This document shows positions 1-64,000 of a stretch of 64,000 bases of DNA, one piece after another. The notes below the pieces were generated by a model. The model saw nothing but the letters and a program-made list of their open reading frames with translations. It made no database searches and had not been told where the DNA came from. The number at the start of each line of letters is the position of its first letter. The first letter of the stretch is position 1. A program made the translations under genes and the position numbers. This DNA comes from Hyphomonadaceae bacterium (GTDB lineage: Bacteria > Pseudomonadota > Alphaproteobacteria > Caulobacterales > Hyphomonadaceae): assembly GCA_024742355.1 (NCBI GenBank), contig JANSYM010000009.1, positions 62,001 to 126,000 of the forward strand, written 5' to 3'.

Positions 1-1706
<1,706 letters not shown>

Positions 1707-1894
1707 GGAACTCTCCTGTCGCCTTATTTCTCTCAGTCCTTCCCGAACGGAAGCCAAGCACTGCCGCGAAGGGTGACGTGTGGTCAGCCTGTGCGGGCGG
1801 TGTTTTGTTGGGTATTATCTGCGTCATCCGGACGGGAGACCTGTAAGAGGCTTCGCCCGCCTCCTTGTCCGCGCGGCCAAGGGAGGCATGGCAG

Positions 1895-3124
1895 ATGAGC
1901 GACGACACCGAAACAATCGACGCGCCGACCAGTATCTTTGAAATTTCGGCAGCCAACCCCGACGCCCGGGACAACCCGCACCCGCGCCTGAAAGCACTCC
2001 GCGAAACCTGCCCCGTGATGCGCGATGAGATGGTCAAGACGTGGCTTCTGACCCGCTATGAGGATATCCGCGCCACAGTGAATGATCGCACTTTTGTGCG
2101 CCAGCCGAGCAAGGCTGAAGAGGGCTCGATGTCGCGCATGCTGGCGGATCCCGATGACCCGAACGGGCGCCGCTCGAGCATTCTGTTTCAGGACGACCCT
2201 GACCATTCGCGCAACCGCTTGCCGCTGGTCAAAGCCTTCTATGCGCGGATCAAGAAGATGGAACCAGAGATCGAAGCGATGATCGACCGCGTCATCGATG
2301 CCGCGCCGGCATCGGGCCAGTTCGATCTGATGGAGCACATTGCGGTGCCGATTCCGATCCTGATCATCGCGCATATTCTTGGCGTTGATGAAACCCGGCT
2401 GGAGGAGTTTCGCGATTGGTCAGAGGGGGTCATTCTCGGGCTCAATCCGATGCGGTCCGCGGAAGAGACCGCCTATTTGGAAGCCAGCAGCGAAAAGCTG
2501 AACGCCTATTTCTCCGAGCTGATGGAGGCGCGCCGCGCCGACCCGAGGGACGATCTGATCAGCGACATGGTGCAGGCCCAGGCCGATGGCGGCGATTTTG
2601 AAGATGAAGAGTTGCGGATCAATCTGCAGGCGCTGTTGGTCGGCGGAAATCTGACGACAACCGACCTGATCGGCAATGGCGTCTGGCTGTTCCTGAACCA
2701 TCCAGAACAGCTCGCTGCGCTCAAGGCGGACCCGTCTCTGGGCGCTGCAGCGGTTGAGGAAGTGCTGCGCTATGAAGCGCCGGTTCAGGCGACATCGCGG
2801 ATTGTCTCAGAGGATCGCGACGTTGCCGGCTGCCCGATGAAGAAGAGCCAGCCGGTCTTCATGTCACTCGCTGCGGCCAATCGCGATCCTGACAGGTTCG
2901 AAGCCCCGGAGGCGTTCGACATTACCGCAAAACGGTCATCGCACGTGTCGTTTGGCGGTGGTGCGCATATCTGTATCGGCGCGCCGCTGGCCCGGATTGA
3001 AGCGCGGCGCGTCTATCAGAAACTGTTCCAGCGCTATCCAGACATGAGGCTGGCGGATCAGGACATTGTCTGGCGCAGCCTGCCATTCTTCCGCGGTATC
3101 GAGCGGCTGGACGTGGTGGTCTAG
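1895..3124 (+). CDS. Cytochrome P450
   Basis: Soluble bacterial P450 of 409 residues, without a membrane anchor. The haem loop FGGGAHIC spans 353-360 with Cys360 as thiolate ligand. The ExxR motif (EVLR) lies at 289-292 and the I-helix GGNLTTT at 250-256. I chose the ATG at 1895 because GGGAGG sits 8 bases upstream; in-frame TTG codons further upstream lack this. No ferredoxin or reductase gene is adjacent, so electrons must come from elsewhere. Its stop codon overlaps the stop of the convergent acetyltransferase through the tetranucleotide CTAG at 3121-3124. Together with the divergent BVMO it suggests oxidation of a cyclic or hydrophobic substrate, but the substrate is unknown. Confidence 0.95.
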   Translation: MSDDTETIDAPTSIFEISAANPDARDNPHPRLKALRETCPVMRDEMVKTWLLTRYEDIRATVNDRTFVRQPSKAEEGSMSRMLADPDDPNGRRSSILFQDDPDHSRNRLPLVKAFYARIKKMEPEIEAMIDRVIDAAPASGQFDLMEHIAVPIPILIIAHILGVDETRLEEFRDWSEGVILGLNPMRSAEETAYLEASSEKLNAYFSELMEARRADPRDDLISDMVQAQADGGDFEDEELRINLQALLVGGNLTTTDLIGNGVWLFLNHPEQLAALKADPSLGAAAVEEVLRYEAPVQATSRIVSEDRDVAGCPMKKSQPVFMSLAAANRDPDRFEAPEAFDITAKRSSHVSFGGGAHICIGAPLARIEARRVYQKLFQRYPDMRLADQDIVWRSLPFFRGIERLDVVV

Positions 3125-3696
3125 AACAGGTCCTGTTCGAGGCGTTCAATGGCCGCGGCAAGCTCCGGACGGGTCATCGAAAACACGATCTTGTCGATCC
3201 AGACCCCGTCTGCGGTGCGCTCGAAATTTCGAAAATGCGCCTCCCGCGTCGGCTCCAGCCGTTGCAGGTTGTGCATGATGAAATCGTTCTTCGGATTGAT
3301 TTGCCATTCCATCCGCTTGGCGCGCCAGTCATAGGCGCGCTTCATCATGCCATGCTGCGTCGCGCGGTAGAGCTGGTTGGCGTCCATGTCCGGTGGATGC
3401 CAGGAAATGTGATTGCGCAGGCGCCGGTGAATGCGGTTGATTTCGTTAAAGCCCGAAAGTCCGGCAAAGGCGCCGTCCGATTTCTGGAACAGCACATAAT
3501 AAGCAGAGGCGCCCGCAGCCTGAGACTGCAGCAGCATCAGCATATATTTCCTGAGATGAGTGCCACCGCTGAGCGCCGGCATATATTTCCACATGGATTT
3601 CTCGATTGCGGAGTCCCGTAACACCTCGCGGTGAGAGTCATTCACGGGCTCGAACCGCAGCAGCTCGGTTTCATATCCTGGGGCGGAGAGATCCAT
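3121..3696 (-). CDS. GNAT-family N-acetyltransferase (RimJ/RimL-like)
   Basis: A 191-residue protein with the overall pattern of RimJ/RimL-type GNAT acetyltransferases: an N-terminal ELLRFEPV strand, a central strand-rich FAGLSGFNEI segment, and a helix with RATQHGMMKRAYDW that would carry the acetyl-CoA site. The usual Q/RxxGxG/A loop is degenerate, so the family call is moderate. It ends tail to tail with the P450, sharing CTAG. On its own strand it lies 62 bases downstream of the acyl-CoA dehydrogenase and may be the last gene of that minus-strand group. Substrate unknown. Confidence 0.6.
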   Translation of the reverse strand: MDLSAPGYETELLRFEPVNDSHREVLRDSAIEKSMWKYMPALSGGTHLRKYMLMLLQSQAAGASAYYVLFQKSDGAFAGLSGFNEINRIHRRLRNHISWHPPDMDANQLYRATQHGMMKRAYDWRAKRMEWQINPKNDFIMHNLQRLEPTREAHFRNFERTADGVWIDKIVFSMTRPELAAAIERLEQDLF

Positions 3697-3758
3697 ATCC
3701 AGCTCGCTTGGTGCAGGCTCATTTCAGCACGCTCAGACGCATGCCTCAAGTGGCGTGA

Positions 3759-4919
3759 CTAAAGCCGCATCAGGCTGGCAAGATTGTTCTTCTGCATATC
3801 TGACGAGCCGCCAACGATCGGCATGCCGAGCAGGTCGCGGACATGGCGTTCCATGTCATAGGCATCCGAGAGGGCATATGCGCCCATCACTTGCTGGCAG
3901 GTTGTGGCAATCTCGACCGCCGTGTCGGCAACGAACAGTTTGGCCATCGATGTCTCGATGCTGCAGGGCTGGCCGGTGCTGGCAAGATAGGCGCCGTGAT
4001 AGAGCATGTGGCGCGCCGCCTGCAGCTTGGTGCGGGCGGTGACCAGCTTGTGCCGGATGGCCTGGTGCTGGGCGATCGGCTTGCCAAACTGTTCGCGCTC
4101 CTGAGCATATTGCCAGGCTTCTTCGACGGCGGCGCGGGCAATCCCATAGGCGACGGCGGTGATCTCGATCTTCTCGACATCGAGCGCCCGGCCCGCGAGC
4201 AGCTTCCAGCCCTTGTTCCAATTCTCCTCGCCGCCGACAATGGCGGATTTGGGCAGGCGGACATTGTCGAAATAGACGTCCATGGACTTGGTGTAGCGCA
4301 GGTTGGAATGCTCGATTGCCTGCATGGAGATGCCTTCTGCATCCGTCGGAATCAGCAGGAAGGTGAGGTTCTTGTAGCGCGCATCCGCTGGCCCTGAACG
4401 GGTCAGGCAGTAAATATAGTCCGACCAGTCGGCGCCGGTGCACCAGCGCTTGGCGCCATTGACCACGATTTCGTCGCCTTGCATTTCGCTGCGCGTTTCG
4501 ACGCTGGCCAGGTCACCGCCAACATTCGGTTCGGACAGCCCATAACAGAGAAACATTTCGCCGCGCGCGAGCTTTGGCAGGAATTCCGCCTTCTGCTCCT
4601 CTGACCCGTTTTCAGACAGGTTCATGCCACCATAAAAGGCCGCGTGAATGTACGGCCCGGCCAGGAAGGCGCCGGCCTGGCATAGCTCATCGATGACAGC
4701 GGTCGCGCCGACAATGTCCTGGCCCATGCCGCCATATTCTTCAGGCATGGTCAGGCCGATCAGCCCCATCTCGGCAATGCCCTTGAAGACATCGCGCGGC
4801 CAGGTGGAGATGCGGTCCCATTCCCGCCGTTTCTCGCGCGGGGCATGCTCGGCGACATAGCGCTGCAACTGGCGGCGGATTTCAGAAACGTGATCGGGTT
4901 CGTCAGCAAAATAGGTCAT
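3759..4919 (-). CDS. Acyl-CoA dehydrogenase
   Basis: FAD flavoenzyme (386 aa) that oxidises acyl-CoA to enoyl-CoA. Visible motifs are GLSEPNVGGDLAS at 128-140 (the first ACAD signature; canonical T is N here) and the FAD/dimer segment REQFGKPIAQHQAI at 275-288. The C-terminal position that carries the catalytic Glu in medium-chain enzymes (EGTSxIQ) reads GGSSDMQ, so that Glu is missing. The helix-G segment LDVEK has Glu249 where isovaleryl-CoA dehydrogenase has its catalytic base (LDLER). The start at 4919 has GAGG just upstream; the longer frame to 5033 overlaps the upstream GNAT gene. A gap of 10 bases separates it from that gene, so co-transcription is likely. Confidence 0.9.
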   Translation of the reverse strand: MTYFADEPDHVSEIRRQLQRYVAEHAPREKRREWDRISTWPRDVFKGIAEMGLIGLTMPEEYGGMGQDIVGATAVIDELCQAGAFLAGPYIHAAFYGGMNLSENGSEEQKAEFLPKLARGEMFLCYGLSEPNVGGDLASVETRSEMQGDEIVVNGAKRWCTGADWSDYIYCLTRSGPADARYKNLTFLLIPTDAEGISMQAIEHSNLRYTKSMDVYFDNVRLPKSAIVGGEENWNKGWKLLAGRALDVEKIEITAVAYGIARAAVEEAWQYAQEREQFGKPIAQHQAIRHKLVTARTKLQAARHMLYHGAYLASTGQPCSIETSMAKLFVADTAVEIATTCQQVMGAYALSDAYDMERHVRDLLGMPIVGGSSDMQKNNLASLMRL

Positions 4920-4929
4920 ACCTCGTCCC

Positions 4930-5385
4930 TTAAAGCGGATGCACGAAGCGTGGAAGCACTCTCCCCGCGACAGACCCGGATGGGACCTCGCCCGCCCGCC
5001 GGCAGCCCATCTTTTCATAGAAGGGAGCCGCATCCGGATCGGCTTCGATAATCAGCTCTGTCGCGCCGAGAGCGCGGGCGGCACCCAGCGCCCAGAGGAA
5101 CAGGCTTTTGCCGTAGCCGAGCCCGATGCGATCGGTGTCTATGAAGAGCTTGTCGAGATAGTAGCCGTCTTGATCCAGGCTCACATGCGCGACCCCCGCA
5201 AGTCCGTTCTGGTCGTCCAGAACGCCGATCGGATCGCACTCAAGGTCTTCTGGCGTGAGCGTCACTTCGTCCACGCAGGCGGCCATGAAGGCGGCATCAT
5301 ACCCCCAATAGGCTTTCGATCGCAGGCAGAGTGCGGTGAGGTCTTCGAGTTCCTCGAGACGAGCGGGTCGGACGGCGGTGGTCAT
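4930..5385 (-). CDS. GNAT-family N-acetyltransferase
   Basis: A 151-residue GNAT protein. The acetyl-CoA pyrophosphate loop RIGLGYGKSLF (about residues 86-96) follows a YYLDKLFID strand, and the C-terminal DAAPFYEKMG motif is the usual GNAT helix-strand that closes the site. It lies 9 bases downstream of metA and 10 bases upstream of the acyl-CoA dehydrogenase, all on the minus strand, so it is probably expressed from the SAM-II-controlled metA transcript. The substrate cannot be inferred; a link to methionine metabolism is only a guess from position. Confidence 0.85.
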   Translation of the reverse strand: MTTAVRPARLEELEDLTALCLRSKAYWGYDAAFMAACVDEVTLTPEDLECDPIGVLDDQNGLAGVAHVSLDQDGYYLDKLFIDTDRIGLGYGKSLFLWALGAARALGATELIIEADPDAAPFYEKMGCRRAGEVPSGSVAGRVLPRFVHPL

Positions 5386-5394
5386 GGCCGAAGC

Positions 5395-6312
5395 CTAGGT
5401 GCGGATCGCCTCGATGTCATACGGAACCGTCTGATAGACCTGATTGATCCAGTTGCCGAACAAGAGATGGGCATGGCTGCGCCAGCGGTTTTGCGGCTCA
5501 GCCGTGACATCATCGCCGGGAAAGTAGCCATGTGGCGGCTTGATGGGTTTTCCGGCCGCGACATCGCGGTCATATTCTTCCTTCAGCGAGGTGGAATCAT
5601 ATTCGATATGATTGAAGCAATACAGGCTGCGTGCCTTGCGGTCCGAGAGCAGGCAGGGGCCGGTAAAATCTGAATCCATCAGAATGTTCAGGTCCGGCGC
5701 CTTGGCGATGTCGGCGGCGCGCATTTCTGTCCAGCGGCTGACCGGGATCTGGAAGTCGTCACTGAACCCTGACAGGTAAGGCGAGGTCGGGTCGAGATTG
5801 CGGTGCCGGAACACACCGAAGGCTTTTTCACCGAGCGTGTGTTTCGGCACGCCATGGAAATGATAGGCTGCGGCCATCGCGCCCCAGCAAATGAAGAAAC
5901 TGGAATGGACATGCGTGCGCGTCCATTCGAAGATCTCTGTCAGCTCATTCCAATAGGTCACATCTTCAAAGGGCAGCGTTTCGATCGGCGCGCCGGTAAT
6001 GATGAAGCCGTCAAACTTGCGATGCTTCACCGCCTCCCAGTTCTGATAGAAGCTGATCAGATGATCCTGGCTGGTATTCTTCGGCGTGTGCCCGCCAACC
6101 ATGACCAGGGTCATCTCGATCTGCAGCGGGCTGGCGCCGATCAGGCGAGCAATCTGGGTTTCGGTGCGGATCTTGTTCGGCATCAGGTTGAGCAGGCCGA
6201 TATGAAGCGGGCGGATATCCTGGCGAATGGCGTCAGAATCCGACATCACGGCGACGCCCTCTCCGATCAGCGTTTCGCGCGCAGGCAGCGTATCTGGAAT
6301 CTTGATCGGCAT
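5395..6312 (-). CDS. metAA: Homoserine O-acetyltransferase (MetA family)
   Basis: First committed step of methionine synthesis: acylation of the homoserine hydroxyl. The 305 aa sequence numbers exactly like reference MetA proteins: nucleophile Cys142 in CWGAMAA, with His235 and Glu237 in NHIEYD. Residue 111, which decides acyl-CoA choice, is Glu ([12 protein letters not shown]). In characterised MetA enzymes Glu111 goes with acetyl-CoA and Gly111 with succinyl-CoA, so I call it an acetyltransferase despite the common succinyltransferase annotation. The ATG at 6312 has GGAGA 8 bases upstream. Expression is controlled by the SAM-II riboswitch at 6385-6440. A GNAT gene follows after 9 bases. Confidence 0.95.
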
Positions 6313-6384
6313 CGGCCGTTCTCCGCGTCAATATTGTCGCTGTCAGGGAGGCGGAAACGGGCGAACCCTCGTTTTCATTCCGCG

Positions 6385-6440
6385 CGGCCTTTTAGCGACT
6401 TGTTTATCGTGGCTGCAAGCCGACCGGCCAAATCACCACG
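6385..6440 (-). ncRNA. SAM-II (metA/SAM-alpha) riboswitch
   Basis: On the minus strand the leader of metA contains CGTGGTGATTT, then GGCTTGCAGCCACG, then ATAAACAAGTCGCTAAAA and GGCC. This is the conserved order and spacing of the SAM-II class. Stem P1 is CGTGG (6440-6436) with CCACG (6412-6408), and the 3' AAGTCGCTAAAA segment supplies the pseudoknot strand. It ends about 70 bases before the metA start codon. Binding of S-adenosylmethionine is expected to lower metA expression. The identification is from primary sequence and pairing, without a covariance-model score. Confidence 0.93.
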
Positions 6441-6450
6441 TGAGCACAGG

Positions 6451-6479
6451 GAGATAGGCGAGAAGCGGCGCCGCGTCAA
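6451..6479 (-). promoter_or_regulatory. Promoter of metA riboswitch transcript
   Basis: On the minus strand TTGACG (6479-6474) and TATCTC (6456-6451) are separated by exactly 17 bases, a good sigma-70 type pair. Transcription would begin about 6-8 bases further on, immediately before the P1 stem of the SAM-II riboswitch. Predicted from sequence only. Confidence 0.7.
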
Positions 6480-6616
6480 ACCCTGTCGGATTTGGAAAAG
6501 CATCCTCATTTTCAAAAAAGCACACTCAGTTTCGCGATTGAGAAGAGCCTGTGCCAGTTTTGCGCTTTTGTGAGCTCGCAGCCGGCACGGTTGCGAAACA
6601 TAAAAGGAAAAACACC
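6480..6616. other. Intergenic region between metA promoter and UrcA gene
   Basis: Together with the metA leader this makes a 304-base gene-free stretch (6313-6616). The metA side is filled by the promoter and riboswitch. The remaining 137 bases should hold the promoter of the rightward UrcA-family gene, but I see no convincing -35/-10 pair. It contains an AT-rich TTTTCAAAAAAG segment near 6510. Confidence 0.4.
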
Positions 6617-6934
6617 ATGCCTACTCCCAGAACCGCCGCCCTCCTGATCGCCAGCAGCGCCATCCTGTTTGCGCCGGGAGCTTTTGCCGACGCGCCAGAG
6701 ACCCATGACGTTGTCATCGAGGTCGATCTCGATGCCGCGCCCGAAGTCAGATATGAGAGTGTCCGCCAACAAGCCTGGATGGCTTGCAAGCCTGAGCTTG
6801 GCAGCACTTATATATCGTCCCGCACACGCCTGCGCCGCGACTGCCAGAAGCAGGTCGTTGCCTATGTGATGAAGCAGCTGGCGCAAATGGGCGCTGTCCG
6901 GTTCGCCGAAACCAAGGCCGTCGACGCGCAATAA
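6617..6934 (+). CDS. UrcA family protein, secreted
   Basis: A 105-residue protein with a signal peptide (TAALLIASSAILF core, likely cleavage after GAFA). The mature part has the UrcA-family layout: a VVIEVDLDA strand, a helix, and two cysteines (in MACKPEL and RRDCQKQ) that could form a disulfide. The family is common in Sphingomonadales and Caulobacterales but its function is unknown. The start is the ATG at 6617, 7 bases after AAGGA; the longer frame from 6551 lacks both a ribosome site and a signal sequence. It stands alone and is followed by a strong terminator. Confidence 0.85.
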   Translation: MPTPRTAALLIASSAILFAPGAFADAPETHDVVIEVDLDAAPEVRYESVRQQAWMACKPELGSTYISSRTRLRRDCQKQVVAYVMKQLAQMGAVRFAETKAVDAQ

Positions 6935-6960
6935 TCGACGCCCCGTTTCCTCCCCGCAAG

Positions 6961-6988
6961 CGCACGGCCCAACGGTCGTGCGTTTTTG
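6961..6988 (+). terminator. Rho-independent terminator after UrcA gene
   Basis: A 9-bp stem, CGCACGGCC (6961-6969) with GGTCGTGCG (6974-6982), containing one G-T pair, closes a 4-base loop and is followed by TTTTT. It lies 27 bases after the UrcA stop codon. Confidence 0.9.
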
Positions 6989-7103
6989 TGTTGGGCAATT
7001 GTCCCGACGGCATTGGTGACAAGGCGATTTTTCGATTTCAAATTAGCCCGGGAAACTGCAACAGAGCCGCGGCATAGACCGGCCAGCGCCAGGAGGAATA
7101 TAA

Positions 7104-8234
7104 ATGGGTGTACCCATTCAAGGACAATGCGACTCGAAATTTGAAGCGGTGAAAGCGGCTTTTGAAACCAATTTCAGAGAGTTCAACGATATTGGGGCTT
7201 CGGTTGCCATTACGCTTGATGGGGAATTCGTTGTCGACCTCTGGGGCGGCCATCTCGACAGCGCCCGGACCGATCCCTGGCAGGAAGACACGCTGGTCAA
7301 TGTCTGGTCCAGCACCAAGACCATGGCGGCCATGTCGCTGCTCTTACTGGCGGACAAGGGCGAGGTCGACCTGTATGCGCCGGCGGCGAAATACTGGCCG
7401 GAATTCGCTCAGAACGGAAAAGACTCCGTCGAAGTGCGGACCTTTCTCAGCCATTCGGCGGGCCTGTCGGGCATGGATGAACCGGTCTCGACAGAAGCGC
7501 TCTACGATTGGGACTGGATGACCAGTACCCTCGCCAAACAGGCGCCATGGTGGGAGCCAGGCACGCAGTCTGGCTATCACGCACTGACCCAGGGCCATCT
7601 GATCGGGGAAATTGTTCGCCGGGTCACCGGCCAGTCGATCGGTAATTTCTATCGCCAGGAGATCTCCGAACCACTTGGCGCGGATTTCCATATCGGGACG
7701 AGCGAGGAGATCGATCAGCGGGTCGCCGACCTGTTCCCGCCCGAGGCGCCGATCGAGATCGAGCAGACCGATACGATTGCTTCGCGCACCTTCCGCAATC
7801 CGGCCGTGGAAGCGAAGGCCGCAAACACCCGCGCCTGGCGCGCGGCGGAGATTCCGGCTGCGAATGGCCAGGGCAATGCCCGCGCGATTGTGCGCGCGCA
7901 AACGCCGATGGCGTGCGAGGGCAGCGCCTTTGGCAAGTCGATCATGTCGCCCGAAGGCACACGCCGTGTCTTCGACAAGCAGACGGCGGGCATGGACCTG
8001 GCGCTGGGAATCCCGGTCGTGTTCGGCATGGGCTATGGCATTTCCGCTGACCCGATGCCGCTCGGCCCGAATGAGCATATCGCTTATTGGGGCGGCTATG
8101 GTGGCTCCGTCGTCCTGATCGACCAGGACGCGCGGCTCTGCTTTTCCTATGTCATGAACCGCATGGAAGCCGGCCTGGTCGGCGATGTTCGCGGGTTCAA
8201 TCTGTTGCAGGCGACCTATCAGTCACTGATGTAA
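7104..8234 (+). CDS. Serine hydrolase of the beta-lactamase/EstB family
   Basis: A 376-residue class C beta-lactamase-fold esterase. The nucleophile motif SxxK is SSTK at 69-72, the YxN-like motif is YHA at 158-160, and the third element is GGYGGS near the C-terminus. SHSAGLSG is the usual strand after the active-site helix in this family. There is no signal peptide, so it is probably a cytosolic esterase or acyl transferase rather than an antibiotic-degrading beta-lactamase. AGGAGG lies 7 bases before the ATG. It is monocistronic and ends head-on against the crotonase gene with no gap. Substrate unknown. Confidence 0.9.
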   Translation: MGVPIQGQCDSKFEAVKAAFETNFREFNDIGASVAITLDGEFVVDLWGGHLDSARTDPWQEDTLVNVWSSTKTMAAMSLLLLADKGEVDLYAPAAKYWPEFAQNGKDSVEVRTFLSHSAGLSGMDEPVSTEALYDWDWMTSTLAKQAPWWEPGTQSGYHALTQGHLIGEIVRRVTGQSIGNFYRQEISEPLGADFHIGTSEEIDQRVADLFPPEAPIEIEQTDTIASRTFRNPAVEAKAANTRAWRAAEIPAANGQGNARAIVRAQTPMACEGSAFGKSIMSPEGTRRVFDKQTAGMDLALGIPVVFGMGYGISADPMPLGPNEHIAYWGGYGGSVVLIDQDARLCFSYVMNRMEAGLVGDVRGFNLLQATYQSLM

Positions 8235-9047
8235 TCAATTGCCGGTCAGGTCAGGTTTGCGTTTCTCGCGGAAGGCGTCGACCGCCTCCTTGCGATCGTC
8301 CATATAATTGGACACGCTTTCCCAGCCGACCGAGGCATCCATCATCTGAGCCGCGAGGGCCCGAAGCGGAATATTGGTGACGGTCTTGGTCCAGCGCACG
8401 GCCCATTTCGGGTTGCCTTGCAGCTTACCGACCAGCTCGGCAACTTTCGCATCCAGCTCATCGCTCGGTACGGCATAATTGATCAGGCCGAGCTGCTGCG
8501 CTTCCGGCGCCGTCAGCAGGTCCCCCGTCATCAGCAATTCCTTGGCTTTCGCGAACCCGACCAGCTGCGGCCAGATCAATGCGCCGCCATCGCCGGCGAC
8601 CAGGCCGACTTTGACATGCGGATCGCCGATCAGCGCTTTCTCGTCGGAAACGATCATGTCGCAGAGCAGGGCGATGGTTGCGCCCAGCCCGGCAGCGGCG
8701 CCATTGAGGCGACAGATCATCGGCTTTTCCATGTCGAGAATGGAGGTGACGATGCGTTTGGCTTCCCAGGCAATGTCGCGAAACTTGCTCGGATCTGAAA
8801 TCTGTTCTTCAAACCAGTCAAAGTCACCGCCAGCGCAGAAAGCGCGGCCCTTGCCGGTCAGAATGATGATGTCTGAGCCGCTATCGCGCTGCAGGTCGGT
8901 GAACACCCGTCCGAGCTCTTCATGCATGGCGGCATCAACGCCGTTGACCGGGTGGTCCGAGGTGATCGCGGCAGTCAGCACGCGGTCATTGCGCTCGAAG
9001 GTGAAACGCGAATAGGTCTCTTTGGTGATGTCGAAAGGTGAGGTCAT
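8235..9047 (-). CDS. Enoyl-CoA hydratase/isomerase family protein
   Basis: Crotonase-fold protein of 270 residues. The oxyanion-hole segments GKGRAFCAGGDF and NGAAAGLGATIALLCD are clear. The two acidic positions of classical enoyl-CoA hydratase are changed: the first region reads IGDPHVKVG and the second VAGDGG with Asp in place of Glu, so the exact reaction may be isomerisation or another crotonase activity. The start at 9047 (MTSPFD) overlaps the upstream stop codon as TAATG, giving translational coupling to the quinone-reductase-like gene. The longer frame to 9107 would run into that gene. The pair may serve degradation of an unsaturated or aromatic acyl compound. Confidence 0.87.
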   Translation of the reverse strand: MTSPFDITKETYSRFTFERNDRVLTAAITSDHPVNGVDAAMHEELGRVFTDLQRDSGSDIIILTGKGRAFCAGGDFDWFEEQISDPSKFRDIAWEAKRIVTSILDMEKPMICRLNGAAAGLGATIALLCDMIVSDEKALIGDPHVKVGLVAGDGGALIWPQLVGFAKAKELLMTGDLLTAPEAQQLGLINYAVPSDELDAKVAELVGKLQGNPKWAVRWTKTVTNIPLRALAAQMMDASVGWESVSNYMDDRKEAVDAFREKRKPDLTGN

Positions 9048-10072
9048 TATTCGTCTCCCACTTGCACAACGCGGCGGCCAAAATTCTCGCCGCGGAAAAG
9101 GCCGCAAAAGGCATCCGGCATTTTGTCGATGCCTTCGAACCGCTCTTCCTTGAGTTTCAGTTCGCCTTTGCCGATCAGCGTCGCCATCTCGTTCAGGGCG
9201 GTCGGGAACTCGCGGGCAAAGTCGAAGACGACGAGGCCGTGCATCAACACTCGGTGGGTGATGAATGGCTTGGTGTTGACGATGCCGGGTGTCTGTTCCG
9301 GCGTCAGATTGTAATCCGCAACCTGGCCGGAGATACAGATGCGTCCATTCAATCGCATCTTGGGCAGGACGCGGTTGACCATCTCATTGCCGACATTGTC
9401 GAACAGAAGATCGACCCCGTCCGGCAAGGCCTCGGCGATCGCCGCGTCGAGATCAGGCACAGATTTGTAATTGATTGCGGCGTCAAATCCGGCCTCGTCG
9501 ACCAGCCACTGGCATTTTGCATCGCTGCCGGCAATGCCGACCACTTGTTCCGCGCCGCCCGCCTTTGCGAGTTGTCCCGCAGTCGCACCGACCGGGCCAG
9601 CGGCAGATGTCACCAGAACGCGGTCGCCGACCTGGAACCTGGCCACGGATTTCAGCCCGAACCAGGCGGTCAGACCGGGCACGCCGAGCACGCCAATCCA
9701 CAGTGAAAGTGGCAGGGGCACGGCAGCCGGAATTGCGCCAAAGAAGCCTTTGCCGGTCTGGATCGTGTGGGTTCGCCAGCCGCCGGCGCAGAAGACCTTG
9801 GTGCCGACCGGATAAGCGTCATTTTCCGATGCGTCGACAATGCCGACGCTGAAGCCGTCAATCGCCTTGCCGAGCGGCAGCGCTGCGGCATAGCTATCGC
9901 CGCCCGACAGCCGGGAACGCGTGCCCGGATCGACCGAATTCCAGATATGGCGAACGCGAAACTGTCCCGCATTGGGAACCGGCGCCGGTTTCTCCACAAG
10001 CTCGAAATTCTCAGGGCGCGGAGGCCCTTCGCAATAGGACTGTAATACGATCTGTTGCATGGTGTCGGTCAC
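9047..10072 (-). CDS. NADP-dependent zinc-free MDR oxidoreductase (alkenal/prostaglandin reductase type)
   Basis: Medium-chain dehydrogenase/reductase of about 341 residues, resembling bacterial 2-alkenal and leukotriene B4 12-hydroxydehydrogenase-like reductases. The N-terminal pattern IVLQSYCEGPPRPENFELVE is typical. The Rossmann motif reads SAAGPVGATAGQLAK, and there are no zinc-ligand cysteines in the usual pattern. I chose the GTG at 10072 because GGAG lies 7 bases upstream; the ATG at 10060 has no ribosome site but gives a protein only four residues shorter. It reduces activated double bonds in relatives. The crotonase gene is translationally coupled downstream (TAATG). Confidence 0.86.
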   Translation of the reverse strand: MTDTMQQIVLQSYCEGPPRPENFELVEKPAPVPNAGQFRVRHIWNSVDPGTRSRLSGGDSYAAALPLGKAIDGFSVGIVDASENDAYPVGTKVFCAGGWRTHTIQTGKGFFGAIPAAVPLPLSLWIGVLGVPGLTAWFGLKSVARFQVGDRVLVTSAAGPVGATAGQLAKAGGAEQVVGIAGSDAKCQWLVDEAGFDAAINYKSVPDLDAAIAEALPDGVDLLFDNVGNEMVNRVLPKMRLNGRICISGQVADYNLTPEQTPGIVNTKPFITHRVLMHGLVVFDFAREFPTALNEMATLIGKGELKLKEERFEGIDKMPDAFCGLFRGENFGRRVVQVGDE

Positions 10073-10208
10073 AGGGAGTCTCCGCTGTCTGTGTTTCCGT
10101 CTTTGGACCACTTTCATATCGTTCTGACCAGTCGCGACGTTGCGGCATCCTTTTTGCTTCAGGGATTCTAACGTCATCAACCACTTGTTCTCAGTAGGTT
10201 CATTTTCT

Positions 10209-11153
10209 ATGTGGGGCACAACTCAGATAAAGCAGAATTGGGCGAATTCATTGACCTCCCAAACCCATCTTGACCGGCTTGAGGCCGAGTCCATTCACAT
10301 CATGCGCGAAGTCGCAGCAGAGGCCGAAAATCCGGTCATGCTCTACTCCGTCGGCAAGGACAGTGCAGTCATGCTGCACCTGGCCATGAAAGCCTTCTAT
10401 CCGAGCATTCCGCCTTTCCCGCTTATGCATGTCGATACGACCTGGAAATTCCGCGAGATGATCGAATTTCGCGACCGCAAGGCGGCTGAGATCGGCATGG
10501 ACCTGATTGTTCACACCAATCAGGAAGGCATTGACGATGGTGTTGGCCCGTTCACGCATGGGTCGGCTGTCCACACGGATGTGATGAAAACGCAGGCGCT
10601 GAAACAGGCGCTCGACAAGTACAAGTTCGATGTCGCGTTTGGCGGCGCCCGCCGCGACGAGGAAAAGTCCCGCGCCAAGGAACGGGTCTTCTCTTTCCGC
10701 ACCGCTGAGCATCGCTGGGACCCCAAGAATCAGCGTCCTGAGCTCTGGAATCTCTACAATGCGCGCATCCACAAGGGCGAGAGCATTCGCTGCTTCCCGA
10801 TCTCGAATTGGACCGAACTCGACATCTGGCAGTATATTCGCCGCGAGCAGATCGAGATTGTTCCCCTCTATTACGCCGCCAAGCGTCCCGTCGTCGAATG
10901 GGAAGGCAGCCAGATCATGCTGGATGATGATCGCGTGCCGCCTGAACTCGCCAAGACCGCGGTTGAAAAATATGTGCGCTTCCGGACCCTTGGATGCTAC
11001 CCGCTGACCGGGGCCGTCGAGAGCACCGCAGACACGCTGGAAGACATTATCCAGGAAATGTTGCTGACCACCTCATCCGAGCGCCAGGGTCGTACGATTG
11101 ACCGTGACCAGGCCGCGTCCATGGAAAAGAAAAAACAAGAGGGATACTTCTAA
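10209..11153 (+). CDS. cysD: Sulfate adenylyltransferase subunit 2
   Basis: Small catalytic subunit of ATP sulfurylase, which makes adenosine 5'-phosphosulfate from sulfate and ATP, with CysN as GTP-driven partner. The 314 aa sequence matches CysD throughout: the PP-loop [43 protein letters not shown] and the C-terminal TSSERQGR and QEGYF. The N-terminus is slightly longer than in enterobacteria. The ATG at 10209 is the only in-frame ATG before the conserved region, but its ribosome site is weak (AGG 10 bases upstream). Its stop abuts the start of cysNC, TAA then ATG, so the two form one operon. Confidence 0.97.
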
Positions 11154-13061
11154 ATGTCCCATATCGACTCTCTCATTGCAGAAGACATCACCGCCTATCT
11201 CGAGGCGCACGAGAACAAGTCTCTGCTGCGTTTCATCACCTGCGGCAGCGTGGATGACGGCAAATCGACCCTGATCGGGCGTTTGCTTTATGATTCCAAG
11301 ATGATCTTCGAAGATCAGCTCGACGCCCTCGAGCGCGATTCCAAGAAACAGGGCACGCAAGGCGAGAATATCGACTTTGCGCTCCTGGTGGACGGTCTCG
11401 CCGCCGAGCGTGAGCAAGGCATCACCATTGATGTCGCTTATCGCTTCTTCTCCACCGACAAGCGCAAATTCATTGTCGCTGATACACCGGGGCACGAACA
11501 ATATACGCGCAACATGGCCACCGGTGCCTCGACCGCGGATCTGGCCATCCTGCTGATTGATGCCCGCAAGGGCGTGCTGACGCAGACACGTCGGCACAGC
11601 TTTATCGCGTCGTCGCTCGGCATCCGCAAACTGGTCCTGGCCATCAACAAGATGGATCTGGTTGATTATGACGAGGCCGTGTTCAAAAAGATTGAGCGCG
11701 ACTTCCTGGAATTTGCCGAGGAACTTTCCGCCGGCATCGAAATCCAGGCCATTCCGATGTCGGCGCTGGAAGGTTCCAACATTACCGGCGCGTCTGACAA
11801 GACACCCTGGTACAATGGCCCGAGCCTGATGGAATATCTCGAAACCGTGCCGGTGGACGATGCTCGAATTTCGGCGCCGTTCCGCATGCCGGTGCAATGG
11901 GTGAACCGTCCGAACCTGGATTTCCGAGGTTTCTCCGGCCAGATCGCGTCTGGCACGATCAAGCCCGGTGATCGGGTCAAAACTCTGCCAAGCGCCAAAG
12001 AAACGACGATTGAACGGGTTGTGGTTCATGGCGGTGACCTGGACGAAGCGGTCGCCGGTCAATCAGTGACGCTGACCTTCGCTGACGAAGTCGATACTTC
12101 GCGCGGCGACGTGATCTGCATCGCCTCCGATCCGGCCGAAGTCGCCGACCAGTTCCAGGCCCGCGTGCTCTGGATGGCGGATAAGGACATGCTACCGGGC
12201 CGCCGCTATTTGCTGAAAATCGGCGCCAAGACCGTGACCGCCACAGTGCTCGATCTGAAATTCGGCATCGATGTGAACACGATCCAGGACAAACCGGCCA
12301 AGACGCTGGGCCTGAACGATTTCGGTGTCATCACGCTCGGCCTTGATCAACCGATCGCGTTTGATCCGTATGACATCAACCGTGAGACCGGCGGGTTCAT
12401 CCTGATCGATCGCATGACCAATAACACGGTGGGCCTCGGTCTGATTGACTTTGCCTTGCGCCGCGCCGGCAACATTCACTGGCAAGCGCTCGACGTCGAC
12501 CGTGAAGCGCTGGCCAAGCAGAAAGAGCAAAAGCCAGCGGTGCTTTGGTTCACTGGCCTTTCCGGCTCAGGTAAATCAACCATTGCCAATGCCTTGCAGC
12601 AAAAACTGTTTGGCTTGGGCAAGCACACATTCGTGCTCGATGGCGACAATGTCCGACATGGCCTGAACCGCGATCTTGGTTTCACCGATGTTGACCGGGT
12701 GGAGAATATCCGCCGCGTGTCCAATGTCGCGAAACTGATGAGTGATGCCGGTCTGATCACCCTGGTCAGCTTCATTTCTCCGTTCCGCTCTGAGCGTCGC
12801 ATGGCACGCAATATGATGGTGGATGGCGAGTTTGTTGAAGTCTTCGTCGACACGCCGCTGGAAGTTGCTGAGCAACGTGATGTGAAAGGTCTCTACAAGC
12901 GCGCCCGCGCTGGTGAGATCAAGAACTTCACGGGTCTCGACAGCCCGTATGAAGCGCCGGAAGATCCGGAAATCCAGATCAACACGGTTGAGATGACGGC
13001 GGAAGAAGCCGCTGATCAGATCCTGAACTGGATGCGCGAACGCGGATGGTTTGAGGCGTAG
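11154..13061 (+). CDS. cysNC: Bifunctional sulfate adenylyltransferase subunit 1 / adenylylsulfate kinase
   Basis: Fusion of CysN and CysC (635 aa). The N-terminal GTPase has G1 GSVDDGKST near residue 30, [12 protein letters not shown], and NKMD, followed by elongation-factor-like beta barrels. The C-terminal APS kinase begins near 455, with P-loop GLSGSGKST and [13 protein letters not shown]. Together with CysD it converts sulfate to PAPS for cysteine synthesis or sulfation. The fused form is common in alphaproteobacteria. Its stop lies 6 bases from the end of the convergent ABC-F gene, with no room for a terminator. No downstream cysH or cysI is present in the window. Confidence 0.97.
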
Positions 13062-13067
13062 AGAGGA

Positions 13068-14870
13068 TCAGCTCGCAAGAGCTTCCTTTTTCTCTTCAAT
13101 CTCCATCCAGTCGAGCTCGGCCTGTTCGAGTTCGGCGCGGGCCGCTTCCAGGCGGGTATTGATGCGGCTGAACTCATCCGGGTTCTGATTGAACAGATTT
13201 GGGTCGGCGAGCTTGGTCTCAAGCTCGCCGATTTCCGTTTCCAGCTGCGGCATCAGGGTTTCGACTTCCCTGAGGCGGTGCTGATCCTTGAAGCTGAGCT
13301 TGGTCTGTTTTTTCGGCGTGGTCGGTTTCGGTTTGGATTTCTTGTCTTTCGGCGCGCTCGCCTTGGCTTGACCCGGCTTGCCCTTGATCTGGGATTGCGC
13401 ATCGGTCCAGCCGCCTGCGGTCTCGACCCACTTGCCATCGCCAAGCGGCACCAGGCAGGAGGTCACGGTGGCGTCCAGGAAGGCGCGGTCATGGCTGACC
13501 AGGATCAGGGTGCCCTCAAAGTTCAGCAGCATGTCCTCGAGCAAATCGAGCGTCTGCATATCGAGATCATTGGTCGGTTCGTCGAGGACCAGCACATCGG
13601 TCGATTGGGCCAGCGCAATGGCCAGCGTCAGGCGATTGCGTTCGCCGCCTGAAAGCGCGGCCACGGCCTGGCGTAACTGATCCGGCTTGAACAGAAAGTC
13701 TTTGGCATAGGCAGCAACATGGCGCTGGTGACCCTGGACCATGAGACTGTCGCCGCCTTGCGGGGCGAGCGCTTCCCAGAGCGTGTCCTTAGGCCGAAGC
13801 GTCTCCCGGGTCTGGTCGAGATAGGTGATGCGCAATGCCGGATTGATCTTCACATTGCCGCTGTCGCGCTCGATCTCATCCAGCATGAGTTTGAGAAGAG
13901 TCGTCTTGCCAACGCCATTCGGGCCGATCAGGCCAATGCGATCGCCGCGCAGGATCTTGAAGTCCAGGCCTTCGACAATTTTGAGGTCGCCATAGGCCTT
14001 GCTCAGCCCGAACGTCTCGATGACCTTGCGCGACTGGTGGCCGGCATCTTCAGCGCTGATCCCGGCCTTGGCCTTTTGCGCAACAATCGCGGCCTTGCGA
14101 CGGGCTGCCTCGGCGCGCATTGCCTTGAGCTTGTGCAAGCGGCCCATATTGCGGGCCCGGCGTCCGGTGACGCCGCGCTGCAACCAGTGTTCCTCGGCTT
14201 TCAGCTGCGTCTTGATCTTTTCGAGCTGCCGGATCTCGGCCTCTTCAATCTCTTCCGCCCAGCGATCGAAATCGCCATAGCCTTTCGGGCTTTTGAGGAC
14301 GACGCCATCGCGCAGCCACAGCGTATTGGTGGTGACATTCTCCATGAAGCGGCGATCATGGCTGACAAGGAGAACGCCGCCATTGAACCCGATCAGGCGG
14401 GTCTCCAGGGTCTCGATCATCGGCACGTCGAGATGGTTGGTCGGCTCGTCCAGGAGCAGGATATCCGGATCGAGGGCAAACGCCTTGGCCAGGGCCGACC
14501 GGCGGATCTGACCACCCGACAGGATGCTGGGCGAGACCGCCGGGTCGACGCCGAAATGACCGAGCTCGGCCTCGGCGCGCCAGGGCTCGGCGCCAGATGA
14601 TACGGCATAGTCGAGCACAGTGTCATAGGACGACAGATCCGGTTCCTGCTCGACCGTGGTGATCACCGTGCCGGGATGAATCCAGAGCTCGCCATCATCC
14701 GGCTCGTGGCGACCGGTGATCAGGCGCATCAGGGTCGACTTGCCGGCGCCATTGCGACCGACCAGCGCGGCCCGCTCGCCTTTGGCCAGATTGAAGGACA
14801 CGCCTTCGAACAGCGGCTTGCCACCAAAGGCAAGCCGGACATCGGTCATGGTGAGGATCGGGAGGGACAT
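13068..14870 (-). CDS. uup: ABC-F family ATPase (Uup-like)
   Basis: Soluble duplicated ABC ATPase of 600 residues with no membrane domain. It has two Walker A motifs (GRNGAGKST near 38 and GPNGVGKTT near 315), two signatures (LSGGQ and LSGGE) and two Walker B/D-loop segments (LLLDEPTNHLD and LVLDEPTNDLD). The linker between domains is charged and helical. The C-terminal extension has a lysine/proline-rich stretch and a coiled coil, as in Uup. Such proteins act on ribosomes or branched DNA rather than in transport. The gene follows the ABC-2 permease after a 21-base gap, but ABC-F proteins do not normally power permeases. Confidence 0.93.
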   Translation of the reverse strand: MSLPILTMTDVRLAFGGKPLFEGVSFNLAKGERAALVGRNGAGKSTLMRLITGRHEPDDGELWIHPGTVITTVEQEPDLSSYDTVLDYAVSSGAEPWRAEAELGHFGVDPAVSPSILSGGQIRRSALAKAFALDPDILLLDEPTNHLDVPMIETLETRLIGFNGGVLLVSHDRRFMENVTTNTLWLRDGVVLKSPKGYGDFDRWAEEIEEAEIRQLEKIKTQLKAEEHWLQRGVTGRRARNMGRLHKLKAMRAEAARRKAAIVAQKAKAGISAEDAGHQSRKVIETFGLSKAYGDLKIVEGLDFKILRGDRIGLIGPNGVGKTTLLKLMLDEIERDSGNVKINPALRITYLDQTRETLRPKDTLWEALAPQGGDSLMVQGHQRHVAAYAKDFLFKPDQLRQAVAALSGGERNRLTLAIALAQSTDVLVLDEPTNDLDMQTLDLLEDMLLNFEGTLILVSHDRAFLDATVTSCLVPLGDGKWVETAGGWTDAQSQIKGKPGQAKASAPKDKKSKPKPTTPKKQTKLSFKDQHRLREVETLMPQLETEIGELETKLADPNLFNQNPDEFSRINTRLEAARAELEQAELDWMEIEEKKEALAS

Positions 14871-14891
14871 CAGAATGCTTGCAGCTCGATA

Positions 14892-15725
14892 TCAGGCCTT
14901 CAGCTTGTAGCCGCTTTTCAGCATCCACCAGACACCCGCCGAGGCGGCGAATGCCACGCCGCCGCTGACCACCATGCCGGTCATCACGTCGGAGTTTGCG
15001 GCATCGAGAAAGCCGTATCGGAAGCCATCAATCAGGAAGAAGATCGGGTCGAAATAGGCCAGTGATTTGAATGGCTCAACCAGGACATTGATGTCGTAGA
15101 ACGTGCCGGACAGGAAAGTCAGCGGCACGATCACGAAATTGGAAACGGCGGCGAGGTGGTCGAACTTGTCGGCCCAGATGCCCCCCATGGCGCCGATCGC
15201 GGCCAGGAAAATAGTCGCCATCAGGCCGAACCAGATGACCGGCCAGACGTGTGCCACGGACAGGTCGGCGAGCCCGCTAAAGTGAATGCCGACCGCCGCG
15301 ATCATGCCGACCATGACGCCGCGCGTGGCGGCCCCGAAGATGAACCCGATGGTCAGCTCCAGCGGCGATAGAGGCGGCATCAGGAAGTCAACCTGACTGC
15401 CCTGGACCTTGGCAATGGTCAGCGAGCTGGACGAGTTCTGAAAGGCGTTTTGCAGCATCGACATGACAATCAGGCCGGGCGCGAGGAAGCTGTTATAATC
15501 AAGCCCGGCAAAGTCGCCGCTCAGTTCGCCGCGATTGCCGAAGGCGAGCTTGAACACCGTCATGAATAGCAGGGTCGACACCACCGGTGCCAGAAGGGTC
15601 TGCATCCAGACCTTCATAAAACGGCCCACTTCGCGCTTATAAAGCGTCCAGAGACCGAGCCAGTTGACGGCGCCATAGACGCGCGGTTTAGGAGACGAAA
15701 GCAGAGATCGGGATGTATCAGCCAT
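14892..15725 (-). CDS. ABC-2 type transporter permease
   Basis: Inner-membrane permease of 277 residues with about six hydrophobic segments and the ABC-2 landmarks: a charged amphipathic KREVGRFMKVWMQTL start, FLAPGLIVMSMLQNAF, QGSQVDFLMPPLSPLE and YFDPIFFLIDGFRYGF. Relatives export polysaccharides, drugs or lipids. Its cognate ATP-binding subunit is not next to it in the window: the downstream gene encodes an ABC-F protein and upstream is gcrA in the other direction. The partner is therefore probably encoded elsewhere. The gene shares a 205-base divergent region with gcrA. Confidence 0.9.
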   Translation of the reverse strand: MADTSRSLLSSPKPRVYGAVNWLGLWTLYKREVGRFMKVWMQTLLAPVVSTLLFMTVFKLAFGNRGELSGDFAGLDYNSFLAPGLIVMSMLQNAFQNSSSSLTIAKVQGSQVDFLMPPLSPLELTIGFIFGAATRGVMVGMIAAVGIHFSGLADLSVAHVWPVIWFGLMATIFLAAIGAMGGIWADKFDHLAAVSNFVIVPLTFLSGTFYDINVLVEPFKSLAYFDPIFFLIDGFRYGFLDAANSDVMTGMVVSGGVAFAASAGVWWMLKSGYKLKA

Positions 15726-15772
15726 AACCGATCACTTAAGAGCTGACTCGGCGTTTGGCGATAGGTTAAAAA

Positions 15773-15813
15773 CTATCCACAGCTGCTACTACATATTGAT
15801 TGCCTGTGGATAG
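15773..15813. promoter_or_regulatory. Pair of inverted DnaA-box-like sites upstream of gcrA
   Basis: CTATCCACA at 15773-15781 and TGTGGATAG at 15805-15813 are exact inverted copies, each 8 of 9 matches to the DnaA box TTATCCACA, with 23 bases between them. They lie 118-158 bases before the gcrA start. In Caulobacter crescentus DnaA activates gcrA, so a regulatory role is plausible. A GANTC site (GACTC) is at 15745-15749 in the same divergent region. Confidence 0.6.
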
Positions 15814-15930
15814 GGTGCCTCAGTATCTTGTGTTTCATTTTGCTCCTGATACGATATATAGCGTTAGAGCGGGGCTGGAGGCATCGCTCAAATCAATATC
15901 TAGGGGCTGCCACAGAGCGGGGTAATACGC

Positions 15931-16458
15931 ATGGCTTGGACGGAAGATCGTGTAGAAGTTCTCAAAAAACTATGGGCGGAGGGGCATTCTGCAAGCCAGA
16001 TCGCCAAAGAGCTGGGCGGGGTCACCCGCAATGCGGTGATCGGCAAGGTGCACCGTCTCGGCCTGTCAGGTCGCGCGACACCATCGCGCCCGGTCAAACG
16101 TCCGCCGCGTCTGGCGCGTCCAAAGCCGCGTATCCAGCCAGATGGCAGCGTCGTCACGCCAAAACCGCAGCGCGTGGTCGCCGAGCCGGATCTCAAGCCG
16201 AATGAAAAGGTCGCGATGCTGACCGCCTTGTCGCCGCAGCCACTGGCCGATGGCGAAGCAGCCACCATCCTGACTCTGCGCGACAGCATGTGCAAATGGC
16301 CAATCGGCGATCCAGCCGACCCGAAATTCGCCTTCTGCGGCCGCAAGTCGACCTGCGGTCCATACTGCGCTGAGCACGCGCAAGTGGCCTTCCAGCCGGC
16401 CAAGAAGCGCGAGAAGAAAAAGGCTGAATACGACTATGTTCGGAAGATTGCCGGTTAG
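15931..16458 (+). CDS. gcrA: Cell cycle regulator GcrA
   Basis: A 175-residue sigma-70 cofactor that activates promoters depending on CcrM methylation at GANTC. The N-terminal helix-turn-helix (MAWTEDRVEVLKKLWAEG then SASQIAKELGG and TRNAVIGKVHRLGL) is the family hallmark. A basic proline-rich linker follows. The C-terminal domain has CKWPIGDP, FCGRKS, GPYCAEHA, a conserved cysteine-rich RNA polymerase-binding region. The upstream region has two DnaA-box-like sites. A bidirectional-looking terminator follows. GcrA points to Caulobacterales, Rhizobiales or a close relative as the host. Confidence 0.96.
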   Translation: MAWTEDRVEVLKKLWAEGHSASQIAKELGGVTRNAVIGKVHRLGLSGRATPSRPVKRPPRLARPKPRIQPDGSVVTPKPQRVVAEPDLKPNEKVAMLTALSPQPLADGEAATILTLRDSMCKWPIGDPADPKFAFCGRKSTCGPYCAEHAQVAFQPAKKREKKKAEYDYVRKIAG

Positions 16459-16486
16459 GCCAGGCAGCTAATCGTCACGAGACATC

Positions 16487-16521
16487 AAAGCGGTTCGGGC
16501 ATTCCGAGCCGCTTTTTTCTG
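16487..16521 (+). terminator. Terminator between gcrA and convergent lipoprotein gene
   Basis: A 12-bp stem, AAAGCGGTTCGG (16487-16498) with CCGAGCCGCTTT (16504-16515), has a 5-base loop and runs into six T bases. On the opposite strand the hairpin ends in only three T, so it serves gcrA well and the lipoprotein gene weakly. Confidence 0.88.
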
Positions 16522-16533
16522 TCTCGAATTCCA

Positions 16534-16908
16534 TCACGCACAGAAAGCGATCTTCCCGGCGAGATTGCCCGATCCGTCCCAGATGCAGCCATTGTCGCCA
16601 ATTGTGAGCACGCGTTTTTGGCCGGAATTGCGTTCGCTGGCGCCGGACAGATGCACCTTCTTGCCTTTGACCTTGTAGGTCCATTGCCGGTCGCCGCCCT
16701 CTGATGTTGTGACGACGCTGCCATCGGCAGAGAAGCTCCAGCTCTGATCGGTCAGGGCGCGGTCCAGGCGGTTCGCATCGGGGCCGAATTGCGGGTAGTA
16801 GACGCCGTCCAGCGTGCTTCCTCCGCCGCCTCCTCCGCCGCAGGCGCTGAGCAGGATCGTGGTGCCGAGCGCCGCGAGCGCTGTCTTGAGCTTTATGTGA
16901 TGTGCCAT
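16534..16908 (-). CDS. Small lipoprotein of unknown function
   Basis: A 124-residue protein with a lipoprotein signal: basic start, hydrophobic TALAALGTTILL and lipobox LSAC, Cys22 being the lipidated residue. Seven glycines follow the cysteine as a flexible tether. The mature part contains WSFSADGSVVTTSEGGDRQWTY, resembling small beta-sheet envelope proteins that display a 'colour-like' strand repeat, and two late cysteines (GCIWD and FCA). I do not recognise a family. Probably anchored in the outer membrane or periplasmic face. It stands alone between gcrA and a membrane protein. Confidence 0.75.
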   Translation of the reverse strand: MAHHIKLKTALAALGTTILLSACGGGGGGGSTLDGVYYPQFGPDANRLDRALTDQSWSFSADGSVVTTSEGGDRQWTYKVKGKKVHLSGASERNSGQKRVLTIGDNGCIWDGSGNLAGKIAFCA

Positions 16909-16959
16909 CTAGTCCCCCGTGATTATGGCTTGGTTGGTAGCGCGCAGCGCCGGCCGCCG

Positions 16960-17499
16960 CTATCCGGATATTCCTCTATAGATGCCGACAACAATGGCTG
17001 ACCCGAAGAACAGGATGAGCGCGACCGCGGCGATCTTGGCGATTGGCAAAAGCAGCTCCTGAAAGCGAATGCCGAGGCCGATCCCGATCAGGCCGACGCC
17101 CCAGGCGCCGTGATTGACGATTGCCGCGAGGATGTCATTGCTCGGCGCCAGGCCAGCTGTCGCCATGCCCCAGAGCTTGATCAGGAAAAAGGTCAGCGTC
17201 CCGATCGAAGCAAGGATCAGAATGCCGTCGAGATCCCAGTCCTCATCTTCATCGTTATCGTGGTTTGATGAGGTTTCGCCGCTGCGGCTCGTCAAGCGCT
17301 CTGCGCCTTCGCGGTCTTTTCGGCGCCACTCTTCTTGCTGTTTACGCGCCCGTTCAGCTTGCTCGCGGTCTTCGCGCCGGCGGCGCTCTTCCTCAAATCG
17401 TCGCTGTTGTGCGCCGGAATCATAAGCAGATTGTTCAGGGCCGCTTGAGAGCGGTCGATCGCCTGTGCCCCATCTTCCTTTTCCGTACCAGTCGGTCAT
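16960..17499 (-). CDS. Membrane protein with charged coiled-coil N-terminus
   Basis: A 179-residue protein of unknown family. Residues 1-35 are polar (WYGKGRWGTGDRP). Residues about 36-70 form an extremely charged helix rich in RRFEEERRRREDREQ, predicted coiled coil. An acidic stretch NHDNDEDEDWDLDG follows. Three hydrophobic segments then occupy the C-terminal half (LILASIGTLTFFLIKLWGM, NHGAWGVGLIGIGLGI, IAAVALILFFGSAIVVGI). I chose the ATG at 17499, preceded by a G-rich site; the frame extends further but that part looks non-coding and covers the terminator of the next gene. Possibly an inner-membrane scaffold; function unknown. Confidence 0.7.
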   Translation of the reverse strand: MTDWYGKGRWGTGDRPLSSGPEQSAYDSGAQQRRFEEERRRREDREQAERARKQQEEWRRKDREGAERLTSRSGETSSNHDNDEDEDWDLDGILILASIGTLTFFLIKLWGMATAGLAPSNDILAAIVNHGAWGVGLIGIGLGIRFQELLLPIAKIAAVALILFFGSAIVVGIYRGISG

Positions 17500-17570
17500 T
17501 TGCGTCCCCCAATGACGCGGCGACCGTAACAGAAATAGGCGTTTCTCACCAGCAAGGGGCCAAACGCGCA

Positions 17571-17614
17571 AAGAAAAAGCCGCTGCTTTCATCCCGGAGA
17601 ATGTAAGCAGCGGC
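17571..17614 (-). terminator. Rho-independent terminator after porin gene
   Basis: On the minus strand GCCGCTGCTT (17614-17605) pairs with AAGCAGCGGC (17588-17579) around a 16-base loop, followed by TTTTTCTTT. A second hairpin precedes it, TGCCCGCC with GGCGGGCA at 17621-17653. Both lie downstream of the TorF-type porin gene that ends at 17666. Confidence 0.85.
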
Positions 17615-17665
17615 CAGGCATGCCCGCCCTGACAGGAGGGCAAGTGGCGGGCAAAATGTGAGGGT

Positions 17666-18334
17666 CTAGAGGGAGCGGCTGACCGTCAGGACCACGCGCT
17701 CATCGCCAACGGAGCCGAAGGAGTCGCCATCATTGCCCCAGAAGCGCAGGTCGAAATCGACATAGTCAGTCGAGAGCGTTGCGCCGAGTGAGTAATTGGT
17801 GAACTCCTCGACAAATCCGTCCCCGCCATCAAGATAGCTGCCGACAGACGCGTCGAAGCCGAGGGTCTCTGTGGCGGAGAAGCCAGCCGAGACGTCGACA
17901 TAGGTTGTCTCATTGTCGGGATCGAGATAGACATAGCCGGCAACATCGACCGGGCCGAGGCTGGTGCCGAGGCCGCCATAGAGTTCGATAAAGTCGAGAT
18001 CATCCGTGTCCGGGTAGACATAGCCGATCACACCGACATCCCAGGACAGGCCGCTTGTCGTCTCGCCGGCGAAGCCGCCATACAGGTCGAGTTCCATATT
18101 GGCGCCGCCAAAGTCGACAATGGACGCCCAGGTGCCGGCATAGAACAGGCCATTGGCATAATCGAAGCCGCCCTGGATGGCCGGGTTCTCATTGTTTTGA
18201 GAGACGCCGCGCCAGACATAATCCGTGGTCAGGGCAACATTGCCCGAAAACTCGCCTTCTGCGAGGGCGGCCGGGGCGGTGAATGCGCCAGCCATCATTG
18301 CCAGGGCGAGGGCCCTTGAGATCGTTTTTCCCAT
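17666..18334 (-). CDS. TorF family putative porin
   Basis: Outer-membrane beta-barrel protein of 222 residues. The signal peptide ends near APAALA, and the mature chain begins with GEFSGNVALTTDYVWRGVSQ, the recognisable start of this family (TIGR02001-like). Alternating aromatic strands follow (YAGTWASIV, WDVGVIGYVYP, DVAGYVYLDP), and the last residues, VVLTVSRSL, form the closing strand. I chose the second of two adjacent ATG codons (18334), 7 bases after AAGGA. Solute specificity is unknown. It is monocistronic, with a strong terminator. Confidence 0.85.
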   Translation of the reverse strand: MGKTISRALALAMMAGAFTAPAALAEGEFSGNVALTTDYVWRGVSQNNENPAIQGGFDYANGLFYAGTWASIVDFGGANMELDLYGGFAGETTSGLSWDVGVIGYVYPDTDDLDFIELYGGLGTSLGPVDVAGYVYLDPDNETTYVDVSAGFSATETLGFDASVGSYLDGGDGFVEEFTNYSLGATLSTDYVDFDLRFWGNDGDSFGSVGDERVVLTVSRSL

Positions 18335-18506
18335 CATTCCGTTCCTTCCAGAAATTGCGATTGGTGATCCCAACAACTGGACTGCACGGATTTTGGCCAT
18401 GATGGGCGGTATTGTGGGGTGCTATTTCTGGGCATGCGCACGAAATTTGAGCAGATTGCTCAAATCCCGCCCGTTCTGGCGGCGCAGGAAAGGGGGGATA
18501 TGCTCT

Positions 18507-19313
18507 TTAGCGCGCCGCGAGCGGGGCGTAGCCAAGGTGCATGCCCGCATCGACCAGCAATGTCTCGCCGGTCACGTGGCGAGACGCATCGGTCAGGAAG
18601 AACACCGCAGATGCGGCGATATCATCTGGCCCGCTGGCCACATTTAGCGGCACCGACTTGGCCACGCCTTCTTCCAGGCGGGCATAGCTGTCGGCGTCCA
18701 TTTCGTCCTTGAACCAGCGCGTGCCGATAAAGCCCGGGCAGACGGCATTGACGCGAATGGCCGGGGCGAGCGCCCGCGCCAGCGACAGCGTCATCGTGTT
18801 CAGCGCGCCCTTGGTCGCGGCATAGGCGACGGAGGACCCAATCCCGGTGACCCCGGCAATGGATGAGACATTGAGCACAGCGCTGGCCCGGCCTGTCGTC
18901 TCATAGGCCTTGACCATCAGGTCCTTGCAGGCCTGCATGATCAGGAATGGTCCGGCGACATTGACCGCATATGTGTCGAGGAAATCCTGCCGCGTGAGGG
19001 CGTTCAGGTCGCTATGGTCGCGGGCATGGCGGGTGATGCCGGCATTGTTGGCGAGAATATCGAGATGGCCCCAGCGACCTGCGGCCTCGGCCAGCTTGGC
19101 ACAGCCTTCATCGGTTGAAACATCCGCGGCGACGAGCTGGGTCTGCGCGCCGTGTCCGTTGCAAATGGCGACAGTCTCTTCGGCATCCTCAAGCGAGCGC
19201 GTGCAATTGACGATAATGTCAGCACCGCGCTCGGCGAGCATGACGGCAATCGAGCGGCCCAGCCCTGTCGCTGACCCCGTCACGAGAGCCTTGCGGCCTT
19301 CCAGGTCTCTCAT
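18507..19313 (-). CDS. Short-chain dehydrogenase/reductase (third gene of egt operon)
   Basis: Classical SDR of 268 residues. The cofactor motif TGSATGLG is at 13-20, NNAG near 90, the catalytic Ser in NVSSIAG, and YAATK provides the active Tyr and Lys. It resembles 3-oxoacyl-ACP reductase-type enzymes, but the substrate is unknown. GGGAGA lies 6 bases before the ATG. It starts 15 bases after egtD and so belongs to the egtB-egtD transcript. It could modify a related thiol-histidine compound or be an unrelated passenger. Confidence 0.9.
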   Translation of the reverse strand: MRDLEGRKALVTGSATGLGRSIAVMLAERGADIIVNCTRSLEDAEETVAICNGHGAQTQLVAADVSTDEGCAKLAEAAGRWGHLDILANNAGITRHARDHSDLNALTRQDFLDTYAVNVAGPFLIMQACKDLMVKAYETTGRASAVLNVSSIAGVTGIGSSVAYAATKGALNTMTLSLARALAPAIRVNAVCPGFIGTRWFKDEMDADSYARLEEGVAKSVPLNVASGPDDIAASAVFFLTDASRHVTGETLLVDAGMHLGYAPLAAR

Positions 19314-19328
19314 ACTGTATCTCCCAGC

Positions 19329-20282
19329 TCAGATGGCTGAGAGCAGCAGCACCGCGAAATAGTGCTTCTCGTCCAGCCAGGTCTTGTTCAGTGTCCAGCC
19401 CGTTTGTTCGAACAGGGGCGTCAGGCTGTCAATTGTGAACTTTCGGGAGTTTTCGGTGTGGATGGTCTCGCCGGCCTCGAACGTGATGCTGCGCCCGCCC
19501 AGGGTGACGGTCTGTGGGCGCAGGCTCTCCAGGTGCATTTCGATGCGGGACGCTGTGTCATTCCAGATCGCGCGGTGCGCAAAGGCGGAGAGATCAAAAT
19601 CGGACCCCAGCTCGCGATTGATGCGGGCGAGCAGGTTGAGGTTGAACGCGGCGGTGACCCCGGCCGCATCATCATAGGCCGGGACGAGGATGGACGCGTC
19701 CTTGCTCAGGTCAACGCCGATGATGAACTGGCTGGCTTGCCCAAGCAGATCGCGGGCCGCATGCATGAACTGGACAATCTCACTATCGCTGAGATTGCCG
19801 ATGGTTGAACCCGGGAAGAAGCCGACCGGCTGGCCCTGACTGTCGTCTGGCAATCCGAACCGGATCATGAAATCGCCGACCACGGGATGGACCGCGAGCG
19901 CCGGATAATCCGTACGCAGGACCTGGGCGGTGTGGAGCAGAAACTCCTCCGACACATCAATCGGAACATAGCCGGCCATATCCTCCAGCGCGTCGAGCAG
20001 GATGCGGGTCTTGGTCGATGCTCCCGCGCCATATTCGATCATCAGGACGTTCTGGCCCAGCGCGCTCGCGATTTCTTCTGCATGCGCCCGCAAAATCGCG
20101 GTTTCTGTTCGCGTCGGATAATATTCCGGCAGTTCAGTAATCTGCTCGAACAGGTCCGACCCGGCGGCGTCATAGAAATACTGGCAGGGCAGCGTTCTCT
20201 GCGCGCGCGACAGGCCGTCCAGCACGTCGCGCAGGAATATCGCCTGCGCCTCAGGCGCGGCCAATTCGAAAACATCATCCAT
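19329..20282 (-). CDS. egtD: L-histidine N(alpha)-methyltransferase
   Basis: Trimethylates the alpha-amino group of histidine to hercynine with S-adenosylmethionine, the first step of ergothioneine synthesis. The 317-residue length matches the family. The SAM-binding motif IEYGAGASTKTRILL, the preceding FEQITELPEYYPTRTE, and PGSTIGNL and GVDLSKD segments are EgtD hallmarks. The start at 20282 overlaps the egtB stop as TAATG, so translation is coupled. The frame extends upstream to 20387, but only inside egtB. Confidence 0.96.
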   Translation of the reverse strand: MDDVFELAAPEAQAIFLRDVLDGLSRAQRTLPCQYFYDAAGSDLFEQITELPEYYPTRTETAILRAHAEEIASALGQNVLMIEYGAGASTKTRILLDALEDMAGYVPIDVSEEFLLHTAQVLRTDYPALAVHPVVGDFMIRFGLPDDSQGQPVGFFPGSTIGNLSDSEIVQFMHAARDLLGQASQFIIGVDLSKDASILVPAYDDAAGVTAAFNLNLLARINRELGSDFDLSAFAHRAIWNDTASRIEMHLESLRPQTVTLGGRSITFEAGETIHTENSRKFTIDSLTPLFEQTGWTLNKTWLDEKHYFAVLLLSAI

Positions 20283-21544
20283 TAATTTGCGTCCCTGGCG
20301 AGGCGAAGACCGCTGAACTGCCAGCGTTTGTCCGGGTGAAAGAAATTGCGATAGGTGGCGCGGATATGATTGTCGGGCGTCGCGCACGAGCCGCCGCGCA
20401 GCACCATCTGACCGCTCATGAACTTGCCATTATATTCACCGACGGCGCCGTCAGCGACGGAAAAGCCGGGATAAGGCGTGAACGGACTGGCGGTCCATTC
20501 CCAGACATCGCCGAAGTAATAGCGCTGTGAGGCGTCTGTCTGAATCTGCGGCTGGTAATAGCCGGCGCCGGCAAACGTGCCGTCTGTATCGCTGTCCCTG
20601 GCCGCAAACTCCCATTCCTGCTCGGTCGGCAAGCGAGCGCCGGCCCAGGTCGCATAGGCGTCGGCTTCATAGAAGCTGATATGGGTCACCGGCGCTTCGA
20701 GACAGAGGCGCTGGGCGCCGGACAGGGTCATCGTGTGCCAGTTGTCATCCGACAGGTGCCAGTAGAGCGGCGCCTGCCAGCCCTCGGCTTGCGCCCTTGC
20801 AAAGCCATCGGAGAGCCAGAATCTCGGGTCTGAATAGCCACCATCATTGACGAAAGCGAGCCATTCACGATTGGTCACTGCGCGGCTGGCCAGCTCGAAC
20901 GGGCGCAAAATCGTCTCATGCTTCGGGGTCTCGCAATCAAAGGCAAAATCAGAGGCGCTATGGCCAATCTCGACGCGGCCGCCATCGAACCGGTCCCAGG
21001 TCAGAGGTGCAGCTTCGAGATTGGCGGTCTTGAGATTGACGTCCGGCTTCAAAGCCGGGCGCAGCGGGTTTTGCGCAAACAGATGGAGAATGTCGGTGAG
21101 CAACAATTCCTGGTGCTGCTGTTCATGCGCGAGGCCGAGGTTGAGCAGAGCGCATGCGTCCGGGTGGTCGCGGAATAGTTTTTCCATGCCCGCATCCACA
21201 TGCGCGCGAAACGCCAGCACCTCGTCCAGTGACGGCCGCGTAAGGAGACCGCGCATGGGCCGCGCATGACGCTCGCCGACAGCCTCGTAATAGGAATTGA
21301 ACAGGTAGGAGAAGCGGTCGTGGAATCGAACCTCGTCGCCATAGACGGGGGCCAGTATGAATTCCTCGAAGAACCAGCCGGTATGCGCGAGGTGCCATTT
21401 GGCCGGGCTTGCATCTTCCATGGATTGCGCCGTTGCGTCCGCGTCGCTCAGGGTTGCGGCGAGTGCTTCAGTCTGCCGTCGGACGGACTGGAAGCGGGCG
21501 CTGAAATCGGGATCGGTCTGCGGCTCGGGATGCGGGTGTGCCAT
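20282..21544 (-). CDS. egtB: Hercynine oxygenase (ergothioneine sulfoxide synthase)
   Basis: Non-haem iron enzyme (420 aa) that joins hercynine with a thiol donor and oxygen to form a sulfoxide. The N-terminal DinB-like domain carries the iron-binding pattern HxxxHxE (HEQQHQE near 140). The C-terminal formylglycine-enzyme-like (FGE-sulfatase) domain has [35 protein letters not shown] and LRGGSCATP. First gene of the operon egtB-egtD-SDR. No egtA, egtC or egtE is nearby, so the thiol donor and lyase cannot be named from context. Confidence 0.96.
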
Positions 21545-21608
21545 GGCTTCCTTGTCACGCCCGGCGGGTGCGGCGTCAACCGAAGCTGCTGACAGCTTTG
21601 GTCAGCAG

Positions 21609-22148
21609 TCAGGCGCCCAGGCGATAGTCTGCCTGCGCAACATACTGGCTCTGTCGCTTGTGTCCTGTGAAGCTTTCATAAAGATGGAATTCATCCGCGA
21701 GGAAGCGGTCAGTCTTGAGGATTTGGAAGTCTTCGCTCCACGCACGGGCCGCTTGCAGAGGGGTCTGATTGCAATAGGCGAGGGTGATATGCGGGAGGAA
21801 TGGGTCCTGTCCGAGCTTGAGATCAAATTTTCGTGCGATTTTGCGACAATCACGCGCCAGGGCGGACAAGGCCTCATTCTCTGATACCCGGGCATAGAGC
21901 GCCCGCGGCTCGCGCCGTCCGAACCAGCCAACGCCTTCGACCTGCAAGTCCAGCGCAGGGCCACGGACGCTTTCCAGGGCATCGGCGATGGCATTCGCGG
22001 TTTCGCCGTCAACCGACCCATAGAAGCAGAGCGTAATGTGATAGTGCTCGCGCCGGCGCCAACGCGCGCCATGAATATCGACCGCGAGTGGGTCGAGACG
22101 TTCAGCAATCTGATCTGGAACGGGAAGGGCGGCAAACAGTCGGTGCAT
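21609..22148 (-). CDS. thpR: RNA 2',3'-cyclic phosphodiesterase
   Basis: 2H phosphoesterase of 179 residues (LigT/ThpR family), which opens 2',3'-cyclic phosphates of RNA and also ligates tRNA halves in vitro in relatives. The two catalytic HxT motifs are HIT in YHITLCFYG (near 37) and HIT in LPHITLAY (near 119), spaced as expected. The N-terminus MHRLFAALPVP is typical. It lies on the same strand as egtB, 64 bases upstream of it, and may be part of the same transcript. A terminator separates it from the DUF2853 gene. Confidence 0.93.
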   Translation of the reverse strand: MHRLFAALPVPDQIAERLDPLAVDIHGARWRRREHYHITLCFYGSVDGETANAIADALESVRGPALDLQVEGVGWFGRREPRALYARVSENEALSALARDCRKIARKFDLKLGQDPFLPHITLAYCNQTPLQAARAWSEDFQILKTDRFLADEFHLYESFTGHKRQSQYVAQADYRLGA

Positions 22149-22180
22149 TCTGGTATCGGGCGTAGTGGGGAGCGGGGCCT

Positions 22181-22211
22181 AAACGAAAGAAGCCCGACCA
22201 GCGGCCGGGCT
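22181..22211 (-). terminator. Terminator after DUF2853 gene
   Basis: On the minus strand AGCCCGGCC (22211-22203) pairs with GGTCGGGCT (22199-22191) with one mismatch and a 3-base loop, followed by TCTTTCGTTT. It lies 27 bases after the DUF2853 stop codon and before thpR. Confidence 0.8.
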
Positions 22212-22237
22212 CCTCATGTCCTATAGGACGGATTCGC

Positions 22238-22570
22238 TTAGCCTGCGAGGTCCCCCAGCTTACCGAAATGCTCTGCGAGCAGGTAATAGAAGGTGACGCG
22301 AGACTTATTGCCGCCTTCCGGCGACAGCTTTTCACAGACGGCGCCAATGGCCGCATCCAACTGGTCATTGGTCTGGGCCAGGGAAAGCTTCCCGCGGCAC
22401 CACTTTTCCCGAACCCGTTGGAGTTCGGTATCGTCTGAGCAAGAAACCAGCGAGCTATCACGATTGCGCAGCGCGATTCCGAGATGTCCCACAATTTTCT
22501 CTGCCGCAGCCTGATTATAGCCGTTAGCGTATTTCTTGATATTGTCTTCGTACTTTGAGGCGTCAGCCAT
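22238..22570 (-). CDS. DUF2853 family protein
   Basis: Small acidic-to-neutral helical protein of 110 residues. The pattern, YEDNIKKYA at the start, the DDTELQRVREKWC middle and NKSRVTFYYLLAEHFGKLG at the end, matches DUF2853, a family of soluble all-helical proteins of unknown function widespread in marine proteobacteria. AGGGGAA lies about 6 bases before the ATG. Monocistronic, with its own terminator. Two cysteines are present but no catalytic pattern is visible. Confidence 0.82.
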   Translation of the reverse strand: MADASKYEDNIKKYANGYNQAAAEKIVGHLGIALRNRDSSLVSCSDDTELQRVREKWCRGKLSLAQTNDQLDAAIGAVCEKLSPEGGNKSRVTFYYLLAEHFGKLGDLAG

Positions 22571-22674
22571 CTTTGTTCCCCTTTACTATGCTGCGATCTG
22601 TTGCGATCGATACAGCTGCGTCAAACCTGCCCGTCCGGGCAGTTAAAGTCAAACCAAATCAATATACCCTATGG

Positions 22675-23730
22675 TTAAGGGCACGGGGATGGTTGCTCGG
22701 CGTGCAGGGCATTGACGGCGGTTTCCAACTCATCCGTCCAGGCCAGGTCAAACGCGTCGATACAGATCTCGAGCTGCTCCATGCTGGTGGCGCCGATAAT
22801 CGTCGACCCCATGAAGGCGCGCGTGTCGCAGAATTTGATCGCGATCTGGCTCGGGTCGAGGCCGGTTTCGTCGGCGAGATTCAGATAGGATTCGATTGCC
22901 CGCAGGCCTTGCGGGCTCTCATAGCGTTGCAGGCGGTTGAACAGCTCCTTGCGCGAGCCTTTCGGCAAGGCGCCGTTGCGATATTTGCCGGTGAGATAGC
23001 CCTGGCCGAGCGGCGAATAGGCGAGCAGGCTGACCTGTTCGCGCACACAGGCTTCCTCAAGACCGCCATCCTCGAAACTGCGATTGACGAGATTATAAGC
23101 ATTCTGGATCGAAGCCATGCGCGGTAGCCCGCGGGCTTCGCTTTCGGCGACAAAGCGCATGACGCCGTACGGTGTCTCGTTGGAAAGCCCGATATGCCGG
23201 ATGCGACCGGCTTTTACATGCGCGTCCAGGTGGGCGAGGATGTCCTCAAACGGTTCGTACGCGTGTGCGTAAGCCTTGCCGTCCATCTTGGCGCCGAACA
23301 GGCCAACCGGGCGGTCTGGCCAGTGCAATTGGTAGAGATCGATATAATCGGTTTGTAGTCGTTTCAGGCTCTTGTGAACGGCCTCGTCGACCTGTTCCTT
23401 GGTCTGGCGGGTCCACGAGACATCTTCATCGCGCGTCCACAACATCTTGGAGAGGCCGGCAATCTTTGTCGCCAGGATGACGTCCTGGCGGCGACCGGTT
23501 TTCTGGAACCAGGTGCCGATAATGCGTTCCGTCGAGCCCTGCGTCTCTGCGGATGGTGGCACGGAGTACATTTCCGCGGTGTCCCAGAAGTTGATTCCGC
23601 GCTCCAGCGCATAGTCCATCTGGGCGTGACCTTCAGCCTCTGTGTTCTGCTGGCCCCAGGTCATCGTCCCGAGACAACAGGACGTCACCATCAAATCGGT
23701 GCGCCCAAGCTGTCGTTTCTCTATTGTCAT
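22675..23730 (-). CDS. Aldo/keto reductase (Tas-like)
   Basis: NADPH-dependent (beta/alpha)8-barrel reductase of 351 residues. The catalytic tetrad is visible as Asp50 and Tyr55 (FWDTAEMY), Lys in ILATKIAG and His in LYQLHWPDR. The cofactor region reads SLLAYSPLGQGYLTGK and later TIIGATSMEQLE. Sequence flow and length fit the Tas subfamily, whose natural substrates are poorly known. GAGG lies 8 bases before the start. It is divergent from the BI-1 gene. No operon partner. Confidence 0.92.
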   Translation of the reverse strand: MTIEKRQLGRTDLMVTSCCLGTMTWGQQNTEAEGHAQMDYALERGINFWDTAEMYSVPPSAETQGSTERIIGTWFQKTGRRQDVILATKIAGLSKMLWTRDEDVSWTRQTKEQVDEAVHKSLKRLQTDYIDLYQLHWPDRPVGLFGAKMDGKAYAHAYEPFEDILAHLDAHVKAGRIRHIGLSNETPYGVMRFVAESEARGLPRMASIQNAYNLVNRSFEDGGLEEACVREQVSLLAYSPLGQGYLTGKYRNGALPKGSRKELFNRLQRYESPQGLRAIESYLNLADETGLDPSQIAIKFCDTRAFMGSTIIGATSMEQLEICIDAFDLAWTDELETAVNALHAEQPSPCP

Positions 23731-23876
23731 GGGTGTTTCCTCATACCTTGATCGGCGGGAACACTAGTGCGGATTCTGCCTCTGGCCAGTCTGGTTTTTC
23801 TTGAAAAGCGATAAAAACAACCACATACTATAGGCAATCCGTGCGCTCGTGCGCGGGCCTTTGAAAAGAGGAAGCC

Positions 23877-24659
23877 ATGAACGACTTTAACACGTCCATC
23901 GCCCGAGGTCGGACGATGGATGCCAGCGTGGATGCTGGGCTTCGAACCTTCATGCTCGGGGTCTATTCCAAGCTGACAATCGGCATCGCGATTGCCGGCA
24001 TTCTCGCCTTTGTCGCGGGCACAGTGCCTGCGGTGCGCGATCTCGTCTTCGGAACACCGCTCTACTATGTGGTGATGTTTGCCCCACCGGTGCTGATTAT
24101 CGGATCGATGTTCTTCATGAAGAACCCGAGTCCGACGGGCTCAGCCATTCTGTACTGGGCGATTGTTGCGACAGTCGGCCTGGGACTCGGCGTCTATTTC
24201 GCGTTGGCACAATCCAATATGAGCGTCACAACGGCAGGCGGGATTTCGCAATCCTTCACCTATATGACGATTGCCAAAGCCTTTTTCATAACCGCTTCGG
24301 CCTTCGCAGCCTTGTCGCTCTGGGGCTACACGACCAAGCGTGACCTGAGTGCAATTGGCAGCTTTGCCATCATGGCGATCTGGGCGCTGTTTGCCGTCGC
24401 AATCATTTACATGATCCTGCCAGCAATCGGCCTGATCGAACATTCCGGCCCGATGGAGTGGATCATTTCCGGCGGTTTTGCGATGCTGTCAGCGGTCCTG
24501 GTGGCCTGGCAGACGCAGGGATTGAAGGAAGGCTATTATGCCTTTGCCGGCGACCAGCGCGGCATGGCGGTGATGACCAATTGGGGCGCTCTCAATTTCT
24601 TCATCATGTTCGTCAACATGTTCCGCTTCGTTCTGATGCTGCTCGCCTCACGCGATTAG
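23877..24659 (+). CDS. Bax inhibitor-1/YccA family membrane protein
   Basis: Inner-membrane protein of 260 residues with seven hydrophobic segments. The N-terminal DAGLRTFMLGVYSKLTIGI and YTTKRDLSAIGSF motifs, and the final WGALNFFIMFVNMFRFVLML, match the bacterial YbhL/YccA branch of the BI-1 family. These proteins are proposed calcium-leak channels or FtsH-associated proteins. AAAGAGGAA lies just before the ATG. Monocistronic, followed by a strong terminator. Confidence 0.93.
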   Translation: MNDFNTSIARGRTMDASVDAGLRTFMLGVYSKLTIGIAIAGILAFVAGTVPAVRDLVFGTPLYYVVMFAPPVLIIGSMFFMKNPSPTGSAILYWAIVATVGLGLGVYFALAQSNMSVTTAGGISQSFTYMTIAKAFFITASAFAALSLWGYTTKRDLSAIGSFAIMAIWALFAVAIIYMILPAIGLIEHSGPMEWIISGGFAMLSAVLVAWQTQGLKEGYYAFAGDQRGMAVMTNWGALNFFIMFVNMFRFVLMLLASRD

Positions 24660-24677
24660 CGGTCGGAACAGATCAAT

Positions 24678-25892
24678 TTAAGAGCCCCGGCCCAGCGCCG
24701 GGGCTTTTTTGTGCTTTTTCCACATGCCGAGTGAAATGGGCCGCCCGGCGATTTCGCAGAACAGAACCCAGGCAGACCCAATCAGAATTACCGGGCCGAC
24801 GGGGACGCCGAACACTATTCCAGGCAATAGAAACAAGCCGAGAATGATCGATTTCTGCGCGCCATTCATGTTTTCTTCTGCGCCCTTTGATGCCCAGTAG
24901 GCGAGAATTGCAGGCGTCAGTGCCGTCATGTCGTAATTGAACGCATAGGGCGTCGCCATGAACGTACTAACTAGAAATAATAGGATGGACGCTTCGCGGT
25001 GCCCGCGTGATTTCATAAACAGCCAAACCGTCATCCCCACCGCAATCAGCGACATTGGAAGCTGTAGTACCAGACAAACATGCGGTGGCAGGTCCGCGAG
25101 TCGGCCGAAGCCAAATGCGCTCGGCATCATTTGCAGGAAGAGGCCGGTGCCCTCTTCCATCACGCCGCGTTGATATGGAATAACCTCGTCAAAATAGTCG
25201 ACCCAGCTCTGAGTCCCGAACAGTGTAGCAGATGCCGCGATTGCGATGATCGCGGTTGCGCTGGCAACAGCGATGGTCTGCCATCGCCGCGTAAGCAGAA
25301 GCATGATCGGAATGAGGAGACCGAGTTGCGGCTTTACGGTCAGTAGCCCAAGGCAAAGGCCCGCCAGCTTCGGCCGCTTTTCCGAGAGGATCACGCCAAA
25401 ATACAGCAGCGTTCCGGTAATGAAGCCATTCTGTCCAAAGAACGCGTTCACGAGCGTAGCGGGCGCGGCCAGAAGCAACAAAAGACGGGCGGCGCTCAGA
25501 TTGTATGATCGCCGAAGATGCCGCGCAGAAAAACCGCAATAAACGGCCAGCCCGACAAGCGTCCAGACTGCATAAGAGGCGAGGTAGGGCATCCCCGAAA
25601 GCGGCAGAGTGAAGAACAGAAAGTGTGGCGGATATGACCAGTTCAGCTCAAACGGCTGTCCGAATACATCGGTGAGGTAAGCGCGATAGGCGATGATATC
25701 GAATAGTCGGTGCAACTCTCCCGTCACAACCAACTGGGCGGCATTGTAGTAATTGGCAAAATCTCGCCCGATCAGAATTTCACCCGTCGGATCGATGAGG
25801 CCGTCGGAGAAAGCGATATAGGTTGGATACGCGGCCAGGATGACCAGCCCGATCAAAACTGAATAGGATCGCAATATTGAATGCACGCTCAT
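24678..25892 (-). CDS. GT87/DUF2029-like integral membrane glycosyltransferase
   Basis: Polytopic inner-membrane protein of 404 residues with about ten hydrophobic segments. The first periplasmic loop carries GRDFANYYNAAQLVVTGE and LNWSYPPHFLFFTLPLS, the usual pattern of GT87/DUF2029 enzymes that use polyprenyl-phosphate sugars; the acidic DFANYYNAA is the likely catalytic region. NAFFGQNGFITGTLLYFGV and LLTVKPQLGLLIP are also family-typical. The C-terminal residues are read through the terminator hairpin of the BI-1 gene. Base composition is more AT-rich than neighbouring genes. Sugar and acceptor are unknown. Confidence 0.82.
   Translation of the reverse strand: MSVHSILRSYSVLIGLVILAAYPTYIAFSDGLIDPTGEILIGRDFANYYNAAQLVVTGELHRLFDIIAYRAYLTDVFGQPFELNWSYPPHFLFFTLPLSGMPYLASYAVWTLVGLAVYCGFSARHLRRSYNLSAARLLLLLAAPATLVNAFFGQNGFITGTLLYFGVILSEKRPKLAGLCLGLLTVKPQLGLLIPIMLLLTRRWQTIAVASATAIIAIAASATLFGTQSWVDYFDEVIPYQRGVMEEGTGLFLQMMPSAFGFGRLADLPPHVCLVLQLPMSLIAVGMTVWLFMKSRGHREASILLFLVSTFMATPYAFNYDMTALTPAILAYWASKGAEENMNGAQKSIILGLFLLPGIVFGVPVGPVILIGSAWVLFCEIAGRPISLGMWKKHKKAPALGRGS
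24683..24710 (+). terminator. Terminator after BI-1 gene
   Basis: A 9-bp perfect stem, AGCCCCGGC (24683-24691) with GCCGGGGCT (24697-24705), closes a 5-base loop and runs into TTTTTT. The hairpin also encodes the last residues of the convergent GT87-like protein (KAPALGRGS), so terminator and coding sequence overlap. Confidence 0.92.
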
Positions 25893-26031
25893 AAGATGTC
25901 CCGCCGGAATTCGGGGCCAATAAAACGACTGGCCGCCGCGTCATGATTCCTGGCTGCAGGTCTAATACCCGCGATGTTATTTATTCATGAAACACGCGGC
26001 GATTGACCTTTGTCTGAAGACTCGTATTCTG

Positions 26032-26046
26032 GAACATCTTGAGAAC
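26032..26046 (+). promoter_or_regulatory. LexA/SOS box upstream of mmcB
   Basis: GAAC (26032-26035), seven bases, then GAAC (26043-26046). This is an exact match to the alphaproteobacterial direct-repeat LexA operator GAAC-N7-GAAC (equivalently GTTC-N7-GTTC). It ends 16 bases before the chosen mmcB start, so LexA would block the promoter or initial transcription. Confidence 0.85.
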
Positions 26047-26062
26047 ATGGCGGGAGGTGAAG

Positions 26063-26506
26063 GTGCAGGAGATTGAGCCGGATGAGGTGCTGAGCCCGGT
26101 CGCACAGCAGATCGCGCGCGGCGTATTGCGCCTGATGACCGACCATGGATTTGCCGGCGTGACTGAGATGACACTGGCCAATGGCCGCCGCGCCGATGTC
26201 GCAGCGATCGGGCCTGGCGGCGAGATCACCATTGTCGAGATCAAATCCTCGGTGGCCGACTTTCGCAGCGATCAGAAATGGCCAGAGTACCGCCCATTCT
26301 GCGACCGTTTCTATTTCGCGGTCGGGCATGACTTCCCGCAGGACCTGATCCCGGATGAGACCGGTCTGATCATCGCTGACGCGTTTGGTGGTGCGATACT
26401 GCGCGAGCCGGAATACGAGAAACTTGTTGCCGCGCGGCGAAAGGCCGTGACCTTGCGCTTTGCCCGCCTTGCTGCAACCCGTCTTTGCCAGCCTGTGATT
26501 GCGTAA
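26063..26506 (+). CDS. mmcB: SOS-induced DNA repair protein MmcB
   Basis: A 147-residue PD-(D/E)XK-fold protein. The catalytic core is visible as RRADVAAIGPGGEITIVEIKSS, with Asp and the ExK pair (E-I-K). The Caulobacter homologue is SOS-regulated and supports mitomycin C resistance. I chose the GTG at 26063 because GGGAGG ends 5 bases upstream; a second GTG at 26057 overlaps that site. The perfect GAAC-N7-GAAC box just upstream supports LexA control. A small unknown gene with a clamp-binding-like tail follows 45 bases later. Confidence 0.9.
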   Translation: MQEIEPDEVLSPVAQQIARGVLRLMTDHGFAGVTEMTLANGRRADVAAIGPGGEITIVEIKSSVADFRSDQKWPEYRPFCDRFYFAVGHDFPQDLIPDETGLIIADAFGGAILREPEYEKLVAARRKAVTLRFARLAATRLCQPVIA

Positions 26507-26551
26507 GATGCCCTATGGACTCTCCGCGCCCTTGGCCCTAGCTGCGCCCCT

Positions 26552-26992
26552 ATGAGCCACGCTTATCCCCTCGGCAAAACCGCACGCGACGCGCTGAAAA
26601 GCGCGAAGGAAGCGGCGCGCACGCGGTATGAAGCGGAAGACCTCGCCGGTGATGTCGCGATTGCATCGCTGGAAACCGAATGGATCACGCCGGCCGAGAA
26701 GGATCTGCCCAAGATCCTGGAACAGGCCGAGACTAATCCGGGGCACGGCTTCGTTCAGAACTATGAAGACGGCTCCGGCAACACTGTCCTGGCGGTGACC
26801 TATTGGAAGCTTGCAAAAGCCAGGAAAAAGAAACCGGCGCCGAAGCCGAAACCCGAACCCGCGCCAAACCCGACTGAAGAAGATCATACAGACGATCTCT
26901 ATTTCAAGTCAGGTCGCACCAAGAAGAGCCGGCGCAAGCGGTTCGTCGATCCCAATCAAATGGACCTGTTCGGAGAGAAGAAAGCCGATTAG
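26552..26992 (+). CDS. Unknown small protein with C-terminal beta-clamp-binding-like motif
   Basis: A 146-residue protein of no family I recognise. Residues 1-85 look globular (helical ARDALKSAKEAARTRYEAED and a strand pair ending NTVLAVTYW). Residues 90-110 are a lysine/proline linker, KKKPAPKPKPEPAPNP, and the tail is basic. QMDLF at 136-140, four residues from the tail start, fits the DNA polymerase sliding-clamp motif QLx(L)F. It lies directly downstream of SOS-controlled mmcB, so a DNA-repair role is plausible. It ends 4 bases into the msrB stop region (TTAG shared). No clear ribosome site precedes the ATG. Confidence 0.7.
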   Translation: MSHAYPLGKTARDALKSAKEAARTRYEAEDLAGDVAIASLETEWITPAEKDLPKILEQAETNPGHGFVQNYEDGSGNTVLAVTYWKLAKARKKKPAPKPKPEPAPNPTEEDHTDDLYFKSGRTKKSRRKRFVDPNQMDLFGEKKAD

Positions 26993-27513
26993 GCCGCCTT
27001 GAACGTCAGCGCCACGCCATTGTTGCAATAGCGCAGACCGGTCGGAGCCGGACCATCGGTAAAGACATGGCCATGATGGCCGCCGCACCGCGCGCAGTGA
27101 TATTCGGTCCGCGTCGTCCACAGCTTATTGTCTTCCTTGAAGCCCAGCGTGCCGGGAATGTAATCATAGAAGCTCGGCCAGCCAGTGCCGCTATTATACT
27201 TCGTGTCGCTATTGAAAATCGCGAGATCGCAGCCGGCGCAGTGGAACACGCCAGCGCGCTTTTCTTCGTTCAAAGGTGATGTGAACGCGCGTTCCGTCGC
27301 TTCTTCGCGCAGCACACGGAAGGCGAGCGGTTCGAGTCGCTCTTTCCATTCAGCTTTGGTCAGAGTCCGCCATTCGCTGTCGGCGAACTCAGCGCTTGGT
27401 GTGCTGGCAAAGGCCTGACCGGTTTTACCAGCGCCCGAGCAGGCCGCGACAAGCGCAGCCGGGGCTGCCGCGAGGAATGTGCGGCGGCGGAGGGAGGAAA
27501 GCGTGTTTTTCAT
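26989..27513 (-). CDS. msrB: Peptide methionine-R-sulfoxide reductase, exported lipoprotein form
   Basis: Reduces methionine-R-sulfoxide in damaged proteins. The 174 aa product begins with a twin-arginine-like signal (SLRRRTFL, then AAAPAAL) and a lipobox-like LVAAC, so it is probably exported by Tat and possibly lipidated. The MsrB domain has zinc ligands CAGC and CARC, GTGWPSF, HHGHVF and the catalytic Cys in LRYCNNGVAL. I chose the second of two adjacent ATGs (27513), with AGGAGG 4 bases upstream. Divergent from gapR. Convergent with the upstream unknown gene, overlapping by TTAG. Confidence 0.92.
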   Translation of the reverse strand: MKNTLSSLRRRTFLAAAPAALVAACSGAGKTGQAFASTPSAEFADSEWRTLTKAEWKERLEPLAFRVLREEATERAFTSPLNEEKRAGVFHCAGCDLAIFNSDTKYNSGTGWPSFYDYIPGTLGFKEDNKLWTTRTEYHCARCGGHHGHVFTDGPAPTGLRYCNNGVALTFKAA

Positions 27514-27681
27514 CATGCCTCCTAGATAGCGCGCGGTGCTGAGGCGTCCACTCACAGATGTTTCAACTTCGCGTTAGCACTGGGCGCTGCAGTTCGGGCC
27601 CAATTGTCGCTCGCCATCACCCGGTTTTGCGATTAGGGAGCCGGGGTTCCTTTTTGCCAAACGCCTGAATCGAGAGATGCC

Positions 27682-27942
27682 ATGACTGAACCGATGAACG
27701 ACAATCTGACCGAAGCCGCGCGCGACAAGCTGCGCCTCACCGTCGAGCGCATCGAACGTCTCGAAGAGGAAAAGAAAGAAGTCGCCGAGCAGATCAAGGA
27801 AGTCTATGGCGAGGCCAAAGCGCTCGGTTATGACACCAAGGCGCTGCGCACCGTGATCAAGCTGCGCAAACAGGACCGCGATGAGCGCGCCGAACAAGAA
27901 GCCATCCTGGAAGTCTATATGGACGCGCTCGGCGAGCTTTAA
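27682..27942 (+). CDS. gapR: Nucleoid-associated protein GapR (DUF2312)
   Basis: An 86-residue DNA-binding protein that in Caulobacter tracks overtwisted DNA ahead of replication and transcription and supports chromosome replication. Nearly the entire sequence matches DUF2312: [19 protein letters not shown], then [19 protein letters not shown] and [14 protein letters not shown]. The two long helices form the dimer/tetramer ring. The ATG at 27682 has GAGAG 5 bases upstream; Met5 is an alternative. A GANTC site (GAATC, 27667-27671) lies in the translation initiation region. Confidence 0.96.
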
Positions 27943-27988
27943 TCCGCCATCTTGCCCCACTGGGCCAGTTCGCCGTAGACTTGCGGGC

Positions 27989-28471
27989 ATGCCCCGCGAC
28001 GTCGACGAGCGAAAGAAACGCAAGGCCCTGCGCAAGTTGCGCAAGGCCGCGATGCTTGCCGAACAGGGCCTCGGCCCACCGCTCTCGGAGTGGGAAAAGC
28101 AATTTCTCGAAGAGGTCGAAGAGCGGATCGAGAAATTCGGATCGGCCTTTCACGATCTCGACAAAGGGGCGTCTGACGAAGCCTTGTCGGCCTTGCAGCA
28201 TGTCAAACTGCGCGAAATCGACAAGAAGGCGCGCGGCAAAGGCAAATCCGGCTTCAGCAATAAAGGCGGCTTCAAGCGCAAGTCCTCCCCACGCGTGCGC
28301 CAGATTGACGATGACCTGGAGCCGTCTGCGCCGGAACCGACGCCGACAAAACCCAAATTGGTAAAGGCGTCGGACCTGGAGTTGCCGCCAAAGACGCCGA
28401 TTTCGGTTCAGGCGAAACCCAAGAAGCCGCCGCGGCTGCGGGTGATCAAAGGCGGTGCAGACGAAACCTGA
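27989..28471 (+). CDS. Unknown basic protein downstream of gapR
   Basis: A 160-residue highly charged protein. The N-terminal third is helical and basic (RDVDERKKRKALRKLRKAAML), followed by an acidic helix, FLEEVEERIEKFG. The second half is low complexity with lysine and proline (KGKSGFSNKGG, PTPTKPK). It resembles proteins found beside gapR in related genomes, but I know no function. I chose the ATG at 27989; upstream residues in the frame look non-coding and overlap the gapR end. It lies 46 bases after gapR and is probably co-transcribed. A nucleic-acid-associated role is plausible from charge only. Confidence 0.65.
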   Translation: MPRDVDERKKRKALRKLRKAAMLAEQGLGPPLSEWEKQFLEEVEERIEKFGSAFHDLDKGASDEALSALQHVKLREIDKKARGKGKSGFSNKGGFKRKSSPRVRQIDDDLEPSAPEPTPTKPKLVKASDLELPPKTPISVQAKPKKPPRLRVIKGGADET

Positions 28472-28524
28472 ACCGTTTCCTGCGCGGCGCCGTATATAAG
28501 ATAAATCGTCAAGGACCGGATTTC

Positions 28525-29382
28525 ATGAAAACAGTGGTGATCACAGGCGCGTCGACAGGCATCGGTCGGGCGACAGCTGAATATCTGGCAGGAAAAGGCT
28601 GGCAGGTCTTCGCCGGAATCCGCAAAGAGGCGGATGGTGCCGCGCTGATCGAAGCGAATTCTGACATCAAACCAATTCTGCTCGATGTGACGAAACCAGA
28701 CCAGGTCGACGCTGCCGTTGAGACTGTGCGTGCTGCGCTTGCGGGTCAGAAACTGACCGGTCTGGTCAACAATGCCGGGATTGCCAATATGGGGCCGCTG
28801 GCCTTGCAGCCCATGGACCAGTTCGAAGCGCACTTTTCGGTCAATGTGTTTGGCCTGCTGCGCGCCAGCCAGGCCTTTGCGCCCTTGCTGGGGATGGATG
28901 AGACGCTGAGCGGGGCACCGGGACGGATCGTCAACATTACCAGCGTGGGCGGGCGGCTCTCGGCGCCCTTCCTGGGCGCATACACCGCGACCAAGCATGC
29001 CGTCGAAAGCATGACGGATAGTTTGCGCCGCGAACTGGTCCTGTTCGGAATAGACGCCATCGCGGTCGGCCCTGGCGCCGTTAAAACCCCAATCTGGGAC
29101 AAGGCCGAAAAGAGCAATAGCGATACCCCTTACGCCAATTCGCCCTGGGCAGATCCAATCGAGAAATTCAGCGAAACCATGCTGGATGGCGGCCGGACCG
29201 GGCTTGATCCCAGCGTGATCGCAAAGACGATCGAGACGGCGCTGACAGCCAGGAAACCCAAAGCTCGCTATGCGCCGGTGCCTGACAAATTGACCAATTT
29301 CACGCTGCCCATGCTGTTGCCGAAACGGGTGGTGGATGGGTTTTTCTGGAAGCGATTTGGGATGCAGCGCAAACGCGCCTAG
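28525..29382 (+). CDS. Short-chain dehydrogenase/reductase
   Basis: Classical SDR of 285 residues. The cofactor motif TGASTGIG is at 7-14, NNAG at about 80-83, the catalytic Ser in NITSVGG, and YTATK supplies the Tyr and Lys. The long C-terminal extension (KPKARYAPVPDKLTNF and onward) is seen in retinol- or steroid-dehydrogenase-like SDRs. AAGGA lies 9 bases before the ATG. It is convergent with rlmH, and both stop codons sit in the same CTAG (29379-29382). Substrate unknown. Confidence 0.9.
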   Translation: MKTVVITGASTGIGRATAEYLAGKGWQVFAGIRKEADGAALIEANSDIKPILLDVTKPDQVDAAVETVRAALAGQKLTGLVNNAGIANMGPLALQPMDQFEAHFSVNVFGLLRASQAFAPLLGMDETLSGAPGRIVNITSVGGRLSAPFLGAYTATKHAVESMTDSLRRELVLFGIDAIAVGPGAVKTPIWDKAEKSNSDTPYANSPWADPIEKFSETMLDGGRTGLDPSVIAKTIETALTARKPKARYAPVPDKLTNFTLPMLLPKRVVDGFFWKRFGMQRKRA

Positions 29383-29843
29383 GCTTTGTGATACGGCAGG
29401 CCCGCCATCAGGCTGACAGCGCGGTAGAGCTGCTCTGAAATCATCACTTTGACGAGGCGATGCGGCCAGGTTTGCGGGCCGAGGGCGAGTGTGTCTGGAA
29501 ACGCTGCGCGCACCGCATCGCTATATCCTTCGGCGCCGCCGATGAGGAGGCATAATTCCGGGGTGCCACGATCTCGCAACTGCGCGATCCGATTGGCGAA
29601 TTTGACGGATGCGAGCGCCGCGCCATGTTCGTCGAGACGGAGCACAGTCGCGCCGGCTGGCACAGCGCGAAGGATCTGTTTGCCTTCAGCCTCAAGGCCG
29701 CCGCCGCCCGCCAGATCAACAAGTTTCAGTGACCGCAGGCCAATCGCAGGCCCGGCCTTGTTGAACCGCGACACATAATCGTCGACCAGCTCTTTTTCGG
29801 GGCCTTTTTTGAGTTTGCCCACGGAGATCAGTTTGATGTGCAT
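29379..29843 (-). CDS. rlmH: 23S rRNA (pseudouridine1915-N3)-methyltransferase
   Basis: SPOUT-family rRNA methyltransferase acting on helix 69 of the large subunit. The 154-residue length and MHIKLISVGKLKKGPEKEL start fit, with LRLDEHGAALASVKFA, CLLIGGAEGYSDAVR and the C-terminal EQLYRAVSLMAGLPYHKA, a very conserved closing motif. In related bacteria rlmH directly follows rsfS. Here the two are separated by 1.1 kb that carries an oppositely oriented methyltransferase and nuclease pair. Its stop overlaps the SDR stop by CTAG. Confidence 0.96.
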   Translation of the reverse strand: MHIKLISVGKLKKGPEKELVDDYVSRFNKAGPAIGLRSLKLVDLAGGGGLEAEGKQILRAVPAGATVLRLDEHGAALASVKFANRIAQLRDRGTPELCLLIGGAEGYSDAVRAAFPDTLALGPQTWPHRLVKVMISEQLYRAVSLMAGLPYHKA

Positions 29844-29982
29844 CGCCTAGCCTTTGGCATTCTCTATACGCGTCCTCTGCCATTCGAACAGCGGCGAACC
29901 GCGCAAATCCCTGAATTGAATCCGACCGGGTTCGGCACCGGCATAAACTGGCGCACCGTCAGATTGCAATGTGGGAAGTGTT

Positions 29983-30552
29983 ATGATCCGGGCTGCGCTA
30001 TTTTCTTCCGCATCAGATCTTTGGGGAACGCCGCCGAGTCTGTTTCGGATGCTTGATCAGGTCTATGAATTTCAACTCGACGCTGCCGCCAGCGATGCCA
30101 ATGCATTATGCGACACCTATTTTACGCCGCAATCCGATGGCCTGAGCCGTGACTGGTTTCCGTACCGACGGGTCTGGCTGAATCCACCTTATGGCCGGTC
30201 GATCGCGCAATGGATGCGCAAGGCCTATCAGGAAGCCCAGAAAGGCTGTCTTGTCATCTGCCTCGTCCCGGCGCGCGTCGACAGGAAATGGTGGCATGAC
30301 TGGGTCGAAAACAAAGGCCAGGTGACCTTTCTCAAAGGTCGGCTAAGATATGTCCGACACACGGATGAAAACGGCGCGCGGTCTGGCAGTGCGCCGTTTC
30401 CCTCGGCCCTGGTAAAATATGAACCCGATCTTGAAACCCGTCATCATTTCTCTTCTGCTCCTGTGCAGCGGTCCGATCGGCTATCCACCGCTTGCGGCGC
30501 AGACATCGTCACCGCAAAGCATGTCAGGGGAGTCACTAGAGGAGAAAATTGA
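29983..30552 (+). CDS. Phage-type DNA N6-adenine methyltransferase
   Basis: Protein of up to 189 residues. SSASDLWGTPPSLFRML at the start, the catalytic NPPYG at 67-71, LDAAASDANALCD and the closing APFPSALVKY match phage-type adenine methyltransferases (Dam family). The last 43 residues (after about 30415) have codon use unlike the rest and overlap the nuclease gene in another frame, so the functional domain probably ends near residue 147. I chose the ATG at 29983, preceded by GGAAG. It is on the strand opposite to the surrounding rsfS-rlmH operon and is followed by a nuclease gene: together they resemble a compact restriction-modification unit. Confidence 0.85.
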   Translation: MIRAALFSSASDLWGTPPSLFRMLDQVYEFQLDAAASDANALCDTYFTPQSDGLSRDWFPYRRVWLNPPYGRSIAQWMRKAYQEAQKGCLVICLVPARVDRKWWHDWVENKGQVTFLKGRLRYVRHTDENGARSGSAPFPSALVKYEPDLETRHHFSSAPVQRSDRLSTACGADIVTAKHVRGVTRGEN

Positions 30553-30967
30553 AGCCGCATTTCGCGTCCGTGGGGTTGAAGTTGTTCCGGCGCGCGAGTG
30601 GCGTGAGGCCCGCCTGTACGAAACTCCCGGGCTCTCCGCGGTGATTCAGAACGTTCCCTATGTCTCGATTTATGGTCATGACGCGCGCATTGAATTCCTG
30701 TTTCTGCACCGGGGTCGCCAGATTCTGATCGAGGCCAAGCGGCAAGAGTCGTCCGGGTCGACGGACGAAAAACTGCCTTATGTCTTCGCCAATGCCGAAG
30801 CCAACATTGCGCAAGGACGCGAATTTCTTCTCATCCTTGAAGGAGAGGGGTGGAAGCGCGGCGCGCGTAAGTGGATTTCAGACAAAGCCGAGCAGACCGA
30901 CGGGTTTTCGGTCATTACATCCGAAGCGTTTGAAGCCTGGCTCGATCGCCAGCTTGGCGCCGATTAG
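30419..30967 (+). CDS. PD-(D/E)XK nuclease-like protein, overlapping the methyltransferase
   Basis: A 182-residue protein. The core GHDARIEFLF then RQILIEAKRQ gives the PD-(D/E)XK pattern (Glu92, Glu105-x-Lys107, Gln109). SGSTDEKLPYVFANA is the conserved block of the PDDEXK_11-like nuclease family. The first 30 residues look like a signal peptide (LKPVIISLLLLCSGPIGYPPLAAQ), unexpected for a nuclease; an in-frame ATG at 30521 (MSGESLEEK) gives a 148-residue form without it. Codon use from 30419 favours this frame over that of the methyltransferase tail. The overlap is 134 bases from the first ATG and 32 from the second. Target sequence and activity are unknown. Confidence 0.78.
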   Translation: MNPILKPVIISLLLLCSGPIGYPPLAAQTSSPQSMSGESLEEKIEAAFRVRGVEVVPAREWREARLYETPGLSAVIQNVPYVSIYGHDARIEFLFLHRGRQILIEAKRQESSGSTDEKLPYVFANAEANIAQGREFLLILEGEGWKRGARKWISDKAEQTDGFSVITSEAFEAWLDRQLGAD

Positions 30968-31359
30968 ACGTCAGATGGGCGGTGACCGCTATCGCCGGCC
31001 CAGATCTTTTCAAGATTGTAGAAGGCGCGCACTTCCGGGCGGAACAGGTGAACGATGACATCACCGAGATCGATCAGCACCCAGTCTGCATTTGGCAGGC
31101 CTTCAAGCTTTGGAGATTCGCCAGTCTTGTCCTTCACCTTCTGCGCCAGATGCGTGGCAATAGACGTCACATGACGGGCCGAACGACCCGAAGCGATGAT
31201 CATGATGTCTGCGAGGGAGGATTTCTCCGTCAGATCGATGACGGTGAGGTCTTCGGCTTTGTCATCTTCCAGCGTGGCGATGATCGTGTCTGAGAAGGCG
31301 CGAATATCTTCAATACTTGTCGCGCGAGCCGAGTTGGTCTCAGTTTTTGCAGCGGGCAG
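30964..31359 (-). CDS. rsfS: Ribosomal silencing factor RsfS, start codon uncertain
   Basis: Binds ribosomal protein uL14 and blocks subunit joining when nutrients are low. The conserved core reads LEDDKAEDLTVIDLTEKSSLADIMIIASGRSARHV and continues through WVLIDLGDVIVHLFRPEVRAFYNLEKIW. The frame has no ATG, GTG or TTG between the upstream stop (31419-31417) and the core; the first ATG, at 31203, would delete about 50 conserved residues. A CTG at 31359 is preceded by GGAG with 7 bases of spacing and gives 131 residues, the normal length. An ATG at 31372 would be in frame if the adjacent run of six C were one shorter. The coordinates use the CTG. Confidence 0.85.
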   Translation of the reverse strand: MPAAKTETNSARATSIEDIRAFSDTIIATLEDDKAEDLTVIDLTEKSSLADIMIIASGRSARHVTSIATHLAQKVKDKTGESPKLEGLPNADWVLIDLGDVIVHLFRPEVRAFYNLEKIWAGDSGHRPSDV

Positions 31360-31457
31360 GGGGGAGCTCCATGAATTTGTTTCTTGGTCGAACCTAACAC
31401 GCGTCGCGCGTGCGGCCTAGAGATTATCGGCAACACAGGCTGCAATGTTTTTTCTGG

Positions 31458-31949
31458 CTAGTCGCGCGCGTCGACAAATTGGCCGGCGGCGCGATCCTTG
31501 CGGACCTCTCCGGCAGGGAAAACGCGGCCATTCATGGCGATATAAACGCCCGGCGCTTTCAGCCGCGCGGCGGCAATCGCAAACCCGACATTGAAGATCG
31601 CATCGGTTGAGCGCAGCCGGGCCGGTTGCATCGCGCCGGTCAGGACAATGGTCTTGTCTTCAATGCCGCGCAGACGCTCTGCTGTCTGTGCCATTGTATC
31701 CGTGCCATGCGTGATCAGAATGTGCGTCGCATCGGTGGACGAAACCGCTTCATGGATGCTGTCGCGATCCGCATCGGTCAGTTCCAGACTGTCTTTGCGC
31801 ATCAGCGAGGTCAGGTCATACTCAATCCCGACATTCGCTTCCCGCAGGATCGCGTCGAGCGGGGATTCGCCAACCTGGAACTCAGACAGCGCATCGAAAT
31901 AGACTTTGTCGATGGTCCCGCCCGTGGTGAAAATATGAAGCTTGGTCAT
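31458..31949 (-). CDS. Short asparaginase-like protein
   Basis: A 163-residue protein equal to the N-terminal domain of L-asparaginase: first catalytic Thr in FTTGGTIDK at 8-12, and the second triad TDTM in THGTDTMAQ. The C-terminal domain of ordinary asparaginases (about 330 residues) is absent, and no frame remains to supply it; similar short stand-alone forms exist in other alphaproteobacteria. Amidohydrolase activity is therefore uncertain. The start at 31949 overlaps the nadD stop as TGATG, so it is translationally coupled to nadD. It lies between nadD and rsfS, where most relatives have nothing. Confidence 0.85.
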   Translation of the reverse strand: MTKLHIFTTGGTIDKVYFDALSEFQVGESPLDAILREANVGIEYDLTSLMRKDSLELTDADRDSIHEAVSSTDATHILITHGTDTMAQTAERLRGIEDKTIVLTGAMQPARLRSTDAIFNVGFAIAAARLKAPGVYIAMNGRVFPAGEVRKDRAAGQFVDARD

Positions 31950-32554
31950 CAATGTGCATTCCGAATGGCCGTTGACGACAGGGGGTTTAGCGGCGCCGGA
32001 AGATAAATCCAAGCCGGTGTTTCATGTCCTGGCAGGATGCGCGCGGCGCGATCTGGCAACCGGCTCTGGCGGAACGATTTGGCGAACGGACTGACGCGCG
32101 CCGCGAGTTCATATCCAGGCCGTGCGACCACAGCCACTGGCACGATATGCGCCAGCGTCTGCCAGTCTTTCCAGTGATGAAAGCTCATCAGGCTATCGCC
32201 GCCCATGATCCAGGTCAGCTTGGCGTGCGGGCAGTGTTTGCGCAGCAGGCGGACCAGGTCGATCGTGTAGCGCAGATGCAGACGGTGCTCGATATCGCTG
32301 ACCTCGAAGGCGCGATTATTGCCGGTCAGGATCCGCACCGCGCCAAGGCGCGCCTCATAATCGCTCGGCGCTTCCTTCAATGGATTGCCTGGGGTCGGAA
32401 ACCACCAGATCTGGTCGAGGTTCAAGCGCTTGAGCGCTGTTTCAGCAACGTGAAGATGGCCCGGATGCGGCGGGTCAAAACTGCCCCCGAACAGGCCGAT
32501 GCGCGCGCGTGTGCTCGTCGGTGGCAAATGCGCGGCGGGACGAAGGTGAGCCAT
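31949..32554 (-). CDS. nadD: Nicotinate-nucleotide adenylyltransferase
   Basis: Forms nicotinate adenine dinucleotide in NAD synthesis. The 201-residue sequence has the nucleotidyltransferase motif GGSFDPPHPGHLH near 24, WWFPTPGNPLK, WIMGGDSL and the C-terminal ISSTAIR-type signature (LSSTAIRNA). A 15-residue N-terminal extension precedes the core. It lies 17 bases after proA on the same strand, and its stop overlaps the asparaginase-like start. This is the usual proA-nadD-rsfS neighbourhood. Confidence 0.96.
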   Translation of the reverse strand: MAHLRPAAHLPPTSTRARIGLFGGSFDPPHPGHLHVAETALKRLNLDQIWWFPTPGNPLKEAPSDYEARLGAVRILTGNNRAFEVSDIEHRLHLRYTIDLVRLLRKHCPHAKLTWIMGGDSLMSFHHWKDWQTLAHIVPVAVVARPGYELAARVSPFAKSFRQSRLPDRAARILPGHETPAWIYLPAPLNPLSSTAIRNAH

Positions 32555-32571
32555 GCTGCGTCGCGAGCGTC

Positions 32572-33858
32572 CTAGGGGCGCGTCTGGCCGGTGCCGCGGA
32601 CCAGGTATTTGAAAATGGTCAGCTGCTCAGCCCCGACCGGTCCGCGGGCATGAATGCGGCCGGTGGCAATGCCGATCTCGGCGCCCATGCCGAACTGGCC
32701 GCCATCAGCGAACTGGGTTGAGGCGTTATGGATGACGATGCCGGAATCGACCTCGGACAGGAAGGTCTCGGCCGTCGCCTGGTCTTCGGTGATGATGCAT
32801 TCTGTATGGCTGGTGCCATACTCTTCAATATGCGCCATCGCGCCAGCGACACCGTCGACCACGCGCACGGAGATGATCGTGTCGAGATACTCGGTGCGCC
32901 AATCCTCTTCGGTGGCCGCTTCCATGTTTGCAACCAGCGCCTGCGCCGCCGCATCGCCCTTGATAGTGCAACCGGCATCTGTCAGCGCGCTGGCAATGGC
33001 GGGCAGGAGGTCACTCGCGATGGCCTGATCGATCAACAGCGTTTCGGTGGCGCCGCAAATGCCTGTCCGGCGCATCTTGGCATTGACGACAATGTCGACC
33101 GCTTTTTGCGGGTCGGCTGCGCCGTCAACATAGGTGTGGCACAGGCCTTCCAAGTGTCCGATGACGGGGACGCGGGCTTCTGCCTGGACCCGGGCGACCA
33201 GGCCTTTGCCACCGCGCGGGACGATGACATCAATATTGCCATTCAGGCCGGTGAGCATGTGCCCCACCGCCGCGCGATCCGTGGTCTGAACCAGTTGCAC
33301 CGCGTCTTCCGGCAGACCGACCGAGGCGAGGCCTTCGCGGAGTGCAGATGCAATTGCGATGGAGGAATGCAGGCTTTCACTGCCAGCGCGCAGGATGGCG
33401 GCATTGCCGGAGCGAATGCACAGGGCGGCGGCATCCGCTGTCACATTGGGACGCGCTTCATAGATGATGCCGATCACACCGAGCGGCGTGCGCACGCGGG
33501 CAATGTCGAGGCCGGATGGGACGGTCCAGCGCGCGATCTCCGTGCCGACAGGGTCTGGCAGGTCGGCCACGGCGCGCAGGGCATCAGCAATCGCAGCGAC
33601 CCGCTCCGCATCAAGCGCCAGGCGGTCCATCATGGCGCTGGAGAGGCCCTTTTGCTTGCCACCGTCCAGATCGCGGGCATTGGCCTCCAGAATGTCGGAG
33701 TCGGCCGCGACCAGGGCATCTGCCATGGCCAGGATGGCTTTCGTCCGTGCTGCCGGGCCGGCCTTGGCCAGGGCAGCGGACGCAGCGCGCGCCTGCTCGC
33801 CCATGCGGAGCAAGGTCTCATGCAAATCTTCGGTCGGTGTGTGCAATGTATCGGCCAT
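32572..33858 (-). CDS. proA: Glutamate-5-semialdehyde dehydrogenase (gamma-glutamyl phosphate reductase)
   Basis: Second step of proline synthesis, NADPH-dependent reduction of gamma-glutamyl phosphate. The 428-residue sequence has [18 protein letters not shown] and the catalytic Cys in [15 protein letters not shown], with [14 protein letters not shown] later, all diagnostic. proB is not adjacent. First gene of the minus-strand block proA-nadD-asparaginase-like-rsfS. Confidence 0.96.
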
Positions 33859-33907
33859 GGCGTGCTTCTGCCGGATTTAGGCGGCGCGAGCAATGAGAGA
33901 ATCTAAA

Positions 33908-35362
33908 TTATCCGCGCCAGAAACGCCGGGTCATCAGAACGAACACAGCTGTGAATTCCAGACGTCCGAGCAGCATCGCCGTAGCGCAGATCCACTTGCC
34001 GCGATCGGTCAACCCTTCAAACGTCCCGGCGGGACCGATTTCAGGGCCAAGGCCTGGGCCCACGTTTGATACGCTGGTCGCCGCGCCCGAGATCGCTGTC
34101 AGCGGCGACTCGCCAGTCAGGCTGAGCAGGATGGCGGCGGCGATGAACGTGGCGAGATACAGGAACACGAAGACCATCACCGATTGCAGCGTGTCATTGT
34201 CGATGACCTTGCCGCCATAGCGAATGCGGACAACCCGGTTCGGACTGACCATTTGCTGGGCGTGGGCGAGGACGGCGCGGAATGTGATCTCAAGCCGGAA
34301 CATCTTGATCCCGCAGGCGGCGGATCCCGCGCACCCGCCAAGGAAGATCGTGATCAAAAAGATCATCACGATCGGCTCGCCCCAGCCATCATAAGGCGTC
34401 GTCGCGTATCCGGTCCCGGTCAGTACCGAAACAACATTGAATAGCGTCTCGATATAGCCGTTGAGCGGGCTGATGATGACATAATCCTGATCGGCAATCA
34501 CCCGCAGGAAGAAGACCAGCGTGGTGATCGCTGCAATCAGGGCGACGAACAGGCGCGGTTGCGGGTCAGAGAACAGCGGCTTCACCCGGCCATGGATCAT
34601 GGCCAGCGCGAGCAGGCTGAACGGCAGTCCGGCGATGATCATGAAGAAGATGGCCGTTGGCACCGCAGCGGTTTCGTAAAACGCGCCGAACGAGGCGTCA
34701 TAAGTCGAGTAACCGCCCGCCGCGACAGTGGTCATGGCGTGGGCGACAGCATCAAAGGCGGACATGCCCGAAAGCATGTAGGCGAGCGCGCAGCTGATCG
34801 AAATGAACAAGTAGATCATCCCGATCTGAGCGGAGATCTCGCCAATCCGCGGCATGAACTTGCCCGCCGTGTCAGAGCTTTCCAGTTGGAACAGCTGCAT
34901 CCCGCCAACCCGCAGCATGGGCAAGATGGCGATCGCGGTCACGATAATCCCGATGCCGCCAAACCATTGCAGGATGGCGCGCCAGAGCAGAATGCCGCGC
35001 GGCTGGTGATCCAGGCCGGTCATCACCGTCGACCCGGTCGTGGTCAGGCCGGAAATGCTCTCGAACATGGCGTCTGTAAAGCTCATACCGATGCCCATGA
35101 ACGGGATCGCCGCCATGGCAGGCAACACGACCCAGACGAGCACGGTGAGGAGAAAAGCCTCGCGCGATCCGGTGCGCTCCGACCGTCCACCCGACAGAAC
35201 CACGAGGCCGCCGCCGAACAGGAGCAGCATGGTCGCGCTGGCGGCGAAGACCGGCCACTCGGCCCGACTATCGGCGACATCAAGCAGCCAGCACGGGATC
35301 ATTGCCGCGCCGAGAAGGGCGGTCATGATGCCAAGGGCAAAGATGACGACACGAAGTTGCAT
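33908..35362 (-). CDS. trkH: TrkH/KtrB-family potassium uptake protein
   Basis: Membrane subunit of the Trk potassium channel, 484 residues, about ten transmembrane helices in the four-repeat (M1-P-M2) arrangement. The first pore loop is visible as ISGLTTTGSTVMTG, later ones as VAAGGYSTYD, VLTGTGYATT and TSVSNVGPGLGP, each with the filter glycine. No trkA is nearby. It is divergent from mraZ with a 364-base intergenic region. It stands 49 bases from proA, with no obvious terminator between. Confidence 0.93.
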   Translation of the reverse strand: MQLRVVIFALGIMTALLGAAMIPCWLLDVADSRAEWPVFAASATMLLLFGGGLVVLSGGRSERTGSREAFLLTVLVWVVLPAMAAIPFMGIGMSFTDAMFESISGLTTTGSTVMTGLDHQPRGILLWRAILQWFGGIGIIVTAIAILPMLRVGGMQLFQLESSDTAGKFMPRIGEISAQIGMIYLFISISCALAYMLSGMSAFDAVAHAMTTVAAGGYSTYDASFGAFYETAAVPTAIFFMIIAGLPFSLLALAMIHGRVKPLFSDPQPRLFVALIAAITTLVFFLRVIADQDYVIISPLNGYIETLFNVVSVLTGTGYATTPYDGWGEPIVMIFLITIFLGGCAGSAACGIKMFRLEITFRAVLAHAQQMVSPNRVVRIRYGGKVIDNDTLQSVMVFVFLYLATFIAAAILLSLTGESPLTAISGAATSVSNVGPGLGPEIGPAGTFEGLTDRGKWICATAMLLGRLEFTAVFVLMTRRFWRG

Positions 35363-35726
35363 GGGTTCGGGGACTTAAGGGGCAAATGCTGAGAAGGCGT
35401 GTACTTTTCGCAACGCTGAAACCTCCGTCGCATACAATATCGGGACCAGTGTGGAAAAAAATCATGGATTATGTGAAATTTTCTGCCTTTTAATTGGCCA
35501 GGTTAACCAGTTGTAAACAAAAGCTTTTGTATTGGTTAACGGTGATCCACAGCGAAACGTTCCGATTTATTTTTGGTTTGTTCTGCATTGGTTTTCGTGG
35601 CTTGTCTGTGTGGACACGAAAGAATCACGAGCTGGCCCATTTGAATCCAAGCTGTCCCATGTTATCCCAACATTGAACAGGCTGGATCCATGCATTTCCA
35701 GTCGGGGCTAGTGATGGGAGTTGCGC
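35363..35726. other. Divergent regulatory region between trkH and mraZ
   Basis: 364 bases without a gene. It is AT-richer than its surroundings between 35455 and 35600, and contains GTTAAC near 35502 and near 35537. The mraZ-proximal part holds four 10-base spaced TCCCA-like repeats (35635-35669) and two GANTC sites (35622-35626 and 35643-35647). The dcw promoter must lie here, but I do not see an unambiguous -35/-10 pair. Confidence 0.7.
35635..35669 (-). promoter_or_regulatory. MraZ operator: four tandem TGGGN repeats
   Basis: Read on the minus strand: TGGGA (35669), TGGGA (35659), TGGAT (35649), TGGGC (35639), each separated by 5 bases and repeating every 10 bases. MraZ binds TGGGN direct repeats with 5-base spacers in characterised bacteria, so this is the likely autoregulatory operator. 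It ends 57 bases before the mraZ start. The third repeat has an imperfect match. Confidence 0.8.
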
Positions 35727-36218
35727 GTGTTTGTCTCGACGTATGAGACATCGCTGGATACTAAAGGACGGGTTTCAGTTCCGGCGCCGTTTCGGCACGC
35801 GCTGGAAGGCGGAACGCGGATTTTTCTGTATCCGGCTCTGGACGGATCGCCGTGCCTCGAGGGCGGCGGTGACGCGCTGATGCTCGAAAACCAGAAGACC
35901 CTCCTGCGCATGAGTCCCAACTCGACGGCGCGCAAGGTCTTCCTCAATCGAACCGTCTCGAAGGCGGTCGAGCTGAAGCTCGACGATACTGGCCGGATCA
36001 AGATCCCGCCCAAGCATCTCACGCTCGCTGGCATCGACAAGGAACTCGCCTTTGTTGGCGCGATTGACCGCTTCTATGTCTGGGAGCCGCAGCGATACGC
36101 CGCCTTTGATACCGAAATGGAATCGCAACTCGGCGATGTGCAGGCCGATTTCGAGGGCTCGTTCAACGCGCAATTGGCGACCGGCGGCATTCGCGGTGTG
36201 GTTGGGGAGGGCGACTGA
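35727..36218 (+). CDS. mraZ: Transcriptional regulator MraZ
   Basis: AbrB-like DNA-binding protein (163 aa) that opens the dcw cluster and represses it in E. coli. Two DxxxR modules are visible, LDTKGRVSVPAPFR near 10 and LDDTGRIKIPPKHL near 87, as in all MraZ. I chose the GTG at 35727, giving MFVSTYE, which matches the family start and has GGGAG 6 bases upstream; a TTG at 35721 is less likely. Four TGGGN-type repeats upstream are its likely operator. Its stop overlaps the rsmH start (TGATG). Confidence 0.95.
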   Translation: MFVSTYETSLDTKGRVSVPAPFRHALEGGTRIFLYPALDGSPCLEGGGDALMLENQKTLLRMSPNSTARKVFLNRTVSKAVELKLDDTGRIKIPPKHLTLAGIDKELAFVGAIDRFYVWEPQRYAAFDTEMESQLGDVQADFEGSFNAQLATGGIRGVVGEGD

Positions 36219-37210
36219 TGGGTCATGTCCCTGTTCTCCTCGACGAAGTGCTTTCGGCTCTGCAGCCGAAAGATGGTGAGACTTATGTCGACGGCACGTT
36301 TGGTGGCGGCGGATATGCTCTACGTGTGCTCGCCTCCGCGGAGTGCCAGCTCTACGGCATCGATCGCGACCTCGATGCCATCACCCGCGCGGAAGCGCTG
36401 GCGGAGCAGCATCCCGGGTTGACCCCTTTGCTGGGGCGGTTTGGCGAAATGGACGATCTGCTCTCGACGGTCGGCGTCACCGTGGTGCACGGCATCATGC
36501 TCGACATTGGGGTTTCCTCGTACCAGATCGATGAGGGCGAGCGCGGGTTTTCCTTCATGCGCGACGGGCCTCTCGACATGCGGATGGGCCAGACCGGACC
36601 GAGCGCGGCGGACGTCGTCAATCTGATGAGCGCGTCCGACCTGATGACGATCTTTCGCCAGCTCGGTGAAGAGCGTCAGGCCAAACGCATTGCCAGCGCA
36701 ATTGTCGCCCGGCGCAAGACCGAGCCGTTCACGACCACGCTGGACCTGGCTGACTGCGTGGAGACCGCTGTTGGTGGTCGGCGCGGTAAGAAAACCCACC
36801 CCGCGACCCTGACCTTTCAGGCCATTCGCATGTACGTAAATGACGAGCTCGGTGAGCTTGCGCGCGGGCTCGCAGCGGCTGAGCGCCTGCTCGCGCCCGG
36901 CGGGCGGCTGGTCGTTGTGACGTTCCACTCACTTGAAGATCGCCTGGTGAAACAGTTCATGCGCGAACGTGCCGGTGCGCTCGGCGGCGGCTCTCGGTAC
37001 ATGCCAGAAGTGGCGAAGGGGCCGGCGCCGTCTTTCGATCTCAAACGCCGGAAGGCGATTGAGCCAGGTGAAGCCGAAACCAGGGACAACCCTCGCGCGC
37101 GTTCATCACGGCTGCGCGTCGCGGTGCGCACCGACGCCCCGGCCTGGGCCGATCCCGTATCGACCGGGAAGTCGGTCCCGCCGCTGAAAGTGCTGGAGGC
37201 TGCGCTATGA
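36218..37210 (+). CDS. rsmH: 16S rRNA (cytosine1402-N4)-methyltransferase
   Basis: Methylates the P-site of 16S rRNA. The 330-residue sequence has GHVPVLLDEVL at the start, the SAM motif DGTFGGGGYALRVL near 27, LDIGVSSYQIDEGERGFSF and GRLVVVTFHSLEDRLVKQFM. The C-terminal KGPAP and ARSSRLRVA segments are also typical. Its start overlaps the mraZ stop, and its stop overlaps ftsL by 4 bases (ATGA), showing strong coupling in the operon. Confidence 0.97.
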   Translation: MGHVPVLLDEVLSALQPKDGETYVDGTFGGGGYALRVLASAECQLYGIDRDLDAITRAEALAEQHPGLTPLLGRFGEMDDLLSTVGVTVVHGIMLDIGVSSYQIDEGERGFSFMRDGPLDMRMGQTGPSAADVVNLMSASDLMTIFRQLGEERQAKRIASAIVARRKTEPFTTTLDLADCVETAVGGRRGKKTHPATLTFQAIRMYVNDELGELARGLAAAERLLAPGGRLVVVTFHSLEDRLVKQFMRERAGALGGGSRYMPEVAKGPAPSFDLKRRKAIEPGEAETRDNPRARSSRLRVAVRTDAPAWADPVSTGKSVPPLKVLEAAL

Positions 37211-37542
37211 GCAAACGTGCCTTCCTGTTCGGCCTTGCGGTTGTCGCCATTCTGATTTTCAGCCTGTACCGGGCCAAATATGGCGCCCAGGAAACCGTGG
37301 CTGAAATCAAGACTGTTGAGACGCAGATTGAGGCGGCTGAAGCCGAACAGGCTGAATTGCTGGCCGAGTTCGCGCACCGCTCGCGTCAGGAATGGATTGA
37401 GGAATTTGCCCGCCAGGAACTCGGCATGGTTCCGGCGCGGGCTGAGCAATTTGTCCGCACCGTCGATCTCGATGGCCGCGTCGGACCCCCCATGGAGCTG
37501 CCGGACGCGAATGTCCCGGTTGATCGGGAGGCGCCGCAATGA
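37207..37542 (+). CDS. ftsL: Cell division protein FtsL-like
   Basis: Bitopic membrane protein of 111 residues: short cytoplasmic start, one transmembrane helix (FLFGLAVVAILIFSLYR at 6-22), then a periplasmic coiled coil with EIKTVETQIEAAEAEQAELLAE, and a C-terminal tail. FtsL partners FtsB and FtsQ to activate FtsWI. Sequence identity in the family is low, so the call rests on topology and on position between rsmH and ftsI. Start and stop each overlap a neighbour by 4 bases. Confidence 0.88.
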   Translation: MSKRAFLFGLAVVAILIFSLYRAKYGAQETVAEIKTVETQIEAAEAEQAELLAEFAHRSRQEWIEEFARQELGMVPARAEQFVRTVDLDGRVGPPMELPDANVPVDREAPQ

Positions 37543-39197
37543 GCCGCGACCAAGGATCAGAACTGACCATGCGCGGCGGTGGCATGCGGACCCGGCTGGT
37601 TTCGATCGGCCTGCTGCTGACCTTCGGCGCGATTGCCCTCAAGGGCCTGACCGTTGCCTTGAACGGCCCGGTCGCCGTTTCAGCGATCGCGGCGAATTTT
37701 GAAGAAGCGCCGCGGCGCGCCGATATTGTCGACCGCAATGGCGATCTGCTGGCGACGTCCGTTACGGTCTATTCGGTTTTCGCCGACCCGCGGGCGATCG
37801 GCGATGGCGATCTGATTACCAATGAACTGGCTACGGTGCTGCCAGATCTCGACGTCGAGACGATCGCCGCGCGCTTGTCCAACAATGAGCGCGCCTTCGC
37901 CTGGATTGAACGCGGGATCACACCGCGCCAGCGTCAGGCCGTGTTCGCGCTCGGGCTGGAAGGCATCGGCTTTCGCGAAGAGACGCGGCGCGCCTATCCG
38001 CGCGGGACATTGGCCGGGCATGTGCTCGGCTATGCGGGCGCGGATGGACAAGGACTCGGCGGGATTGAGTACGCCCTCGACGATCGCCTGACCGGGGACC
38101 AGACCCCGCTTGCTCTGTCGATCGACGCGAATGTGCAGTTCAGCCTGGAGGCGGAACTCTCCGCCGCTGTCGGCGAATATGATGCCGAAGCCGGCGCCGG
38201 CATCGTCATGGCGGCGCAGACCGGCGAAGTGCTCGGCATGGCCAGCTGGCCGCCGCTCGATCCGCACAAGGCCACCGATCTCGATGCAGAGGACCCCGCT
38301 TTGCTGGATCGTGCCAGCGGCGCCGTTTATGAGCTTGGCTCGATTTTCAAGCCGCTGACCGTAGCCGGCGCCCTGGATGCCGGGGCCATCCGTCCGAGCG
38401 ACAAGTTTGATGTGCGTGAACCGATCACCATTCGTGGGCGCCAGATCAATGATGACCATCCGATTGTCGGCCGCCCGACCGCGTTCGAGATCATTGCCGA
38501 CAGTTCGAATATCGGGACCGTCAAAATTGCCTGGCAGCTCGGCTCGCGGCGGCAGCAGGAATTCTTCTCAACGCTGGGATTGTTCTCGCGATCGTCGATC
38601 GAGCTCACCGGCAGCGCGCGGCCGATCCTGCCGGAATCCTTTGATGATCTTTACAGCGCGACCGCCAGTTACGGGCACGGCATTGCGGTCTCTCCGATTG
38701 CTTTTGCAAGCGCTTTCGCATCGCTCGCCAATGCCGGAGAAACTGTGTCGCCGACCTTGCTGTTGGAACCTGAACGCAAGCGCAACCCGAAGCGCGTGAT
38801 GGCGGCGCCGACCGCGAGCCTGGTCGTTCGAATGCTGCGCCAGGCGGTGCTGGATGGCACCGGAGAACGCGCGGAAGTCGGCGGATATCGCGTCGCCGGC
38901 AAGACCGGAACAGCCGAAAAGCCAATCGCTGGCGGCTATTCGGAAGACGAGAACATTTGCAGTTTTGCCGCGATTTTCCCCGCCGATAGCCCTGAATATG
39001 TCGTATTGATCGTGCTGGACTCGCCTAAGGCCGGAAAGGACCGTGGGCGAACCGCAGCCTGGAACGCTGCGCCAACAACCGGGCGTGTCATCGAGCGCAT
39101 TGCGCCGATCCTCGGGGTCGAGCCAAGATTTGATGAACCCGCCGGGTCAACTCCGCGTGTCCGCTCCGTCTCAGACAGGAGAGGTACGACGCTATGA
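37539..39197 (+). CDS. ftsI: Septal peptidoglycan transpeptidase FtsI (PBP3)
   Basis: Class B penicillin-binding protein of 552 residues, the division transpeptidase that works with FtsW. One N-terminal transmembrane helix (SIGLLLTFGAIALKG) follows a short cytoplasmic tail. The dimerisation/pedestal region begins PRRADIVDRNGDLLATS. The active Ser is in GSIFK near 267, SxN is SSN near 323, and KTG is in GKTGTAEK near 454. The C-terminus is slightly longer than in E. coli. The start overlaps the ftsL stop and the stop overlaps the murE start by 4 bases. Confidence 0.96.
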   Translation: MSRDQGSELTMRGGGMRTRLVSIGLLLTFGAIALKGLTVALNGPVAVSAIAANFEEAPRRADIVDRNGDLLATSVTVYSVFADPRAIGDGDLITNELATVLPDLDVETIAARLSNNERAFAWIERGITPRQRQAVFALGLEGIGFREETRRAYPRGTLAGHVLGYAGADGQGLGGIEYALDDRLTGDQTPLALSIDANVQFSLEAELSAAVGEYDAEAGAGIVMAAQTGEVLGMASWPPLDPHKATDLDAEDPALLDRASGAVYELGSIFKPLTVAGALDAGAIRPSDKFDVREPITIRGRQINDDHPIVGRPTAFEIIADSSNIGTVKIAWQLGSRRQQEFFSTLGLFSRSSIELTGSARPILPESFDDLYSATASYGHGIAVSPIAFASAFASLANAGETVSPTLLLEPERKRNPKRVMAAPTASLVVRMLRQAVLDGTGERAEVGGYRVAGKTGTAEKPIAGGYSEDENICSFAAIFPADSPEYVVLIVLDSPKAGKDRGRTAAWNAAPTTGRVIERIAPILGVEPRFDEPAGSTPRVRSVSDRRGTTL

Positions 39198-40636
39198 TTT
39201 TGAGAGATTTGTTCCCGCATTTGACCGACGCGGCCGGCGAGACGGCGATTACCGGCCTCACCGCCGATAGCCGCCGGGTTGAGCCAGGCTTTGTGTTTGC
39301 GGCCATGCAGGGTGTGGTCACGGATGGGCGGAAATTTATTGCATCGGCGATCGAAGCCGGCGCCGTCGCGGTGCTCGGTGAGGACTTGCCGCCGGTTGAG
39401 GGCGCGATTGCGGTAAATGTCGACAATGCCCGTCTCGCCCTGGCTGAGTCATCGGCGCGGTTCTATGCGCAGCAGCCAGAAACCGTCGTCGCCGTCACCG
39501 GCACCAATGGCAAAAGCTCGACCGTCGATTTCCTGCGCCAGATCTGGGACAGCGCCGGCCTTGGCGCAGCCAGCATGGGCACACTCGGAGCGATTGGGCC
39601 GAACGGGCATATCGATCTTGGACACACGACGCCGGACCCGGTGGCGATCCACGCGACGCTGCAATCGCTGGCTGAGGACGGTGTCTCGCATGTTGCGATG
39701 GAAGCCTCCTCGCACGGCCTCGCGCAATACCGTCTCGATGCGGTGAACCTGGCCGGGGTCGCATTCACGAACCTGACGCAGGACCATCTCGATTATCACG
39801 AGACCATGGACGAGTACCGCGCCGCCAAGCTGCGCCTGTTCGCGGATCTGGCGCCGAAAGGCTGCCCGGCCGTGGTAAATGCGGACAGCGATCAACGCCT
39901 GTTCTTTGAGGAGGCGGCGAAAGCGGCAGGCCTCAGCGTGGTCTCTGTCGGTTGGCGCGGCGCCGATCTGAAAATTGAAGAATTGATGCCGAAGGCGACC
40001 GGACAACGGCTGTTCCTCAGCTGGCGCGGAGAGAAAGCGGCGATCGATTTGCCTTTGATTGGTGAGTTCCAGGCCTTGAATGCATTGACCGCGGCGGGCC
40101 TTGCGCTCGCGGGCGGCGTCCCGCTGCAGGCCGTCGCCACCGGCATGGCAGCGCTAAAGCCGGTCAAGGGCCGGCTCGAATATGTCGGTGAAACAGGTGA
40201 AGGCGCTGGGATCTTTGTCGACTACGCGCACACGCCTGCGGGCCTCGACGTGCTGATCCGCGCGGCGCGGCCGCATACGGCGGGCCGTCTGGTTGTGGTG
40301 TTCGGCTGTGGTGGCGATCGTGATCGCGGCAAGCGTCCACTGATGGGCGAAGTCGCTGCGAAACATGCTGATGTGGTCATCGTCACCGACGATAATCCGC
40401 GTAGCGAAGACCCGGCTTTCATCCGCTCCGAAGTGCTGGCGGGGGTCCCCGGCGGGATTGAGATCGGCGATCGCGGCGAGGCCATTCGCCAGGCCATCAA
40501 GGACCTGCGCAAGGGCGATACCTTGCTGATCGCTGGCAAAGGACACGAAACCGGACAGATCATCGGTGACACCGTGGTGCCGTTCAGCGATCAGGAGACA
40601 GCGCTCGCGGCGCTGAAGGAGGCGGCCAATGCCTAG
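39194..40636 (+). CDS. murE: UDP-MurNAc-L-Ala-D-Glu--meso-diaminopimelate ligase
   Basis: Adds meso-diaminopimelate to the peptidoglycan precursor. The 480-residue Mur ligase has the ATP loop GTNGKSST near 108 and FVDYAHTPAGLDVLI near 338. The DNPRSEDP motif near 397 specifies meso-DAP rather than lysine. GCGGDRDRGKRPLM and LIAGKGHETGQI are family motifs. In related dcw clusters murF follows immediately, but here the next gene starts in the last codons (ATGCCTAG at 40629) and is not murF. Confidence 0.97.
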   Translation: MILRDLFPHLTDAAGETAITGLTADSRRVEPGFVFAAMQGVVTDGRKFIASAIEAGAVAVLGEDLPPVEGAIAVNVDNARLALAESSARFYAQQPETVVAVTGTNGKSSTVDFLRQIWDSAGLGAASMGTLGAIGPNGHIDLGHTTPDPVAIHATLQSLAEDGVSHVAMEASSHGLAQYRLDAVNLAGVAFTNLTQDHLDYHETMDEYRAAKLRLFADLAPKGCPAVVNADSDQRLFFEEAAKAAGLSVVSVGWRGADLKIEELMPKATGQRLFLSWRGEKAAIDLPLIGEFQALNALTAAGLALAGGVPLQAVATGMAALKPVKGRLEYVGETGEGAGIFVDYAHTPAGLDVLIRAARPHTAGRLVVVFGCGGDRDRGKRPLMGEVAAKHADVVIVTDDNPRSEDPAFIRSEVLAGVPGGIEIGDRGEAIRQAIKDLRKGDTLLIAGKGHETGQIIGDTVVPFSDQETALAALKEAANA

Positions 40637-41066
40637 TGCTTTACGCTCTCCACTTCATCTGGTGTCTCAATCTGCACCGGCTGAGAATTCATCCACAGAA
40701 TTTCGCCCGCGCACCGGATCGACCTGGTCCGCGCTCGCGCATGCGGCGCGTCGGATTCATGCGGAGGCACGTGAAGTTGCTGTGTTCACAATGGCTTCGC
40801 ACGCATCGGCAGGGGATGCTGCACCAACTCCGTCATGCGTCTGGATGACAGAACGAAACGAGTCCGTTTCCGCGCGCATCATTCCGATCCGGAATCCTAA
40901 CGGAAAAGATAGACTGAATTCCGCCGGTGCGGCCTTGTTAATGGCGGCGAATTCCCCCGAAATAAAGCGGTTCGCAGACGAGCGGCGCCAACAGAGCGCA
41001 GCCGCAGACGAACAGGTGATGGACCGCGACGCAGAACGTGTCGCAGGGGGTTATGATGCTATATGA
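40629..41066 (+). CDS. Unrecognised ORF at the expected murF position
   Basis: A 145-codon frame whose ATG overlaps the murE stop by 8 bases and whose stop overlaps the mraY start. It shows none of the MurF motifs (no GTNGKT, no DSYNANP), and its length is a third of MurF. The sequence is Ala/Arg/Ser-rich with no membrane segment; [15 protein letters not shown] and [22 protein letters not shown] could be helices. Third-position GC is lower than in the flanking genes, and GAATTC occurs three times. It may be a real small dcw-coupled gene, a degraded remnant, or plain spacer. Confidence 0.4.
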
Positions 41067-42249
41067 ATGGCTGGCCACTGATGAAGGGCCGCTGCGACTT
41101 TTAAACTACCTGACCTTCCGAACCGGATTGGCGCTGGCGACTGCGTTCCTGTTTACCGTGATAACCGGTGGCTGGCTGATCGATTTGCTGCGCGCGCGCC
41201 AAGGCAAGGGACAGCCGATCCGCGACCTGTCGCTGGAAGCACAATTGTCCAAGCAAGGCACGCCGACCATGGGCGGTTTCCTGATCTGGGTCGGTCTTTT
41301 GCTCGGCACATTGCTGTTTGCCGATCTCAGCAATCCCTACATCTGGGTCGTCCTCGCGGTATCGCTGTCTTACGCATTTCTCGGCTTCCTCGACGATTAT
41401 GCCAAAGTCACCAAACAGAGCACGGACGGCGTTTCGGCCCGGCTGCGGCTTGGCACGGAATTCCTGGTCGCGGCGCTTGCTGGCGCGTTCATCATGGGAC
41501 TGCACGGGGCGCACACGCCGCTGGGCCATGCCGACTGGGGCGCGCTCAATCCGCTCGCAGAATGGGTTGCGCAATTCGCGCCTGAAACATCGGTGGAGCG
41601 CAATGAAGCCTCCTTCTCTGGCGGCGTCGCCATCCCGTTCGTGAATGACTATTTCCTGCCGCTGGGCGGATTCTTCGTGGTCTTTGCCTGTATTGTCATC
41701 GTCGGCTTTGCCAATGCGGTGAACTTTACCGACGGGCTTGATGGTCTGGCCATCGTGCCAATCATGTTTACTGGCGCCGCCTTCGCGCTGATCGCCTATC
41801 TCACCGGTAACTTCGTATTCTCCGGCTATCTCGGCATCCAGTTCACGCCTGGGGCCGGGGAAATGGCCGTGTTAATGGGCGCCATGATGGGCGCCGGCAT
41901 GGGTTTCCTTTGGTACAATGCCTATCCCGCAAAAGTGTTCATGGGCGATACCGGGTCGCTTGGCCTGGGCGGCTTGATCGGCGTCGTCGCCGTAGCGATC
42001 AAGCACGAGTTTGCGCTTGCCGTGATTGGCGGCCTGTTCGTGCTGGAAGTGCTCTCGGTTGTCATGCAGGTGAGCTGGTTCAAGATCACCCGTAAACTTA
42101 CCGGTGAAGGCAAGCGCATCTTCCTGATGGCGCCGCTGCACCACCATTTCCAGAAAAAGAACTGGCCAGAGACGCGGGTCGTCGTCCGGTTCTGGATTCT
42201 GTCCATCCTGTTCGCCCTTGCGGGCCTCGCCACACTGAAGCTGAGGTAA
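41056..42249 (+). CDS. mraY: Phospho-MurNAc-pentapeptide transferase
   Basis: Integral membrane enzyme that makes lipid I from UDP-MurNAc-pentapeptide and undecaprenyl phosphate. The product is about 397 residues with ten transmembrane helices. Motifs: [29 protein letters not shown] near 230, [11 protein letters not shown] and the C-terminal [17 protein letters not shown] chose the ATG at 41056 (MLYEWLA), with AGGGGG 5 bases upstream; the adjacent ATG at 41053 is nearly as good. It needs pentapeptide, so the cell must have MurF somewhere else. Confidence 0.96.
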
Positions 42250-42259
42250 CGCACACGCC

Positions 42260-43681
42260 ATGATCCCCATCACCGAATATGCAGGGCGCGATGTCGCCGT
42301 CTATGGCCTGGGCCGCACCGGATTGTCCGCTGCGAAAGCCCTGGCTGCGGGCGGCGCACGGGTGCATGCCTGGGATGATGGGGAAGCTGCGCGCGCCAAG
42401 GCTGAGGCTGAAGGCGTGAATGTCAGCGACATCAATAAGCGCGATTGGCAGAAATTCGCGGCCCTGGTGCTCTCGCCTGGTATTCCGTTCCGCTTCCCGC
42501 AGCCGCATCGCCTGGTGCGGATGGCGGAGATGATGAACGTGCCCGTCGTCGGCGACATGGAACTGTTCGCCCGCGCGGTGCAGGCCTTGCCGGAGAAAGG
42601 CCGTCCGAAAGTCATCGGGATTACCGGAACGAACGGGAAGTCGACGACGACGGCGCTGATCGGCCATATCCTCAAAGAGGCGGGCCGCGATGTCCGTGTT
42701 GGCGGCAATATCGGCAAAGGCGTGCTCGACATGGCGGGGCTGAATGCCAATGCGATCTACGTGCTCGAACTGTCTTCCTATCAGCTCGACCTGGTCGAAA
42801 GCCTGCGCTGCGATGTTGCGGTCTTCCTGAACATCTCTCCCGATCATCTCGATCGCCATGGCGGCATGGATGGCTATGTCGAGGCCAAAAAGCGCATCTT
42901 CGCCAATCAGCGTCCGCGCGACGCGGCGATTGTCGGCATTGATGATCCGCAGAGCCAGGGTATTGCCATGGGGCGGCAGCGCCCGGGCGGCGCGCGCGTG
43001 GTGCAGATCAGTTCCGAATTCGGCCTTGCCCGCGGCGTCAGCGCGGTCGATGGCCATCTCTATGACAGCACCGGCGGACAGGCGATCCGGGTTGGCGATC
43101 TGGCTGAAGCCGAAGCCCTGCCAGGGCGCCACAATCACCAGAACGCCGCAGCAGCCTATGCTGCCTGCCATGCCCTCGGCGTCGCGCCCGGGCGGATTAT
43201 GGCGGCGATCCGGTCCTTCCCCGGCCTGCCGCATCGGATGGAACTCGTCGGCGAGGTTGAGGGCGTTCGTTTCGTCAATGACAGCAAGGCGACCAATGCC
43301 CAGGCGGCCGAACAGGCGCTGAAAACCTGGCCGCGTGTACACTGGATTGCTGGCGGCGTGCCCAAGGCAGAAGGCATTGAGCCACTCGCGCCCTGGTTTG
43401 ACCGGGTGGCGCAAGCCTACTTGATTGGCGAAAGCGAAGCGGCGTTCGGCAAGACGCTGAAGGGTAAGGCCGACACGGTGAAGTGCGGTACGCTTGAAGC
43501 GGCGACCCAAGCCGCGTTCGATGCGGCCAAGGCATCTGGTGAGCCGAACCCGATCGTGCTTCTGTCACCCGCCTGTGCGAGCTTCGACCAGTTCAAGGAT
43601 TTTGAAGCCCGCGGCGACGCGTTCCGAGACATCGTCCAGCGCCTTGCGGCGCAGGTGACGCCGCAAAAAGAAGCGGTCTAG
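42260..43681 (+). CDS. murD: UDP-MurNAc-L-alanine--D-glutamate ligase
   Basis: Adds D-glutamate in peptidoglycan precursor synthesis. The 473-residue protein has an N-terminal UDP-binding Rossmann (VYGLGRTGLSAAKAL), the ATP loop GTNGKSTTTALIGHI near 119, FVNDSKATNAQAAEQAL near 337, and the C-terminal LLSPACASFDQFKDFEARGDAF. It starts 10 bases after mraY and precedes ftsW by 9 bases; a clean operon position. Confidence 0.97.
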   Translation: MIPITEYAGRDVAVYGLGRTGLSAAKALAAGGARVHAWDDGEAARAKAEAEGVNVSDINKRDWQKFAALVLSPGIPFRFPQPHRLVRMAEMMNVPVVGDMELFARAVQALPEKGRPKVIGITGTNGKSTTTALIGHILKEAGRDVRVGGNIGKGVLDMAGLNANAIYVLELSSYQLDLVESLRCDVAVFLNISPDHLDRHGGMDGYVEAKKRIFANQRPRDAAIVGIDDPQSQGIAMGRQRPGGARVVQISSEFGLARGVSAVDGHLYDSTGGQAIRVGDLAEAEALPGRHNHQNAAAAYAACHALGVAPGRIMAAIRSFPGLPHRMELVGEVEGVRFVNDSKATNAQAAEQALKTWPRVHWIAGGVPKAEGIEPLAPWFDRVAQAYLIGESEAAFGKTLKGKADTVKCGTLEAATQAAFDAAKASGEPNPIVLLSPACASFDQFKDFEARGDAFRDIVQRLAAQVTPQKEAV

Positions 43682-43690
43682 GCGGCAGAC

Positions 43691-44824
43691 ATGGTCGAGG
43701 TCGCCCTCCGTCCGCGCTCTGCCACAGGCCGGTTTCTGGAATGGCATCGCGGGCTCGACTGGACCATTCTGATGTCAGCCACGCTGCTTTTGTGCGCAGG
43801 CTTGCTGATGTCACTAGCGGCCGGACCTCCCGCAGCCGAGCGGCTCGGTTATGGCGACAGTTTCTTCTTCGTCAAACGCCAGGCCATGTTTGTCGGTGCG
43901 GCGGTGATCGTGATGATTGGCGTCAGCCTGCTGGAACGGGTCTGGGCGCGTCGGCTGGCAGCTCTGGTCTTTGTCGGGTCCCTGGCCTTGCTCGCCTTCA
44001 TCCTGGTCTCCGGCTATGAGGCCAAAGGCGCGCAGAGATGGATCCGTATGGGCGGGTTCAGTCTGCAGCCATCAGAATTCGTAAAGCCCGCCTTGATTGT
44101 CCTCACCGGCTGGTTGCTGGCGCAGCGGGCAATGTATCCAAAGGGCCCCTGGGCGGCGATCACGCTGGTCTTCTTCTGCGTCACGCTGGGCTTCTTGCTG
44201 CTGCAGCCAGATGTCGGGCAGAGCGCGCTGCTGACAGCGGCCTTTATCGTCACCTTCTTCGTGTCAGGCTTGCCCTGGCGCTGGGCGGCCATCTTCGCAG
44301 GCGGAGGCGCAGCGCTGTCCGGCCTGCTCTATGCGACGCTGCCGCATGTGCGCTTCCGCATCAATTCCTTCGTCAATCCAACCGCCTATGACACCTATCA
44401 GATCGACAAGGCGTCCGAGGCGATCGGGCGCGGCGGCCTGTTCGGGGTTGGTCCGGGGGAAGGCAAGATCAAGACGGCGTTGCCGGATGCCCATACCGAT
44501 TTCATCTATGCCGTGCTCGGCGAAGAGTTCGGCTATATCGCCGCCATCGGGCTGATCTTCATCTTCGGCTTTATCGTCTGGAAGGGCCTGCGCGCGGCCG
44601 CCCGCCTGCATGACCCGTATCCGCGGGCAGCGGCGACCGGATTATTTACGCTTTTTGGTCTTCAGGCCGCCATAAATATCGCGGTAAATGTCAGCCTGAT
44701 CCCGCCCAAGGGGATGACGCTCCCATTCGTCTCCTATGGCGGATCGTCGATGATGGGCACGGCGCTGACGCTCGGATTGGCGCTGGCCCTGATCCGACGT
44801 GGACATACAAGCGTGAAGGGCTGA
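43691..44824 (+). CDS. ftsW: Septal peptidoglycan glycosyltransferase FtsW
   Basis: SEDS-family membrane enzyme of 377 residues that polymerises septal glycan with FtsI. About ten transmembrane helices; key motifs [22 protein letters not shown] with the catalytic Asp, [11 protein letters not shown] and [16 protein letters not shown] near the C-terminus. The cytoplasmic N-terminus begins [15 protein letters not shown]. murG follows after one base, completing the divisome-wall gene order. Confidence 0.96.
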
Positions 44825-44825
44825 A

Positions 44826-45920
44826 ATGAGCGAGAAACCCCTAGTCGTAATCGGGGCAGGTGGCACAGGCGGGCATATGTTCCCGGCGGCGGCCTTTGCC
44901 GAAGAAATGGCATCGCGCGGCTGGGAAGTCGGCCTGATAAGCGACAGCCGCGGCCTGCGCTATGCCGAGAAATTCCCGGCTGACTGGAAAATGGAAGTCA
45001 AGGCGGCCAGTCCGAACCTGCGCAAACCCTGGACGTTGCCGGGCACAGCCCTGAAGCTGCGCGCTGGTGTGAATGCCGCCGTGAAGCGGTTCAAGCAAAA
45101 CCAGAAACCAGCTTTGGTCGCAGGCTTTGGTGGCTATCCAGCCTATCCGGCGCTGTCCGCTGGTCGCCGCATGGGCATTCCTTTGCTGATCCACGAACAG
45201 AACGCCGTTCTCGGCCGGGTGAACCGCGCGTTTGCGACCAGGGCCGCCGTGGTCGCGTCCGGGTTTGAACGGCTCGATCGCTTGCCCGGCGGGGCCAATC
45301 ATCAGCCGATTGGCAATCCGGTGCGCCCCCCGATTGCGGCGGTGCGCGATGTGCCTTTTCCGAGCATGGATGGCGAGCTGACCGTGTTCATCACCGGCGG
45401 GTCGCAAGGCGCGCGCATTCTCGGCGAAGCGATCCCGCTGGCGCTGGCCAACCATATTCCGGCACCGCTGCGCGTGCGATTGCACGTCGTCCAGCAAGTG
45501 CGCGAGGAGCAGATGGATCAGGTGCGCGCCATCTATGACAAGGTCCAGCTCAAGGCGACCTTGCAGCCTTTCTTCTCCGATATGCCGGACCGGCTCGCGG
45601 CGGCGCATCTGGTCATTGCGCGCTCAGGCGCCGGAACCGTGAGCGAGATCGCCGCGGTCGGGCGACCCTCCATTCTCATTCCGCTCAAGATCGCCATGGA
45701 CAATCACCAGGAAGCCAATGCCGAGGGACTGGTCGAAGCCGGCGGCGCCGACATGCTGCTTGAAGACAATGTCTATCCGAACCTGCTCGGCGAACTGATC
45801 GCGCTCAGACTGGGCGACGCCAATGATCTGGCTGTGCGCGCGGCGGCAGCGAAGGCGCTCGGCAATGTCCGCGCGGCGCAGGACCTCGCCGACCTGGCGG
45901 AGGGGATCGCGGCAAGATGA
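44826..45920 (+). CDS. murG: Lipid II synthase MurG
   Basis: Transfers GlcNAc to lipid I on the inner face of the membrane. The 364-residue GT28 protein has [17 protein letters not shown] at the N-terminus, [39 protein letters not shown], and [21 protein letters not shown] in the donor site. Its stop overlaps the next small membrane gene by ATGA. Confidence 0.97.
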
Positions 45921-46303
45921 TCCGCATCTCCGCCTGCCTCGCCATTGCGTTCGGGATATTTCTCTTTGTTGGCGAGGTCGCGCGCAATTGGGGCGACTGG
46001 CAATGGTGGCCATTCTGGCTGGTCGACTTTATCGCCGCTTCCTTGCTGATCCATGGCGGCGTGAGCGCGCTCAAGGCCTGGTCCTTGCGCTGGCTTGCTG
46101 GCGGCTGGGGATTTACCGCCGCGATGTTCTGGATGTCCTTCTTCAACCATGTGGACAATCTGCGCACGCAGCGATTCGAGCATAATGGGCCGATCGATGA
46201 ATCGCGGCTGACGACCATTATCGGGGTGATGCTGGTGGTTGCGCTGATTGGTTTTGTGTTGGCTTTGATCGGCAAGCGCCGCATCCCGCCGGAAGCCATC
46301 TAA
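45917..46303 (+). CDS. Small membrane protein coupled to murG
   Basis: A 128-residue protein with three to four hydrophobic segments ([71 protein letters not shown]) and a tryptophan-rich first loop, [10 protein letters not shown]. No family recognised. Its ATG overlaps the murG stop, so it is translated with murG, but no such gene is standard in the dcw cluster. Perhaps a local envelope accessory. Confidence 0.8.
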
Positions 46304-46310
46304 TCACCGG

Positions 46311-46760
46311 TCAAGCGACGCCGCGCTTCAGCCAATCCCATCCAAATGCGTCATCTGAGTCGCCATTGGCGCGACGTTGGGCGAGTTTCTCCAACCCTTC
46401 AGCAAGGCTCGGCCGTTGCCCATCCGGCACCCACCACATCACAAAATGCATCTCGCCCAGGACCTCGAACCATTCCGCGCGTCGCTCGTAGAACTTCTTG
46501 TGCACCGTGTTCCAGACGAAACGTTCCAGACTTTCGGTATTCTCCCAGACAGACAGATTGGGCACCAGCAATGGCTCGCCGTCTATGATGATGTCCTCAT
46601 TGATGCTGCCAGGTTCGGCCAGTCCATCCATCATCCAGACAAAGCCCGGCATTTTCTTTGCCAGGCCGTTGATCAAGTCGAGATTGTCCATGAAGTCCTT
46701 GACGCGCGGATCATCAGTTGGCGCGACAAGGCGGCCGACATTGAGTTCAGCAAGTTGCAT
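46311..46760 (-). CDS. DUF3291 domain-containing protein
   Basis: A 149-residue protein matching DUF3291: LAELNVGRLVAP, DFMDNLDLINGLAKKMPGFVW, PNLSVWENTESLERFVWNTVHKKFYERRAEWF and FVMWWVPDGQRPSL. The family has an ABM-like ferredoxin-fold dimer often linked to monooxygenase-like roles; no precise function is known. It points against the dcw genes and lies between murG and murC, an unusual intrusion in that cluster. The start at 46760 is the first ATG of the domain. Confidence 0.87.
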   Translation of the reverse strand: MQLAELNVGRLVAPTDDPRVKDFMDNLDLINGLAKKMPGFVWMMDGLAEPGSINEDIIIDGEPLLVPNLSVWENTESLERFVWNTVHKKFYERRAEWFEVLGEMHFVMWWVPDGQRPSLAEGLEKLAQRRANGDSDDAFGWDWLKRGVA

Positions 46761-46910
46761 TCGCCTTTTCGACTCCTTCTTTTGGACATTTAGACATGCA
46801 CACTCGTCGACATGAATCTACCGTCATTTCAATGGGACAGTGACTCGCTTGCCTCGCACATGCGGAACAGGCTAATCGCAATCAACACACCTAATCGGGA
46901 CAGTGAACAG

Positions 46911-48302
46911 ATGAAACCCAGCCCCACTCCATTCCCGCTCGGCCCGGCCCACCTTGTCGGCATTGGCGGCATCGGCATGTCCGGCATTGCCGAAATCATG
47001 ATGAACCTTGGTTATCAGGTGCAGGGCTCGGACATGAAAGAGAGTGCCAATGTCGCGCGCCTGCGAGAGAAGGGCGCCGTCGTGCATATCGGGCACGCGG
47101 CCGAGAACGTCACTGGCACCAGCGCCGTGATCATTTCCAGCGCCATCAAGGATGACAATGTCGAGGTCCAGGCGGCGCGGGCGGCTGGCATCCCTGTCGT
47201 GCGCCGCGCCGATATGCTGGCTGAGATCATTCGCCTGAAATGGACGGTCGCGGTCGCCGGCACGCATGGCAAGACAACCACAACGACCATGGTCGCGGCT
47301 TTGCTCGACGGCGCCGGCATCGACCCGACCGTGATCAATGGCGGCATCATCAATGCCTATGGCTCCAACGCCAAGGCAGGCGATGGCGACTGGATCGTTC
47401 TGGAAGCCGACGAGTCCGACGGCACGTTCATGAAGATCCGCCCGACGGTTGCCATCGTCACCAATATGGATCCGGAACACATGGAGCATTATGGCTCCAT
47501 GGATGCGCTGCGGGCAGCCTTTGACACTTATGTCGGCAATATCCCTTTCTATGGCTTTGGCGTCCTGTGCACCGATCATCCGGAAGTTGCCGCGATGGTG
47601 GCGCGTGTGTCGGATCGGCGGATCATCACCTATGGCTATAATCGCCAGGCGGATGTGCGGGCGGTCAATCTCAAACCCTCCGCGGAAGGTGTGATGTTTG
47701 ATGTCATGCTGCGGGGCACCACGATTGACGATGTCTTCCTGCCGATGGCGGGCGAGCACAATGTCTCCAATGCGCTGGCGGCGATCGCTGTGGCGGTCGA
47801 GCTGGGCGCCAGCCCGGATCAGGTGCGTGACAGTCTGAAAGCCTTTGGCGGTGTGAAACGCCGATTCACCCCGGTCGGGGAATGGAACGGTGTCAAGATC
47901 ATTGACGATTATGCCCACCATCCGGTGGAGATCATGGCCTGCCTGAAAGCAGCCCGCGCAATTCAGGGGCAGGGGCGGGTCATCGCGATCTCGCAGCCGC
48001 ACCGATATTCGCGGCTGGAGGATCTGTTTGAAGAATTCGCGCAATGCTATCGCGAGGCCGACATTGCCGTGATCACACCCGTCTTCGCAGCTGGAGAGGC
48101 GCCGATTGACGGCGTCGATCACCTGCACCTGGTCGAGAGTATGCGCGGACATGGTCATAAACAGGCCCAGACGCTGGAGGATCTGGAAACCTTACCGGAT
48201 CTTGTGCGGGAGATGGCGAAACCTGGCGATATGGTCGTGTGCATGGGCGCGGGAAGCATCTCGGCGCACGCCAATGAACTGATCGAGCGCCTGAAATCCT
48301 GA
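46911..48302 (+). CDS. murC: UDP-N-acetylmuramate--L-alanine ligase
   Basis: First Mur ligase. The 463-residue protein has [16 protein letters not shown] at the N-terminus, the ATP loop [12 protein letters not shown] near 115, [10 protein letters not shown], and EIDDYAHHP-type [11 protein letters not shown] near 327, FQPHRYSR-type [12 protein letters not shown], and the C-terminal [14 protein letters not shown] chose the ATG at 46911 (MKPSPTP); upstream in-frame ATGs from 46812 would add residues without family support and no better ribosome site. Confidence 0.96.
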
Positions 48303-48405
48303 CCTGTATGGTGAATCCCAGCGCCGCAATTGCGCGAATTTCCATGAACTTTTGTCAAAATCTCGGTGGCTAACTCCTCTCAAAGGTGACGAGAGGGACG
48401 TTTTC

Positions 48406-48975
48406 GTGCGTTACAAAACTGCGTGTCTGGCGGCCAGCATGGTTGGTTGCGCCGCCCTGGGTGTCGCTGCTGATGCCGCCATCAATGATGACTCTGTGCT
48501 GCGTCTGAGCCTGCTGGACAGCCCGCCGATAAGCGCGCTGGAAGTGCCTTTGCGCCCGCGCTTGGAAGCGCAATTGCCGAGCGCGCTGACGGAGTCCGCA
48601 GCGCCGCAAGTCAGTGTTTCTGAAGCCGGCCGTGTCGGCAAGTTTGCGCACATCGCGACACCGCACCCAAACCTGACTGTCACCGTGGGTGCCACCGATG
48701 ATGCGTCTGAGCTCGGGCGCCAGATCGATCGTGCCATTTTGGAGATGACCCGGAGCGATGCGCTGTTTAACCGCCAATCTGACAGCGCGCCCTTTATTGG
48801 ATTGGGCGTTCGTTCCGGGTCTAGCCAGACGGGCTGGTCCGCAGACGCGGCGATAGGGTTCGGTGTCTTCAACCCGCCTGATCACAGCCGCCTGTCCGGC
48901 GCCGCGGGCAATGCTCTGGCGCAGCAATACCAGGCTGAGGCGAGCGCCCATTTCAAACTGAGATATACGTTCTAG
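48406..48975 (+). CDS. Unknown exported protein between murC and murB
   Basis: A 189-residue protein with a signal-like start (YKTACLAASMVGCAALGVAADA) and no further membrane segment. The last 20 residues (AEASAHFKLRYTF) alternate like an outer-membrane beta-strand ending in Phe, which would suit BAM recognition. The middle has a helix LGRQIDRAILEMTRSDALF. I do not know the family. The GTG at 48406 follows AGGGA with 7-base spacing and gives the signal sequence. Probably periplasmic or outer-membrane associated. Inserted in the dcw order. Confidence 0.75.
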   Translation: MRYKTACLAASMVGCAALGVAADAAINDDSVLRLSLLDSPPISALEVPLRPRLEAQLPSALTESAAPQVSVSEAGRVGKFAHIATPHPNLTVTVGATDDASELGRQIDRAILEMTRSDALFNRQSDSAPFIGLGVRSGSSQTGWSADAAIGFGVFNPPDHSRLSGAAGNALAQQYQAEASAHFKLRYTF

Positions 48976-49045
48976 CGATCACGCACACGGAACCTGTCTG
49001 CCTTCACCCCTTTGCTCTGTCGCAGACTGGGGTTAGGGCAGGCAT

Positions 49046-49975
49046 ATGGAATTTGAACTTGAGTCATTGCCGCAGCCGCGGGGCAAACTGCTGAAAAATG
49101 CGCCGCTTGCGCCCTATACCTGGTTTCGGGTCGGCGGCGCTGCGGATGCGCTGTTCCTGCCCGCGGACGACGCGGACCTGGCGAGCTTTCTGAAGGCTTT
49201 GCCGGAAGATGTTCCGGTGACAGTCCTCGGTGTCGGGTCGAACGTGATTGTTCGTGATGGCGGCATTGAAGGCGTCGTGGTGCGGTTGATGGGCCGCTAT
49301 TGGGGCACGGTGAAACACAATGGCACAGCGGTCAGCGCGCGGGCTGGAGCGCTCGATCTCAATGTCGCCAAGGCAGCGGCCAAGGCGGGCATTAGCGGGC
49401 TCTCTTTCCTGTCCGGCATTCCCGGTTCGATTGGCGGAGCTGTGCGCACCAATGCCGGCTGTTACGGCCACGAATTGAGCGATGTCGTGACCGCTGTCGA
49501 TGGCATTAGCCGCGCCGGCGAGCCGGTGACCTTGCAGCGCAAGGACATCGGGTTTTCGTATCGCCATACCGATTTTGCCAGCAATATCGTTGTCACCCAG
49601 CTGCATCTCGTCGGCAGTGGAACAGGCGATCCCGACACGCTCGCAGAAGAGATCGCAGCGCATCAGGCGCGCCGGGCCGAGACCCAGCCGATCAAGGACA
49701 AGACGGGTGGATCAACCTTTGCCAATCCCGATCCGCCGGGAACCCCGGATGCGCGCTCAAGCTGGAAGCTGATCGACGCGGCGGGGTGCCGAGGCCTGCG
49801 CGTTGGCGGCGCCATGGTCAGCGAGAAGCATTGCAATTTCCTGATCAATACCGGCGAAGCGACGGCCGCCGATATTGAGGCGCTCGGCGAATTGGTGCGT
49901 GCCCGCGTGCTGGATCATTCAGGCGTTGACCTGCGCTGGGAGATTCGCCGCATCGGACGCCTTCAGAACGTCTAG
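49046..49975 (+). CDS. murB: UDP-N-acetylenolpyruvoylglucosamine reductase
   Basis: FAD enzyme that reduces UDP-GlcNAc-enolpyruvate to UDP-MurNAc with NADPH. The 309 residues contain the FAD motif [13 protein letters not shown] near 60, [34 protein letters not shown], and [11 protein letters not shown] with the catalytic Ser, plus [28 protein letters not shown]. Type IIa-like (short) form. It is the last dcw gene here: ddl, ftsQ, ftsA and ftsZ do not follow. Its stop overlaps the convergent receptor gene by CTAG. Confidence 0.97.
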
Positions 49976-52014
49976 AATGTGCCTTTCAGGCGCAACGTGA
50001 CAATACTGCCAAAATTACGAATTCGGTCTTCGACCCGGTCGACCTGACCATTGCGATCGGGCAAATAGACCACGCGCGTGACTTTCGAGTCGGTGTCGAT
50101 CAGATTGCCGAAAAACGCCGAACCAGTCATGCCGAATATGTCCTTGTGTTCGACAAATCCCCAGACAAAGCCCTTGGGCTCGGAGAAATTGACCCGGACG
50201 TCTTGGCGAAATCTCGGCGACTGAGCGAAGTTCTCGTAATTGATGCCCCAGGCCCAGTCCGTGTCCGGCACATCATGGCGAAAATTAACTTCGAAGAAAT
50301 GGATTTGGGAGCCGTTGAAATCTCGGGTTGCGCCGGTTACCGGGTCTTCCAGGAACGTATCCTGAAGGAAGGTCTCATATTCCAACTGCGCGCCTTCCCA
50401 ACCAATATTATCGAGCTTCAGCGTCCCTTCGACCTCAAACGCGACGCGTGAAGCAGAATCGAGATTGCCCGGTCCTTCGCCGTTGCCGATTGGGACCTGA
50501 TCAATGAGATCTTCGATTTCGTCATAAATTATCTCAGCGGTCAGCGCACCCCAGCTTCCAAAGTCCTTTTCCGCCTCGACCGCAAAGCGCCAACGCCGAT
50601 CCGGCACAATGTCATTATTGCCAACATTGTCTTCCCGGTTATTTGGATCGATGTTGGCGATAAAGTCGAAGAAATCGAGTTGACCAACCAGGCGCTCGGC
50701 CGAGGCATTGATCTTCAGATCGTCATCCACGTCCCAGGCGATTGAGGCGCTGCCTTTCGGTCGCGTGAACATGCGCGTCTGCCCTCCGACGCCATCAGAC
50801 GATATTTCTGATTGCTCGGCGCCAAGCGAAACTTGCAGGCGCAATTTCTGGTTCAACTGGCGGCCATGCGTGATGAAGGCTTCAGCGCGCTTTTCCTCGA
50901 CCCGGGTGCCGGGATCGATCACCGTTCGGTTTGGTGCGGCATCGATCGTGGTTCCGGTGAACAGGTCGGATTCATTCTCCAGGGAATTGAACGCGCCTTC
51001 GAGCGAAACCTGCCAATCCGAATTGTTCTTCCCGGCCCAACTGTATTCGCCGCGCAAAATGCTTTCGCTCTCATCCGTGGTGCGCGCGAAGATTTCGTTG
51101 GTGACATTCGTGCCGTCAATATTCGCCTCAAGAAATTGAACGGTGACCGGGCTGTGCTCATTGCGTTGCAAACCGATCAGCTTCAGGCGGCCAGGGCCGA
51201 GGCCGAATTCATAATCGCCGCCAATCTCGCTCTCCCATTCATCCTCATTGAATGTGAACTCCGATTGGCTGACCAAAGTGCCATCCGGAAGAAACTTTGA
51301 GCTGGTTTCGAGTTCGTCGGGTTCTGAAACCCCATATTCGGCGTTCAGATTGGCAATGTGCCCATTGCTCGGCGTCCAGCTGAGGCTGCCATTCAAGCTC
51401 GTGCGTTCGTTCAGGAACCGGCCGGTTTCCTCGCGAAAGTTTGTGAGGTTTCCAGCGCCGTCAAAAATGTTTTCGCGGCCCGCTGCGCCGCCGCGCCCAG
51501 GTTCGGCCTCGAGGCCAAGCGTCCAACCGAGCGATCCGGACTGACCACTCACTGAGATTTCAGCCCAGCGCACGGCGGCCTCCAGGTTTTCGCGATATCT
51601 CTGATGCGCGGACCAGGTCCCGGATATGCCATTGGCTTTGGCGGTGACATTGGCGACCTGGCCGCTCAGGCCTGGAATGTCGAGATTGGCGCCTTCGACA
51701 ATCTCGATCTTCTCGACATTCTCGGCCGGAATACGCGACAGGGCGTCCCGGGCCGTGGTTGATTTCGACGAAATGCGCTGGCCATTGATCAGGACATTCT
51801 CGTCTGCCTGGCCAAATCCGCGTTGCTCTTCATCGCTCTGGGAAATGTTGAAACCTGGAATCTGGGAGACCATGTCGAGCGCCGTGCGCGGCGCAAATTG
51901 CTGAAAGTCAGCTGCCGTAAAAGTACGGGAATCCTCGCCGGGCTGTTCAATGGTCTGTGCGGGTGCAGAGAGGGGAAGACTGACCGCCAGCCCGGCGAGG
52001 AAAGCGCATTTCAT
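49972..52014 (-). CDS. TonB-dependent outer-membrane receptor
   Basis: A 680-residue receptor with a signal peptide ([11 protein letters not shown]). The plug domain begins near [18 protein letters not shown] and includes [13 protein letters not shown] and [24 protein letters not shown]. The barrel follows, ending in TLRLKGTF with C-terminal Phe for BAM. No siderophore genes, sigma factor or adjacent hydrolase reveals the substrate; the type with a bare catecholate-like plug is common for sugars, peptides or lipids. It is convergent with murB. A palindrome at 52057-52068 lies 43 bases before the start and may be its operator. Confidence 0.93.
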
Positions 52015-52433
52015 GTCGTGATACTCCGGTCGAGATACTGTTCTCTTGTCATCGTGTTACATATGTAAACACACGCTGCAACCCCACGGATAGATTTTTT
52101 TTCGACGCGGTATTTTCAGGCAAAAATTTTGGCTGGAGAGGCAAGGTGCGGCGCAAGTCGATCGAAGACTGCGCGAGTTCTGCAAGATGATTCTTCAGGG
52201 CGTGTGCGCCTGCGCTGGACCACAAACTGAGACGGTCAGAGAATGACCAAGCGGATCAACACCTTACTGTGAGTACAGGTCTGCGAACTTCGCCATGCAC
52301 GGAAAACTTTCCCCCGTCGTGGCGGCGTTCGTTTCTTTTTGAGGGGAAGTGGTGTGCTGATCGATAATCGTTTCTGGACTGCCATATTGTGCGTTCGCCG
52401 GATGCATGAAACGACCACGCCAGATCGAATTGG
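52015..52433. other. Divergent region between TonB receptor and type I secretion operon
   Basis: 419 bases without a supported gene; small frames on both strands look non-coding. It must contain both promoters. The receptor side holds the perfect palindrome TTACATATGTAA (52057-52068), and TTTTTTTT occurs at about 52096. Nothing else is recognised. Confidence 0.6.
52057..52068. promoter_or_regulatory. Palindrome before TonB receptor gene
   Basis: TTACATATGTAA is a perfect 12-base palindrome in otherwise GC-rich DNA, flanked by GTG and ACAC to give a near-perfect 19-base symmetry. It lies 43 bases upstream of the receptor start, a typical operator position. The regulator is unknown. Confidence 0.4.
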
Positions 52434-54176
52434 ATGTCGCACGTGACGGTGGCGGCTACCGAGACCGACGTCGCTGAGGCTGCGATGCGCGACCCGGATA
52501 TGCGGGCGCTTAAGACAGGTCTGAGCGCGTTTCTGGTCGTCACGGCGTTCTTCTCGATCTCGGTCAATATTCTGCTGCTGGTGTCGCCGCTTTACATGTT
52601 GCAGGTCTATGACCGTGTTCTCACCTCAGGGTCGATGGAGACGCTGATCCTGATTTCCGTCCTGGCGGGCGGTTTGATGGTGACATACGTGTTCGCAGAA
52701 AGTGCTCGTCGACATGCTTTGGCGCTCGCCGCGCGATTCCTGCACAGACGATTTGGCGAAAAGCTGTTCAACGTGAACTTCGCGGAATCGCGCGCCGATG
52801 GATCGTTACAGAAAGACCTGTCGGACCTGACCGTGGTGCAATCCTTCTTTTCAAACGGGTTGATCCTGCCGGTCTTCGACCTGCCTTTCACGCCCTGTTT
52901 CCTGCTGGTCTTGTACCTGATTCATCCGCTTCTGGGCTGGCTTGGCGTCGCGGGTGCGGGCTTGTTGCTGCTGATCACGATCCTGGCGGAACTTGCGGCG
53001 CGCGAGCCTGAGAAAACCGCGCAATCGGTTGAGCGGGCCTCTCAGGACTTCGCGTCCGGATTGGCTGGACAACAGTCGGCGATTGTCAGCATGGGGATGG
53101 CGCGACAAGCCTTTCAGGGCTGGTCAAGCCGGAAGGCGCTGTCCGACCAGCTCTCGCTCGGGACGGCAAAGTCATCCAATTTTTTTGGGGCGCTGACGCG
53201 TGGCCTGCGCCAGACGCTGCAAATGGGGGCGCTCGGCCTCGGCGGATGGCTGGTCTTGCAGCATGTCGCGACACCAGGTGTCATTATTGCCGGTTCAATC
53301 GTGATGGGACGGGCACTGGCGCCGATTGATCAATGCGTCGGCATGTGGCGACAGATTATCCGTGCACGGAAGTCGTGGAAAAATGTCAGACAGCGCGCGG
53401 CGAACCCGTTGGCCAAACAAGACGAGTATACGCCGATGCCGCGGCCTGATCCCCGACTGGAATTGATCAATCTGGAAGTCGGCCATCCGGGGGCGGAGCA
53501 ACGCGTTTTGCCGCGTTTTAGCCTGACCCTGGAGCGTGGGACTGTACTCGCAATTGTCGGCCCAAGCGGGATCGGAAAATCAACGCTTTTGCAAACTCTG
53601 ACCGGGGTCTGGTCGCCGCTCGATGGTCAAGTCACGCTGGGCGGACGTGATCTGCACGAATGGAATCAAAACGATCGCGGACAGTATGTCGGCTACTTAC
53701 CGCAAGACGTCGAGCTTTTGCCCGGAACGGTGGTCCAGAACATTGCGCGTTTTACGCAGGCCGATAGCGCGCAAGTCATTGCCACCGCAAAAGATTGCGG
53801 GGCGCATGAAATGGTCAGCGCGCTGGCCGACGGCTATGACACGGTGATCGGACCGGGCGGGGCACAGATCTCCGCCGGTCAGAAACAAGCAATCGGGCTT
53901 GCGCGCGCCCTGTTTGGCGCGCCGCCTTTGCTGGCGCTGGATGAGCCGTCCGCAAATCTCGACGAATTCACCATCGCCAAACTCACCCGCACCTTGGCCG
54001 CACAGCGCGCAGCGGGCCATGTGGTTCTGATCGCGACGCATGATGTGCGCATGATCCAGGCCGCGGACCGTGTGCTGCTCTTGAACAAGAATGAAATCAA
54101 ACTGGTCGGCGCGGACGCCTATCGCGCCGCGATCGCCAACAAGTTGCAACCGGCGACGCGGGAGGCGCTGTCATGA
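52434..54176 (+). CDS. Type I secretion ABC transporter (PrtD family)
   Basis: Inner-membrane ATPase of 580 residues that drives one-step export of large RTX or adhesin proteins. The N-terminal half has about five transmembrane helices (YMLQVYDRVLTSGSMETL is the PrtD-type hallmark). The nucleotide-binding half has Walker A GPSGIGKST near 380, signature ISAGQKQAIGLARAL and Walker B LALDEPSANLD. There is no C39 peptidase-like domain. The start ATG lacks a strong ribosome site. The membrane-fusion gene overlaps its stop (ATGA). Likely exports the giant adhesin downstream. Confidence 0.94.
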   Translation: MSHVTVAATETDVAEAAMRDPDMRALKTGLSAFLVVTAFFSISVNILLLVSPLYMLQVYDRVLTSGSMETLILISVLAGGLMVTYVFAESARRHALALAARFLHRRFGEKLFNVNFAESRADGSLQKDLSDLTVVQSFFSNGLILPVFDLPFTPCFLLVLYLIHPLLGWLGVAGAGLLLLITILAELAAREPEKTAQSVERASQDFASGLAGQQSAIVSMGMARQAFQGWSSRKALSDQLSLGTAKSSNFFGALTRGLRQTLQMGALGLGGWLVLQHVATPGVIIAGSIVMGRALAPIDQCVGMWRQIIRARKSWKNVRQRAANPLAKQDEYTPMPRPDPRLELINLEVGHPGAEQRVLPRFSLTLERGTVLAIVGPSGIGKSTLLQTLTGVWSPLDGQVTLGGRDLHEWNQNDRGQYVGYLPQDVELLPGTVVQNIARFTQADSAQVIATAKDCGAHEMVSALADGYDTVIGPGGAQISAGQKQAIGLARALFGAPPLLALDEPSANLDEFTIAKLTRTLAAQRAAGHVVLIATHDVRMIQAADRVLLLNKNEIKLVGADAYRAAIANKLQPATREALS

Positions 54177-55471
54177 AAGCCATGGGGCTGATATTCTCCG
54201 ATCGCCGATTGTCGACATCCTTCCTGGTGTGTGCCGTGTCGCTCGGCGGATTTCTGGCCTGGGCCGGGCTGGCGCCCCTGGCCGAAGGCGTGACCGCTTA
54301 TGGCAGTGTCGTCGTCGAGTCTGATCGCAAGCTTGTTCAGCATCTGGAAGGCGGCATCATCGATCAGATCCTGATCAAGGAAGGGGACATGGTCGAGACC
54401 GGTGACCCGTTGATGGTGCTCACCGATATCGCCGCCTCAGCCGGCCGGGATCAGGTGACCCAGGATCTCGTCAACCACCTTGCATCGATCGATCGTCTCA
54501 CTGCCCTGCTCGCTGGAAACAGCGAGATCGCGTTTACGGAGCTTTCGGATGATGTCGAAATCCGGCCCGAGGACTATGACGAGATCCTCGCCCGGCAGCG
54601 CGATCTGTTTGCGCAACAGAACCGTCGGCTGTCAGCCGATGTGCGGGTGCTCAGAAGTCGCGCGGAGGGCCTGGCCGAGTCGGCGCGAAACCAACAGGCC
54701 CAGATTGAAAGCCAGAAACGATCGGTCGGCATCATCGAGGCCGATCTGGTCAAGAAAGAGTCGCTGCTGGCGGAGAATCTGGTGTCAGGCGATGCGGTTG
54801 TCCAATTGCAACGTGACCTGACCCTGGCCGAAAGCGAATTGTTCCGCCTGAACGCGGCGCAGGAGCAAAACCTGATCGAGGCGCGGGAAGTGCGCAATCA
54901 GATTATCCAGACCGAGGAACGCTTTGCCGAAGACCTGACCCAAGAGCTTCTGGAGGCCCGGGCGAGCGCCGCCGAAGCCGGGGAGCAATTGCGCGCCGCA
55001 CAGGACGTGGTCAACCGGACCACGCTGTTTGCGCCGCGATCCGGCGAGGTGCTCAACCTCAAATACAGCACGCTGGGCGGGGTCGTTCAGCCAGGCGAGG
55101 CCGTCGTCGAAATTGTCCCGCGCGAAGCGCAACTGGTGGCCTCTCTGGAAATCTTCCCGGCCGACCGGGACGGCGTCTATGAAGGCTTGCGCGTGATGAC
55201 TCGACTAAGCGGTTTTGACAGCTGGCGCTCCCCCAGCATGGAGGGGAAGATCATGGATGTCAGTCCGGATCTGAAGAGCGCTCCGAGCGGCGACTATTCC
55301 TATTATGAGGCGCGTGTGGTGCTGGACGTGGACACCCTGGCCGAGAACGGAATCCAGGCGGCGCCCGGCATGCCGGTCGAGGCGTTCGTCCTGTCCGGTC
55401 AGAAGCGCACCCTGCTGAATTATCTGGTTGAACCGATTACCGCCACGTTTCGACGTGGCGCCAAGGAGTGA
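54173..55471 (+). CDS. Type I secretion membrane fusion protein (HlyD/PrtE family)
   Basis: Periplasmic adaptor of 432 residues. One transmembrane helix (FLVCAVSLGGFLAWAGLAPL) follows a short cytoplasmic start. The lipoyl half-motif QHLEGGIIDQILIKEGDMV near 60, a long coiled coil (about 120-270, with RDLFAQQNRRLSADVRVLRSRAEGLAE), and LFAPRSGEVLNLKYST near 285 complete the MFP layout. It bridges the ABC transporter and the TolC-like protein. The start overlaps the upstream gene and the TolC gene follows after 4 bases. Confidence 0.95.
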   Translation: MKAMGLIFSDRRLSTSFLVCAVSLGGFLAWAGLAPLAEGVTAYGSVVVESDRKLVQHLEGGIIDQILIKEGDMVETGDPLMVLTDIAASAGRDQVTQDLVNHLASIDRLTALLAGNSEIAFTELSDDVEIRPEDYDEILARQRDLFAQQNRRLSADVRVLRSRAEGLAESARNQQAQIESQKRSVGIIEADLVKKESLLAENLVSGDAVVQLQRDLTLAESELFRLNAAQEQNLIEAREVRNQIIQTEERFAEDLTQELLEARASAAEAGEQLRAAQDVVNRTTLFAPRSGEVLNLKYSTLGGVVQPGEAVVEIVPREAQLVASLEIFPADRDGVYEGLRVMTRLSGFDSWRSPSMEGKIMDVSPDLKSAPSGDYSYYEARVVLDVDTLAENGIQAAPGMPVEAFVLSGQKRTLLNYLVEPITATFRRGAKE

Positions 55472-55475
55472 TCCT

Positions 55476-56744
55476 ATGAAACTCGCCCGTTTTCTCCCGC
55501 TCGCTTGCCTGCCACTATGGTTCGGCGCCAGCGTCGCTGCGGCGCAGGACTGTCTTTCATTGAACAATGCCCTGGCCCTGAGCCAGCAGCAGGATCCGTC
55601 CATTGGTGCGGCTGGCGCCCAGGTGGTTGGCGCAGAAGCGCGCCTGACCGGTGTGAAATCTGACTGGCGGCCGCAAATTTCGGCCTTTGCCCAGTCCAAT
55701 GATGGACCAACCGGGTTGGGCGATGGGCGCACCAATAATCAGGTCGGGATCAGCGTCTCGCAGAGATTGTATGATTTTGGCCGCGGGCGGCTGGAGCAGG
55801 AGAGTGCAAAGGCCCGTGTCGCCCAGGCAGATTTCCGCCTGGACGGCGTCAGGAATGATGTTGCGACAATGACGGCGGGCACGTTCCTGTCCGTGCTGCG
55901 CGCATCGGAACGGGTCGAAGCTGCGCGTAAGCGACAGGCCTATCTCGCGGACTTGGTAGGGGGCCTCGAAAGCCGGCTTAAGGCGAACGCGATCACGGCG
56001 GCGGAAAAGAATCGGATCGAAGCAGAGTTTGCGCTCGCCGAGTCGGATGTCATCCAGGAAGAGCTGGCGCTCGCGGCGGCGCAATCTGATCTCAGGATCC
56101 TGACCGGAAGCGCCTTGCAGAATTGCGAAATGCTGGCCCAGTTTGACGGGTTCATTGACGCACGGTTGCCCTCGACTTTGCTCGAGATTGTCGACCGCGC
56201 CGTCGCCACGCATCCGGAGATTCTGGCGACCCAGTCAGAGCAAACCGCGCTTCAGGCAGACCTGAGAGTGGCATCGCGCTTCCGGGCGCCAGTGGTCGAG
56301 CTGCAAGGCGTGGCTGCGATCGCCAACGAAGATTTCGATGTGAAAAGCGAGACCGAAACGCGGATTGGCATCAATGTCACGGCGCCGCTGTTCGGGTTTG
56401 GCCGGCACGCCTCGCGCAAGCAGGAGGCGGCGGCCAATCTGCAAGTTGCCAGGCTGAGCATGGATCGATTGCGCCGGGATATCGAACAACAGATCACGCT
56501 GGTCTGGAAACGGGCGGTTGCGTACGAGGCGCTGGCACAGTCGCAAGCCGCCGCGCGCGACAGTCACCGCGCTGAAGCGCATGCGCTATTGCGCGAGTTC
56601 GAAAACGGGTTGCGCCCGTATCAGGACGTGCTGCAGGCCGAGGCGGGTGTGCAGAATGCAATCCTTCAGGAAATCGAGGCCCGATACCTGGAGCGCGAAC
56701 AAAGACTGCGCCTGGTCTCCATGATCAATGCCCTGTCGCGTTAG
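55476..56744 (+). CDS. TolC-family outer-membrane channel of the type I secretion system
   Basis: Outer-membrane efflux protein of 422 residues with a signal peptide (LPLACLPLWFGASVAAAQD). The duplicated TolC-like helical repeats appear as DWRPQISAFAQS and later ASRFRAPVVELQGV, with GISVSQRLYDFGRG and GINVTAPLFGFGRHASR as the paired strand/helix transitions. I chose the ATG at 55476, 7 bases after AAGGAG; the longer frame lies in the fusion-protein gene. Completes the tripartite exporter. Confidence 0.94.
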   Translation: MKLARFLPLACLPLWFGASVAAAQDCLSLNNALALSQQQDPSIGAAGAQVVGAEARLTGVKSDWRPQISAFAQSNDGPTGLGDGRTNNQVGISVSQRLYDFGRGRLEQESAKARVAQADFRLDGVRNDVATMTAGTFLSVLRASERVEAARKRQAYLADLVGGLESRLKANAITAAEKNRIEAEFALAESDVIQEELALAAAQSDLRILTGSALQNCEMLAQFDGFIDARLPSTLLEIVDRAVATHPEILATQSEQTALQADLRVASRFRAPVVELQGVAAIANEDFDVKSETETRIGINVTAPLFGFGRHASRKQEAAANLQVARLSMDRLRRDIEQQITLVWKRAVAYEALAQSQAAARDSHRAEAHALLREFENGLRPYQDVLQAEAGVQNAILQEIEARYLEREQRLRLVSMINALSR

Positions 56745-57128
56745 GTCGAAACAGAAAGTCTGCACCGCGCACGATAGAGGTCAGACGTGTAAGACGCGCC
56801 ACACGTCCTGACCAATCCTCATCACATTCACAGCTCGAGCGGAATCGAGACGTTCGGAGAATGACGCACGCGACTTTCTGCCCTTTTTCAACGTGTGGCG
56901 GAAACACACTCGCGCACATGCAGAGGTGACAGAGGGCGGCATGGAGTCGGTTGTCTTGATCAGGAATGCGAGGTCGCCGCGATCGAAAGGGATCGCGGCG
57001 ATGACCGCCCACGTCCAGCCGCAGTCCAGGCCGTATCCCCGCCATTTTCGCTCCGCCCGGTGCGTTGACACCGCACAGCAAACACCAATCGCCATCCCCG
57101 CAACAGAGACACAATAAGAGAAGTCAAA
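56745..57128. other. Leader region of the giant adhesin gene
   Basis: 384 bases between the TolC gene and the adhesin start, with no supported gene. It holds a perfect 10-bp hairpin, CGCCGCGATC with GATCGCGGCG and a 6-base loop (56975-57000), not followed by T residues, so it is not a terminator. AGAGAAG lies 5-11 bases before the adhesin ATG. I see no clear terminator for the secretion operon, so read-through into the adhesin is possible. Confidence 0.6.
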
Positions 57129-60100
57129 ATGAAAAAGTCTAACAAAACCATCGCTCGCAAATCCCTCGGGCGCGTTGAGATTTCGACCATTGCTGCACTC
57201 GGATTATTGGGGGTCGGCGTTGAGGCGGCTGCGCAAAGCGCGACGGACAATCCGCTCGACAGCATTGACGGCGTCACGGGTTACGAGATCCTGCCGAATG
57301 ACTCGCTGCTGATCACGCTGGAGTCCGGCGAGACACTGACGCTCGCCGCGGATGCTTATGTCATCGTCGGCGAACAGGTCTTCCTGCGCGAAGACGGTGC
57401 AGCAATCCTGCAGGCCGCGCTGGCGGGCGGTGTGGATGCCGCACTGCTGCTCGGTGGAGCGTTTGCGGGCCTGAGCGGTGTGATCGCAGCCACCGATGAT
57501 GGCGGCGATGATGGCGCGACGCCGCCCTCGGACACCACGCCCCCCTCGTTCACGTCGGATGCGACTGCCTCAACTGCAGAGAATGTCAGCACCGACACGG
57601 TGGTCTATGACGCCAATGCGACCGACGCCAACACCATCACCTATTCGCTCTCCGGGGCCGACGCTGATTTCTTCGAAATCGACAGCGATACCGGGGAAGT
57701 GACCTTCATCGACTCGCCGGACTTTGAGGCCGAGGCGGACGCGAACGGCGACAATGTCTTCGAGATTACGATCACCGCCTCGGATGGTACCAATTCATCC
57801 TCGCTTGATGTCGCGATCACGCTCACAGATCTCGACGATGAGGCCCCGGTCATCACCTCTGAGGCCTCGGCCACGGTGGTGGAAAACCCCGCTGACGGGC
57901 AGGTCGTGTACACCGCCACCGCGACCGATGTGGACAGCGAAACCGTCACTTTCAGCCTGGCCGGCGCCGATGCGGACCTGTTCGAGATCGATGCAAGTTC
58001 GGGCGAGGTCAGTTTTGTCGGCTCGCCGGACTATGATGATGCGGGCGATGCGGACGGCGACAATGTCTATGAGATTCAGATCGTCGCCTCGGACGGCACC
58101 AATTCCAGCACCCAGACCGTCGAGATCACGGTGACCGACGTCAATGATGAAGCGCCGGTCTTTACTTCGGCGACCAGCGCGACCGCTGTCCCTGAAGACG
58201 AGACCGACACCATCTATACGGCCAAGGTCTCCGACCTCGATACGGACCTCGACTCGATCACCTATCGCCTCGCCGACAGTGGTGACAGCCAGTATGTCAA
58301 TATCGACCCGGACACCGGCGCGGTGACGCTGGGCAGCCTGATCGATCATGAAAATCCGTTGGATGACGGCAAGGACAATTCCTACACGACCGAGATCATC
58401 GCCTCGGATGGTAGCAATGAAACCACGCACACGGTCACAATCGAGATCGCTGATGTGGCGGATGAGGGTCCGGTGTTCACCTCGGGTGCGACGGCCAGTG
58501 TTGAGGAAGCCAGCACAAACACCAATTACATACCCCACGCAACGCCTGATCTGGCGGGATCGACGGTAACTTACGCAATCACGGGCGGTGCCGATGGGGC
58601 GCTGTTCGAACTGGACGACGATTCAGGCATGTTAACACTGGTGTTCGGGAAAAATCATGAAAGACCGATCGACGCTGCCGACCCGGCCACCGGCGCCATT
58701 GCGGGCGATAATGTCTATGAAGTCGAGATCACCGCCACTGATGAAGATGGCAATCAGACCAGCCGGCTCGTCAATGTTACCGTTACCGACATCACTGAGA
58801 CGGCGCCGAGTTTCACCAGCGGGACGGCGATCAGCGTCGATGAGAATGAGTCCGATACTGGCTACATCGCCAATGCTGTTCCGGACGTGGAAAGCCTGGA
58901 CGTCACCTATGCGCTCACCGGCGGCGCTGATGAGGCGCAGTTCAAGATTGACAGCGAGACCGGCAAGCTGAGTTTTGCCGACGGGTTCACACCGGATTAT
59001 GAAAGCCCCGGCGACGGCGGTGGATCGTCTGCGGTCGACAATGTCTATGAAGTTGAAATCACCGCGACAGACGAGGATGGCGCCAAGTCGACCCAGCTCG
59101 TGCACGTCACGGTGAATGATGTCGACGACGAAGCACCGGTCTTCACCTCAAGCACCAATCCGTCAGCTGTCCCGGAAGACGAGACGGACGTGGTCTATGT
59201 TGCCGAAGCCACAGATCCGGACAGCGACGATGGCGATATCACCTATGCGCTCGCGGATGGCGGCGACAATCAGTTCTTCAACATCGATGCGGATACCGGC
59301 CAGGTCACCCTGCGCGCGACCATCGATCATGACACCGCCAATGATGCCGATGGCGATCACGTCTATGACATCCAGATCATCGCATCGGACGGCACCAATT
59401 CGTCGACGCATGATGTCGCGATCACCATCACCGATGCGGCTGACGAGGACCCGGTTTTCACAACCGGCACGACGGCCAGTGTCGATGAAGGCAAGACAAT
59501 TACCGACTATATGCCTGAGGCGATCCCGGACGTGGATGGCACGCCGGTCACTTACAAGATTGTCGGCGGCGCGCACGGCCACCTGTTCGACATCGACGAT
59601 ACGACGGGCAAACTGGTGTTCAAAGACACGCCGGATTTTGAAGCCCCGTTTGAAGGATATGCGACGACGCACAACGCGTATTATGTGATTGGTGACACGG
59701 GCCCGGACTTTCTGGATTTCGAGGGCGGGCTGATCGAAGACGAAGATGGCGATGGATATCTTGACCCCGGCGAAGCCGTCACCATCACGTCGGCCCGGGG
59801 AACGATTACGTCTCATTCTTTTGTCGGTACGGTGGAGATTGACGGGCATACGTTTGTCGCAACGACCTCAGGTGCGTCCGGAAATCCCGCAGACGGTGAA
59901 GAACTGATCTTCTGGGTGCCGTTCGGTGTCGATCCGGACACGATCAATTTTCCGGACGTTGATGATCTGAGAGCGCTGCTAAACTCCGACGCCTTCTCGG
60001 ATGAAGCCTTTTCAATCCGGCCCGACAATCAATACGAAGTCACCATCGAGGCCTCTGACGACACTAATACGAGCACGCAGACGGTCACCGTCACGGTCAA

Positions 60101-63100
60101 TGATGTCGATGAAGACGCACCGGTCTTTTCCAATACGGAGACTGATGTCAGCGTCGCCGAGAATACCGATTCCAGCACGGTTGTGTTCAACGCCAATGCG
60201 ACCGATCCAAACGGACCGGACGCTGATATCAAATATTCGCTCTCCGGCGACGATGCGGACGCGTTCGACATTAACGAGGACACCGGCGTGGTCACGTTCA
60301 AGGACACGCTTCCCGCGCCGGATCATGAAGCCCCCGCCGATGCGGATCAGAATGGTGAGTACAAGATCACCATCACCGCGACCGACAGCGAGAACAAGTC
60401 CACCGACCTCGCCGTCACCATCACGATTGATGATGTCAGCGAAACGGGCCCCGCATTCACCTCTGCGACCACCGTCAGCGTCAACGAGAACGAGACCGAA
60501 ACCGGCTACACGCCGCAGGCGACGCCGGACGTGGATGGTGCCGATGTCAAATACAAGGTTTTCGGCGGCGCGCACGGTCACCTGTTCGATATTGATCCGA
60601 ACACCGGCGAACTGGTGTTCATAAACGCGCCGGATCACGAGGCGTTTACCGTCGGGGTTCGGTCACACGGTTTCTTCGTCATCTCTAGCGCAGATGGCTC
60701 TGCATCGTCTTTCCAACCATATCCGGAGCTAATTTCTGAGGGGCGCTGGACTACGATCGGCGTCGATGATGGTTGGTTGGAGCCGGGCGAGGGTATGTCA
60801 TTTAACGGTCACGATTACGGCGATACTTATGCCGGAACGGTGACGATTGCCGGCGTGACGCTCATTGTTTCCAACGATGATATCGGGGGATATAACGTGT
60901 ATGTCCCCGCAGGCATTGATCCAGACTCGATCACTTTCCCGGACGATTTCTCCGAACTGACCCTCTCAACCGACCCGTACCAGCTTCCGGTGAGCAATGA
61001 GTTTGAGGTCACCATCCAGGCCTTTGACGGCACCAATACCAGCACGCATACGGTCTACGTTACCGTCAATGATGTCAGTGATAACGCCCCGACCTTCGCC
61101 TCAGACTTCGCGGTGGGTAGCGTGGATGAAAACGAGACCGCGACCGACTATACAGCGACCGCGACGCCGGATGTCGACGGTGCAGAGGTGACCTATTCGA
61201 TTGTTAGCGGCGCGCATCGGCACTTGTTCGACATTAATGAGACCACCGGCGAGGTGTCTTTCAAGACCGCCCCGGACCACGAAGCGCCCACCCATGCCTG
61301 GCGCGCAGGGACGTATGCGTTCTGGTCAAACGGTGACATCGCCGGAACCCCCGATTTTGCGGGGAGCTATACCGAATCGCTCCTCATCACAGAATCCGTA
61401 TTCGTAAATGACGAAGACTGGGACGGTGTGCTCGAGGTCGGTGACGTGATCTTCATTGGTGGTGGCAATTCCGAATATGAGTTTTACGGCACCCTGGAGA
61501 ATAACGGTCATACGCTGATCGTGGCGCGCAAGCAGACAGCGAATGGTGCGGAATTCGTCATTTACGGGCCTGAAGGGTCAAACCCCGGCGACCTGTCGGG
61601 CCTGTTCCTCAATGACGTGGACCAGAGCCCGTTCAGCCTCAGCACGACCAATGAATACCAGATTGTCGTCAAGGCCGAAGAAGGGAACAAGGCGAGCTAC
61701 CAGACGGTCACCATCTCCGTCGAAGACACGGCTGAGGACGGCCCTGTCTTCACAGAGACCACGGTCAGCGTGAATGAGGGCGAGCAGGAGACCGGCTACA
61801 CCCCCGTCGCAACGCCAGATCTCTATGGGTCTACGGTGACCTACAAAATTACCGGCGGCGCCGATGCGGCGCGGTTCACGTTTGATAGTGCTGGGCAGCT
61901 GGTCTTCGTCGACACGTTTACCCCGGATCACGAAAATCCAGGCGATGCGCCAGCGGCCGGCGAAACCGAGGGCAACAATGTCTATGAAGTCGAACTCACC
62001 GCCCGGGATGAGGATGGCAACGAGACGACCCAGACCGTGCTGGTCACGGTCAATGACACACCCGACGAAGACCCCGTATTCACCTCTGAACCGACGGTCA
62101 GTGTCGATGAAAACAAGGTGGGCGTGTTCCACACTGTCGAAGCTATCCCGGATGTGCCCGGGACCCAGGTCAAATACGACCTGAACGGGCCGCATCAGGA
62201 CCTGTTCCAGCTGGGTGAGGAATCAGGCGAATTGCAGTTCGTAACCCCGCCGGATTACGAAAACCGACCGCTTGAGTACATCGCGCTAGCATTTGCGAGA
62301 TACAATGCAAATGGCGGAGATCTGCCTATCGCTGGCGACGAAAACCCGGCCGCGATCGCCGAGGATCCTAGCGCGCCGTCCGCGAACGGTATCCTAACCC
62401 CCGGCGAAAGTGTTCTGGTCGACGGTTCTGCTGGATTTACCTATGTCGGGACCGTGAACATTGACGGTCATACGATGATTGTCACGCGCCTGGAAATCGA
62501 TGGTTCGCTTTTCATCTGGTCGCCGACCGGTGTCGAAGTTGACCCTGACATATTCCCGGAAACGTTCTCCCTGCTGGACGTCACGCAAGAGGATTACCAG
62601 CTCGAGCCAATCGATGCCTATTACGTGACCATTGAGGCCGAGGACGGCTATGAGTCGAGCGCGCAAGAGCTCGTTATCACGCTCAATAACACCGCCGATG
62701 AGGGCCCGACTTTCAACTCGGGCACGACAGCCAACCTGGATGAGAATGAGACCGAAACCGGCTACACCCCGGCGGCCGATCCGGACGTGGCAGGATCGGA
62801 GGTGACCTATGAAATCACCGGCGGCGCGGACGAGGCGCTGTTCGATCTCGATGCAGATGGCCAGCTGGTCTTCGTCAGCGCTCCGGATCACGAGACGCCG
62901 GGCGATGTGGCCGGCAGCACTGGTGCCCGCGACAATGTCTATGAGGTCGAAATCACCGCCACGGATGAGGATGGCAATGAGACGGTCCAGACCATAGAAG
63001 TGACGGTCAATGACATCGCCGACGAGGATCCGGACTTCTCCTCCGACGCGACTGTCTCGGTTTCTGAAGGCGAGACCGAGACCGGCTACACCGCCGATGC

Positions 63101-64000
63101 GACCCCGGATATTCCTGGCGCGCCGATCACCTATGCGATCACGGGCGGCGCGGATATCGGCTTGTTCGACATCAATGCGAGCACGGGCAAGGTGACCTTC
63201 CTGAATCCCCCCGTTTTCGACGCGAATGATGCCAGCAACAACACTTATGAAATCATCGTCACCGCGACGGAAAAGAACGGCGAATCCGCCACTCAGACCG
63301 TCAGTATCACGGTGACCGAGGATCCGGGCGTCGACCTCGGCGACCTGGCCACAACTGCCGGCGTGACGCTGCTGGGCGATGCGGACAATGCATTGGCGGG
63401 TCGGTCCGTCTCGAATGCAGGCGATGTGAACGGCGATGGCATCGATGATGTGATCATCGGCGCGCCCGAACAATCAGTGCCGGGCGACGGCAATGATCGG
63501 CCCGGTATGGCGTATGTGGTCTATGGCGGGCAGGATCTGGAGCAGATCGATCTCGACAACCTGTCCCCGGATCAAGGTTTCATCGTTCAGGGCGAGACGC
63601 AAGGTGATTATCTGGGCATTTCGGTTGCAGCCGCTGGCGATGTGAATGGCGACGGCTATGATGATGTCATCATTGGCGCGACAGGCGCGAACTTTGGAGA
63701 CGGTGCGGCCTATATTATCTATGGCGGACCGACCCTCAGTTCGGACAATCTGATCGACGTTGCGACCATGACCGCGAGCCAGGGCGTAACACTCGATGGC
63801 GCCATTTTCAAAAGCGAGCTTGGTTTTTCCGTGTCCTCGGCCGGCGATGTGAACGGCGACGGCATTGATGATCTCATTATCGGAACGACCTCAGGAGATC
63901 AGACTTATGTCATCTATGGCGGGCAGGACTTCGCTACGATCGATTTGGGGGCGTTGACGTCCGATCAAGGCTTCGAGATCGCGGGTGACTCCGTCTATTC
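57129..64000 (+). CDS. Giant type I-secreted adhesin with cadherin-like and FG-GAP repeats, 3' end beyond window
   Basis: Open frame of at least 2290 residues with no stop before the edge. Residues 1-45 have a hydrophobic segment (ISTIAALGLLGVGVEAAAQ) that may be a signal or membrane element. Residues 45-135 (VTGYEILPNDSLLITLESGET and onward) resemble the N-terminal prefix of BapA/LapA-type adhesins. Residues 138-2063 form fourteen cadherin-like repeats, each ending in VTVNDVxDEAPVF-like linkers with calcium motifs. After 2075, FG-GAP propeller blades start (DVNGDGIDDVIIG). Four cadherin repeats are interrupted by a related domain. The protein is very acidic. The adjacent PrtD/HlyD/TolC genes are its likely exporter. 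A C-terminal secretion signal must lie beyond the window. Confidence 0.92.
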   Translation, partial: MKKSNKTIARKSLGRVEISTIAALGLLGVGVEAAAQSATDNPLDSIDGVTGYEILPNDSLLITLESGETLTLAADAYVIVGEQVFLREDGAAILQAALAGGVDAALLLGGAFAGLSGVIAATDDGGDDGATPPSDTTPPSFTSDATASTAENVSTDTVVYDANATDANTITYSLSGADADFFEIDSDTGEVTFIDSPDFEAEADANGDNVFEITITASDGTNSSSLDVAITLTDLDDEAPVITSEASATVVENPADGQVVYTATATDVDSETVTFSLAGADADLFEIDASSGEVSFVGSPDYDDAGDADGDNVYEIQIVASDGTNSSTQTVEITVTDVNDEAPVFTSATSATAVPEDETDTIYTAKVSDLDTDLDSITYRLADSGDSQYVNIDPDTGAVTLGSLIDHENPLDDGKDNSYTTEIIASDGSNETTHTVTIEIADVADEGPVFTSGATASVEEASTNTNYIPHATPDLAGSTVTYAITGGADGALFELDDDSGMLTLVFGKNHERPIDAADPATGAIAGDNVYEVEITATDEDGNQTSRLVNVTVTDITETAPSFTSGTAISVDENESDTGYIANAVPDVESLDVTYALTGGADEAQFKIDSETGKLSFADGFTPDYESPGDGGGSSAVDNVYEVEITATDEDGAKSTQLVHVTVNDVDDEAPVFTSSTNPSAVPEDETDVVYVAEATDPDSDDGDITYALADGGDNQFFNIDADTGQVTLRATIDHDTANDADGDHVYDIQIIASDGTNSSTHDVAITITDAADEDPVFTTGTTASVDEGKTITDYMPEAIPDVDGTPVTYKIVGGAHGHLFDIDDTTGKLVFKDTPDFEAPFEGYATTHNAYYVIGDTGPDFLDFEGGLIEDEDGDGYLDPGEAVTITSARGTITSHSFVGTVEIDGHTFVATTSGASGNPADGEELIFWVPFGVDPDTINFPDVDDLRALLNSDAFSDEAFSIRPDNQYEVTIEASDDTNTSTQTVTVTVNDVDEDAPVFSNTETDVSVAENTDSSTVVFNANATDPNGPDADIKYSLSGDDADAFDINEDTGVVTFKDTLPAPDHEAPADADQNGEYKITITATDSENKSTDLAVTITIDDVSETGPAFTSATTVSVNENETETGYTPQATPDVDGADVKYKVFGGAHGHLFDIDPNTGELVFINAPDHEAFTVGVRSHGFFVISSADGSASSFQPYPELISEGRWTTIGVDDGWLEPGEGMSFNGHDYGDTYAGTVTIAGVTLIVSNDDIGGYNVYVPAGIDPDSITFPDDFSELTLSTDPYQLPVSNEFEVTIQAFDGTNTSTHTVYVTVNDVSDNAPTFASDFAVGSVDENETATDYTATATPDVDGAEVTYSIVSGAHRHLFDINETTGEVSFKTAPDHEAPTHAWRAGTYAFWSNGDIAGTPDFAGSYTESLLITESVFVNDEDWDGVLEVGDVIFIGGGNSEYEFYGTLENNGHTLIVARKQTANGAEFVIYGPEGSNPGDLSGLFLNDVDQSPFSLSTTNEYQIVVKAEEGNKASYQTVTISVEDTAEDGPVFTETTVSVNEGEQETGYTPVATPDLYGSTVTYKITGGADAARFTFDSAGQLVFVDTFTPDHENPGDAPAAGETEGNNVYEVELTARDEDGNETTQTVLVTVNDTPDEDPVFTSEPTVSVDENKVGVFHTVEAIPDVPGTQVKYDLNGPHQDLFQLGEESGELQFVTPPDYENRPLEYIALAFARYNANGGDLPIAGDENPAAIAEDPSAPSANGILTPGESVLVDGSAGFTYVGTVNIDGHTMIVTRLEIDGSLFIWSPTGVEVDPDIFPETFSLLDVTQEDYQLEPIDAYYVTIEAEDGYESSAQELVITLNNTADEGPTFNSGTTANLDENETETGYTPAADPDVAGSEVTYEITGGADEALFDLDADGQLVFVSAPDHETPGDVAGSTGARDNVYEVEITATDEDGNETVQTIEVTVNDIADEDPDFSSDATVSVSEGETETGYTADATPDIPGAPITYAITGGADIGLFDINASTGKVTFLNPPVFDANDASNNTYEIIVTATEKNGESATQTVSITVTEDPGVDLGDLATTAGVTLLGDADNALAGRSVSNAGDVNGDGIDDVIIGAPEQSVPGDGNDRPGMAYVVYGGQDLEQIDLDNLSPDQGFIVQGETQGDYLGISVAAAGDVNGDGYDDVIIGATGANFGDGAAYIIYGGPTLSSDNLIDVATMTASQGVTLDGAIFKSELGFSVSSAGDVNGDGIDDLIIGTTSGDQTYVIYGGQDFATIDLGALTSDQGFEIAGDSVY
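59649..60020 (+). other. Inserted domain in cadherin repeat 7
   Basis: About 125 residues between the PDFEAP turn and the QYEVTIEASD strand. It contains DEDGDGYLDPGE (calcium-loop like), FVGTVEIDGHTF, and FWVPFGVDPDTINFPD. It replaces the short ADxDGDN loop found in ordinary repeats. Confidence 0.65.
60645..60995 (+). other. Inserted domain in cadherin repeat 9
   Basis: About 117 residues after PDHEA and before NEFEVTIQAFD. Shared core: DGWLEPGE, YAGTVTIAGVTLIV, VYVPAGIDPDSITFPDDFSEL and STDPYQL. It is clearly related to the insert in repeat 7. Confidence 0.65.
61290..61649 (+). other. Inserted domain in cadherin repeat 10
   Basis: About 120 residues after PDHEAP and before NEYQIVVKAEE. Shared core: NDEDWDGVLEVGD, FYGTLENNGHTLIV and VIYGPEGSNPGDL. 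More divergent than the others in its second half. Confidence 0.6.
62271..62615 (+). other. Inserted domain in cadherin repeat 12
   Basis: About 115 residues after PDYENRP and before AYYVTIEAEDG. Shared core: NGILTPGESVLV, YVGTVNIDGHTMIV, LFIWSPTGVEVDPDIFPETFS and DYQLEP. Same insertion point as in repeats 7, 9 and 10. Confidence 0.65.
63354..64000 (+). repeat. FG-GAP (integrin beta-propeller-like) repeats at adhesin 3' side
   Basis: Three blades are visible, each with the calcium loop DVNGDGxDDxIIG (starting near 63426, 63639 and 63849) followed by AYVVYGG or equivalent. The third is followed by a new blade at the edge. This domain probably gives a compact adhesive or calcium-binding propeller beyond the cadherin stalk. 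Confidence 0.88.

Follow-up and report, generated by a model that had tools for sequence, protein, structure and literature searches.

A nested domain in the cadherin repeats of a giant adhesin and its apparent kinship with the N-terminal part of Hint proteins

The 64,000-nucleotide stretch analysed here (the window) ends within a gene for a giant adhesin, several cadherin repeats of which are interrupted at one and the same point by a segment of 115-126 residues. The locus raises the question of what these segments are, where else they occur and what they might do on the stalk of an adhesin.

The adhesin and its split cadherin repeats

The part of the adhesin ORF inside the window (57129..63998, forward strand) specifies 2290 of 3631 residues and runs past the window end; on the remainder of the contig the gene is complete, at G000:C2:119129-130024, with an FtsQ gene downstream of it. 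Within the window the protein comprises, in order, an N-terminal leader region, cadherin repeats 1-14 and the start of an FG-GAP region, followed past the window by the rest of this region, then by a brief RTX-like segment, by repeats 15-21 and by a C-terminus with the end LQLDMSDALDGF. Counting by linker motifs gives 21 cadherin repeats, 14 before the FG-GAP region and seven after the RTX-like segment; in the window part Pfam recovers 10 stretches of Cadherin (E 6e-73) together with FG-GAP (E 6e-12), and there is not one cysteine among the 3631 residues. Directly upstream, on the same strand, are genes for a PrtD-type ABC transporter, the T1SS permease/ATPase (52434..54176; TIGR01842, 510.4 bits against a cut-off of 510.15), a HlyD-type periplasmic adaptor (54173..55471; TIGR01843, 310.4 bits against 208.65) and a TolC-like outer membrane channel of uncertain start (55428..56744; TIGR01844, E 4.9e-44, its 151 bits being under the cut-off of 225.15). 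These adjacent T1SS genes count in favor of a type I-secreted giant adhesin, which is the most likely identity of the product as judged from sequence.

The initial annotation counted inserts in four of fourteen repeats, which holds for the window; over the whole gene the figure is five of 21, the remaining 16 repeats having no nested domain. In the window, all on the forward strand, the inserts occupy 59649..60026 in repeat 7 (residues 841-966, 126 aa), 60648..60995 in repeat 9 (residues 1174-1289, 116 aa), 61290..61649 in repeat 10 (residues 1388-1507, 120 aa) and 62268..62612 in repeat 12 (residues 1714-1828, 115 aa), the respective split repeats together with their inserts spanning 59442..60101, 60441..61070, 61080..61724 and 62064..62687. 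A search of the organism's own genome with insert 7 uncovered the fifth, in repeat 21 near the C-terminus beyond the window (residues 3416-3530), and no copy outside this adhesin at E 1. In the four window repeats the insertion point lies between the PDxEx and NxYEVxIxA-like strands. The short ADxDGDN-type loop earlier ascribed to repeats 8, 11, 13 and 14 at this site is seen in repeats 1, 2 and 6 and, roughly, in 8 and 14; the loops of 11 and 13 are longer.

The inserts are nested rather than being divergent cadherin repeats in tandem, as had been proposed, because the hosts pass the Pfam Cadherin cut-off of 28.8 bits only once the insert is excised. This was seen in all four repeats tested, namely 7 (25.2 bits intact, 40.9 with the insert removed), 9, 10 (26.3 and 40.8) and 12 (18.8 and 31.4). 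Further, a Pfam scan up to E 10 gave no Cadherin match in any of eight inserts, these being the five copies here, two from the same-genus genome G008 and one from a second such genome, G024. An AlphaFold2 model of split repeat 9 (m6651db894dda, pTM 0.64) likewise predicts a cadherin sandwich with the insert in one loop: host strands at 11-60 and 187-209 flank insert strands at 70-156, and a whole cadherin domain aligns across both flanks over 91 residues. Modelled alone, the repeat 9 insert attains a pLDDT of 76.6 and a pTM of 0.74. The model and the Pfam excision together point to an Ig-like β-sandwich interrupted by a complete foldable domain. In this model the chain completes five β-strands of the cadherin fold, departs from it right after the PDxE motif, forms a complete β domain of about 115 residues, and re-enters the sandwich for its last two strands.

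Kinship among the inserts

BLASTP comparisons within the adhesin give E-values of 1e-9 to 1e-2 for nine of the ten insert pairs, the pair from repeats 9 and 10 being not significant (E 2.3), and the top pair in the eight-insert set is formed by the two G008 copies (E 1.5e-16). A control with 1600 shuffled sequences yielded 77 matches with a best E of 0.05, all E-values being for that small database. The inserts are hence mutually homologous beyond chance at the sequence level; the coordinates, the BLASTP pairs and the shuffled decoys agree with the initial annotation that repeats 7, 9, 10 and 12 carry related segments at one position. The alignment of all eight has five invariant columns, corresponding to a GxLxxG motif and two later glycines. 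The copies are acidic and Cys-free, with 16-26 D+E and 1-5 K+R per copy. Insert 7 (59739..59774, DEDGDGYLDPGE) and insert 10 (61410..61445, DEDWDGVLEVGD), both on the forward strand, each have an EF-hand-like loop fitting the EF-hand pattern DxDxDGxLxxGE/D, and these loops could be Ca2+ sites; inserts 9, 12 and 21 match the pattern only in part.

The earlier view that no named domain is present was borne out: Pfam, NCBIfam and PHROGs give nothing better than E 0.16 for the insert. A structural search with the lone repeat 9 insert model, in which lectin- and PA14-type folds were in question, returned no significant match, and no title or abstract opening names the domain in the literature covered, most subscription papers lying outside that coverage.

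Several related copies of an acidic, Cys-free β domain on a cadherin stalk might be read as modules for homophilic or interchain contacts, serving to cross-link adhesins in cell-cell aggregation or fiber bundling, with no foreign ligand involved. Typical self-pairing repeats are expected to be more alike than these copies, which are just 18-34% identical in protein sequence within the adhesin, and we regard such cross-linking as quite improbable.

A related domain in front of Hint domains

The inserts have relatives in a very different protein context. A profile of the inserts alone (A5) matched 12 of 398 genomes in a phylum-wide sample at E 0.05, and only two, the own genome and G1068, at better than 1e-3. 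The three matches in G1068 (E 1.5e-7, 0.0075 and 0.018; the best covers positions 4-115 of the 121 in the model) lie directly before a Hint_2 domain (PF13403), in ORFs of 293, 300 and 360 aa. The arrangement recurs, with the domain before Hint, in a protein of G1061 (E 0.0035), and one weak row (L066, E 0.035) is another Hint protein. Two other weak rows, L059 and L060, were found on reading to be unrelated, and in a motif scan of 58 loci L056-L064 were without a Hint start.

When the inserts were compared, profile to profile, with 12 Hint N-domains, the probability was 96.1 (E 2.9e-9); these 12 had been picked by eye out of 46 N-terminal regions that had been extracted, and four of them had been found by A5. 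With the eight that A5 had not picked, the probability is 74.8 (E 2.6e-5). When A5 was run against the 46 regions and 2300 shuffles, the top 12 comprised ten real and two shuffled sequences, with three real ones above every shuffle. In the reverse direction, a profile of Hint N-domains only (A6) retrieved four of the adhesin inserts, namely those of repeats 7 (residues 868-918, i-E 1.1e-5), 9 (1213-1283, 6.2e-6), 10 (1401-1482, 1.6e-5) and 12 (1753-1822, 3.6e-5); the match to the fifth, in repeat 21, is not significant (1.9). A6 also matched both G008 inserts (i-E 2.3e-6 and 1.6e-5); its other rows are at 49 or worse, and the best among 400 shuffled proteins is at 1.1. A stricter profile (A7) matched the two G008 inserts (2.3e-4 and 1.2e-3) and listed nothing in the adhesin.

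A mixed profile of 17 rows (A8) matched five of 120 genomes in the family of G1068, G1068 included. In G1068 itself all 11 places it matched are directly before Hint_2 and end within 46 bases of it; eight of these are rows used to build A8 and three are new. This genome has 41 Hint_2 matches in all, so that 11 of 41 have this N-domain. In all five proteins read from other genomes of that family the domain is followed by a Hint-like start (CFxxGT). Scored with the insert-only profile, five regions from these A8 loci (L130 left out of the set; two of the five identical, hence four distinct) occupied the first five of 1505 ranks. In a class-wide sample A8 matched two of 240 genomes, the own genome and one match read as chance. 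The overlap between A8 and its own rows leaves our confidence in the readings given here unaffected because that confidence rests on the insert-only and Hint-only profiles.

Six plasmid regions, from the 30 listed of 182 matched records, gave A5 no significant match (best i-E 0.17), and only the one from Pseudoroseomonas matches A8 (i-E 0.003). Most of these regions being without a match, the N-domain is one of several things that precede Hint domains. Searches of plasmids by tblastn with insert 12 and with the Hint N-domain of L054 gave no match. The N-domain is as nameless as the insert: scans of four Hint proteins gave no Pfam or NCBIfam model that covers it. With profiles matching in both directions, the insert belongs, on sequence grounds, to an undefined family that otherwise stands directly before Hint_2 in short proteins of other Proteobacteria. 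The adhesin has no Hint domain with its start Cys after the N-domain and hence is not itself a Hint protein.

Hint domains cleave at the Hint start Cys. The sharing of a domain that in Hint proteins ends directly before that residue might therefore mean that the adhesin inserts are substrates recognized in trans by a processing enzyme, much as the Hint part would cleave or modify its N-domain. Yet none of the four same-genus genomes (G000, G008, G024 and G028, the own one included) has a Hint_2 match at E 1e-5, the adhesin is devoid of Cys, and what follows each of its inserts is a cadherin strand, not a Hint start; we consider such processing highly improbable.

Spread, divergence and possible role

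Of 105 genomes from the family, four, all of one genus, have relatives of the inserts in cadherin repeats. A class sample (profile A2) yielded the own genome alone (1 of 385), and an order sample eight of 398 at E 0.05, with strong matches in the own genome, G008 and G024 and five more at 0.01-0.044; scans of genomic and viral contigs with profile A3 gave no relative. The expectation that the domain would occur in T1SS adhesins at large was thus not upheld: in the samples searched it is cadherin-borne only in this genus. Most of the adhesin is gone in G024, and in G028 no more than a C-terminal piece is left (E 2.9e-5).

In a tree built from 29 host repeats after excision of the inserts, the insert-bearing hosts cluster, needing three changes where shuffles need 7.2 on average, with one of 500 shuffles as low. 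Repeats 7 and 9 group together, as do 10, 21 and the G024 repeat. A single origin is compatible with this tree (p-AU 0.257) but is not established, because repeat 12 and both G008 hosts stand apart from the other insert-bearing hosts. Duplication of the split unit, repeat plus insert, as suggested earlier, is accordingly favored but not proven. With eight rows each, the insert and host trees have weak resolution, and the one grouping they have in common is repeat 21 with G024.

Insert identity is below host identity in 27 of 28 pairs, which are not independent (means 27% vs 45%). Eight G1068 Hint proteins present a parallel picture, with a mean of 23% (15-76) for the N-domain against 76% (71-82) for the Hint domain, and the former lower in 27 of 28 likewise non-independent pairs. 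The high divergence of the inserts could mean that they are spacers or decorations, foldable domains in a tolerant loop that were multiplied with their hosts by unequal recombination and drift without binding anything. Loop length at the insertion site also varies in other repeats, and two relatives lost nearly the whole adhesin by deletion, which makes it dispensable there. Against drift of this kind, five columns stay invariant in 8 of 8 copies while the rest vary, and the family is kept before Hint domains elsewhere; we hold this explanation to be unlikely.

We think it probable that the protein is a type I-secreted adhesin whose split cadherin repeats carry a sideways, ligand-binding domain of the family seen beside Hint. 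The inserted domain would stick out sideways from the stalk, which fits the published split-domain arrangement by analogy, and might bind a glycan, a protein or the surface of another cell. The cadherin repeats would then be the Ca2+-stiffened carrier and the variable side domain would confer specificity, several divergent copies on one stalk allowing multivalent or multi-target binding. The data suggest a variable recognition module common to two very different carriers. A broader and tentative possibility is that Alphaproteobacteria use the domain generally as a hypervariable head for extracellular recognition, borne on the unrelated carriers of self-processing Hint proteins and calcium-stiffened cadherin stalks, in the latter in a loop beside the inter-repeat calcium sites, with the head diversified and the carrier conserved in both. 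As this adhesin domain is now tied to the front part of some Hint proteins, both of them without a name, a structure or test of either informs both; a single split repeat of about 210 aa offers a direct experimental handle, expressible and screenable for ligands.

The Hint_2 N-domain resembles the insert in the profile-profile match (E 2.9e-9), a common core and the same end point, but stands directly before the Hint start Cys, whereas the insert is internal to a cadherin repeat. Compared with the cadherin (PF00028) repeats known from T1SS and biofilm adhesins of bacteria, the difference is that five repeats here hold a nested domain. The closest parallel is the split domain of T1SS adhesins, described in PMC12077191 and PMC10865825 as an Ig-like stalk domain interrupted by a whole domain; such RTX adhesins share with the present protein the interrupted Ig-like stalk domain, a stalk of tandem β-sandwich repeats and, probably, the T1SS affiliation. 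Ligand binding is proven for some of those cases and putative here, where no search matched the payload to a known binding domain. In the second split domain of AhLap (PMC12077191) the chain exits after the first strand, whereas here it is a cadherin repeat that acts as carrier, with its opening after five strands. A cadherin repeat can thus serve as a split carrier opened at another loop. Split domains as such are already known; what is new is the cadherin repeat as carrier, the use of a related split unit five times in one protein, and a payload whose other partner is Hint.

Chromosomal setting and reduction of the adhesin locus

The type I secretion (T1SS)-adhesin block and a gene for a TonB-type receptor are housed in a cell-division gene cluster (window 49046-56744; 4322-8933 in locus L007), the members of which we take, by their sequences, to be murB upstream of the block and ftsQ, ftsA, ftsZ and lpxC downstream of it. 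In locus L112 and in the same-genus genome G008, the receptor directly adjoins ftsQ without an adhesin between them.

The region from window 52434, where the PrtD-type permease/ATPase gene begins (52434..54176, + strand), to the end of the adhesin was compared with L039 and L040, from the same-genus genomes G024 and G028. Both retain only the start of this ABC transporter gene, followed by the C-terminal end of the adhesin, and their last DNA matches to the window lie at 52910 and 53064, respectively. The two are deletion remnants of one locus with differing end points. An assembly artefact is unlikely to account for the G028 remnant because that genome is a single contig.

Insert-bearing loop and a second cadherin protein

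The loop that holds the inserts also differs in length among the uninserted repeats 4, 5, 11 and 13 (window 57531 onward), as if it were the tolerant site of this cadherin type. All 3631 residues of the adhesin are devoid of cysteine.

At a separate locus (L038:7003-12981, contig C67), G008 encodes a second protein with cadherin and FG-GAP-like regions (1993 aa). Two neighbouring inserts occur in it, immediately ahead of the FG-GAP-like region; inspection by eye recognised no T1SS genes beside its gene.

Hint_2 proteins of an alphaproteobacterial genome

A single alphaproteobacterial genome, G1068, has 41 Hint_2 (PF13403) matches, many of them arrayed (contigs C21, C25, C26, C28 and C31). Among eight of these proteins, the Hint parts are 71-82% identical, with the identity of their N-terminal domains mostly far below this.
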